Shown: positions 1 through 39,328 of the stretch, piece by piece | Numbering within the stretch: position 1 is the stretch's first letter | Layout of the letters: each line of letters starts with the position of its first letter | Virus record (IMG/VR): IMGVR_UViG_3300005289_000065 | Span: 1 to 39,328 of that record | Direction: 5' to 3' (one strand) | Length of the DNA stretch: 39,328 bases | Source of the DNA: a virus | Notes under the pieces: model-generated | The model's database searches: none | What the model saw: the letters and a program-made list of their open reading frames with translations, nothing else | Told to the model about the DNA's origin: nothing | Made by a program: the position numbers and the translations under genes

Positions 1-1
1 G

Positions 2-607
2 GGTCAAGTCCGTGCCGCGGTAGCCACGGAAGCGGCTACCGCGCTCGTCACCGCCCCCACAAATCTTGGTGCAGGGAGTGCCCAACTCCAGGCGGCTGCG
101 ATTGCGCTGGCGAGTCAGCTCACCAGTGGGCTGAGTCTCACACAAGCGACGGCTGCCCAGGTGGCGAGTAGCCTGGAAGCGGCAACCGCCCAGCTCAGCG
201 CCCAGGCGGTTGCCTTTGTTGCGGGTGCGACGGGGAGTGCGGGGGAGCAGGCGCAAGCGACGGCTGCGGCAAGTTCGCTCCGGTCAGGGAGTGGCACGAT
301 CCAGGCAAATGCTGCCCCCCAGGTTCTTACCAATTTGTATAGCGTGGCGTTGGCCGCCGTCAGTGCCCAGAGTACGCGCATCGCGGGGATGGTCACACTG
401 GCAACCGCCACGAGTCAGGCAAGCGGGGTTGGATTTGCCTCCCAATTGGTGTTCGGGACCGCCTATCTAGGGGCAGACGTACTGACTGTGGGTAGCACCA
501 CGCCTCTCGCCGTAGCGGCTGGGATGCAGGCGGAGGGCGCTGCGCATATCGCCTACGATCTCCGGGTGTTCTTCGACCATTACACACGCCTGCGGCGGGA
601 GCGGTAA
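2..607 (+). CDS. Ala-rich phage protein, 5'-truncated
   Basis: The frame is open from the first bases of the window, so this is the C-terminal 201 residues of a longer protein whose start lies outside. The visible part is very rich in Ala, Gln, Ser and Thr, with heptad-like runs such as ATAQLSAQAVAF and no aromatic-rich core until about the last 60 residues, which end RLRRER. Such composition suits a long helical or fibrous structural protein. It ends one base before the ATG of the next virion gene, so the two are probably one transcript. I do not recognise the family. A structural (neck or tail) role is inferred only from its neighbours. Confidence 0.7.
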   Translation, partial: GQVRAAVATEAATALVTAPTNLGAGSAQLQAAAIALASQLTSGLSLTQATAAQVASSLEAATAQLSAQAVAFVAGATGSAGEQAQATAAASSLRSGSGTIQANAAPQVLTNLYSVALAAVSAQSTRIAGMVTLATATSQASGVGFASQLVFGTAYLGADVLTVGSTTPLAVAAGMQAEGAAHIAYDLRVFFDHYTRLRRER

Positions 608-608
608 T

Positions 609-1919
609 ATGGCATTTCTTATCCCCCAAAGCACCCTCACGACGCTCCAGGCCGGCCCCTTTGTCAGTACGGTTGATGGCGTCACGGTGTTACCCAGCCT
701 GACGATTCTTCCCAGCGATCGCCGCCTCAGTCTCAACGGTGGCCCCTTTATGCCAAGCACGTCGTCTTCCACGGCGACCTATCTCAATGAAGGGTTCTAC
801 GCCTTTCCCCTGAGCGTGGCGGATACGCAGCTTGTCGGCACGCTTCGGATCGTCATCACGGCGCCCACCGCTCTGGCGGTGTGGCTCGATGTGGTCATCG
901 TGCCCCAGGTGGTGTATACCGTGTTGGCCGGGGTGTCAGCTACCCCGCTCTTGCTTCAGGGCACGCAAACCTTGCTTACGCTGGGGCCATTTATTGCCAG
1001 TGCCAATGGTGTCACTATCCAAACGGGGTTGACGATTGCCCCAACAGAAATCCAGCTCAGCCGTAATGATGGCACGTTTAGCACGGGCACCGCGACGACG
1101 CTTGTGGTAGATCGTGGCTACGGCCACTATAGCCCGACCTTGACAGCCGATGATACCGCGGATCTGGGTGATTTGCGGGTGTCCATCACTCTGCCAGGCT
1201 CGCTTCCCGTGTGGCTCGATTATACGGTCGTTGATCAGACCACCTGGAATTTTTACTTCGCGATTCCGCCTGTGCCCGCAGTGCTCCCAACACCCCCGCC
1301 CGTCCCTACGCAACCCGCGCCACTGGGCGTCCGCACGGCCAGTAGCCTGTATCCTGGTATCAGTGCGCTGTTAGATGACCCACAGCAATTGCGCGCGGAG
1401 GAAGAGGTGCTGTTGCGTTTCCTCACGCGCGCCCAACAGTGGGTTGCACTCCGCTATCGGCTTCTCCTGCATACCTTTCCACTGGAGGTGATCGCCAGTG
1501 TCCCATGGTATGCGCTGCCGCCACTGCTGCCCCGCGTGGTGATGGTGACAGAGGTCGTCGATCCGGACGGCAAAATGTTGCTGCCCGTACCGCTCACCCG
1601 GCTTCGCTACAGTGATCCCCAGTGGCTGGCCAGCAGTGGCACGCCGACGCGCTTTTACCGGGTCGGCTGGACCACACTGGGGTTGTATAAAGTCCCCGAT
1701 GCCTACGGGCAGTATACATTGACAGGCGTGCTGCTCCCGCGCCGCTTGGAAGAAGGTGGGCAACCAATGGAGACGCCTGTGAGTTATGACGATGCCGTAA
1801 TGCAAGTCGCCGCGGGCTTGTTGTTGCTAGGGCGTGAGCGGAATTTGGTGAAAGGGATGGCACTCTTGAGTCAAGGACTGGGAATGCCACAAACGTCAGC
1901 GACCGCCGCTGCCGATTAG
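609..1919 (+). CDS. Neck/adaptor-like virion protein with duplicated beta domain
   Basis: This 436-aa protein has two tandem beta-rich domains of about 100 residues (about 1-102 and 108-210). Each carries the pattern T-L-x-x-GPF-[IV]-x-[ST]-x-[DN]-GV-T and ends in a P-x-x-VWLD strand, so they are an internal duplication. A Pro-rich linker (about 218-232) leads to a helical and beta C-terminal region (about 240-436). This contains GTPTRFYRV and a late segment (VSYDDAVMQVAAGLLLLGRER) of the type seen in phage head-tail adaptor or gp4-like proteins. The GTPTR[FY] motif recurs in the protein at 5509, which suggests paralogy. The start is the ATG one base after the preceding stop. Neck/adaptor assignment is inference from architecture and position. 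Confidence 0.7.
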   Translation: MAFLIPQSTLTTLQAGPFVSTVDGVTVLPSLTILPSDRRLSLNGGPFMPSTSSSTATYLNEGFYAFPLSVADTQLVGTLRIVITAPTALAVWLDVVIVPQVVYTVLAGVSATPLLLQGTQTLLTLGPFIASANGVTIQTGLTIAPTEIQLSRNDGTFSTGTATTLVVDRGYGHYSPTLTADDTADLGDLRVSITLPGSLPVWLDYTVVDQTTWNFYFAIPPVPAVLPTPPPVPTQPAPLGVRTASSLYPGISALLDDPQQLRAEEEVLLRFLTRAQQWVALRYRLLLHTFPLEVIASVPWYALPPLLPRVVMVTEVVDPDGKMLLPVPLTRLRYSDPQWLASSGTPTRFYRVGWTTLGLYKVPDAYGQYTLTGVLLPRRLEEGGQPMETPVSYDDAVMQVAAGLLLLGRERNLVKGMALLSQGLGMPQTSATAAAD

Positions 1920-1953
1920 TGTTGGTGGTGCTGGTGCCTGGAAGGAGAGGTCA

Positions 1954-3513
1954 ATGGTCTACGTTCGCCTACGCGCCTGGTCTGTTGTTGTGGTCCTTCT
2001 CTTGTGTGGGCCTGTGCTTGTGTGTGCCCAAGGGTGGAGTGAGCCCGCGATCGATGGCTCTCTGCGCAGTGCACCACTCGATCCGCCCCCGGTAACAGGG
2101 ACGACGTTTTATGTGGACATCAATTCCATGGGTGGGACGTGCAATAATAGCAACGCCGGGACGTCCCCTAGCGCTCCCTGGTGCACGCTGACCAAAGCGC
2201 TCCAGACGCTGACGGCTGGGCAACTGGCGCTTGTGCGCACTGGGACCTATAACAACGGGAATATTCGCCCGACCAATTCAGGGACGCCCGGCAACTATAT
2301 TACGTTTCGCGCGTATCCTGGCAATACTCCTGTGATCAACTGTAGTGGGCAGACCTTTTGTTTTGACGGGAATGCAGCGTTGGCCAAATCCTATATTGTC
2401 TTTGACGGCTTTGAGATCGCGAATCCCGTGCAGCAATATATGGTCTGTCGCGGCCAGCAAGGCTGTCACCACTGGTGGTTTGTCAATAATAAGGTGCACA
2501 ACAACGGCGCTACGTTTGATGGCTTTGTGATGGGCGGTCATCATCTCGTCTTCTCCAATAATGAGATCTACAATACCGGCCGCGAAGGCTTGATCACCCT
2601 TGTGCCGCCCGACACTGGCAACAACATTATTCTGGAATTTAACCATGTGCATGACAACGGCCGCAATGCTGATGACGCGGGCGGCCTCAAATGTGGCGAC
2701 GTGGATGCCTTCAACTGTATCATGCGCTACAACGTGGTCCACGATAACTACCGGAATCCTGGGTCAAGTTTTCCCTGTTTTAATCCGGGCCAATGTCAGG
2801 GGGTGACAGGTCTGTACATTGACCGGGGCCGTGACACCGAGTTTGGGGGCATGAGTTATATCTATAACAACATTGTCTTTAATAATGACATTGGCATCCA
2901 AGCCTATGATACCCATGGGGTGCGCATCTTTAATAATATCATCTATGAAAATGGGTTCACCCCCGGCGCTGGCATATTTATTTGGCATTTTTCGGCAGGC
3001 ATTGCGGTCGGAGACAGTAACAGTAATACGCATATCTATAACAACACCATTATTGGGAATGCGGGGCGGGGTATCGACCTCTGGAATATCGGGGCCAATG
3101 CCGTCACGATGACCAATAACATTGTGCAGGGCAATGTATTAGGCCAGATGTACTACTTTGGAGGGCAGACGAACTTTACCAGTAATTACAATCTGGTCGC
3201 GGCGGCGGGTGGGGGACCCCAGTTTGACTGGAATGGTACCACCTATACGCTTACGAGCTTTAAGGCGCGCAGCGGCAATACGATGGAACTTAATAGCCAG
3301 GGGAGTAGTGCTACGTTCGTGAATGCAGCCACGGATGACTACCACTTGACCACGGGCAGTGTTGGGAAGGATCAGGGGACCACAATTGCCCTGTTTTCGT
3401 ATGACAAAGACAATGTCACACGCCCGCAGAACAGCGTCTGGGATATCGGCGCCTATGAGTTTGGGGCGGGGGTGACCCTCATCGCGCCGACTAATCTCCG
3501 GATTGTCCCATGA
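1954..3513 (+). CDS. Secreted right-handed beta-helix (pectate-lyase-like) protein
   Basis: This 519-aa protein begins with a clear signal peptide: basic MVYVRLR, hydrophobic core VVVVLLLCGPVLV, likely cleavage near VCA-QG. The mature part opens with TFYVD, then 'GT..APW.TL..AL' and 'YITFRAYPG', a sequence layout typical of PL9/pectate-lyase-like secreted proteins. From about residue 120 to 400 it has repeated short strands rich in Asn and Ile (NNKVHNNG, SNNEIYNTG, YNNIVFNN, FNNIIYENG, YNNTIIGNAG), the Asn-ladder pattern of parallel beta-helix coils. It ends with a [WD]DIGAYEF-type C-terminus. An AAGGAGAGG Shine-Dalgarno lies just upstream of the ATG. In a phage this could be a depolymerase-type tailspike or a cargo gene. 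The fibre-cluster protein at 31346 is related. Enzymatic activity is not shown by the sequence. Confidence 0.8.
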   Translation: MVYVRLRAWSVVVVLLLCGPVLVCAQGWSEPAIDGSLRSAPLDPPPVTGTTFYVDINSMGGTCNNSNAGTSPSAPWCTLTKALQTLTAGQLALVRTGTYNNGNIRPTNSGTPGNYITFRAYPGNTPVINCSGQTFCFDGNAALAKSYIVFDGFEIANPVQQYMVCRGQQGCHHWWFVNNKVHNNGATFDGFVMGGHHLVFSNNEIYNTGREGLITLVPPDTGNNIILEFNHVHDNGRNADDAGGLKCGDVDAFNCIMRYNVVHDNYRNPGSSFPCFNPGQCQGVTGLYIDRGRDTEFGGMSYIYNNIVFNNDIGIQAYDTHGVRIFNNIIYENGFTPGAGIFIWHFSAGIAVGDSNSNTHIYNNTIIGNAGRGIDLWNIGANAVTMTNNIVQGNVLGQMYYFGGQTNFTSNYNLVAAAGGGPQFDWNGTTYTLTSFKARSGNTMELNSQGSSATFVNAATDDYHLTTGSVGKDQGTTIALFSYDKDNVTRPQNSVWDIGAYEFGAGVTLIAPTNLRIVP

Positions 3514-3532
3514 CCTGCCCGCGCGGGTAGGT
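3513..3532 (+). terminator. GC-rich hairpin after beta-helix gene
   Basis: ACCTGCCC-GCGC-GGGTAGGT forms an 8-bp stem (one G-T pair) with a 4-nt loop, starting at the last base of the stop codon. No T tract follows, so intrinsic termination is uncertain. It may stabilise the 3' end or separate this gene from the promoter at 3550. Confidence 0.35.
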
Positions 3533-3549
3533 GTCAGGGCGGCAAGAAC

Positions 3550-3578
3550 TTGTACCCTTCTTAGGATATGCGTATACT
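3550..3578 (+). promoter_or_regulatory. Candidate sigma-70-type promoter of the TIGR array
   Basis: TTGTAC at 3550-3555 (weak -35) and TATACT at 3573-3578 (-10, five of six consensus bases) are 17 bp apart. Transcription would start near 3585, inside the degenerate first repeat of array 1, which is where a guide-array leader promoter is expected. It also follows the hairpin at 3513-3532, so the array, tas and array 2 could form a transcription unit separate from upstream virion genes. The -35 match is poor and the call rests mainly on position and the -10. Confidence 0.45.
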
Positions 3579-3580
3579 CA

Positions 3581-4039
3581 GGGGAGAGCCGAACGTCGCG
3601 TGTCACCCGAAGCCGAGATGCGCAGCCGATCAAGGAGTGTTCTCCGTTTAATGTGTGCGTAGCCGGCCGTGGAATGTCACCCGTGCTCGTCGTGCGTAGC
3701 CGAAACCGCTGTGGGACCCGTTCATCGCGTGCGGAGCCGGAAGTACCGTGTCGTCCGTATATAGAGTGCGCAGCCGTACCCAATGTGTTGCCCGAACAGA
3801 AGGTGCGCAGCCGTTCTTCAAGTGTCATCCGCGTCAGTGGTGCGCAGTCGTATTTGATGTGTCCCCCACGCTCCGGGTGCGCTAGCCGCGCTCTGTGTGA
3901 CGCCCATAGACATGGTGCGTAGCCGGGTCTTGTGTGACATCCGCAACTGCCGTGCGCAGCCGCCGGACGCGTGTCTCCCGCAGTACAAGTGCGTAGCCGA
4001 TGATATCGTGTCCCCCGGTTCGCGTGTGCGTCTTTTCCG
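3581..4039 (+). repeat. TIGR array 1: twelve 37-bp units with paired 8-nt spacers
   Basis: Two repeats alternate: edge repeat GTGCG[CTG]AGCCG (11 nt) and loop repeat close to GTGTCACCCG (10 nt), each followed by an 8-nt spacer, giving a 37-bp period. Loop repeats start at 3600, 3637, 3674, 3711, 3748, 3785, 3822, 3859, 3897, 3934, 3971 and 4008. Both repeats begin [GA]TG and nearly always end CCG. Spacer pairs (before/after the loop repeat): aacgtcgc/aagccgag, atcaagga/tttaatgt, gccgtgga/tgctcgtc, aaaccgct/ttcatcgc, gaagtacc/tatataga, tacccaat/aacagaag, ttcttcaa/cgtcagtg, tatttgat/cgctccgg, cgctctgt/tagacatg, ggtcttgt/caactgcc, ccggacgc/cagtacaa, atgatatc/gttcgcgt. Eleven intact edge repeats lie between units and a degenerate one lies at each end (AGCCG at 3587-3591; GTGCGTCTTTTCCG at 4026-4039). 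This is the organisation I recall for TIGR arrays, where edge and loop repeats bracket two spacers per roughly 36-nt tigRNA. A period of 37 cannot encode a repeating peptide. Confidence 0.88.
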
Positions 4040-4050
4040 AAGGAGTCTAT

Positions 4051-5034
4051 GTGGAAGTCAATGCTGATGTCCTAGAGACACCAGAAATCTGGCCAACCGC
4101 GCTCCAGCTGTTAGAAGAGTTGGATACGGTTACTGATGATCTGCTTTCTCCGCAACAGCACCGCATCCTTGAAACGCTCTACTATCACATTCAAGAGGTC
4201 TTAGACATCCCTGAAGACGCACTCGGCGCGTTACGGTTATCGAATGATCTCCGCGCGGCGTCGAAGTTGCTTTCTCCGCAACAACAGCGGATTCTCGTCG
4301 ATCACTATTATCAAGTGCAGGAAGCTCGGAAGCGGGCTGCTAATCAATTACGGTATGCGAAGGAGGAACCCAACGAGTGGGTTGCGTTCATGGCCTTGAC
4401 CCTGCTGCGCTTAGAAAAATTAGTGGCGGGGGGACTTGATATTGCCTCGAATCAACAGGCCGTGTCCCGATGGGCCAAGGAGCAGGTCGGTATTGGCTCC
4501 GTACTTGCTGCAGGTTTGGCGGCGCATATCGATATCACGAAGACACCAAGCGTGAGTGCGCTCTGGTCGTTAGCCGGCCTGAATCCTGATGCGGTGTGGG
4601 CGAAAGGGGAATTGCGACCCTGGAATAGTAAGCTCAAGAATCTCCGGTGGAAGATCGGGGATTCGTTTATGAAGTTCCACAATCATAAGGATTGTATCTA
4701 CGGACATCTCTATGCGGCGCGGAAGCAACTGGAAGTCCAACGGAATGCTGCCGGGCTGTTTCGCGAACAAGCCGAGAAGACACTCGCCACTCGCAATATC
4801 CGGGATAAAGCCACTCGTGCCATTTATGAGGCGGGGCAACTCCCTGCTGGTCGCCTGGAACTGCGGGCCGAGCGCGTCGCGGTGAAGCGCTTCCTGGCGC
4901 ACTATTGGTCGGTCGCGTATTATGAACATTATGGAAAAATACCGCCACGGCCCTATATCTTGGCCGCCCAGCCGGGTATCCATACGCATTATGTGCCGCC
5001 ACCAGGATATGAGAACATTCTTGTGTATCCGTAG
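4051..5034 (+). CDS. tas: Tas-like protein (TasA type, no nuclease domain) of a TIGR-Tas system
   Basis: This 327-aa protein is probably the RNA-guided effector that binds tigRNAs from the flanking arrays. The GTG start is preceded by GAAGGAG with 5-nt spacing. An in-frame upstream ATG at 4000 lies inside array 1 and is rejected. The N-terminal third is helical, with an internal duplication LLSPQQ[HQ]RIL...YYxxQE at about 32-49 and 74-91. Residues about 147-222 (GIGSVLAAGLAAHIDI, WSLAGLNPD, LRWKIGDSFMKF, GHLYAARK) resemble the C-terminal transposase_20 region of IS110 transposases, which is related to Nop domains of box C/D RNPs. The C-terminus (AVKRFLAHYWSVAYYEHYG, PPRPYI, HTHYVPPP) fits my memory of Tas proteins. 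I see no RuvC acidic set and no HNH motif, which would exclude TasR and TasH types. It could instead be an IS110 relative, but the paired arrays argue against that. Confidence 0.8.
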   Translation: MEVNADVLETPEIWPTALQLLEELDTVTDDLLSPQQHRILETLYYHIQEVLDIPEDALGALRLSNDLRAASKLLSPQQQRILVDHYYQVQEARKRAANQLRYAKEEPNEWVAFMALTLLRLEKLVAGGLDIASNQQAVSRWAKEQVGIGSVLAAGLAAHIDITKTPSVSALWSLAGLNPDAVWAKGELRPWNSKLKNLRWKIGDSFMKFHNHKDCIYGHLYAARKQLEVQRNAAGLFREQAEKTLATRNIRDKATRAIYEAGQLPAGRLELRAERVAVKRFLAHYWSVAYYEHYGKIPPRPYILAAQPGIHTHYVPPPGYENILVYP

Positions 5035-5491
5035 CTGATGTAGCCACGGAGCGAGTGTCACCCGGAAGAATCGTGCGCAGCCGGGGGTTCTGTGTTATCC
5101 GAGAATACCGTGCGTAGCCGCTGGAGTGATGTCACCCGGACTAAGTGTGCGGAGCCGAAAAAATCGTGTCACCCGGAAGAAATGTGCGGAGCCGTATCCC
5201 ATGTGTTACCCGTATTAACCGTGCATAGCCGTATGCCAAGTGCCACCCGGGTTGATTATGCGCAGCCGAAGGGAGTGTGTCGTCCGTCATACATGTGCGC
5301 AGCCGAGATCGCTGTGCTACCCAGATCAAATGTGCGTAGCCGCAACCAATGTGTTGCCCGTACAAATAGTGCGCAGCCAAGATCAATGTGTGACCCGCAG
5401 CACTCGTGCGCAGCCGTGGTCTGAGTGTCACCCGTCAGTCAAGTGCGTAGCCGCCTGCCCTGTGTCACCCGTACGAGCCGTGCGACTTGCC
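5035..5491 (+). repeat. TIGR array 2: twelve 37-bp units with paired 8-nt spacers
   Basis: This array has the same repeats, orientation and period as array 1, starting right after the tas stop codon. Loop repeats start at 5055 and then every 37 bp to 5462 with no slippage. Spacer pairs: cggagcga/gaagaatc, ggggttct/agaatacc, ctggagtg/gactaagt, aaaaaatc/gaagaaat, tatcccat/tattaacc, tatgccaa/ggttgatt, aagggagt/tcatacat, agatcgct/gatcaaat, caaccaat/tacaaata, agatcaat/cagcactc, tggtctga/tcagtcaa, cctgccct/tacgagcc. None equals a spacer in array 1 or another in this array. Degenerate edge repeats close both ends (CTGATGTAGCCA at 5035-5046; GTGCGACTTGCC at 5480-5491), and the last runs into the AAGGAGG of the next gene. 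Repeat drift is concentrated in the middle of each repeat, while the [GA]TG and CCG ends are kept. By hand count spacers are about 42% GC here and 48% in array 1. Confidence 0.88.
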
Positions 5492-5508
5492 TTTAAGGAG
5501 GCGCTAGG

Positions 5509-6591
5509 ATGGGCCTGGCCGAGATAATTACGGAGTGTCAAGATTTTCTTTTGGACACCGGCTCGCAGGCCATGCTCGAAGCCCGTGTAGCTCAGATGGT
5601 GTCCATCCTGGCACGGGTCTGCCCCGTCTTTGGCAATGTCCAAGTGCTCTATAATCGCTGGGCCGTAGGACGTTATGTCGAGGCAACTCAGAGCTACATT
5701 GATCTTACGGCTGAAGCCCAAGGGAGTGGCACGGTGCCACTCACGACAACCACCGTGGGCGATGGGCTCATGATTGGTGCGGTGGCGACCTTCGACATGG
5801 TAAGCTTCCTCTTTGCCGCCATTCCCGCTGGGTCTGCCACTTGGGAATGGACCTACTGGAATGGGTGGCAGTGGACGGCCCTCACACTCAAACAAGCGCC
5901 CAACTTGACCGCGGGCGGGCTGGCAACGGTGACCTTTGAACCCCCCGATGATTGGGTCAGTGCCACCCCCCAGGATATTGTCTGGCCCGAGAGTGTGGTC
6001 CAGGAATATTTCTGGATACGCATAGTCACCCTCACGGTTCCCAGCATCATTCCTGTCGCACTTGATTTGGATGTACGACTGCGCTTCTTCCCACTCCCGG
6101 AGAACGTACTGCAACTATTGTCGGTCCATTTCTTCCCGCGTGAGCTGGAACCGGTGGGCATCAGTTGGGGAATGGATGCGCTTGATCCCTCCTGGCGTAC
6201 CAGGACAGGCACCCCGACGCGCTATACCCAAGATATTGAGACCACGCGTCGTCTGCGCCTGCTGCCCAGCCCCATCGTGCAAGGGGCGCAGGGATTGCCG
6301 CCGTTCCTGGGGATTCCTGGGGCCATGGACCCGACGAATCACGTCATTGTGTTCTTTCTAGAGGCACCACCTGTGGAGCATCTGAGTGACTGGTTTGAAG
6401 GGCTGGTGGCGTATCTGCTCGTCGCCTGGCAGGCGGCGCGGGAAGGGGAACTCCAAGACGTGGCGATGAGCCAGGCGATGTTTCAGTTGGTGGGGATGCT
6501 CGTATCGTTGCTACAGGGGTTGTATCATTTTCCAGGGGAAGAATTAGTCGAAACCGCGTTTGTAATGCCACTCTGGGAAAGCTTGGTGTAA
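5509..6591 (+). CDS. Neck/adaptor-like virion protein with YWNG beta domain
   Basis: The strong AAGGAGG at 5495-5501 sets this ATG start, immediately after array 2. The protein is 360 aa. Helical residues 1-60 lead into a beta domain (about 65-190) with the signature EWTYWNGWQWTAL and a closing WIRIVT strand. This domain also occurs twice in the protein at 8089. The C-terminal part has GTPTRYTQD, like GTPTRFYRV in the protein at 609, and ends in long helices (WFEGLVAYLLVAWQAAREGE). The three proteins at 609, 5509 and 6594 look like divergent paralogues with inserted beta domains, as seen in phage connector or baseplate-like adaptors. A neck/tail-adaptor role is inferred from this and from position. 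Confidence 0.65.
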   Translation: MGLAEIITECQDFLLDTGSQAMLEARVAQMVSILARVCPVFGNVQVLYNRWAVGRYVEATQSYIDLTAEAQGSGTVPLTTTTVGDGLMIGAVATFDMVSFLFAAIPAGSATWEWTYWNGWQWTALTLKQAPNLTAGGLATVTFEPPDDWVSATPQDIVWPESVVQEYFWIRIVTLTVPSIIPVALDLDVRLRFFPLPENVLQLLSVHFFPRELEPVGISWGMDALDPSWRTRTGTPTRYTQDIETTRRLRLLPSPIVQGAQGLPPFLGIPGAMDPTNHVIVFFLEAPPVEHLSDWFEGLVAYLLVAWQAAREGELQDVAMSQAMFQLVGMLVSLLQGLYHFPGEELVETAFVMPLWESLV

Positions 6592-6593
6592 CG

Positions 6594-7505
6594 ATGTTAA
6601 CGTTTAGTGCACTTCGACTTCGCGTACGTGCCCGTACCGCTGGCACTGTCGATGACGCCACCATTGAAGCTGTGACCCGCGATACACTCAAGGCCCTGTG
6701 GGAAGGCTGGGACTGGTCGTTTAGTCAAGAGGATGCGATCCTGGCCACGGTGGGGACGAAGAGTGGCGGCACGGTGACACTAACCACGCCTACAACTGTT
6801 ACTGGGACCGGTACCGCATTTCTCTCTACGGACATCGGTCGCGATCTGTTTGTCGGGAACGCTAATACCCATTATCCTGTCACAGCCGTGAATGTGGGCA
6901 CACAAACCTTAACGCTTGGCTCCGCGTATGTCGGCAATACGTTTACTGCCAGCTCGTATCGGTTACAGCAGAGTGTCTATGCCCTAGCCGACAACTTCAG
7001 TCATAGCTTCGCCCCAATTTGGTGGCGTCCGCTTGTCGAAGTGTCGCTCCCGACGTTAAACCGTTTTGATGGACGGCGAACGTTTTCAAGCCAACTTCCT
7101 TTTTCGTACACATATCGCGGCGCAAACGCATTAGGAGCACACGAAATAGAATTATCTGCTGTGCCTGCGACTGCCATGGGAATCGGGTACTCATACCGCT
7201 CCCGCCTCCCTGTTCTTGACGAAGATACGCTCATTCCGTTTCGTGAAGATGTCCCTATTTATCTCGCAGCAGCCGATGCCCTGTCCATCAAAGCCGTCGA
7301 ACTTGCGGAAAAGAATCCAGGCGCTTCACAGGTGATGCAAGCCCAAGCCGAGAAATACTTTATGGTTGGGATGGCTGCAAAAGTAGACTACCAATACCAG
7401 GATTTTCAGGTGAGTGGGGCTGCGAAGGCTGTCAGGGATGAGGCTGGGATGGGGGGTGTGCCGGACGATCTTTACATAGCAAGCGATCTGAATTTTCCTT
7501 ACTGA
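6594..7505 (+). CDS. Connector (tail-tubular-A-like) virion protein
   Basis: This 303-aa protein starts two bases after the previous stop, so translation is probably coupled. It opens with an amphipathic helix (VDDATIEAVTRDTLKALWEGWDWSF). An inserted beta domain follows (about 55-125; TVTLTTPTTVTGTGTAF, DLFVGN, TQTLTLGSAYVG), of the kind that decorates phage connector proteins. Then come a YTYRG strand, SYRSRLPVLDEDTLIPF and a C-terminal helical part with many Ala, Glu and Lys (AADALSIKAVELAEKNPGASQVMQAQAEKYF). Its position before the large nozzle-like gene parallels T7 gp11 before gp12. The family assignment is inference from architecture and order, not from a clear motif. Confidence 0.6.
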   Translation: MLTFSALRLRVRARTAGTVDDATIEAVTRDTLKALWEGWDWSFSQEDAILATVGTKSGGTVTLTTPTTVTGTGTAFLSTDIGRDLFVGNANTHYPVTAVNVGTQTLTLGSAYVGNTFTASSYRLQQSVYALADNFSHSFAPIWWRPLVEVSLPTLNRFDGRRTFSSQLPFSYTYRGANALGAHEIELSAVPATAMGIGYSYRSRLPVLDEDTLIPFREDVPIYLAAADALSIKAVELAEKNPGASQVMQAQAEKYFMVGMAAKVDYQYQDFQVSGAAKAVRDEAGMGGVPDDLYIASDLNFPY

Positions 7506-7517
7506 CGGAGAATCGGT

Positions 7518-7691
7518 ATGGCGAAGGTCTCGTTTAAAGAAGGCTCTATTGGACAGAAAGCCCGTTCCAATATCGCTGAGCGGGTCAAGAGTGGCGATAT
7601 TAAAAGCAAGGCAGATTCACCTTTCGGGCTGGCCACTCATATCGTTAAGGGCATGAGACCATCAAGGCGACAGGCTGTTGCAAGGAGATAG
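7518..7691 (+). CDS. Small basic phage protein
   Basis: A 57-aa ORF starts ATG 12 bp after the connector stop and is preceded by a GACGGAG sequence at 7503-7509. The sequence is Lys/Arg-rich (MAKVSFKEGSIGQK...) and ends with SPFGLATHIVKGM and a basic tail. Short proteins with an FG-L-A-T-H-type tail are common between connector and nozzle genes in podovirus-like genomes. Function is unknown. It is likely co-expressed with the next two small genes. Confidence 0.6.
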   Translation: MAKVSFKEGSIGQKARSNIAERVKSGDIKSKADSPFGLATHIVKGMRPSRRQAVARR

Positions 7692-7693
7692 GC

Positions 7694-7843
7694 ATGGACA
7701 AGGGGAAATCAAGCGCCGGATGTAAAGAGTCTCGCGAAGCGGAGGCTGCGGAGCATGCCGAGCTGTGGAAGTCAAACAGCTTTCGCAAAGCCGTCAAGCG
7801 CCACGAAGCCAAGGGCGATCGAAAGGCCACCGCAAAGCGATGA
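7694..7843 (+). CDS. Small charged phage protein
   Basis: This 49-aa ORF has AAGGAG six bases before its ATG, inside the end of the preceding gene. It is highly charged and helical in character (KESREAEAAEHAELWKSNSFRKAVKRHEAK) with a basic C-terminus. Its stop overlaps the next start (ATGA), supporting real coupled translation. I do not recognise the family. It could be a nucleic-acid-binding or scaffolding-type protein. Confidence 0.6.
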   Translation: MDKGKSSAGCKESREAEAAEHAELWKSNSFRKAVKRHEAKGDRKATAKR

Positions 7844-8085
7844 ATCCCCTAGCCCTCTATGAAGTCGCCACATTTGCCCCTGACGATACTCCTGGCGAAA
7901 CCTGGAAGGTGCGGGGGCGGTTGCATGCCGCGCATACCGTCATCGTCCATTATGCCTTGACCATGCCGTTGGATGTCGCTTTTGAGACACTGATTGGGTC
8001 TACGCCCGAGTTCACGGCGTTGCATGGCCTGGGCGCACACGAAGGGCACATCGTCACGATTAAACTCCTCCCAGAGGATGGATAG
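7840..8085 (+). CDS. Small hypothetical virion-cluster protein
   Basis: This 81-aa protein begins at the ATG of an ATGA overlap with the upstream gene. The sequence alternates beta-type and helical segments (HTVIVHYALTMPLDVAFETLIG, EGHIVTIKLLPEDG) and has no signal peptide, membrane segment or recognised motif. The coupling on its upstream side and its position directly before the nozzle-like gene suggest a small virion or assembly protein. Function unknown. Confidence 0.65.
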   Translation: MNPLALYEVATFAPDDTPGETWKVRGRLHAAHTVIVHYALTMPLDVAFETLIGSTPEFTALHGLGAHEGHIVTIKLLPEDG

Positions 8086-8088
8086 GCT

Positions 8089-11000
8089 GTGGCGGCGCTG
8101 GTCACGTTCCACCGGGGCTGGATCCAAAAACTCGCGGCACATACCTACGAAGAAGGTGAGCTGCGCGACGCCCTGAATGTTGTGCCTGATGGACAGGGGG
8201 CCATCCTCACACGGCTTGGCCATACGCTCGTCAATTCGACTAGTCAGAGTGATGTGCATAGTCTTTTCAGCACATATTCAGATTTAGGTGTCCTCATTCG
8301 TTACCAGGGTGCAGGTACCGCACTCTATCGCAACTTTGTCTCGATTGTCACTGGCCTTTCTGGCGTTCCTCTAGCCTTTGTCTCTGCCCGCTCCTTTGGT
8401 GAACAGAAGGTCTACACGTTCTTTGCGGGTGGGACGAACGGCCAACCAGCGCTGCGGGTGAAAGATGACGGGATTGCCGTCAGCCGTTGGGGGTTGAATC
8501 CCCCCTTTGCGGCCCCGAGCCAAGCCACTGGGGGCACGGGCGCTCTCAGTGGTACCTATGCTTGGCGCCAAGTCTATCTGCGCAAGCCACTCATTCCGTC
8601 CGTCTATGGCCGGTATACCGCGGGAACAAATACCTACACGCTTGCCGCTGCGGGTCCAATTACCCTCACGACTGTGCTTGCCTCTGACGGTCTAGCCATT
8701 GGCGGAACGCGCCCCTTCAGCGAAATTGTGTTTGCCCTGACTGGCGCGGCCAGTGTGGGTGGTGTCTATGACTATGCCTATTGGCAAGGGACTGTCTGGG
8801 CGCCGTTCACCCCCGATGTGTTCCCAGTCTATACGTCCACCGGTATCACCAATGTGCGTTGGAGCTTCCCTGTGGGCAGTTGGGTTCCCGATGCCGCGGG
8901 GCAGTATGTGATTCGTATCCGGGGGACAACGCCACCCGGTACCAGTGCCATCGTGAACACGTTTCGGCTCTACGATAGTGTGATCTCGGCCCAGTCCAAC
9001 GCGTCGCCCCCGAGTCAAGAAGTCGTCGTCAGTGCGGCCCCCACCTATGGCCGCTGGGATGCCAGCACCGCAACCTATGCTCTGGGGGCCTTTGGCCCGA
9101 TTACACTGACGACGGGTGTAACGAATGATGGGGTCATTGTGGGTGGTATCCGGCCATCGCGCAAGATGATTGTCACCGTGACCGGGGTGGCGGCGGCTGG
9201 CGCTACCTACGACTATAGCTACTGGAATGGCACCGTCTGGGTGGGGTTTGCCCTCACGACCACCCCCGACTATATGACGCTCGGCGATACCGCCGCAGAG
9301 TGGGCTGTGCCACTCGCAGGCTGGGTCCCGGATGTCTATGGGTTTTACTCGATACGTATCCGGGGAACCGTCCCACCTGGGACCAGCGCCATTCTCGCCG
9401 CGTTTCGACTGTATGACTCGCTCAGTGGGGCAGATTTGGGCGGGGCCACCGGACGGATCGTCACGCTCACCAACCCGCTGATTCCTGGCACGATCGACTA
9501 TGACCCCCAGATTACGCATAGCGCGCTCTACCGTACCCGTGGCGATGATCCCGCGTGGATTTCGGGGGCGGGACTGGAGAACGCGTTGTTCTACTTTGAG
9601 ATGGAAGTCCCCGCCGAGATGACGGTGCAGAACTCCATTATGGACGATGATCGCCTGAACGAGTTGTTGGAAATCGACAATGACCGGCCTCCGGCGTTCT
9701 CGACGATCACCTACCATCAGAATCGTGTCTGGGGCGCGGTCGGCAATCGGCTCTATCCCAGCAAACCCGACATGCCAGAGTCCTTTTCGCCAGCAAGCTA
9801 TGTGCCCGTCTCCGTCCCTGGCGATCCCATACGGCGGATTGCGCAGTTTGATGGGAATCTCTATGTCTGGACCGCCGCCCGGGTGTTTCTCGTGCTTGGC
9901 ACGGATGAGCTGTCCTATGTGGCTCGGCAGATTCAGTGCCCTACGGGCCTTGGGGCTTTCAACACGGTGGATCAGGGTGCCAAGGGTGTCTACTTCCTGG
10001 GCTCAGATGGGAATCTGTGGCTCCTGCAAGGGACCACGGTAGCTATAAATGTGTCCCAAGATGACCACTACCAGTTCTTCCACTCGCTCACGTTGCATGG
10101 GATTCTCTCGCTCAACCAGGCCGCCCGTGATGTATGCGTAGGGGTGTGGGCCTATAGCCGCTACTACCTCAGCTATCCCCAGGGCACCGATGTGTTTCCA
10201 ACCGCCAGTCTGTTTGTGGATGAGTCAGACGGAACGTGGTGGCGCGATACGCGTGCGTGGCGGGCCATGACCTATGATCGCCAGGCCAATGATTTGTACG
10301 GCAGCAACCAAGGTGGCGGCGTGTTTCTTCTCGAAAGTGGTGATACGGATAATGGCGCCGCGTTTAGCTGGCGCGTCCAGACGCGGGATGATGATGAAGG
10401 GGCGCCCGAGAGTACCCAGACACTCGTGCAGCTCACCGTCGATGCGGATACCCAAGACACCCCCCTGACCGTGTTGCTGGTACGCGACTTCGGGAGTCTG
10501 AGTGCCAATAGCCTGGGGACGGTGACGACTGGGCAGCGAGAGCAACAGATCCTCACAGCGGGGCTTCCTGACTTACTGCGAGCCAAAGCGTTTGGCTATG
10601 TCCTGAGCGGGCTTGCGCCAATGGTGGTCTACCGGCTGATTCCCCAAGTACGCCGTGCCCCACCCGATATGAAGGCGTGGATGAGCTTGTGGAGTACGAT
10701 GGGCTACGCGGGACCCAAGCTTCTAGAGAGCCTTCTCCTAGATGTGGACCTGATATCAGGCACACTGACGTGTCAGGTCTACGGAAATCAGGCGTTGGTC
10801 GAGACATTTGTGCTGACAGCATCTGGGCGTACGGTGAGTCAGGTAATTACGCATCCGCATGAGGCCGACGTCTTTCAATTTGTCATAACGGGCACAGGTA
10901 CGTTTGCGTTGTATGAATCGTCGGTTGTGGGCTGGCGGCCCTTGGCTGCACCGATTTACAACGACGCATTAATTCCGTCAGGACTTGACTCTTCCCAGCA

Positions 11001-11334
11001 GAAAATAGGGCTTTCGTATTCACAGGATATCGAGTTGCTCGACGAAGGGACGTTGACTGTGCGGTTCCTTGCGGACGGCACCGAAATTCACCGCATCATT
11101 TATGATACCCCCGGACGCCACCGTACCGATCGGTTGCGGCTCCCCGCTGAGATGAGAGGCAGGTTACTGGAAGTGAGGCGCCAAAGTACTGTAGAGTATA
11201 GACTTTGGGAATCTACCGTTTTGGAGGTGCAGGACGTTGGTGCGCCACGCCCACGTGATGTCCGCTTTGTGGCAGACACCTATGGGCAATTTACTCGCAC
11301 GCCGCTTCTCAGTCTTGTGCAGCAAGGAAGCTGA
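8089..11334 (+). CDS. Large beta-rich nozzle/stabilisation-like tail protein
   Basis: This 1081-aa protein starts at GTG with GAGGATGG upstream. Residues about 171-301 and 319-447 are two copies of one beta module (GPITLTT, YDY[AS]YW[QN]GTVW, W-V-P-D, YxIRIRGTxPPGTSAI, FRLYDS). The module also occurs once in the protein at 5509. The central part (about 530-780) has repeated strand and loop segments such as YHQNRVWGAVGNRLYPSKPD, RIAQFDGNLYVWTAARVFLV, GVYFLGSDGNLWLLQG and VGVWAYSRYYLSYP. This pattern is like the beta-propeller of podovirus nozzle proteins (T7 gp12) or tail stabilisation proteins. The C-terminal third is beta-rich. A role in the tail tube below the connector is inferred from propeller-like sequence and gene order. 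Confidence 0.7.
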   Translation: MAALVTFHRGWIQKLAAHTYEEGELRDALNVVPDGQGAILTRLGHTLVNSTSQSDVHSLFSTYSDLGVLIRYQGAGTALYRNFVSIVTGLSGVPLAFVSARSFGEQKVYTFFAGGTNGQPALRVKDDGIAVSRWGLNPPFAAPSQATGGTGALSGTYAWRQVYLRKPLIPSVYGRYTAGTNTYTLAAAGPITLTTVLASDGLAIGGTRPFSEIVFALTGAASVGGVYDYAYWQGTVWAPFTPDVFPVYTSTGITNVRWSFPVGSWVPDAAGQYVIRIRGTTPPGTSAIVNTFRLYDSVISAQSNASPPSQEVVVSAAPTYGRWDASTATYALGAFGPITLTTGVTNDGVIVGGIRPSRKMIVTVTGVAAAGATYDYSYWNGTVWVGFALTTTPDYMTLGDTAAEWAVPLAGWVPDVYGFYSIRIRGTVPPGTSAILAAFRLYDSLSGADLGGATGRIVTLTNPLIPGTIDYDPQITHSALYRTRGDDPAWISGAGLENALFYFEMEVPAEMTVQNSIMDDDRLNELLEIDNDRPPAFSTITYHQNRVWGAVGNRLYPSKPDMPESFSPASYVPVSVPGDPIRRIAQFDGNLYVWTAARVFLVLGTDELSYVARQIQCPTGLGAFNTVDQGAKGVYFLGSDGNLWLLQGTTVAINVSQDDHYQFFHSLTLHGILSLNQAARDVCVGVWAYSRYYLSYPQGTDVFPTASLFVDESDGTWWRDTRAWRAMTYDRQANDLYGSNQGGGVFLLESGDTDNGAAFSWRVQTRDDDEGAPESTQTLVQLTVDADTQDTPLTVLLVRDFGSLSANSLGTVTTGQREQQILTAGLPDLLRAKAFGYVLSGLAPMVVYRLIPQVRRAPPDMKAWMSLWSTMGYAGPKLLESLLLDVDLISGTLTCQVYGNQALVETFVLTASGRTVSQVITHPHEADVFQFVITGTGTFALYESSVVGWRPLAAPIYNDALIPSGLDSSQQKIGLSYSQDIELLDEGTLTVRFLADGTEIHRIIYDTPGRHRTDRLRLPAEMRGRLLEVRRQSTVEYRLWESTVLEVQDVGAPRPRDVRFVADTYGQFTRTPLLSLVQQGS

Positions 11335-11335
11335 G

Positions 11336-11563
11336 ATGTCTGTACTCTCCTGGCACATTGATACGTCTGCTGACCAGCGGCTTCTCGTCAACGGGCATCT
11401 CTTTGGGTTTGTGTGCCCTCATTGGGACAGTGAGACGGTGCTGATTGTCTGGGATCACGGGCGACAGAAGACCCGCCGTCGTCGCTTGGACCGTGCCAAA
11501 GCGTTCTTGGAAGAGAGAGCGCGACAGGTTGCAGGAGGATCACATGGCTCAGCCACGGACTAG
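11336..11563 (+). CDS. Small hypothetical protein
   Basis: This 75-aa protein starts at ATG one base after the nozzle-gene stop, with AAGGAAG upstream. The N-terminal half is beta-like (LSWHIDTSADQRLLVNGHLFGFVCPHW, TVLIVWDHG). The C-terminal half is a basic helix (KTRRRRLDRAKAFLEERARQVAGG). The next gene starts inside its 3' end in another frame, typical of compact phage operons. I do not recognise the family. Confidence 0.6.
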   Translation: MSVLSWHIDTSADQRLLVNGHLFGFVCPHWDSETVLIVWDHGRQKTRRRRLDRAKAFLEERARQVAGGSHGSATD

Positions 11564-11729
11564 GGAGTATCTGACACTCCCCTATATCCCAGGACAGGAA
11601 GTGACGCCAGACTATATGCTAGAGTTCGTAAGACGCCTGGAAGGGTTCCTGCAAAGAATCGAAGGGCGTATCGAAGCATTACAGGATCAGGTGGCGGCAT
11701 TCGATGCCCGCTTGACGTCGCTGGAGTAA
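11544..11729 (+). CDS. Small coiled-coil protein
   Basis: This 61-aa protein has the strong site GCAGGAGGATCAC before its ATG, which overlaps the 3' end of the previous gene. After an N-terminal YLTLPYIPGQEVTPDYM segment it is a single heptad-patterned helix (LEGFLQRIEGRIEALQDQV, FDARLTSLE). A short trimeric or dimeric coiled coil in the tail or assembly complex is plausible. Function is not known. Confidence 0.65.
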   Translation: MAQPRTREYLTLPYIPGQEVTPDYMLEFVRRLEGFLQRIEGRIEALQDQVAAFDARLTSLE

Positions 11730-11745
11730 GCACGGTTTTCGTGCT
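11729..11745. other. Short perfect hairpin AGCACG-GTTTT-CGTGCT
   Basis: A 6-bp perfect inverted repeat with a 5-nt loop spans the stop codon of the small coiled-coil gene. It is followed by TGCTATGCT, which resembles an extended -10 element (TGN-TATGCT), 18 bp before the ATG of the next gene. It may be a weak terminator, an mRNA-stabilising hairpin or part of a promoter. There is no T tract and no good -35. Confidence 0.3.
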
Positions 11746-11767
11746 ATGCTCTAGCTGGAGGTTCTCG

Positions 11768-12448
11768 ATGGCAACACTCGCCCCGTTTATCCCTGGCCTA
11801 CCAACCACGTCACGCTCGCGTGTTCCCCGTGACGTCCTTCAAGAGAAAACGTGGCTGGGCATGGAGATGCGGAACCGTGGGCCGAAAGGCTACCGCGCTT
11901 CTCACGAAACTCCCTGGTGCCTAAGTCGCTATGCTTATGATGACACGAATGGGGACTTCCTCCTCTTCTGGTACTTCCAAGTCTTCCGAGATGGTGAGCA
12001 TGCCCAACTCTGGGGCGAAGTCGGGCTCAGTCCCTTGCGCTTTCTTGCCACCTTTATGCATGTTCCGTTGCTGGTGGCCTATCAGGAGGGTGCTGACTGG
12101 TTGAAAGGCCAGGGGCTGCTCTTTGCCGTCTGGGGCGATGATTGGATTGATGGTGTGCGGGCACGACTGCATTTCTGGGCCGCGCCACAAGCTCGGACGT
12201 TGCGGGTGCTTCTCCCGATCGGCCAAGAAGTCCTGCGCACCTGTTTTGAGGATCTGGGGCTCCAATTGCTGGAAGGACGTACTCCAACAGACAATGCTGG
12301 CGCGTTACGCTTTATTGCCCGCCTAGGCTTCCGGCAAGTCCATAGGCTTGATCATGGCGAATGGCAGTGGAACGCTGATGGTACCAAGCAGATCATCCCC
12401 GTCATCCAGTCACAACTGCTAGTCGAGCACTGGAGGGCGCATGCCTAA
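11768..12448 (+). CDS. GNAT-fold acetyltransferase-like protein
   Basis: The 226-aa protein starts at ATG 11768, six bases after GGAGG; an upstream in-frame start at 11741 is less likely. C-terminal residues carry the typical GNAT pattern: a helix with NAGALRFIARLGFRQVHRLD, where 'A..FI.RLGF' precedes the last strands. The N-terminal part (WCLSRYAYDDTNGDFLLFWYFQVF) is beta-rich. Gene order (after the nozzle-like gene, before internal-type proteins) parallels T7 gp13, an internal-core assembly protein with a GNAT-like fold. It may act structurally rather than as an enzyme. I see no clear acetyl-CoA pyrophosphate loop (Q/RxxGxG/A), so catalysis is doubtful. Confidence 0.6.
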   Translation: MATLAPFIPGLPTTSRSRVPRDVLQEKTWLGMEMRNRGPKGYRASHETPWCLSRYAYDDTNGDFLLFWYFQVFRDGEHAQLWGEVGLSPLRFLATFMHVPLLVAYQEGADWLKGQGLLFAVWGDDWIDGVRARLHFWAAPQARTLRVLLPIGQEVLRTCFEDLGLQLLEGRTPTDNAGALRFIARLGFRQVHRLDHGEWQWNADGTKQIIPVIQSQLLVEHWRAHA

Positions 12449-12486
12449 TCTCTCCCTCCCTCCACTCACTCTCGCGACGTCCCTGA

Positions 12487-12509
12487 GCGCAGCACTACGG
12501 GTGCTGTGC
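12487..12509. other. Nine-bp hairpin between GNAT-like and coiled-coil genes
   Basis: GCGCAGCAC-TACGG-GTGCTGTGC forms a 9-bp stem with one G-T pair and a 5-nt loop in the 99-bp gap after the GNAT-like gene. No T tract follows. It may act as a partial terminator or processing site. The rest of the gap (12510-12547) is AT-richer (CATAGCATAGTATATTTT) and could hold a promoter, but I see no convincing -35. Confidence 0.4.
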
Positions 12510-12547
12510 CAACCTGCCATACAGGGTACGACATAGCATAGTATATT

Positions 12548-13561
12548 TTGGGTCAAATACTCGGGTTTGGAGCCAGCGGCGGGGATAAATCAAAACAAAC
12601 GACGACCCCCAAAGCACCGCCCTACCTGGAAGAGGCCTATAAAAACATCGGCGGCTATGTTCAATCGAATCTTCCCGCCCTGCAAAACATGACCTATGGG
12701 GTCTTTGCCGGCGATAAGTCTGCCGTGGCACCCTATACGTCTCCGACCGCCGCGGGGTATACACGTACGCTGGCCTCCACGTATCAACCCACCGCGGTTG
12801 CCTATCAACCCCAGGCAGCCAACTATCAGCCAACAGCGTGGGCCTACAAGCCGGTGTCGGGGAGTCAGACTGCCTTTGGTTCGTCCTATCGCCCCGTCTC
12901 TGGCTCCCAAGCGTCCTATTTGCCGGGCGTGGAATCGTCCGTGCGTCCAACGGTTGCGCCCTTCGCGCTTCAGCAGCGTCAACAGCAGCAACAGATTATG
13001 CGTCAGCAACCGAGTGGGGGTTCTCGCGATACGGCCATGGCGCTCGCCGGCCAGCAAGCCGGAGTCGCTGCCGCGTCAGCGCAAGGCCAAGCTGCCCAAC
13101 AGGATGTGCAGAGCCGGAATGCCGCGCGTCAACGGGATATCGAGTTGCAGAATGCCTATGCCAAAGGCGATATCGACGCTATCAATGCCCTGCACCAGAA
13201 GGATATCGAAGTCAAAAATGCGTACGCCAGGGGAGACATTGAAGCGGCCAATGCGTTGCAACAGATGGATCTCCAGAAATGGATGTCCCTTCAGGAGCAG
13301 GACACGACCGCGCGCAATGCCCTGGTGCAAGGCGACCTCAAGAAATGGATGGAACTCCAGCAAGGCGATGTCCAGAATCAGAATGCGCTCCAGGTGGCGG
13401 ATATTCAGGCGCAAAACGCCATGATGCAGAAGGTGCTGGCGGCGTACCTCCAGATGGTCGGTGGATATAACCCGCAAACCATGGTTGGTTCAGACCAAGA
13501 ACGCAAGGATGCTGGGTCGCTCGGTTTGCCTTTTGTAAATAAAACAACGGGTTACAGCTAA
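12548..13561 (+). CDS. Gln-rich coiled-coil internal virion-like protein
   Basis: The 337-aa reading starts at TTG (MGQILGFGASGG), a Gly-rich N-terminus of a type common in phage ejection proteins. No strong ribosome-binding site is visible, so the start is uncertain. Residues about 55-110 are Tyr/Pro/Ala repeats (YQPTAVAYQPQAANYQPTAWAYKPVSGSQ). From about 135 to 300 it is a long helix with an 11-13-residue repeat of the form [IV]xxxNAxx[KQR]GDI[DE]xxNALxQxD, seen about eight times. Such long helical proteins occupy the T7 gp14/gp15 position as internal-core or ejection proteins. The stop overlaps the next start (TAATG). The role is inferred from order and composition. Confidence 0.6.
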   Translation: MGQILGFGASGGDKSKQTTTPKAPPYLEEAYKNIGGYVQSNLPALQNMTYGVFAGDKSAVAPYTSPTAAGYTRTLASTYQPTAVAYQPQAANYQPTAWAYKPVSGSQTAFGSSYRPVSGSQASYLPGVESSVRPTVAPFALQQRQQQQQIMRQQPSGGSRDTAMALAGQQAGVAAASAQGQAAQQDVQSRNAARQRDIELQNAYAKGDIDAINALHQKDIEVKNAYARGDIEAANALQQMDLQKWMSLQEQDTTARNALVQGDLKKWMELQQGDVQNQNALQVADIQAQNAMMQKVLAAYLQMVGGYNPQTMVGSDQERKDAGSLGLPFVNKTTGYS

Positions 13562-14250
13562 TGGCTGACTATAGCTTGTTCGATGTGATTGGTGGTCGTC
13601 CTGAGCGCTTTGATGTCTATGACCAGCCAAACGTTGGTCCAACGCCTGTATTGCAACAGGCCCCCGCACAAGCTGACCAAAGCTGGACCCAGATGCTTGG
13701 CCAAATGGCAAAACGTTACATGGATAACCAGGGAGCCGCTACCCCATCAGGCTCGCTCCAATCGGCGCGGCCTTCCGGGAGTAGCCAGGGACTGCTCAGC
13801 AACTCGCGCAGTGGGGTAGATATTGGCACGGTCATCAAAATTGCGTCCGCAATCTATGGTGCTCCGGCTGCCGCGCCTGCGGCTGGCGCGATGGGTGGTG
13901 GCGCAGGGATGGCCCCTGGCATGGCCGTTGCGGCTGATGCCGCGCCTGCTGCCGCAAGCGGGGGTGGCAGTATGATGGGTGGCATGGGAAGCATGTTTGG
14001 CGGGGGCGGCGGTGGAGCCAGCGGTGGTGGCATGGACATGGGCGGCATGCTCAGTGGGATTATGGGCGGTGGTGGCGTCAGTAGTAAGGGTGGGAGTCGG
14101 GGTGGTGGTGGACTGAGTCCTGTATTAGGCGGCTACCAGGGCAAAGCGATTCCCCGTTCCGCGTTTGCCGATGTGCCGATGAACCGTAACCCGCTGATTC
14201 CCCAAGGTGTTAATTCCTTCGATATTCGCAACTATCCCCAGCCGTATTAG
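13561..14250 (+). CDS. Gly/Met-rich low-complexity virion-cluster protein
   Basis: This 229-aa protein starts in a TAATG overlap. The N-terminal 90 residues are mixed (DVIGGRPERFDVYDQ, SWTQMLGQMAKRYM, GVDIGTVIKIASAIYG). Residues about 100-200 are extremely Gly-, Ala- and Met-rich (GGAGMAPGMAV, SMMGGMGSMFGGGGGG, GGMDMGGMLSGIMGGGG). The C-terminus is ordinary again. Gly/Met-rich segments next to ejection proteins could be membrane-active or flexible linkers in an ejection channel, but this is inference. I do not recognise the family. Confidence 0.6.
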   Translation: MADYSLFDVIGGRPERFDVYDQPNVGPTPVLQQAPAQADQSWTQMLGQMAKRYMDNQGAATPSGSLQSARPSGSSQGLLSNSRSGVDIGTVIKIASAIYGAPAAAPAAGAMGGGAGMAPGMAVAADAAPAAASGGGSMMGGMGSMFGGGGGGASGGGMDMGGMLSGIMGGGGVSSKGGSRGGGGLSPVLGGYQGKAIPRSAFADVPMNRNPLIPQGVNSFDIRNYPQPY

Positions 14251-14262
14251 GAGTCTGTCCCC

Positions 14263-16962
14263 ATGGCGTGGCGCAATAATGTGTGGGAACCGGAAGACTA
14301 CCCTGCGAGTTCGTTTGCGCCTGACGCAGAGCCGGACCCGTCGCCCTTCCTGCGCCAGCCCGCAGCATCCCAACAGTATGGGAACATCGGTATGGCAGCG
14401 CCTTCCCCAGCCTTGCGTCAACCTGAGATGCCCAGTAGTGGGGGTGGTGGTTCATTCTGGGGAGGGGTCCTTGACCTATTACGTAATGTACCAATTACAT
14501 TGGGTGATCGCAAGCATGGCCAGACGACGCTGCCCAGTTACAATGAGATGACCGCGGGGCGCCGCCTGACCGACTTTGGCAAAGCGCAAGGGCTAGACAT
14601 GGGGACGTATGGCGGTGGTGGCTCTGTCTCTCCGGGAGAAGCACAATTTGCGGTGCGAGAGGGATTGCGGAAGCGGGATGAGGCGCCGCTTGGGCCGGAG
14701 GAGGCGCTCAAACTTTTTCCGTATCAACCCGGCGAGTCGCCAGAGACGGACATGCATCGGGCGTTTGCAGCTCGGCTTCGCCAGAAAGATATCGGGTCGT
14801 TGTATGGGCATCTCGTCACGCAGTACGGTCTTCCAGGAATGGGCGGTAGTCTAAGCGACACAGCAGGGTTTGAGCTTCCACCGCCGAATACCACCCCTGG
14901 ACAACCATCCTTAGAGAATGGAGCACTTCCTACCCAACCTGTTGCGCCAGGAGTCCCCGCCCCGCAAGCACCCATCGTGGGGAAACTAGACAGTGGCCGT
15001 CCGATCATTCGTCATCCTGACGGCGCCTATTCTACCCATATCAACAAACAGATGGAATTTGATGGGAAAGTCTATAACGTCCCAACGCTCTATGGTGGCA
15101 AACAGGTGACGGACCAAGAGGCTGGGAACATTATGAAGCAGACAAAGCTCATTGATCCTGATACGGGGCGTCCTTTGACCCCTTACAACAGTATTGAGGA
15201 GGCACGGGCTGCGTATGCGACAGAACATGACGCGATTGACCGCGAAGTACGAACAAAAATGGAGGGTGCAGTACTGCCTTCCAGCACCACATCCTTAGCT
15301 GTTCAACCTCCTGTCCCAACAATACCTGCCCGACCCCCAGGCGCTGTCCCCACGGTTACCCCTGTAGCCCAAGTCCAACCACAAGCGCCTTCCATGCAGC
15401 CGGCCCCAGCCGCCGCGCCACTCGCTGCGCAGGGACTTCCGCCGACACGGGATGTCATGGCGCTTCCCCCAAGGCCCACACGTCCGAGTGGGCAGGTCAC
15501 ACTCGAAGAACAACAACGCCACCCCTCTGTCCTAGCGGCAGAAGAAGCCTACCGTCTCCAGCGGACTATGCAGAATCGTGCGGCCCTCTTGAAGGCCCGA
15601 CAAGCGAGTCCAGCGCTTATTCGCCAAGAACAGCGCAAACAGTATGATGATGCTCATCGGCAGTGGGGGGAAGACATCAGAACGTGGGTAGAAACCAGGC
15701 GGGCGATGATGCCGGATTGGAAGCTGGATAAGGATCTGACGACACAGATTCTCATCGACAATCCCACGCTACCGGCAGGCAGCTTTCCTACACAGCCTAT
15801 GATTAGCACCGCCGCGACCAATCTTGCGGCACGTCAAGCGGAAGACAAGGCACGGGAGGAAGGGCTCACCACGAAGGCACGGCTTGGGGCAAACTATCAA
15901 AACTATCTCGATCTTCCACTCCACGCCACCGAGAAAGAACGGGCGACGCACTGGTACTATACCGATTCGGGTACGCCACTCGAAACCTCACGGACGGGGG
16001 CTGAAGCTGAAGCGCTTGCGCGTGCAGGGAAAGCTCGCCAGGTCTCCGTGGAAGATCACCGGCAACTCGCAATTATGGGCAGCGCCGCTGATGTCATGCA
16101 AGAAGGCGCACGCCTCACAAAGAAAGCCTATAGTATTCTGGACGGCCAGTTTGGGAAGATGACTCCGGCTGAACGCGCGAATCCTGCGGAGTGGGTACAA
16201 GGCCACTGGGATCAAATTACGCAAGATCATCCGGAAATCATTCAAGCGCAACGCTTCTGGGCTGGGTCTGCACAGCTCTTAGCACGTGGCGTGTCAGCCG
16301 CAAAAGGCGACCTCAATGCTCAGGAACTGGAAAAGGCTAATGCGCTGGCCCCGCAAATGATGTATCTGGCGAATGGTTTGGGTGTCAGCGTCGGTGCCAA
16401 TGGTGTCAAGATTGGTACTCCTTCTCAGTTGATACCTGATACCCGTGAGGTGGCATTGCGGACGCTTGACAACACGACTAATCTGTTGAATGGTCGAGCG
16501 GCACGTATTCTGGGAAAACCGGGATTCCAGTATCCCGGACTGACCAGCGGCACCGAGTCGCAGTATGCGAAAGACCGTGAGGAGCAAGAGCGACAGCGTG
16601 CAAAGACGCCTGCGGCTCCAATGACCCCCGCGGCTGCCGCGCAGAAGAAGCTAGGGGAATTTGAAAAGACGGGTGCGGCATGGATTGGGGAGCAGGTGGG
16701 CAGAGTTAAAAAGGCTGTAACCGGGCCACCCGCGCCGCCCCCATCCCCAACTGCCGCCCCCATGCAACAAGCCTATCAAACGTCGCTCAAGCAACATGGC
16801 ATCACGGCGCCGCCCAATCCCTCCAGTCCCGAATTTCAAGCCTTCATGGCGACCGTCTATCAGCAACTCGGGCGCTATCGCAAAGATCTGTCGCCTGCTC
16901 AACTCGCTGAACTCACCAAGACCATTGCGCAAAAGTATGGTGGGACATGGCAACCGCAGTAG
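14263..16962 (+). CDS. Internal/ejection virion protein
   Basis: This 899-aa protein is preceded by AGGAG, with its ATG 12 bases after the previous stop. Residues about 240-326 hold a recognisable phage domain (IIRHPDGAYSTHIN, FDGKVYNVPTLYGGK, SIEEARAAYATEHD), found in internal virion and polyvalent proteins ('DGs.sT...v..dGk.ynvPT...Gk...eA'). A Pro-rich linker (about 345-400) follows, then a long helical region with many charged residues (about 410-830). The C-terminus (SSPEFQAFMATVYQQLGRYRKDLSPAQLAELTKTIAQKYGG) is helical. It overlaps the giant gene by 16 bp. Position parallels T7 gp15 before gp16. An ejection role is inferred. Confidence 0.6.
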   Translation: MAWRNNVWEPEDYPASSFAPDAEPDPSPFLRQPAASQQYGNIGMAAPSPALRQPEMPSSGGGGSFWGGVLDLLRNVPITLGDRKHGQTTLPSYNEMTAGRRLTDFGKAQGLDMGTYGGGGSVSPGEAQFAVREGLRKRDEAPLGPEEALKLFPYQPGESPETDMHRAFAARLRQKDIGSLYGHLVTQYGLPGMGGSLSDTAGFELPPPNTTPGQPSLENGALPTQPVAPGVPAPQAPIVGKLDSGRPIIRHPDGAYSTHINKQMEFDGKVYNVPTLYGGKQVTDQEAGNIMKQTKLIDPDTGRPLTPYNSIEEARAAYATEHDAIDREVRTKMEGAVLPSSTTSLAVQPPVPTIPARPPGAVPTVTPVAQVQPQAPSMQPAPAAAPLAAQGLPPTRDVMALPPRPTRPSGQVTLEEQQRHPSVLAAEEAYRLQRTMQNRAALLKARQASPALIRQEQRKQYDDAHRQWGEDIRTWVETRRAMMPDWKLDKDLTTQILIDNPTLPAGSFPTQPMISTAATNLAARQAEDKAREEGLTTKARLGANYQNYLDLPLHATEKERATHWYYTDSGTPLETSRTGAEAEALARAGKARQVSVEDHRQLAIMGSAADVMQEGARLTKKAYSILDGQFGKMTPAERANPAEWVQGHWDQITQDHPEIIQAQRFWAGSAQLLARGVSAAKGDLNAQELEKANALAPQMMYLANGLGVSVGANGVKIGTPSQLIPDTREVALRTLDNTTNLLNGRAARILGKPGFQYPGLTSGTESQYAKDREEQERQRAKTPAAPMTPAAAAQKKLGEFEKTGAAWIGEQVGRVKKAVTGPPAPPPSPTAAPMQQAYQTSLKQHGITAPPNPSSPEFQAFMATVYQQLGRYRKDLSPAQLAELTKTIAQKYGGTWQPQ

Positions 16963-19900
16963 ACCTCAACGCGCTGGCTGATGAGTTTGTCGGGAGCGCT
17001 GCGACGCGACCTGCAAAACCCACGCCTTCTCCCAAGTTGGCGCAACCGCGCACACCGCCACATCCGCTCGCCAATCCTGCCAGTGCTGAATTTCGGGCCA
17101 TGGCCCAGAAGTACGGCCATGATCCTGACGAAATTGCTCGCCTCATGCGGGCGGAGTCGGCGTTTAATCCCAACGCCGAATCCCCCAAAGGGGCGCAAGG
17201 GCTCTTGCAGCTCATGCCCAGTGTGCAGCAAGACTATGGCGTGACTGATCCGATGGACCCGGCCCAAAACGTGCCAGCGGCGATGCAGTACTTGCGCGAC
17301 CTGAAGAAGCGGTTCAAGGGTGACAGCCAGCTTGCGTATGCCGCGTGGAGTGCCGGGCCTGGCACCGTCGAGAAGTTGGGACGCGTCCCCAATTACCCTG
17401 AAACCCAGAACCTTATTGCCAAGGTGTTGCCAGGCGGAGGGACTGGTCCCGCACCCGTGACGCTCAGTCCTGCGGATATCGAACGGATGGCCAATGAGTT
17501 TGTGGGGACCAGTGGTGCTCCTGTTGCCCCGGCCGGCGTACCGCCGACTCCCCCCGTTGCCCAGAGTCCCGTACCCATGCAGCCCTATGCCGATGTCCCT
17601 GGCTATCCTGCGCCACGCCAACAAGTCCAGGCGGGCGCCGTGATGCCGGGTCCCACGTTAGGCGCCCCCGGCATGCAACAATGGCCACCCGCAGGGAAGA
17701 CGGTGGCTGCCGAGCCTCCCTCACTCGATAGGCCTGCACAACGCCCCGCCCCCTTAGGCGCGAAGATGGTAGGCCCTCCCACGCCCACCCGCACCCAGCT
17801 CGCGTATCAAGAAGAACTCACCCGGGCGCGTGAAGCTGGAGAACCGGTGCCGCCACCCCGTGACGAACCGCTGGAAGAAGTGGGACCGTATGGTGCGATT
17901 GACCTTGGTTATGGCTTACGCCAAGGCGGGGAGATCGTCGGTCGGCAGGTGAAAAATCTGGCGCACCTCTGGGGCAAATTCCACAGTCTCATTGATCCGA
18001 TGGGGCGGACGGCCATCAGCCAGGATCAGATGCCCGCCAAGCTCGAACAAGCTGCGCAACAAGCGGTGGAGTATCTGCGCGTCAATCCAGAGGCGATGCA
18101 GGACCGCAACCGCTTCGACCAGGTTCTGTTTCGCGCGGTGGGGCAGTTCATTCCCCAGATTGCGGAGTATATGGTGCTCAAGCCCCTGCTTGGCCCTGTG
18201 ACTGCGCTGGTCGGCCCGGCCATGGCGACGGAAGCGGATCAGGGAATTGGGGCCGCGGCCTGGGCGGGACTGAAGGCATACGTGCTTGGTAAAGTCCAAG
18301 GGGTGCTCGGTCAGCAAAACCCGCTCGTGGCGATTCCGTCCACTGGCGCCTTATTCAGTGCCACGACTTATGCAGAGACGGGTGATCCCCAGCAAGCCAT
18401 CGTTCAAGGGCTCATGGGCATGGGCATGACCGCGACCCAGGCGGGACGCACTGGCGTGCGTGAGGCCTACCAACGGTTCAGTGATTATGTCGATGCCGAG
18501 CTTGGGCGACGTCAGGGGCGGAGCCAAGGTCCTCAAGGGGCGCCGCCTGCTGGCGTGCCCTGGACAAAAGAGCAAGTCCTCCATGATGCGACGCAAGGGT
18601 TTCGCGAGAGCCGCAGTCAGGCGGACGTCGAGTCCATGCTCCGCCAGAAGCACAGCATGGACCCGGAGACCGCCCGCAATGCGGCACGCATGGCGTATGA
18701 CCTGTATGTGGAAGCGACCAAGAAAGGGTTTGGCGTTGGGGGGGAAGACGCGCCGCCTGCTGGTGGAACTCCCCCGCCAGGGACGCCGCCCCCATCGCCT
18801 CCGCCAGGTGGCCCTGGAGCAGAAGCACCGCCGCCCCCTGGACCAACACCCGGTCCCCAGCCGCAACCCCGTCCTGGCGCTGGACCATCTGGCACCGCTG
18901 TGACTCCGCGTCCCGCGCGACCTCCACGGTTGCCCGCAACACAGCAAGACGCTGCCGTCAGTGCGATGAATTTGCCCAGTGATATAGACACCCTGGCACG
19001 CCAGGGACTTGCACGTCCGATGGCTCCAGAGGAGGAAGCGTGGATTACACGCATGCTGGAGGACCTTGACCCCTCTAAGCCCGCGCCGACCGTTCCACCT
19101 GAGCCACCAGGCCAGCAAGCGCAGTTAGTGCCTTGGGCACGTCAGGAGCTGCTTATTGAAGGGCCTGGCGTGCCGACCAACGAACCCCTGTCCGAGCAAG
19201 AACGTTTTGATGCACAGTATGCCGCGCCAGGACCTGCGACTTTTCCGGCGCCTAGCTATCGTCCACCTGGTCCTGATAACATCGTCCCTTCACCAGAAGA
19301 AGTGGTGCCTGGGCGTCCGCGCGTGGGGCGTGCCCCGGAGGAGATGCGCAAGCTCCAGGAATATCTAGATGTTTGGTGGCGCCATTTCATGGTCGGCGGT
19401 GATAAACCGGCGATGGGGCCACGTGTCTTCACACGGACTGCTGAAGCCTTCCAAAAACAGATTCGCGAGATGCAGGCCGAGCATGGGAACAATGCTGACC
19501 CTGCGGTCCAGCACCAGCTCCAAAGCTTCCAGGACTACTCGCGTCGCATCGACCAGGCGGTCGAGCGGGAGATGCAGGCCCGGAAGCAAGCGCGGTTAGC
19601 ACAGCCCGAAGGCATGGTAGAGGCGGAAGTCGAGACACCTGCGGTTGTTCCGCAGCCAGAGCCCCCTGTTCCACCTACCCCGGCTGTGGCAGTCGCAACA
19701 CCTCCACGTACCGCTCCGTCGCTCGTCACGCCAATTGAGGACATCGGCGGGCCGCAACGCCCCACCCCGCCTCCAGTGCCACGCCGCGCCGCGCTGGACC
19801 CGCGTGAGGACTTTACGCAGGAGGCGTCTGTGCTCAATCGCCCACCTGCGGACGTGTGGAATATGCTGCGGGATGAATATGCTACAAGTCCGTCGCGTGA

Positions 19901-22900
19901 AGATGGACGCGTAGCGCTTCAGAAGGCAGGGATTCCCAGTCAGCCTGGCGATCGCCTGGTAGATATTGCCTATGGGGCACTGGCACGCGGGGAGGACTTG
20001 TTTCCTCCTCCCGTAGCTCAAGAAGTCCCGCTCCCTCCACCTCCTGGCCCTGGCATGGTCCGACTCTATCGCGGCTCCTCCACGAAGTCTATTCCCCTGC
20101 CTCCCTGGCTTGACGCAGATCCTAAGTTCCAGGCGACGAAGCACGCGACAGGACGTTGGTGGACGGATAATCTAGCGATTGCCAAATGGTATTATGATGA
20201 CGCCGCGCCTACCGCTAAGATTGAATATGTGGATGTGCCTGAAGCGGTAGCACAGCAGGGACGGTTACGGCAGCAACCGCCTGAAATACAGCGCTTCTCG
20301 CTTGACCCTGACAATGAATATTTTTTACCAGCACCGTATGCTGGACGGGGAGCGCCGTTGCCTGCGAGCTTGATTCCAGCCACTGCTCAGCCGCCACAAC
20401 CTCCAACACCTGTAGCGCCAGCGCCTACGGTCCCCAAGCCGGTACCCGAAGCCACAATCGCCAACAGCGGCACGCCATACAAGAGTAAACAGAATGCCGA
20501 CTTTGCCTTGACGCATAAGAAGGGTATCAGCCCAGAGCATCATGAAGTGGTCGAACGGCCAGGGTATGGATGGTTCATTGTGCCGAAGGGCAGTGCCGTC
20601 CCGAAAGCGGTAGAGCCCGTTGCGCCTACTGAGAAACCCTCTCCGACCCCTGAGCCGCCTTCACTGTACACAGCGCTGACAACCTGGGGCGCCAAGGTAA
20701 CGGATGCCTTCCAGCTTCCTGCGAATGAGCGGAAAGCGCAACTCACGACTCTACGCCAGGAAGGCGTAGCGATGCGTGATGCAGCCATGACATCGCCCGA
20801 GTTGGTGCCAACCTTTGATCCGCAATTTGAGCGGTTTCTGGGGATGATTGACGCTGAGCTAGGGAAACCTCAGTCTGCGTCTCCCGCTGTACAAACAGCC
20901 ACGGCGGCATCAACGCCCTTGCCCACACGCGAAAGTGTGTTGCCTGATCAGCCACCCCCTGTTCCTGTTGAGACACCAGCGCCACCAGCCCCCACCGCAA
21001 AAGTGGCGCCGCCGAGCGAAGAAGCACAAAACGCAGGTTTCCAGGCACTCGTCCGCGAGATTCGCCACCAACTCTTTGTCGGGGGGAAGGCCATTAAGGA
21101 TATCCGCGATCTCCAACGTCTTGCCGAAGCGGCCTATGGGTCGCATCGGGCGGAAGGCGCCTATGATACGCGGGATATGTACGATGCACTGGAAGTGGCT
21201 ATCAACCAGCAGGTGCGGGAGATAGATTTTCCCATCAATAAGCCACTCGACCAAGCGATTGGCACAGCAGAAGTCCTCCATGCATTCATGGAAAAGACGC
21301 CCACGCAAACGCTCCGTACCGCTGAGCAAGACCAGTTACAACAGTTCTCCACGCCCCTAGATTATGCTTATGCGACGGCGTGGGTTGCCAATCTCCAGCC
21401 GCAGGACCTGGTGATTGAGCCAAGCGCGGGCACCGGAACCATCGCTAATTTCGCTGCGATGGCGCTAGGACCCAAGAATGTGATCGTGAATGAGATTGCC
21501 CCGCGCCGTCTGGAAGCGCTCCGTATGCAGGGGTATGGGCAGATCACCAAAGAAGATGCCCTCTTCCTCAACACCATCCTCTCAACACGGCTAGAACGCC
21601 ATCCGAGTGTTGTGCTTATGAACCCGCCGTTCTCCATTGCAGCCTCCCAGGGACAACACAATCCCAAAGTTGGCGCCAATCATGTCGAGCAAGCGCTCAG
21701 GCTTCTTGCTGATGGCGGACGACTTGTTGCGATTGTTGGGCGCGGGATGGGACCAGAGACCGCAACGTTCCGGGAGTGGTTTGACAAAATTGGCAAGCAA
21801 CATAGCATCCGGGCCGTCATCGAAGTGGATGGGAAAGTCTACCAGAAACAGGGGACGGAGTTCGGGACTCGTATCATCGTGATTGACAAGGGGACGCCCA
21901 CCGCTGAAGGCAGTATACTCACGGGGAAGGTGGCGACGATTCCCGATCTCCTTCGCATGCTTGATGAGGTACGTAATGTCCGCACCATCACCGCAGTCGT
22001 CCCTACACCGGAGCGCCCTGACACTCCTGAAACGCGCCCAGGTGACACCCCACCCGGAAATCAGCCCACTCGTCCAACTGATGCAGTGGAGCCTCACGCA
22101 CCAAAAGGACGACCAGTTTCGCCACCTCCGCAAGTTCCAAGGCCAGGTCCTCGAAGAGATGGAGGCGTGGACCCCGGAGGAAGTGGAACAGTGGCTGCTC
22201 GCCCCGGGCGACCGCGATCCCCAAGCGGGGGACGCCCTACCCCTGGACGGCCTGGAGGGGCTGAATCCCCAGGAGGCGTCCCAAGTACTCTTGAGCCTCC
22301 TCCACGACCAGCTCCCGCTCCACAACCGGATGTACCCGCCCCTGAGCGACCCTCGGAACGCGGTCCCGAGAGAGTAGCGCCGGAAGCGCCCTCCCCATCC
22401 TCACCGCGCCCGCCCGAGACGCCAGCCGGGCAGGATGCCGAGCTGGTAGACCTCACGACGACCATCTTCCAGCCGTATATTGGGGCGAATCTCGGCATTG
22501 CCGATGCGCAGCCGCACCCAGGGGCATTGGTCGAAACAAGCGCAATGGCGTCTGTGGCCGGCCCATCAATTACCGTGCAGCATCATCTTGCCCCTAAAGT
22601 GATTACGGAAGGACGGCTCTCTATCGCCCAGTTGGACCCGGTACTCCGTGCACGCCAAGCGCATGACCGCCTGCTCCATAATGGGAAACGCCAAGGATTT
22701 TTCGACGGCGACGGCACCGGCACGGGCAAGGGCAGAATCATTGCGGGTATTATCTTTGACAACTGGCAAGAAGGCCGCACGAAAGCCTTGTGGGTCAGCA
22801 AAAGCCAGGACAATTTCGCGCAAGCGCAAGGTGATTGGGTGGATGTCTCTGGCCGTGACAAGCATGACATGTTTACGGTCCACCGTCCTAACATTCCACA

Positions 22901-25607
22901 TGCACAGCCGATCACTCGCGAGAGCGGCGTCTTGTTTATGCCCTACGACACACTGAAGGGGCATGCCAAGCATACCCCGGCTGATACACGCCTCAAGCAG
23001 GTCGTGGAATGGCTGGGGCCAGAGTTTGATGGAGTCATCGCGCTCGATGAAAGCCATTTGCTTGGGAATAATATGGCCGACCCCAACGAGATTTTTGGCA
23101 CGAAGGTCTCCCAGCGGGCCGCAGCGGGTCAGCAACTCCAGGACCTCCTGCCCAATGCCAGGGTAGTCTACCTGTCCGCGACAGGTGCTACCGAAGTCGC
23201 CAATCTGGGCTATCTCGACCGTCTCGGCATGTGGGGACCGGGCACCGCCTTTGCCACGAAAGGTGAGTTCGTAAATAAGGTGGCTTCCCGTGGCATTGCC
23301 GCCATGGAGTATGTGGCCCGCGATCTGAAGGCGATGGGACTCTATGCGGCCCGTTCCCTCTCCTTTGCCGATGTGCGCTATGAGCGATTAGAGGTGGAGT
23401 TGTCTCCTGCACAGATGGCTTCCTATGATCGCATTGCGGCGGCATGGCGGGAAGTCACCAAGAATATTGAAGAGGCGCTGACAACCACCGGTGGCAAAGG
23501 CAGCATGCAAGAACGCAATGCGATGAATCTGTTCTGGTCTACCCAACAGCGTTTCTTTAATCAGTTGATCACCAGTCTCAAAACGCCTGCGGTCATTGCC
23601 GATATGGACACCTATATCAACGATCCCAACGGCGGCGCGGCGATTATTCAGCTCACGAATACAAATGAGTCTACCCAGAAACGCCGCTTGGCACAGCTCC
23701 AAGAAGACGAAGACCTGGAAGACCTCACGCTGAGCCCCATGGACATCCTCATGGACTATATTCAGACGTCTTTCCCCGTAGGGGCACAGACACCGAAGCT
23801 CCAGGATGACGGCACGGTGGTCATGGTGCCACTCACCGATAGCGAAGGCCGTCCGGTTGAGAGCCCAGAAGCCGTCGCGATTCGCGACAAGATGATTGAT
23901 GAGATGGCCCAACTCCAAGCCGATATTCCCGATGGGCCGCTCGAACAAATCATCGACCATTTTGGCGTCGATCAGGTAGCGGAGATCACTGGGCGCAAGC
24001 AACGACTCATCTATAAAGAAGACGCATCGGGTAAGATGGTCCGCACGCGAGAGACCGGACGTACCGATCGCCACATTGCGCAGGACCTGAGCGACTTCCG
24101 CGATGATAAGAAGCGCATCCTGGTCTTCAGTGGCAAGGGCGATACGGGGATGGACTACCATGCGGGGCTCAAGTTCAAGAACCAGCGCCAACGCTACCAC
24201 TACCCACTCCAGCCCGGCTGGCGGGCCGATATGACGGTGCAGGGGCTCGGGCGCAGTCACCGCACCAATCAAGCGTCCGCACCCATCTATCGCTTACCAT
24301 CGACGAATCTTCCCGCCGAAAAACGGTTTATCTCGTCGATTGCGCGGCGACTCGACCAACTGGGTGCCCTTACGCGGGGACAACGGCAAGCGAGTGCCCA
24401 GGGCCTCTTTAGCGAGCGCGACAATCTGGAGACGGCCTATGCGGAAGACGCGTTGTATCGGCTGCTGCGTGATATTCAGGTGGGTCGCAATGTGAGTATT
24501 GGCCCAACCGAGTTCCTGGAGGCGACGGGGCTTGACGTGACGACACAGAAAGGCTTAGACGCCACGATTCCGCGCTTTCTCAATCGTCTCTTCATGTTTC
24601 CCTTTGCGGTCCAAAATAGTGTCTTTAATGATTTTAGTGCCCGACTGGATGATGTGATTGAAGCTGCGATTCAGAGTGGAACCTATGAGACGGGTGTCGA
24701 AACCATTCGGGCGGATCGTGTCACAAAAATGCGTGAGGAAGTGATTGCTACCCATGAAGGGACGGGCGCTGAGACCAGCTATATTGAGCTGAAGGTGGAG
24801 AATAAGCCGCGGCCAACGGCGTGGGACAAATTGCAAGCCCGGATTCAGACGCTCCTCCATACCGAACGAGGGTCTAGCCTCAAGGGCTATGCGCAAAACA
24901 ACCGCAGCAAGCGCGTCTATGCCATCATGGATACCTTGCCAGATGTGGACAAAAAGACCGGCAATCTCATTCCACGGCTACGCCTCATTGGCATCCTGAA
25001 TGAAGGAAAAGAGTTGGCGGCAGATCTTACCAAAGAGAAATATACTTTGGTCCCTGAAGACCAAGCCCAACAGCTCTGGACGCAAAACATTACGGCGCTG
25101 CCGGAATACCTCTCTCATACCGAACATCTGATTACAGGGCTCTTGATGCCCCACTGGGATAAGCTGGAAAATATCGCTACCAAGGTGCAGCAAGTCTTTA
25201 CCAATGATGGGGATCGCTTGTTGGGGCTTGTCGTGCCACCATCGCAACTCAAAGCCGTGATGCAGAACTTTGGCGTCACGTTGGGCGAGGACGCGCCTGC
25301 TCTGCCCTCTTATTCCCCTGAAGCGGCCATCGACCGTGTGTTGACCAATGGTAGCACCTTCCGGGTGAGTAACGGGTGGCACCTGGCTCCCTCCCGAATC
25401 GGGGGACAATCGCGTGTGGAACTGAAGCATGTCACGAGTGCCCAAGCCCGCAACTTGGAAGCCGATGGCGTGGTATATGAGCGGGTGGGGTATACCGCTC
25501 ACTACTTCCTTCCCACTGGTCCGCGTGGGCAGGACGTTTATCGCCGCGTCATGGTCGGCAAGCAATTAGCCCAAGAATTTGCGAAGGGGGAAAAGGTGGA
25601 CGACTAG
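16947..25607 (+). CDS. Giant polyvalent protein: transglycosylase, ART, adenine methyltransferase, strawberry-notch helicase (DarB-like)
   Basis: At 2886 aa this is the largest protein. Residues 45-155 are a lytic transglycosylase domain (catalytic Glu70 in RAESAFNP; GAQGLLQLMP 82-91; AAWSAGPG 132-139) that would open peptidoglycan during DNA entry. A hydrophobic Ala/Gly-rich region lies at about 395-500. A probable ADP-ribosyltransferase domain starts near 1037 (LYRGS; GRWWTDN at 1069-1075). An N6-adenine methyltransferase has EPSAGTGT at 1491-1498 and NPPF at 1559-1562. A strawberry-notch-type helicase has Walker A GDGTGTGKGR (Lys1928), DESH 2034-2037, LSATGATE and QGLGRSHRTNQ from 2432. 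Pro-rich linkers separate domains. The layout is that of polyvalent proteins co-injected with phage DNA, and the methyltransferase plus helicase pair recalls P1 DarB, which protects DNA from restriction. ATG overlaps the previous gene. Confidence 0.85.
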   Translation: MATAVDLNALADEFVGSAATRPAKPTPSPKLAQPRTPPHPLANPASAEFRAMAQKYGHDPDEIARLMRAESAFNPNAESPKGAQGLLQLMPSVQQDYGVTDPMDPAQNVPAAMQYLRDLKKRFKGDSQLAYAAWSAGPGTVEKLGRVPNYPETQNLIAKVLPGGGTGPAPVTLSPADIERMANEFVGTSGAPVAPAGVPPTPPVAQSPVPMQPYADVPGYPAPRQQVQAGAVMPGPTLGAPGMQQWPPAGKTVAAEPPSLDRPAQRPAPLGAKMVGPPTPTRTQLAYQEELTRAREAGEPVPPPRDEPLEEVGPYGAIDLGYGLRQGGEIVGRQVKNLAHLWGKFHSLIDPMGRTAISQDQMPAKLEQAAQQAVEYLRVNPEAMQDRNRFDQVLFRAVGQFIPQIAEYMVLKPLLGPVTALVGPAMATEADQGIGAAAWAGLKAYVLGKVQGVLGQQNPLVAIPSTGALFSATTYAETGDPQQAIVQGLMGMGMTATQAGRTGVREAYQRFSDYVDAELGRRQGRSQGPQGAPPAGVPWTKEQVLHDATQGFRESRSQADVESMLRQKHSMDPETARNAARMAYDLYVEATKKGFGVGGEDAPPAGGTPPPGTPPPSPPPGGPGAEAPPPPGPTPGPQPQPRPGAGPSGTAVTPRPARPPRLPATQQDAAVSAMNLPSDIDTLARQGLARPMAPEEEAWITRMLEDLDPSKPAPTVPPEPPGQQAQLVPWARQELLIEGPGVPTNEPLSEQERFDAQYAAPGPATFPAPSYRPPGPDNIVPSPEEVVPGRPRVGRAPEEMRKLQEYLDVWWRHFMVGGDKPAMGPRVFTRTAEAFQKQIREMQAEHGNNADPAVQHQLQSFQDYSRRIDQAVEREMQARKQARLAQPEGMVEAEVETPAVVPQPEPPVPPTPAVAVATPPRTAPSLVTPIEDIGGPQRPTPPPVPRRAALDPREDFTQEASVLNRPPADVWNMLRDEYATSPSREDGRVALQKAGIPSQPGDRLVDIAYGALARGEDLFPPPVAQEVPLPPPPGPGMVRLYRGSSTKSIPLPPWLDADPKFQATKHATGRWWTDNLAIAKWYYDDAAPTAKIEYVDVPEAVAQQGRLRQQPPEIQRFSLDPDNEYFLPAPYAGRGAPLPASLIPATAQPPQPPTPVAPAPTVPKPVPEATIANSGTPYKSKQNADFALTHKKGISPEHHEVVERPGYGWFIVPKGSAVPKAVEPVAPTEKPSPTPEPPSLYTALTTWGAKVTDAFQLPANERKAQLTTLRQEGVAMRDAAMTSPELVPTFDPQFERFLGMIDAELGKPQSASPAVQTATAASTPLPTRESVLPDQPPPVPVETPAPPAPTAKVAPPSEEAQNAGFQALVREIRHQLFVGGKAIKDIRDLQRLAEAAYGSHRAEGAYDTRDMYDALEVAINQQVREIDFPINKPLDQAIGTAEVLHAFMEKTPTQTLRTAEQDQLQQFSTPLDYAYATAWVANLQPQDLVIEPSAGTGTIANFAAMALGPKNVIVNEIAPRRLEALRMQGYGQITKEDALFLNTILSTRLERHPSVVLMNPPFSIAASQGQHNPKVGANHVEQALRLLADGGRLVAIVGRGMGPETATFREWFDKIGKQHSIRAVIEVDGKVYQKQGTEFGTRIIVIDKGTPTAEGSILTGKVATIPDLLRMLDEVRNVRTITAVVPTPERPDTPETRPGDTPPGNQPTRPTDAVEPHAPKGRPVSPPPQVPRPGPRRDGGVDPGGSGTVAARPGRPRSPSGGRPTPGRPGGAESPGGVPSTLEPPPRPAPAPQPDVPAPERPSERGPERVAPEAPSPSSPRPPETPAGQDAELVDLTTTIFQPYIGANLGIADAQPHPGALVETSAMASVAGPSITVQHHLAPKVITEGRLSIAQLDPVLRARQAHDRLLHNGKRQGFFDGDGTGTGKGRIIAGIIFDNWQEGRTKALWVSKSQDNFAQAQGDWVDVSGRDKHDMFTVHRPNIPHAQPITRESGVLFMPYDTLKGHAKHTPADTRLKQVVEWLGPEFDGVIALDESHLLGNNMADPNEIFGTKVSQRAAAGQQLQDLLPNARVVYLSATGATEVANLGYLDRLGMWGPGTAFATKGEFVNKVASRGIAAMEYVARDLKAMGLYAARSLSFADVRYERLEVELSPAQMASYDRIAAAWREVTKNIEEALTTTGGKGSMQERNAMNLFWSTQQRFFNQLITSLKTPAVIADMDTYINDPNGGAAIIQLTNTNESTQKRRLAQLQEDEDLEDLTLSPMDILMDYIQTSFPVGAQTPKLQDDGTVVMVPLTDSEGRPVESPEAVAIRDKMIDEMAQLQADIPDGPLEQIIDHFGVDQVAEITGRKQRLIYKEDASGKMVRTRETGRTDRHIAQDLSDFRDDKKRILVFSGKGDTGMDYHAGLKFKNQRQRYHYPLQPGWRADMTVQGLGRSHRTNQASAPIYRLPSTNLPAEKRFISSIARRLDQLGALTRGQRQASAQGLFSERDNLETAYAEDALYRLLRDIQVGRNVSIGPTEFLEATGLDVTTQKGLDATIPRFLNRLFMFPFAVQNSVFNDFSARLDDVIEAAIQSGTYETGVETIRADRVTKMREEVIATHEGTGAETSYIELKVENKPRPTAWDKLQARIQTLLHTERGSSLKGYAQNNRSKRVYAIMDTLPDVDKKTGNLIPRLRLIGILNEGKELAADLTKEKYTLVPEDQAQQLWTQNITALPEYLSHTEHLITGLLMPHWDKLENIATKVQQVFTNDGDRLLGLVVPPSQLKAVMQNFGVTLGEDAPALPSYSPEAAIDRVLTNGSTFRVSNGWHLAPSRIGGQSRVELKHVTSAQARNLEADGVVYERVGYTAHYFLPTGPRGQDVYRRVMVGKQLAQEFAKGEKVDD
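21976..22377 (+). CDS. Possible overprinted gene inside the polyvalent-protein linker
   Basis: In a second forward frame, a 133-aa reading from ATG 21976 to TAG 22377 has GAGG six bases upstream. It looks like an ordinary helical protein (LTLLKRAQVTPHPEISPLVQLMQ, WTPEEVEQWLLAPGDRD, GLEGLNPQEASQVLLSLLHD). The main frame over the same bases is only a low-complexity Pro/Gly/Arg linker between the methyltransferase and helicase domains. This contrast suggests either a nested gene or a linker that arose by overprinting. The alternative is that Pro-codon-rich DNA yields protein-like text by chance. I know of no family match. Confidence 0.35.
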   Translation: MSAPSPQSSLHRSALTLLKRAQVTPHPEISPLVQLMQWSLTHQKDDQFRHLRKFQGQVLEEMEAWTPEEVEQWLLAPGDRDPQAGDALPLDGLEGLNPQEASQVLLSLLHDQLPLHNRMYPPLSDPRNAVPRE

Positions 25608-25655
25608 CCCCACGGCGCTTACTCCCGCTGCCTTAATGCGTCTTTCACCCATCCG

Positions 25656-25664
25656 TGCTACACT
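25656..25664 (+). promoter_or_regulatory. Weak extended -10-like element before fibre cluster
   Basis: TGCTACACT in the 135-bp gap after the polyvalent gene resembles an extended -10 (TGN-TACACT). The surrounding CGTGCTA-YR-CTCT is shared with the element before the GNAT-like gene at 11743-11752. No convincing -35 lies at 16-18 bp. The rest of this gap holds nothing else I can identify. Confidence 0.25.
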
Positions 25665-25742
25665 CTTCGTTGCCTCTAAGATGCCCTGAGCGTCCCGCCA
25701 AGCAGCCGGTCTGCAACGGCTTCTTTGCGCTGGACATGCCTC

Positions 25743-28481
25743 ATGCCCCGGACCGCCATCCTCCTCTGCCTGCTTGTCAGCCTCCTCTGGTACACGCTCC
25801 TTGTGCCACCGCTCGAAGCGCTCTGTCTACGCGTGGGTGGCGGATGCATGCCACCCCCGTCGTCCTGTCCCGATGTGGGCGGGAATCATCTCAATTTTGT
25901 CAACGGGGTCTGGACGTGTGGCACGTCGTCGAGTGGTGGCGCCCCCGGCAATGCGGGTGCCGATGGCACCACAAAGGGTATTGCGACCTTCCTCCCACTC
26001 GACTTCGTGGACAACGGTAGTGGGCTGATCTCCCTCAATCCCGTCTTGACCGGCAAAAACATCTCGGGTGTGACCAATGTTCTCACCGGGATTCCTTCCA
26101 CCGCGATCACTTTTACCGATATTCTCACGGGTAACGCCAGCGTTGTGGCGCATGGGTTCTTGCCCAAGCTCTCAGGCGTGCCCACCGACGTCTTGCATGG
26201 GAATGGGACGTGGAGCCCCGGTGGCAGCGGTGGGAGTGCCTCCGTTGGTGCGCTTGGGGCTCTCCAGGCCACGGACGGGGCCGGCGCATTTGCCGCTTAT
26301 GGCGGCTTTGCCTGTGCGGTCGTCGGCACTTTTGCAACGGCGATCGATGGCAACGGGTCCCTGACGTGTGCCGCGCCAGCGGTCCCTCCGTTGACGGCGA
26401 AGGCGCTCCTTGCCCAAAGCAATGCGGAATTTCCCAACGCGATCAACCTGGGCGGTGGGATGACGGGCCTCCTCAAAAGTACGGTGACCGCAGGCATTGC
26501 GGCTATCAGTACGGTCGTTGCCCCGAGTGGCGCGGTGGTTGGCACGACGGATACCCAGATTCTCACGAACAAAGACGTGGTGCGACGCCCGCTGCCTCTC
26601 TCGACAACGACCACGCCGCTCCAATTTGATGTGAGCACATTCGATATCGCGGTCATCCCCGGGATGCAACAGAATACGCTCATCCAGAATCCGGTCGGGA
26701 CCGCCACCACCGGCCAAAAAATCCAGATTCAGGCGTTTAGTACGGTCACCCGCGTCATCACCTGGGGGACGGCCTGGGACGTGGGCGCGGTCCCACTGCC
26801 CGCGACGCTCCCGGCCAATACGTGGGTGTTCTGGGATTTTCAATATAATGCCGCCACGGGTCTCTGGGCGTGCCAAAGCGATTCCGCCTTCTTCCAAGCC
26901 CTGGCCAGCTTTACCTTCTCGGGCACCACCCGCAAGCTGGCGACGGTCGCCGGCGTGTTCACGCCTGGGAATTTTGTCACGGTAGACGCGAATGGCAACT
27001 TTGTGGATGGAGGCTCCGTGCCTGGTACGGGCAGTGGTGGCACGCCCGCGGGCACCACGAACGATATCCAGTTTAATACGGCGGGGGCGTTTGACGCGGA
27101 TACCGGGCGATTTGTCTACAGCCCCTTGGATCATCAGGCCGGGATGGTCGGGCTGAACCTGGGCATCACGGGCGCCTATGTGCAACTGATTGACCCCCAA
27201 GGGTTCATGGGCTACCAGTTCACCGCGCCGCTCACCAATGATCAGACGTATATCTGGCCGGACGAGTCGGGCATCATCTGTACGAAAACGGGAGGGTGTG
27301 GACCGGCCGCCACGGCGACTGCGCTTGCCGCGAACGGCGCCAATTGTACCGTCACGGGCGCGTTCCCGAATGGCGTTGACGCCAGCGGCGCCGCCGAAAA
27401 CTGCGTTACGCTGTCGGCGGTCAATCCGCAAACCGGGACGTATCAAGTGCTCGCCGCGGATTTTGATAGCTACAAAACGATTACGGTGGCCTCCGGTACC
27501 TTTACGATCACTCTGGTGGCGAGTGGCACCCAACCTGCGGCCGGGAAATATCTGCGCATCATTAATTACGGCGCGGGGATCGTCACGATTGCGCGGTCGG
27601 GGCAAAACATCAATGGGGGTGTCACGAGTCTGTCCCTCTCGGCCGGGTCGGCCACCGCGCCTACCAGTGCGTTTATTATCTCAAATGGCACGGATTACTT
27701 TGCGGCGGTGGCGGGGATGGTGAGTGGAGGCAGTGGCGACATCACCGATGTCAATATTACCACGACCTCACCACTCGCGGGTGGCACCACCTGCGCCTCT
27801 GGGACATGTGCCTTTACTCTGTCGATTCCGAATGCGGCGGCAGACGGCACCACCAAAGGCGCGGTCAGCTTTGTCGCCAATGACATCGACTGCACCGCGG
27901 GTAACTGCGGCATTGACTACACGAACGCCCAGAAAGTCACAGGCTCAGTCCCAGGCTTTCTGACAGTAGCCGCCTACACGGCCTTCAACAAAGGGTACAT
28001 TCACCTACCCATTGTCGGTGCCCACCAACCAACGACAAATCCCGGCATTATTGATCGGTCTGAGAACAATGAGCGCCTCTTATTTGATGCGACGACGCAA
28101 GAATGCGTGTGGTGGAACTTTCGCATGCCGCCTGATTACGTCGGGTCGCTCGTGGCCAAGATTCCCTATAGCATGTTCTCCGATAACAATGGCACCCATG
28201 GCGTCTCAGTCGATACGTTCGTGATGGCAGTTACGCCCGGCGATGCTGGGGACGCAAACACGGATAGTTACGCCAGTGTCAATAATTGCGGCGACGCCGC
28301 CATCCCAACGACCCTTGGCCAACTTGACGAGATTAGCTGTACACAAACTAATGCAGATGGGTTGGCAGCAGGAGATCTGGTGCGGTTTAAGCTGTGCCGC
28401 GCACCTGCCAACGCGACAGATAATGCCACTGGCGACATGGAAATACTAAATGAGGTCATGTTGGAGTATGTCAAGCAGTAG
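25743..28481 (+). CDS. Tail-fibre-like protein with signal peptide
   Basis: This 912-aa protein starts at ATG 25743, which gives a clean signal-type N-terminus (MPRTAILLCLLVSLLWYTLLV). A TTG start six codons upstream is open but less likely. The body has fibre hallmarks: a collagen-like GAPGNAGADGTTKG stretch, the motif HGFLPKLSGVPTDVLHGNGTW common in phage fibre proteins, many short beta repeats rich in Gly, Thr and Val, and a second ADGTTKG near residue 700. The C-terminal 170 residues differ in composition (more charged, with Cys) and may be a receptor-binding or trimerisation head. A signal peptide on such a protein is unusual. The five genes from here to 33259 form one cluster with short overlaps. 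Confidence 0.7.
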   Translation: MPRTAILLCLLVSLLWYTLLVPPLEALCLRVGGGCMPPPSSCPDVGGNHLNFVNGVWTCGTSSSGGAPGNAGADGTTKGIATFLPLDFVDNGSGLISLNPVLTGKNISGVTNVLTGIPSTAITFTDILTGNASVVAHGFLPKLSGVPTDVLHGNGTWSPGGSGGSASVGALGALQATDGAGAFAAYGGFACAVVGTFATAIDGNGSLTCAAPAVPPLTAKALLAQSNAEFPNAINLGGGMTGLLKSTVTAGIAAISTVVAPSGAVVGTTDTQILTNKDVVRRPLPLSTTTTPLQFDVSTFDIAVIPGMQQNTLIQNPVGTATTGQKIQIQAFSTVTRVITWGTAWDVGAVPLPATLPANTWVFWDFQYNAATGLWACQSDSAFFQALASFTFSGTTRKLATVAGVFTPGNFVTVDANGNFVDGGSVPGTGSGGTPAGTTNDIQFNTAGAFDADTGRFVYSPLDHQAGMVGLNLGITGAYVQLIDPQGFMGYQFTAPLTNDQTYIWPDESGIICTKTGGCGPAATATALAANGANCTVTGAFPNGVDASGAAENCVTLSAVNPQTGTYQVLAADFDSYKTITVASGTFTITLVASGTQPAAGKYLRIINYGAGIVTIARSGQNINGGVTSLSLSAGSATAPTSAFIISNGTDYFAAVAGMVSGGSGDITDVNITTTSPLAGGTTCASGTCAFTLSIPNAAADGTTKGAVSFVANDIDCTAGNCGIDYTNAQKVTGSVPGFLTVAAYTAFNKGYIHLPIVGAHQPTTNPGIIDRSENNERLLFDATTQECVWWNFRMPPDYVGSLVAKIPYSMFSDNNGTHGVSVDTFVMAVTPGDAGDANTDSYASVNNCGDAAIPTTLGQLDEISCTQTNADGLAAGDLVRFKLCRAPANATDNATGDMEILNEVMLEYVKQ

Positions 28482-29253
28482 TATATATGTTTGCGTGTTT
28501 GCGTGTTTGTTCCTCATGTCTCCAGCCTGGGCCGGGGTTATCTGCGATGGTGTCGATGACCAGCTTACTACTGGGCAGTTGGGTAGCGTCTTTTTCAACA
28601 CCACCGCGACGACCATTTCCCTGTGGGTGAAACCCACCGGAGCCGCGCCTGCGGTCGCCCATCTCTATGAGGGTCAGTCGATCTTTGGTGACATTGACGG
28701 TGGCGGTGGCACCTACTACGGCATCTACCGCCACAACAACAGCGGCGCGGGGGATGAGATTAACTGTTGGAATTTTGTCACCAGTAGTTTTGAAGTCGCC
28801 ACGACGACTGACAATGACACCTGGACGCATCTCGCCTATGTCCAGAATGGGACCAGCCTCACATGCTACAAGAATGGGGTGAGTGCCGGGAGTAACACCA
28901 GTACAACCTCCATTGATCTTACCAACTCTGGCATTGTGGCACTTTGTAATGTCGTCTCGGCAGGTGTTACCACCGTGTATGCCGGCGAGATTGCCGATGT
29001 GCGCTTTTTCAATACGGCCCTCACGGCGGCACAGGTCGAAACGATCGCGAAGAGTCGGCTCTATACCACCGGGGCGCAAGGAACCGCCGGCTTTCCCTTG
29101 GCGCAGTGTGCTGATGGAGCAGCGGCGACGGGGGTAGCGTTTGTGGATCGGACGGGCAATGGGGCGACCATGACGGCCGATGATGGGGCCAATAATACCG
29201 GCATGCTGTGCTCGGGCTCCTCTATGCTGGCCTGGCCGGTAGGAGCGAATTGA
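28450..29253 (+). CDS. Secreted LamG/concanavalin-like fibre-cluster protein
   Basis: This protein (267 aa from ATG 28450, or 261 from ATG 28468) overlaps the end of the fibre gene. The N-terminus is a signal peptide (SIYVCVFACLFLMSPAWAG; cleavage near AWA-G). The mature part is a single Laminin_G_3-type jelly roll: TTISLWVKPTG, THLAYVQNGTSLTCYKNGV, and the closing GEIADVRFFNTALTAAQVETIAKSRLY, which is the diagnostic C-terminal pattern. These domains bind carbohydrates, so a receptor-binding or decoration role is plausible. The C-terminal half of the protein at 31346 carries the same domain type. The exact start is uncertain because neither ATG has a good Shine-Dalgarno. Confidence 0.75.
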   Translation: MRSCWSMSSSSIYVCVFACLFLMSPAWAGVICDGVDDQLTTGQLGSVFFNTTATTISLWVKPTGAAPAVAHLYEGQSIFGDIDGGGGTYYGIYRHNNSGAGDEINCWNFVTSSFEVATTTDNDTWTHLAYVQNGTSLTCYKNGVSAGSNTSTTSIDLTNSGIVALCNVVSAGVTTVYAGEIADVRFFNTALTAAQVETIAKSRLYTTGAQGTAGFPLAQCADGAAATGVAFVDRTGNGATMTADDGANNTGMLCSGSSMLAWPVGAN

Positions 29254-29789
29254 TGCGTGTGATCGTGTGTGCCTGTCTGTGTGTGTGCGCGTGGGCATCA
29301 TTGGTCTCGGCCGAAGCCGTGCTCTGTGGGGATACCACCCGCTTGGTCTACTTTCGGGGCCGGGGTGATCCGACGACCGCGCCTGTCTGCTCCGCGCCGT
29401 ATACCCAAACCATTCTCAGCGCTGAAGACACAGCGGCCCAACGGAGCTTTTTTGAGGGGATGGCGCGCAAAGACCATATCAAGGTGGTAAGCGGTCTCAT
29501 GGTCGAAATGACCCAAGGCGAAAAGGATGCGGTGGATGCCGCGCTCGTGGCCGCTGACCCCCACAAGCCCTACAAGGACGATATCGCCGCCAACAACCTA
29601 TGTGATACCGCCACGCTGGCCACGGTGACGGGACGGCTTGACACCGTTAAGGCTGCGCTCGACACGGATATTAACGCTGTCACCAATATTGCCACGGCCA
29701 AAACCGCGCTCGCTAATTTGAATACGGCCTATGCCGCTGCCTTCAAGAAGATTGCGACGTGTATTGTCGATCGGCGCTTTGTGCGCTAA
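29253..29789 (+). CDS. Secreted hypothetical fibre-cluster protein
   Basis: This 178-aa protein has AGGAG seven bases before ATG and a TGATG overlap with the upstream stop. The signal peptide (MRVIVCACLCVCAWASLVSA) is followed by a mature part starting EAVLCGD. The C-terminal two thirds are helical and Ala-rich (DKKs and TAKTALANLNTAYAAAFKKIATC), with Cys residues early (LCGD, PVCSAP, NNLCDT) and near the end that could form disulphides. Family not recognised. Its place among fibre genes suggests an accessory or chaperone-like role. Confidence 0.65.
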   Translation: MRVIVCACLCVCAWASLVSAEAVLCGDTTRLVYFRGRGDPTTAPVCSAPYTQTILSAEDTAAQRSFFEGMARKDHIKVVSGLMVEMTQGEKDAVDAALVAADPHKPYKDDIAANNLCDTATLATVTGRLDTVKAALDTDINAVTNIATAKTALANLNTAYAAAFKKIATCIVDRRFVR

Positions 29790-29795
29790 AGAAAG

Positions 29796-31349
29796 ATGCC
29801 TATGAAACGCTTCATTACCCTCCTCCTGCTCCTGGGTCTTCCTGCGCTCGGCTGGGCACAAAATGCTGGCCCGCAGTCTATTCCTGGCTATGTGACGATG
29901 GCCAATGCCACGACGACTGGGACCACCCAATGGTTGTTGGCGAAGATCGATAGCGCGGGGAAGGCCGTACTCGCGGCCACTACGGATACCGCCGTGCCCC
30001 TCTTTGTGGTGCGGTCCGGGGCAGGCTCCACGGCGGGCACCTATGCGCAACTCGTGGTCCTGGGGCTGACGTCGTGCATCTTTGATGCCACCAATGCGAG
30101 CGGGATCGGGGAGTACTACGTCGTGGCGAGTACCATTGTGGCAGGGCGCTGCCATGCCCAACTCTCGCCGCCCGCCAACGGGATGGTCGTCGGGCGCATG
30201 GCCCAGGACAATACGACGCTAGGGGCGCGATCCAATATTATCGCCCAGAATATCGCCTATGTCCCTGGGACGGCAGGCTCTGGGTCTGGTACCGTCCAGA
30301 ACGGCATTGACAAGAGCATCGCGTGTTATGCCGGGACTGGCACGGAGGTGAACGACTGTATTCCCGCCGCGGCGAACAACTTGTATATCAAATGGAGCGC
30401 GGGGAGTGCGGTCAATTCGACACTGGCAGCGGCAGGAATTGGTGCGTGTACCAACCAGGTAGTCACAAGTCTGAATGCGGATGCCATCCCCACCTGTACG
30501 ACCCTCACGAGTGCCTATGTCAACAACACGATTGCGCTCACCGGGGCTGGGATCAACACGAGCAGTCAGCCTATCAATGCGCCCACCATTTGGTCCTGGA
30601 CGGGCGATAACACGCCCACCACGTTGGGCGGCGACGTGAACGACTATACCGCGGGTGGCGTGTTGCATGCGAACACGGTCATTCGCCTGGGCGGTGGCGC
30701 GGCAGACCGCAACATTACGGGCCTGGACGCAGGCAGTGATGGGGAGCTCAAGATTATTCACAACATTGGGACCACCAATGCGCTCGTGCTAAAAAATGAG
30801 AGCACGGCCTCGAGCGCCGCCAATCGGCTGCTCCTCACCCCAGGGCAGACGACTGCCGGCGATGTTACTCTCAACTTTGGCGATAGCTTTGCGCTCATCT
30901 ACGACACCACCTCTAGCCGTTGGCGTCCATTGAGTGACGGCGTTCCTGATAAGTACAAACTGAAGACGTTCGTGATCCCGTTTGGCAGCATGGCCTCTGA
31001 TGCTCCCCCGTTGGTGGCCGATGATGACTTGCCTAGCGGGATCACAAACGATTATCGGCGGCCCTTTAAGGTCCTGGCGGTGGCGTGTTATGCCAACACC
31101 GGCACTCTCACCATGACCCCCATCCTGACGGGTGGGACTGGGACTTCCATTGTCACCGGTGCCTGCACCTGTGGCGTAGGGACCTATGCTGCGACGGGGT
31201 GTACCGTCAACGGCACGCCAACCATTAACCCGTACAACGCTGATGGCTTCACGTGCGCGAGTACGCCCTGTAGTGCCGATGCCAACCTGACCAGCGTCGA
31301 TGGGGTCGCGAAGTATGGGCTGCTGAAGATTGTGGGTATCCTGCAATGA
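29796..31349 (+). CDS. Tail-fibre-like protein with signal peptide
   Basis: This 517-aa protein has signal peptide MKRFITLLLLLGLPALGWA-QN. Residues about 20-150 form a beta domain on exposed carrier segments (VPLFVVRSGAGSTAG, YYVVASTIVAGRCHAQL). A typical fibre segment follows at about 295-385: 'RNITGLDAGSDGELKIIHNIG', 'LVLKNES', 'NRLLLTPGQ', 'FALIYDTTSSRW', a pattern found in many phage fibre and tail-appendage proteins. The C-terminal part is Cys-containing (TGACTCGVGTYAATGC). It overlaps the next gene by ATGA. Two ATGs (29796, 29802) are possible starts and the ribosome-binding site is weak (AAAGAAAG). Confidence 0.7.
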   Translation: MPMKRFITLLLLLGLPALGWAQNAGPQSIPGYVTMANATTTGTTQWLLAKIDSAGKAVLAATTDTAVPLFVVRSGAGSTAGTYAQLVVLGLTSCIFDATNASGIGEYYVVASTIVAGRCHAQLSPPANGMVVGRMAQDNTTLGARSNIIAQNIAYVPGTAGSGSGTVQNGIDKSIACYAGTGTEVNDCIPAAANNLYIKWSAGSAVNSTLAAAGIGACTNQVVTSLNADAIPTCTTLTSAYVNNTIALTGAGINTSSQPINAPTIWSWTGDNTPTTLGGDVNDYTAGGVLHANTVIRLGGGAADRNITGLDAGSDGELKIIHNIGTTNALVLKNESTASSAANRLLLTPGQTTAGDVTLNFGDSFALIYDTTSSRWRPLSDGVPDKYKLKTFVIPFGSMASDAPPLVADDDLPSGITNDYRRPFKVLAVACYANTGTLTMTPILTGGTGTSIVTGACTCGVGTYAATGCTVNGTPTINPYNADGFTCASTPCSADANLTSVDGVAKYGLLKIVGILQ

Positions 31350-33259
31350 GATACTGGCTGTGGTTATTTTTCTTTGTCTTTAGCGTCACCTCAGCGTGGG
31401 GGGTCACGTACTACGTACAATCGACCTGTAACGGCTGTGATGCGAATAGCTGTAGCGCGGCCACCAATATCAATACACCCAAACAAACGGTTCGCAGTGG
31501 GCTCGGCTGTCCCTCCGCAGGTGATACGCTCTATATTAGAGGGGGGAGTTATCCTGAGCAGCTCCACGCTCTCCTGGGGACCTCCTGGCCCACCGGTACG
31601 GTGTCAAATCGTATTACTATTGCGGGGTATCCCGGAGAAACGGCCATCATCAACGCCGCGTGGTCCGATACCAGTCAACCTTTTGACATGATCTATATCG
31701 CAAATGCCTCCTATCTCACGTTCGACAACCTAGTCTTTGACGGGACCAACATTCACCCATCAGGTGGCCGCTTGACCCGTAACGACGATGCAACCTCCCA
31801 CCATCTGCGTTTTCAGAACTCGATCTTTCGGAATTGCTTAGGGCCTGCGGGTGTCACGGATGCAACCGTAGGGTGTCTCGGGTTCCTAGGAGCCGGTGAT
31901 GGCATTGAGTTTGTCAACAATGAATTCCATCATTTGTACTATGCGATGTACCTCACGGGCTCCAACATGCTCGCTGAAGGCAATTATATCCATGACACCG
32001 TAGGGTATGGCATCCACCAGTACTCGTCTGGCTGTTCCAGTTGTAGTAACAACGTGCTCCGCAACAACTTTATTACGCGCACAGGGAATGGTATCCCCCG
32101 CGATTCGGGCACGGGCTGCGGGCTGATCCTTTCCAGTGGGAATAATAATCAGGCCTATAACAATGTGGTGATCTCTGCGGTGCAAGGATGTGGTATCCAC
32201 GTCTACCCAGGAACCTCTGCCGCCAAAGTCTATAACAATACCGTCGTGGGCAACCCCGATGCCTGCGTGGACATTAATCCTGGGGCTTCTGGCACGGATG
32301 TCCGCAATAATCTTTGCTACAACAATGGCACAGGGATTTTGGATAATGGCTCTGGCACGAGCCAGACTGAAAACACAGCCAACGGCAGCAATCCTTCATT
32401 CACGACCTGCGCTGCGCCCAGTCCCTGGTTTCCCAGTGGTTCGCCGTATTGTCTTGGAAGCGGAAGCAACGCTCGTGGCGTTAGCCATACGGTGTCGCCT
32501 GTTTTTACCGACATTGTGGGCAATAGTCGGGGAACCGCTGGGACAGTGACGGATGCCGGCGCCTATCTGTTTGCGGCTGGTGGCCCGCCCGTCACGGCCC
32601 AAACCATCCGGTGGAAATTTGATGAGGCGGCGGGCAGTACCGCCGCCGATAGCTCGGGCAACAGTTTGACTGGTACGCTGATTGCCGCCCCGATCCATGG
32701 TCCAGGCCGGCAAGGCCCCAAAGCGCTCACGTTTAATGGGTCGAGCCAGTACGTGCAGCAGACGAGCTATGCGTGGCCCAGTAATCAGTCGGTCACCGTT
32801 TTTCTCTGGGTGAATACCCCAGGCGGGACGAACGGTGGCGCCTTTGGGGTCATCACCACGGATGCCAATGTCCGCTTTGGTGCGCATATTCCGCACGGAG
32901 ACAATGTGTTGTATTGGGACTATGGCCAATGGGCGACTACGGGGCGTATCTTCACGAACTTTATGCCCTATCTCAACAAATGGACGCATGTGGCCCTGGT
33001 GGCCAGTGGAACCAGCAACTTTAAGGCGATTTATCTGAATGGGCAACTCGCCACGTCCTCCACGTCCTCCGGCGTGCCCAGCACCACCTTGACGGGGCTG
33101 GAGGTGGGACGCTGGCAAGACGGGAGTGAGACGCTCTACCACACCGGCAGTATTGACGACTTCCGCATCGAAACACGGGTGTGGTCTGCGGCGGAGATTT
33201 TGGCCGATTACCGGCGCGGTGCCCGGGCCAGTCGGCATGGCGCGATTGCAGGCCGGTAG
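31346..33259 (+). CDS. Secreted beta-helix plus LamG-domain protein
   Basis: This 637-aa protein begins with a signal peptide (MRYWLWLFFFVFSVTSAWG). Residues about 20-400 match the beta-helix layout of the protein at 1954: TYYVQST opening, GDTLYIRGGSYPE, ITIAGYPGETAIINA, then Asn-rich coils (EFVNNEFHH, NVLRNNFITRTGNG, AYNNVVISA, VYNNTVVGN, DVRNNLCYNNG). The end is a Laminin_G_3-like jelly roll (about 415-637: IRWKFDEAAGSTAADSSG, LTFNGSSQYVQ, VFLWVNTPGG, TGSIDDFRIETRVWSAAEILADYRRG). The beta-helix and lectin-like combination suggests surface-glycan binding or degradation. It starts within the previous stop (ATGA). Confidence 0.8.
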   Translation: MRYWLWLFFFVFSVTSAWGVTYYVQSTCNGCDANSCSAATNINTPKQTVRSGLGCPSAGDTLYIRGGSYPEQLHALLGTSWPTGTVSNRITIAGYPGETAIINAAWSDTSQPFDMIYIANASYLTFDNLVFDGTNIHPSGGRLTRNDDATSHHLRFQNSIFRNCLGPAGVTDATVGCLGFLGAGDGIEFVNNEFHHLYYAMYLTGSNMLAEGNYIHDTVGYGIHQYSSGCSSCSNNVLRNNFITRTGNGIPRDSGTGCGLILSSGNNNQAYNNVVISAVQGCGIHVYPGTSAAKVYNNTVVGNPDACVDINPGASGTDVRNNLCYNNGTGILDNGSGTSQTENTANGSNPSFTTCAAPSPWFPSGSPYCLGSGSNARGVSHTVSPVFTDIVGNSRGTAGTVTDAGAYLFAAGGPPVTAQTIRWKFDEAAGSTAADSSGNSLTGTLIAAPIHGPGRQGPKALTFNGSSQYVQQTSYAWPSNQSVTVFLWVNTPGGTNGGAFGVITTDANVRFGAHIPHGDNVLYWDYGQWATTGRIFTNFMPYLNKWTHVALVASGTSNFKAIYLNGQLATSSTSSGVPSTTLTGLEVGRWQDGSETLYHTGSIDDFRIETRVWSAAEILADYRRGARASRHGAIAGR

Positions 33260-33270
33260 AAAGGTGACAT

Positions 33271-33477
33271 ATGCCACCTGTGCGGTTTTGGTTTATCCTA
33301 CTTCGTGCTTTTATTGTTACCGCTGGCGGGGTCCTTGTTGCACAGATCTCCACTACTGGCATTGTTCCAATGACATGGCTTATGGCCAGCATTATGGGCG
33401 TTGTGGCAGCCGCCAATGCTGGCCATGTTGCCTGGCCAGAGTTGCCTATGGGAAAAGAGGAGTCTCGTCGTGCTTAG
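33271..33477 (+). CDS. Small two-helix membrane protein, holin candidate
   Basis: This 68-aa protein has GAAAGGTG just before ATG. Two predicted membrane helices lie at about 7-26 (WFILLRAFIVTAGGVLVAQI) and 36-54 (WLMASIMGVVAAANAGHVA), followed by a short charged tail (PMGKEESRRA). Size and topology fit a class II holin. The genes that follow include a papain-fold peptidase and a lipoprotein, consistent with a lysis module. Its 3' end overlaps the opposite-strand HNH gene by 32 bp. Holins have no sequence signature, so the call rests on topology and context. Confidence 0.55.
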   Translation: MPPVRFWFILLRAFIVTAGGVLVAQISTTGIVPMTWLMASIMGVVAAANAGHVAWPELPMGKEESRRA

Positions 33478-34150
33478 GCTGTGTTTTTTCCCTATTCGGA
33501 GTAGTCAAGGCTCGTTCCAGGTCCCACAGTTTCAAGCGTCTAGACATGCAACCCTGACTAACACCAATCATTCTAGCCCACACACTAGCGCATTGCGTTA
33601 CGCCCCGAAATGTTATCAAGCGATTGTTTCGTCTATTATTTGCTTGCTCCATCGCTGTTGCCCATCGAACATTCCCAGGTTCATAATGCCCATTGACATT
33701 GTCTTTCCTATCAATGCTATGCTGGGGAGATGGACGTCTGCCGACATCCGAAAGAAATGCTGGAAAACTATCGCGCCAGCTATCGCAGATAGTAATGCCT
33801 CTCCCGCCATAATTAGCGTAATTCTTAGCCTTTGGGTTCAAGCACCGTGTTTTAATGCTTTTCCAGGCCATATATTCAGGGGACTTACTTTTCTGGCTAG
33901 ACTCGCCATGAATTGTAATACCGCTGTTGCGACAGGTGTCCGAACAATATTTTCCGTGCCCTTTGGCAACTTCACTGAGCGTGACAAGCCGTATTTTCCC
34001 GCAAACTTCACAGGGGCAGGAGGCACGTGGAACGGCCCGGAGCGCTCGCGCTGCACAAAACCTAGAACAATAGCCTTTGCTTTTAGCGCATGCGAGAAAG
34101 TTTAAACCACAGGCTAAGCAGATCCGGGGATGGGTACCGTGAGCATTCAT
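33446..34150 (-). CDS. HNH endonuclease, free-standing homing type
   Basis: This 234-aa protein lies on the strand opposite to the lysis genes around it. The start at 34150 has GGAGG nine bases upstream; an earlier ATG (34186) lacks this. The N-terminal part has Cys4-type zinc-binding segments (CLACGLNFLA, YCSRFCAARAL, CPCEVCGKIRL, YCSDTC). A typical phage HNH core follows: YGGRGITICDSW, FPAFLSDVG, SIDRKDNVNGHYEPGNVRWAT. The C-terminal TFRGVTQCASVWARMIGVSQGCMSRRL resembles a helix-turn-helix DNA-recognition module. Such proteins insert beside target genes as selfish elements. The opposite orientation between the holin candidate and lipoprotein gene supports insertion. Confidence 0.8.
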   Translation of the reverse strand: MNAHGTHPRICLACGLNFLACAKSKGYCSRFCAARALRAVPRASCPCEVCGKIRLVTLSEVAKGHGKYCSDTCRNSGITIHGESSQKSKSPEYMAWKSIKTRCLNPKAKNYANYGGRGITICDSWRDSFPAFLSDVGRRPSPQHSIDRKDNVNGHYEPGNVRWATAMEQANNRRNNRLITFRGVTQCASVWARMIGVSQGCMSRRLKLWDLERALTTPNREKTQPKHDETPLFP

Positions 34151-34193
34151 AGAAAACAACCTCCACACGTTGTGAGAACTCCACAAAAAAGAG

Positions 34194-34254
34194 TGTGCAG
34201 CACCAGTGTGGAAGCTGGCGTATCATCGGGTCATGACGCCGATTTAGCTGCACA
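34194..34254 (-). promoter_or_regulatory. Nested inverted repeat in the HNH-gene leader
   Basis: An 8-bp perfect outer inverted repeat (TGTGCAGC 34194-34201 with GCTGCACA 34247-34254) encloses an inner 5-bp one (GGCGT 34217-34221 with ACGCC 34236-34240, 14-nt loop). From the reverse-strand promoter at 34258-34285, transcription would start almost exactly at the outer stem, so the HNH mRNA would begin with this structure about 100 nt before its start codon. It could control translation or stability, or be a transposition or recombination end. Confidence 0.35.
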
Positions 34255-34257
34255 CGA

Positions 34258-34285
34258 AGTATAGCATAACAGATAGAAATGTTCA
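34258..34285 (-). promoter_or_regulatory. Candidate promoter of the HNH gene
   Basis: Read on the reverse strand, TGAACA (34280-34285) and TATACT (34258-34263) are 16 bp apart and face the HNH gene. The -10 matches at five of six positions. The region is AT-rich compared with the rest of the window. It also overlaps the start region of the forward lipoprotein gene. Confidence 0.4.
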
Positions 34286-34551
34286 TGTGTTATATGCATA
34301 TAAAACAACGGCTTATCTCATATTTTTTTCTCCTTCTTGTGATGAGCACACTCCCAGCTTGTGCACTCCGCGTCTCGACGGATGAGACGGAAGTGGTGAC
34401 GCGTATCAAAAGTCTGTCACAGGTGCTGAAAGAGTCGGAGGTGGCCACGTGCACCTGGATTCAAGGCCATGCCCCGCTGTATCTCGAAGTCACGATTGTC
34501 CTAGCGGGCCGTGTGCCCATGGAGACCTGTCTCGATGCCCGACAGCCCTGA
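34279..34551 (+). CDS. Small lipoprotein, possible spanin component
   Basis: This protein is up to 90 aa. After MFMCYMHIKQRLI comes a hydrophobic core SYFFLLLVMSTLPAC with lipobox LPAC, so Cys28 (in this numbering) would be lipidated after signal peptidase II cleavage. The mature part is about 63 residues, charged and helical at first (DETEVVTRIKSLSQVLKESE), then beta-like. Small lipoproteins in lysis regions are often outer-membrane spanins, but this one is not Pro-rich and no inner-membrane partner is obvious, so this is only a suggestion. The start is uncertain (ATG 34279, 34285 or 34294), with no clear ribosome-binding site. Confidence 0.6.
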   Translation: MFMCYMHIKQRLISYFFLLLVMSTLPACALRVSTDETEVVTRIKSLSQVLKESEVATCTWIQGHAPLYLEVTIVLAGRVPMETCLDARQP

Positions 34552-35134
34552 GATTCCGCAGATAGCCTATCAAGACGTCCGGCCGCTCATCCGCAGCGGT
34601 GATCTCTTACTCTGCTCTGGCTCAAGTTCGTTCTCCCGCATGATCCAGGCGGCTACGAATAGCCACTATAGCCATGTGGCATTCCTCTGGCGCATGGAAG
34701 GGTTGGGGCGCATCCTGGTCGTGGAGTCGGTCGAAAGTATTGGCGTACGAGCGGTTCCGCTCAGTTCATATGTCACAGACTACTCTCACAGTGGTAAGCC
34801 ATATCCGGGGCAACTCTACCTGGCGCGGCACCGGGCGTTTCCCCAAGAGACCCCGTCCCTGGTGCTCTTTGGCCAACAGGCGGTGGACTTGCTGGGAACG
34901 GCATATGACAATCGCCAACTCGCGGCCATTGCGCTCCGGATTGTATCGGCCAAGCTCGGCATTCCCCCACGGGCGGTCTCGCAGAACGAACCCCTCATCT
35001 GTTCCGAATTTGTGAAGCTCCTACTCGATGGCATTGGCCTCTCGATCCCGTTTGATGGACGCGGCTTCATCGCGCCCAAGGATTTTGCGGCCTCCAAGGA
35101 CATTGATTTGCTGTGGGAGTTGAGCGATGGCTGA
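34535..35134 (+). CDS. NlpC/P60-superfamily (YiiX/YebB-like) peptidase or hydrolase
   Basis: This 199-aa protein starts at ATG 34535, overlapping the lipoprotein gene. The sequence has the permuted papain-like layout: GDLLLCSGSSSFSRMIQ near the N-terminus, catalytic-type His in HYSHVAFLWR, a strand VVESVESIGVRAVPLSSYV, and a late Cys in LICSEFVKLLL followed by FIAPKDFAAS. In the permuted NlpC/P60 group, His precedes Cys in this way. These enzymes cleave peptide or ester and amide bonds and are frequent in phage lysis or tail clusters. A wall-peptide amidase role in lysis is plausible, but the substrate is not shown. Confidence 0.7.
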   Translation: MPDSPEIPQIAYQDVRPLIRSGDLLLCSGSSSFSRMIQAATNSHYSHVAFLWRMEGLGRILVVESVESIGVRAVPLSSYVTDYSHSGKPYPGQLYLARHRAFPQETPSLVLFGQQAVDLLGTAYDNRQLAAIALRIVSAKLGIPPRAVSQNEPLICSEFVKLLLDGIGLSIPFDGRGFIAPKDFAASKDIDLLWELSDG

Positions 35135-35966
35135 GGAACAACCTCAACCGCGCTACTCGGCCACGGCCCCGGGGGCGACGCAGGCGTCGCCCCCGCTGTC
35201 ACCCTATACGACACGCGACAATCCGCGTACCGGAACCATGCTCCCGCAAGTCGTGACGACGCCCAATCCCGATCCGACACAGTTGACCGCCATCATGATT
35301 GATGACGCGAAAGAGCAGCTCCGCCGCGAACTGCTCTACCAACGGGAAGGGGTGCTGTCCCTTATTCACTCCACCCGCCAAATCATTGAGGCGCGGATCG
35401 ATGCCACGGACAAGGCGACCGAACTTCTCCAAACCATCCAGGACCGCCTCCCGGACCGCATCAGTGATGCGGTCCGGGATATGCATCGGTTGATCGAACA
35501 ACAGTTTGAAACCACGAACGAACGCTTTACCACCATGCTCGAACGGTTTGCCAGTATCCAGACGCAGTTTGCCGAGCGGGATGTGCGGACGGATAAGTCC
35601 GAGACCAATGTGAATCTCGCCATCGCGGCCGCGCTCAGTGCCCAAAAAGAAATGGCCGCCCTCCAGAATGTCAACATTGCCCAAGCGCTCGCCCGCATTG
35701 AGGCCACGGCCCAGAAACAAATCGAGCAAGTCGTCACGCTAGGGCAAGCGACCTCCGCTGGCGTGGACAGCAAGATTAACGACCTGAAAGAACGGTTGTC
35801 GCTGATTGAGGGGCGTACCGCGGGCATTACCGCAGCTACCACGACCCAGCAGGCGGCGGTCACAACCCAGCAAGGGACCAGTGGCAACATTATCGCAGTC
35901 ATCGCGATTGTCGTCGGGGCACTGATGGGGCTAGCGGGGGTGCTGATGGCGGTGATAAAGCCATGA
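35127..35966 (+). CDS. Coiled-coil protein with C-terminal membrane anchor
   Basis: This 279-aa protein begins inside the end of the peptidase gene (ATGGCTGA overlap). The Pro/Thr-rich N-terminus (about 1-50) is followed by a long coiled coil (about 55-235: EARIDATDKATELLQTIQDRL, RLIEQQFETTNERFTTMLERF, KINDLKERLSLIEGRTAG). It ends in one membrane helix at about 254-277 (NIIAVIAIVVGALMGLAGVLMAVI). Similar proteins occur in phage lysis regions. It might link the lysis machinery to the membrane. Family not recognised. Confidence 0.65.
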   Translation: MAEEQPQPRYSATAPGATQASPPLSPYTTRDNPRTGTMLPQVVTTPNPDPTQLTAIMIDDAKEQLRRELLYQREGVLSLIHSTRQIIEARIDATDKATELLQTIQDRLPDRISDAVRDMHRLIEQQFETTNERFTTMLERFASIQTQFAERDVRTDKSETNVNLAIAAALSAQKEMAALQNVNIAQALARIEATAQKQIEQVVTLGQATSAGVDSKINDLKERLSLIEGRTAGITAATTTQQAAVTTQQGTSGNIIAVIAIVVGALMGLAGVLMAVIKP

Positions 35967-36286
35967 CCCACTGTGTTATCTTTTTTATCGCCTGGTTTCT
36001 GGCGACCGTACCGCTCAGTGAGGCGGCGTGTCCCAAGATCACGCGCAGTCAGGCTGTGCTACGTGCCTTCCAGCGGACACATCCGTGCCCCAGTACTGGC
36101 AAGACGCGCGGAAAATGCCCTGGATATATTTTGGACCATGGTATCCCGCTGTGTTTGATCGGCAAAGTAGGTGATGTGGTGGAAAACATTAACTGGCAGT
36201 CGGTAGCCGAAGCCAAATTGAAAGATCGCCTTGAGCGAACTGTATGCAGGGCCCACCCCCGCGCCTGCCCCCATCAAGGCGATTAG
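35963..36286 (+). CDS. Small secreted HNH-like protein
   Basis: This 107-aa protein starts in an ATGA overlap. The signal peptide (MTHCVIFFIAWFLATVPLSEA) precedes a compact Cys-rich domain: AFQRTHPCPSTGKTRGKCPGYILDHGIPLC, then NINWQSVAEAKLKDRLERTVC. The DH-x-x-PL motif followed by N-x-[QN]-W and K-D-x-x-E is the pattern of a family of small exported HNH-type proteins found in proteobacteria and their phages. Periplasmic action on DNA, for instance of superinfecting phages, is possible. The family name is from memory of the pattern, not a search. Confidence 0.6.
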   Translation: MTHCVIFFIAWFLATVPLSEAACPKITRSQAVLRAFQRTHPCPSTGKTRGKCPGYILDHGIPLCLIGKVGDVVENINWQSVAEAKLKDRLERTVCRAHPRACPHQGD

Positions 36287-36293
36287 TCGGGCG

Positions 36294-36596
36294 TTACGGC
36301 GTGGGCGCTGGCGGATTGTCAGGCACAATCTCGACAATCTGGTCCCGTAGTTGCCGTAGAGCCGCGCCTTGCTCGACGAGTCGGTCATGCGCCTCTTGCA
36401 CCTTGGCAGGATCAAGATTTGCAGGCTGATTCGCCATTTGTTCCATCTCAGTTGCGACTGCCTGGACCGCCTCAGCAATCACTTCGGCATTATTTCCGAT
36501 CTGCGTCAAGACATCGTTGATGCCTTCCATAAGATCCCCAATCCGTTTCAGATGTTTCTCGATAAGTGGCGCTCTAAAGCGTACCGTCACTTCCAC
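36294..36596 (-). CDS. Small coiled-coil hypothetical protein
   Basis: This 100-aa reading starts at GTG 36596 with GGGAG seven bases upstream (MEVTVRFRAPLIEKHLKRIGDL). The rest is helical with heptads (MEGINDVLTQIGNNAEVIAEAVQAVATEMEQM, AHDRLVEQGAALRQLRDQIVEIV) and a Pro-rich tail. The frame stays open upstream to a GTG at 36743, which would add 49 residues; I prefer the shorter form because of its ribosome-binding site. It converges on the forward HNH-like gene with a 7-bp gap. Function unknown. Confidence 0.6.
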   Translation of the reverse strand: MEVTVRFRAPLIEKHLKRIGDLMEGINDVLTQIGNNAEVIAEAVQAVATEMEQMANQPANLDPAKVQEAHDRLVEQGAALRQLRDQIVEIVPDNPPAPTP

Positions 36597-36600
36597 GCGA

Positions 36601-36723
36601 CTACTCCCTGTCCTGAAGCTTGAGCTGACAGAGAGTATGACACACTTCTGTGTTGCCCGTGTGAAGAATTGGAACGTCTCCCCGCGTGCCGTCTTCAACG
36701 CCAGTTCCTGGCGGGGTTGGCAT
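36601..36723 (-). CDS. Possible very small protein
   Basis: This 40-aa ORF has a strong GGGAGG five bases before ATG (MPTPPGTGVEDGTRGDVPILH...). It would sit between two reverse-strand genes in a stretch otherwise without a gene (36597-36829). The sequence has no recognisable feature, and the extended frame of the downstream coiled-coil gene overlaps it, so only one of the two is likely to be translated. Confidence 0.3.
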   Translation of the reverse strand: MPTPPGTGVEDGTRGDVPILHTGNTEVCHTLCQLKLQDRE

Positions 36724-36829
36724 GCAGCCCTCCCTACGTTCACCTTCTATACGGCTCTGCATGTACTCACCAGTCCAAAGAGCAAGACGGCGGTTCCTGG
36801 CCCACGCGGGTCCAAGCGACGCGCTAGGG

Positions 36830-36988
36830 TTACATCGCGTAGGGCATCTTCTTCCTGGGCGGGCGATCCGTGTGGTAGGTCCGCGCCACGGTCCACGCCT
36901 TGCGCACATTAATCCGCGTCACGCCATCGGCGTCCCGGCGCCAGACCAGACCCAGAAATTCCTGAAGCATACACAGGTAGCGTCTCAT
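36830..36988 (-). CDS. Small basic phage protein
   Basis: This 52-aa protein starts in an ATGA overlap with the upstream membrane-protein gene. The sequence is basic with aromatic residues (MRRYLCMLQEFLGLVWRR, GVTRINVRKAWTVARTYHTDRPPRKK), which looks like a compact nucleic-acid-associated or hypothetical phage protein. No motif that I recognise. Confidence 0.5.
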   Translation of the reverse strand: MRRYLCMLQEFLGLVWRRDADGVTRINVRKAWTVARTYHTDRPPRKKMPYAM

Positions 36989-37173
36989 GGGGTTTCCCCT
37001 TCCTTGTGTCGTGCCACGCATTCCTCCGCGCAGACACAGTCGTCACATCTCATGAGGGCGGTTTGCTGTTCCAACTGACGGAAGATAGCCACCAGGCCAT
37101 AGGCAATGACAAACAGCATCGCGCTAATGAAGACACCAAGCAGGAAAAACGCAAAGGGCATATACGGACTCAT
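36985..37173 (-). CDS. Small single-pass membrane protein with Cys cluster
   Basis: This 62-aa protein has GGAGGTG five bases before ATG. One membrane helix lies at about 5-31 (MPFAFFLLGVFISAMLFVIAYGLVAIF), then a short cytosolic-type tail with CDDCVCAEEC, four closely spaced Cys that could bind a metal. It is coupled to the next gene and follows the HNH gene directly. Function unknown; a membrane-associated regulator or superinfection-exclusion protein would be a guess. Confidence 0.6.
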   Translation of the reverse strand: MSPYMPFAFFLLGVFISAMLFVIAYGLVAIFRQLEQQTALMRCDDCVCAEECVARHKEGETP

Positions 37174-37175
37174 GA

Positions 37176-37547
37176 CTACACCTCCGGTTTGTCGAGAAAT
37201 GTCAGTTGGCCAGCGTCTTGACGCGCTTGCCTCCGACTTTCCGCTGCATGCTGTTTATGCAAGGAAAGGTCAATACGGAGGTGGCACCTATTGCAACAGG
37301 CAAGCACATGATCCTCCCGAGCGCAGGGAGGATCACAGGTACAGACATGGGCCACCGTAAGGACGATAACGCCATGGGCAAACTGGGCGGGTTGGCGATC
37401 AATCTCGACACAGCGGCGCGGCCCAGGGTGTGTCCGGTGCAATCCGCACAACCCATGGCATTCACAGCGCCCTTCGGCACGGTCATACCGAATGCTGAGC
37501 GAAAACGATTTCCAGTTGGGTGGATAAATTGGCCGCTGACGTCGCAT
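37176..37547 (-). CDS. HNH family protein
   Basis: This 123-aa protein starts at ATG 37547 behind GGAAAGGG. It begins RPIYPPNWKSFSLSIRYDRAEGRCEC, the usual opening of a common phage HNH family ('YP.NW..iS..IR..RA.grCE.C'). It continues with VIVLTVAHVCTCDPPCAREDHVLACCNRCHLRIDLSLH, where the His of VAHV and the CxxCH segment supply the zinc/HNH site. Such proteins occur as nicking or homing endonucleases and in DNA packaging regions. Extra Cys residues in the middle (CTCDPPC) replace the usual D-H-D-P, so one metal ligand may differ. Activity is uncertain. Confidence 0.7.
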   Translation of the reverse strand: MRRQRPIYPPNWKSFSLSIRYDRAEGRCECHGLCGLHRTHPGPRRCVEIDRQPAQFAHGVIVLTVAHVCTCDPPCAREDHVLACCNRCHLRIDLSLHKQHAAESRRQARQDAGQLTFLDKPEV

Positions 37548-37578
37548 GCAAGCCCTTTCCAATGAATCGAGATAATTG

Positions 37579-37620
37579 ATTCTAGGCGATTGTATGGCAC
37601 CTCAAAAACGATCAGTGCCA
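37579..37620 (-). promoter_or_regulatory. Candidate reverse-strand promoter overlapped by an inverted repeat
   Basis: Read on the reverse strand, TTTGAG (37601-37606) and TAGAAT (37579-37584) are 16 bp apart and point to the HNH gene at 37547. A perfect 6-bp inverted repeat TGGCAC (37595-37600) with GTGCCA (37615-37620) brackets the -35, which would suit an operator. The 204-bp gap 37548-37751 contains no convincing gene. Confidence 0.35.
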
Positions 37621-37751
37621 AAAAATCGCCGCATATCTACGTTGAAACCCTGTATTTAGGCCATGGTAAAATGCATATACATGTCGGTAGTTTCGGAAGG
37701 GGGAGAAGATGGCTCCTGCGACAAACTCTCGCCCCTTCCTGGCGACTTCCG

Positions 37752-39200
37752 CTACGCCTCCCCACCGCCATCTGTCGGTACATCTCCGGTGGGCATGCTC
37801 GACAGTTGGCCTATCGTGTGTCCATAGGTAGCACCATCTCCTTCATTGTGGCCGTTCCCGATCCCGTTGCGATGGATAAAGCGCTCATTCCCATTGACGC
37901 AACGATCTGCGTAGGGTGGTGAGGAGATCGCCCCGTCACACATCCCTACACTCCCCTCTAGTGGCTTGCGCATACACAACACCGTCTCCCAATCGATTAC
38001 AGGACTGCCCTTCGCCTCCGCCAGCCTACGGAAGAAACTCACGCGCTTAGTCGTGTGCTCCTTATCTGCCCCAAACAGATCGGCCTGCGTGCCGTGGTGC
38101 GTGGTGAGCAGCGCATGATGCTCATGGACCGTGACGAACCCAGCAGCTTCGCACAGGGCTTGCCACTGATGGGGGAAATCTACGAGTTGACTATCGCGCA
38201 CATAGGCTTTCACGACCCAAATGGCGGCAGCGCCAGGGCGCAGGACGCCATAGACCTGCGAGACGACAGCACGGGCGGCTGACCAAAACGTGTCGGATTG
38301 GATATTGCCGAGTTGGCCCATCGCAGTTCCGTAAGGCGTTGTAGTCCGATGTCCATGGAGGGAGGGATTCTCTGGATTGCGTCCCCGCTGAAGTTGATTC
38401 CGTTCATAGATATTGCTCCCTCCATTGCGACCATCGCTATCCTGCCATGGGGGCGAGCTAATCGCCCCATCGAGTTCCCCCGCCACCATTCCACCGAGTT
38501 GCCCTGCGCTTTGCCCATACGCTACGTGGCGTATCTCGCCCCCCAAGATATGTTCTGGATGTGGGTCAGTTCCACCACTATGCACACACCCATTCGCATA
38601 AGGAGGGGAGGATAGCGCACAGTCGAGCGAGCCGGGAGGGAGGTTGCCGAGTTGGGCAGGGTCGCTGCCGTAGTAGGGATCAGCAATACGCTTTTCTTGC
38701 ATAATGCCCCTGTGACTATCCTTCTCGCGCTTCGCATGGTCTGCGTAGGTTTCTTCTTTCCCAAGTCCATTCGCATACGGCGGGCTCGACACACAACAGT
38801 CTGCCTGCCCCTGGAGCACTGTTTGTAACTGTCGTGAATCCCCCTGGAGACACACCGGCTTTTTCCACTGCGGTAACTGTCCATAGCGTTGCTGCCAGAA
38901 AGCGATATTAGCTTGCGCCAGTTCGTGAAAGCGTTCCTCCAGTTCTACGCCGATCCACCGGTAGCCCTGGAGCCCCGCGTCCAATCCACCGAGCCCGACG
39001 CCGCCAAACGGGTCACACACCGTATCGCCCGGTGCCAACCATCCCTCCTCCCGCACATGCTGATAGATGCGTTGGATGAGGGATCTGGAGTACTTAGCCG
39101 GGTGGGCAAAGGCCTCCGGCACGCAGAGCCCTTTCCACTGGGAGGAGTAACACCCCTCCCAGGTATCGACGGTTACTGCCGCATTGTGCGCCACCCCCAT
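37752..39200 (-). CDS. DNA methyltransferase with repeated SSPP motifs
   Basis: This 482-aa protein starts at ATG 39200 with GGAGG nine bases upstream. It has an AdoMet-binding motif I CDPFGGVGLGGLDAG (about 62-76) with the acidic end of the next strand GVELEERF, preceded by a motif-X-like KGLCVPEAFAHPAKYSRSL. Catalytic-type SSPPY/W occurs four times (138-142, 197-201, 248-252, 426-430). A linking segment [YP]YG-x4-[GA]QL[GS] also occurs four times (about 176, 228, 289, 459). SPPY is typical of N4-cytosine or some N6-adenine methyltransferases. The duplicated SSPP/GQLG units are probably inserted repeats, only one of which can be catalytic. It could protect phage DNA from restriction. The sequence does not show the recognition site. 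Confidence 0.8.
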   Translation of the reverse strand: MGVAHNAAVTVDTWEGCYSSQWKGLCVPEAFAHPAKYSRSLIQRIYQHVREEGWLAPGDTVCDPFGGVGLGGLDAGLQGYRWIGVELEERFHELAQANIAFWQQRYGQLPQWKKPVCLQGDSRQLQTVLQGQADCCVSSPPYANGLGKEETYADHAKREKDSHRGIMQEKRIADPYYGSDPAQLGNLPPGSLDCALSSPPYANGCVHSGGTDPHPEHILGGEIRHVAYGQSAGQLGGMVAGELDGAISSPPWQDSDGRNGGSNIYERNQLQRGRNPENPSLHGHRTTTPYGTAMGQLGNIQSDTFWSAARAVVSQVYGVLRPGAAAIWVVKAYVRDSQLVDFPHQWQALCEAAGFVTVHEHHALLTTHHGTQADLFGADKEHTTKRVSFFRRLAEAKGSPVIDWETVLCMRKPLEGSVGMCDGAISSPPYADRCVNGNERFIHRNGIGNGHNEGDGATYGHTIGQLSSMPTGDVPTDGGGEA

Positions 39201-39206
39201 CTGTCC

Positions 39207-39328
39207 CTACCTCCCCTGCTCGCCGGCCTCAGCCTCACGCCGCTCCACCTCCGCATCCACGTCTGCACTCTCGGCATCGTCGAACACCAGTTCTTCCTGC
39301 TCAGCCTCTTGCTTGGCCACCGCCGCCT
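39207..39328 (-). CDS. Acidic C-terminal end of a truncated protein
   Basis: The last 39 codons of a reverse-strand gene run off the right edge and stop at 39207-39209. The visible end is very acidic (KQEAEQEELVFDDAES, DVDAEVERREAEAGEQ). Its stop lies just upstream of the methyltransferase ATG and overlaps its ribosome-binding region, so the two are one operon. Nothing more can be said of its function. Confidence 0.6.
   Translation of the reverse strand, partial: AAVAKQEAEQEELVFDDAESADVDAEVERREAEAGEQGR

Follow-up and report, generated by a model that had tools for sequence, protein, structure and literature searches.

A giant phage protein joining a transglycosylase domain to a methyltransferase and a Strawberry-notch ATPase, and its putative place among ejection proteins

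Gene content of the locus

The window analysed here is a 39,328-nt stretch of viral DNA (IMG/VR record IMGVR_UViG_3300005289_000065, positions 1 to 39,328). According to the ORF list, a giant polyvalent protein of putative ejection type, hereafter P0001, is encoded at 16947..25607 (+). It starts with ATG and runs in a single uninterrupted frame of 2886 aa, so the single chain claimed in a preliminary description of this DNA is real. Its first 16 nt overlap the end of the 899-aa ORF directly upstream (14263..16962, +), which is a candidate gp15-like tunnel protein by position and size; it had no family match among the PHROG and Pfam matches listed, and tblastn gave nothing for it in phage records. 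A string search of P0001 for the HExxH protease motif was negative, and the protein may therefore act as one chain. The sole HExxH among window ORFs of at least 100 aa lies on the minus strand, in a frame antisense to a coding ORF; thus, neither P0001 nor its neighbours offer a candidate for the processing by zincins that has been suggested for polyvalent proteins.

Several genes upstream of P0001 were assigned to virion-related or accessory functions, based on a PHROG search of the window (25 of 32 matches listed), Pfam and gene order. A protein matching PHROG 511, labelled internal virion protein (E 4.6e-15), is encoded at 8089..11334 (+), 6 kb upstream of P0001. It is followed by a GNAT-like protein (11741..12448, +; phrog_4470 acyl-CoA N-acyltransferase, E 2.3e-4; Acetyltransf_3, E 5.7e-4, under its cut-off), a 337-aa ORF (12548..13561, +) that by gene order takes the place of a Parlo virion structural protein, and a 229-aa ORF (13561..14250, +) with a weak match to the virion structural family phrog_4150 (E 0.007). 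In the podophages Parlo and Skulduggery, the order is GNAT, structural, hypothetical, structural, giant, and P0001 lies in the corresponding place.

PHROG 511 was matched in 11 of 28 records and had no match in the other 17. Apart from the window, nine viral records have the giant gene 2.5-18.6 kb downstream of PHROG 511 on the same strand, these nine including two near copies (L009 and L030) and two weak matches (E 2.1e-4 and 1.1e-7). Bacteroides phage BS-TP4 also has a PHROG 511 match, but not upstream of its giant on the same strand. The PHROG 511 protein of the window itself had no match in phage records, and with this protein and P0001 as queries no close relatives of this phage were found among viral contigs. 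Gene order is the strongest evidence tying P0001 to the ejection apparatus, and this positional evidence suggests rather than establishes the link. The window is incomplete and did not match the single terminase PHROG that was searched, so a short-tailed morphology is presumed.

Other features of the window include two arrays of 37-nt units at 3581-4030 and 5055-5483. The units share conserved blocks of about GTGCGYAGCCG and GTGTCACCCG, with two 8-nt variable stretches between, and the largest family has 18 copies. The exact two-block pattern was absent from viral contigs, and the second array as RNA folded no better than shuffles (z +1.53). An ORF between the arrays (4000-5034, +) has a sub-threshold match to Transposase_20 (IS110-type; E 0.056). 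Additionally, two beta-helix proteins are encoded at 1954-3513 and 31346-33259 (+), the latter of which carries a lectin-like Laminin_G_3 domain, and these are possibly receptor-binding or depolymerase parts.

Domain architecture of P0001

Three domains of P0001 were confirmed at the sequence level, namely an SLT transglycosylase, a gamma-type DNA methyltransferase (MTase) and a Strawberry-notch (Sno) SWI2/SNF2-like ATPase, and their domain and motif matches are far beyond chance. By Pfam, P0001 thus combines at least two biochemically disparate domains in one chain and is encoded among phage late or structural genes, two of the features that mark polyvalent proteins (Iyer et al. 2017); the third, transfer into the host together with the DNA, is predicted for P0001.

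The SLT domain (17091..17387, +; residues 49-147; Pfam SLT, E 3.2e-22) contains the motif RAES, which holds the putative catalytic Glu, E70, as assigned by pairwise alignment to solved transglycosylases only. Residues 46-216 matched phrog_342 (internal virion protein with endolysin domain; E 3.4e-21). T7 gp16 likewise has an N-terminal SLT domain and a phrog_342 match, and P0001 probably occupies the same ejection-gene position. The two proteins differ in length (1318 aa for gp16 in excerpts of PMC8954989, against 2886 aa), and the C-terminal cytoplasmic part of gp16 has no homology in P0001, in which the best phrog_342 stretch stops at residue 216. The earlier label "T7 gp16 type" therefore holds for the SLT region but not for the C-terminal part, where the Sno module stands instead. 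Ejection proteins of the gp16 type have membrane-inserting segments; the most hydrophobic segment of P0001, a candidate membrane contact, lies at 18123..18236 (+; about residues 393-430), with a maximum 19-residue Kyte-Doolittle mean of 1.41, under the usual transmembrane cut-off of about 1.6.

SLT domains also occur outside virion proteins, for example in bacterial transglycosylases, and packaging of P0001 is deduced from position. It might therefore be made after infection, stay unpackaged and act within the cell in DNA modification or replication, its SLT domain being a lysis or assembly enzyme. However, virion-type genes lie immediately before P0001, the start of which overlaps the preceding ORF, and podophage giants share this place; we consider such an intracellular role improbable.

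The middle part of P0001 (18504..21113, +; about residues 520-1389) is proline-rich in places, with proline reaching up to 31% per 100 residues in parts of residues 500-1450. A domain search of residues 500-1450, the check named beforehand, yielded no Pfam domain over cut-off; the only entry at E<=1 was DUF2937 (E 0.081, 13 bits, cut-off 25). An ADP-ribosyltransferase (ART) had been claimed at about residues 1040-1149 (20064..20393, +), and four approaches gave nothing for it. For residues 1021-1190, no family was found in Pfam at E<=10, no match by tblastn at E<=1 against 50,697 phage records, and none in a scan of viral contigs with a reach limited to close relatives, while a single-sequence model of the region had a low-confidence fold (pLDDT 40.8, pTM 0.24). 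As a positive control, ART-PolyVal from the same Pfam library did match 1 of 39 relatives, so the library is able to detect such domains. The ART is thus unsupported rather than disproved.

The gamma-type adenine-MTase-like domain (21264..21986, +; residues 1440-1680) matched Pfam MTS at residues 1489-1613 (E 3.4e-5, 24 bits, cut-off 23), and a string search located QQFSTP at 1465, EPSAGTG at 1491 and NPPF at 1559. The TP and NPP(Y/F) motifs are named as in PMC5512222 (excerpt), and the other motifs of P0001 by their customary names. An MTase with NPP(F/Y) lies N-terminal to the ATPase in P0001, which is the arrangement of the Sno MTase-ATPase module. NPP[FYW] was kept in 26 of 26 ORFs, a count confined to the loci of the first scan, which were all retrieved without that motif as bait; NPPF was part of the query pattern in the two large scans (genomes and second viral). 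Among the matches listed, EPSAG.G was present in 85 of 89 viral ORFs, some rows ending at contig ends. A separate N6_N4 DNA methylase gene is located at 37752-39200 (-), near the contig end (Pfam, E 2.4e-9). This enzyme could protect the DNA before packaging, rendering an injected MTase redundant.

The Sno SWI2/SNF2-like ATPase with its C-terminal module (22512..25604, +; residues 1856-2886) was identified by Pfam, model and PDB matches. AAA_34 matched residues 1856-2162 (E 3.3e-102, 342 bits, cut-off 27) and Helicase_C_4, the Strawberry-notch C-terminal domain of Pfam, matched residues 2331-2586 (E 8.4e-76, 255.7 bits, cut-off 30.5). The SF2 ATPase motifs GDGTGTGKGR, DESH and QGLGRSHRTNQ were located at 1921, 2034 and 2432 by string search, and the motifs of all three confirmed domains look intact. 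The preliminary description had named inactive motif residues in homologue alignments as evidence that would speak against it. Key MTase and helicase residues were invariant across a 14-row alignment, as were those of the helicase in a 49-row alignment (48 of 84 usable loci plus the window). Among the 89 viral ORFs listed, some of them cut at contig ends, the strict Walker pattern occurred in 69, DE[ASC]H in 86 and Q..GR..R in 84; L012 and L023, which miss the Walker pattern, still keep the G.GKG core in the 14-row alignment.

A helicase model built from the 49-sequence alignment (pLDDT 85.8) aligned best in the PDB with SWI2/SNF2-type ATPases and the defence helicase ZorD: CSB (Z 18.9, 438 aligned, rmsd 3.5), ZorD (Z 18.8, 435 aligned, rmsd 4.3) and the Sulfolobus SWI2/SNF2 core with dsDNA (Z 18.4, 412 aligned, rmsd 20.2). 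This amounts to a tie, since Z differences within 1 count as such; the realignment covered Foldseek's own matches. The predicted helicase fold is thus dsDNA-translocase-like, and a fold match by itself shows no function. "DarB-like methyltransferase-helicase", as the module had been called, is right in that an MTase and an SF2 helicase share one chain and imprecise as a label, the helicase being of the Sno family. The Sno module closes P0001, with 1446 aa remaining after the MTase start; fewer than 1600 aa follow the MTase start in only 3 of 72 viral ORFs with a complete 3' end among the matches listed.

Known giants and the spread of Sno modules

Giant DarB-like proteins combining a transglycosylase or wall hydrolase with a helicase and a methylase have been described from the podophages Parlo, CSP3, Bcep22 and Atu_ph08 (PMC6606913; PMC10269572 and PMC6630229, excerpts), so the SLT, helicase and MTase fusion itself is already in print. 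Parlo gp81 (3764 aa) and Skulduggery gp28 (3695 aa), giants of the Bcep22/Parlo type, carry an N-terminal SLT, an SF2 helicase and an MTase in one chain, as P0001 does. The founding Bcep22 paper is reportedly that of Gill et al. in 2011. Unlike P0001, the two giants have the helicase before the MTase, score only 28.5-29.6 bits with Helicase_C_4, under its cut-off, and both contain LPD39, which is absent from P0001 at E<=1. The Parlo giant also has a weak GNAT match (E 0.0095), whereas P0001 has none at E<=1. In a tblastn search of the P0001 helicase against the 50,697 annotated phage records at E<=1e-5, neither Parlo nor Skulduggery was matched; the one match was BS-TP4, at 24% identity. By sequence, P0001 appears distinct in its Sno-type helicase, its MTase-helicase order and its lack of LPD39, and at title and abstract level in one literature library, no SLT, MTase and Sno protein was described for any phage.

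Two scans of IMG/VR contigs with module alignments, the second keeping its best 80, yielded at least 89 viral loci. Among the matches listed, MTase and ATPase share one ORF at all 89, and over 400 aa precede the MTase at 85; the four exceptions are L160, L162 and two ORFs truncated at a contig end, L145 and L151. Because the MTase lies so deep at these 85 loci, giant Sno proteins are, judged from sequence, widespread in uncultured phages. Sno was found in "a few instances" among the polyvalent proteins of Iyer et al. (PMC5512222, excerpt). At genome loci (best 80 of 565 confirmed), only 5 of 80 have more than 400 aa before the MTase, and 75 have at most 400 aa, 5 of which are cut at the 5' end.

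Within the first 1100 aa of 79 giant N-termini, Pfam detected InPase in 13, GGDEF in 5 and SLT in 4. Members of the Sno giants L132-L175 have Acb1 (anti-CBASS), Zeta toxin, ddrB-ParB, 2'-5' ligase-like or GGDEF domains in this part. An over-cut-off SLT was found with a Sno module in one ORF in 4 of 27 records (L010, the near copies L022 and L024, and L029). It is very improbable that P0001 is an assembly chimera of an SLT half and an MTase-helicase half. The best relatives of the two halves do differ, but the 2886 codons form one open frame, and L010, L024 and L029, where the same two domains are joined, form one clade of the module tree.

Plasmids also carry Sno MTase-helicases. P0001 matched 1429 of 72,556 records of a plasmid collection, the best at about 40% identity over residues 1389-2886, for example on a Methylomonas sp. 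LL1 plasmid. Unlike in P0001, these modules lie near the N-terminus (MTase offset of 107-148 aa in four plasmid loci) and are followed by other C-terminal domains, such as a HELGH-containing stretch in L002. A FastTree phylogeny of 106 module rows, built after removal of near copies, segments shorter than 1300 aa and the majority of short bacterial rows, placed P0001 near the root beside phage giants and outside the plasmid-row clades, tentatively, given a long outgroup branch and 32 rows of odd composition. A recent capture of the P0001 module from a plasmid is therefore unsupported. Plasmid and bacterial modules that lack the giant N-terminus (L002-L005 and L033-L112) form a few clades amid the phage giants, the Methylomonas type beside L026, and these clades suggest exchange between phages and plasmids.

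The N-termini of Sno giants (L007-L032 and L113-L175) contain tandem short motifs, different in each phage. Tests covered 76 N-termini including P0001, after removal of L022, L030, L032, L120, L124, L144, 5'-open ORFs and ORFs in which no more than 400 aa precede the MTase. Over 120 aa, p<=0.005 was reached by 25 of 76 Sno giants and by none of 76 control windows from the same proteins, p<=0.01 by 27 versus 2 and p<=0.05 by 34 versus 7; over 200 aa, 35 of 76 reached the lowest possible p, 1/31. In P0001, two copies flank the SLT domain, LNALADEFVG (16965..16994, +; residues 7-16), a candidate packaging motif that is weak alone, and IERMANEFVG (17478..17507, +; residues 178-187). The pair was not significant (p 0.065 in 200 aa, 0.63 in 120 aa). 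It resembles a pair in L009/L030, and a shared pattern, written post hoc after the sequences had been seen, gave 4 hits against a shuffled mean of 0.12 and maximum of 2 (L030 excluded as a copy). Because P1 DarB has an N-terminal packaging signal, its first 30 residues sufficing to direct a reporter into the capsid (PMC9024508, excerpt), a natural guess is that the tandem motifs are possibly packaging signals. A tag shared with other ORFs of the same stretch was not supported as a general feature (31 tested, 5 shuffles each): P0001 had no hits above shuffled motifs, reverse-strand hits in L127 and L158 were clearly above shuffles, and L023, L029 and L017 were slightly above.

A proposed role in genome entry

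P0001 is probably a virion-packaged ejection protein of a phage of the short-tailed type, in the position of gp16 and of the DarB-like giants, that opens the cell wall and afterwards moves along the incoming DNA as a translocase and methylates it. Judging from gene position and SLT family, it would travel in the virion and leave it together with the other ejection proteins. The SLT domain, with its intact motif, would then open the peptidoglycan. Ejection proteins form a conduit with a cytoplasmic hub, and T7 gp16 has a transglycosylase fold, its C-terminal part being modelled as that hub (PMC8954989, excerpt). In P0001, the C-terminal half would reach the cytoplasm, where, by analogy with DarB and from motif conservation, the Sno ATPase would track along the incoming duplex. 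The gamma-type MTase fused to the ATPase would methylate this DNA at a presumed target sequence and so protect it in cis against restriction, ahead of any phage gene expression.

Phage P1 DarB resembles P0001 in combining an MTase with a SWI2/SNF2-type helicase, and it is packaged and antirestrictive (PMC5512222 and PMC9024508, excerpts); compared by published description, it differs from P0001, the helicase of which is Sno-type. Dar proteins are co-ejected and shield DNA from type I systems (PMC12810830, excerpt). The coupling of wall penetration to DNA protection that had been put forward for this protein fits its domains, its gene order and the DarB precedent, with packaging deduced from gene position and the ART left unsupported. 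The idea is not new, having been published for DarB-like giants.

Alternatively, the Sno ATPase might be an entry motor that is anchored at the inner membrane through the N-terminal half and pulls the genome in at the expense of ATP, with methylation coupled to movement. The predicted dsDNA-translocase-like fold, fused to a gp16-type N-terminus, would suit such a motor, and the idea borrows from the proposal for DEV that an ejected vRNAP pulls DNA in (PMC10925440, excerpt); for N4, pulling by vRNAP was left undecided (PMC12633501, excerpt). The N4 and DEV vRNAPs are, as proposed for P0001, giant ejected enzymes at the ejectosome (same excerpts), but the ejected enzyme there is an RNA polymerase and in P0001 a translocase-MTase. 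However, the reported role of the MTase-helicase P1 DarB is antirestriction, the module is not needed for ejection at the 75 short genome loci, and the anchoring domain of P0001 is hypothetical. Since some homologues lack the giant N-terminus and DarB provides a precedent, protection is a simpler role than a motor, which we regard as unlikely.

A bolder reading, to which we give a similarly small chance, is that P0001 is a self-contained entry machine, in which a gp16-type wall opener is joined to a cytoplasmic SWI2/SNF2-type translocase-MTase hub, a single pass both draws in the genome and marks it, and the N-terminal motifs are packaging signals. If true, Sno-type entry proteins would make up a large class among uncultured phages. 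P0001 bears on the question of what powers genome entry without transcription at the T7-type ejectosome. The gp16 C-terminal part is said to act enzymatically, and the excerpted text of the ejection-protein review (PMC8954989) contains neither the words "motor" and "ATP" nor mention of a helicase or methyltransferase. A gp16-positioned protein with a motif-complete translocase makes the motor idea testable. Moreover, DarB-like protection would be widened to a second ATPase class, with at least 89 loci in uncultured phages compared with one among the 50,697 annotated phage records.
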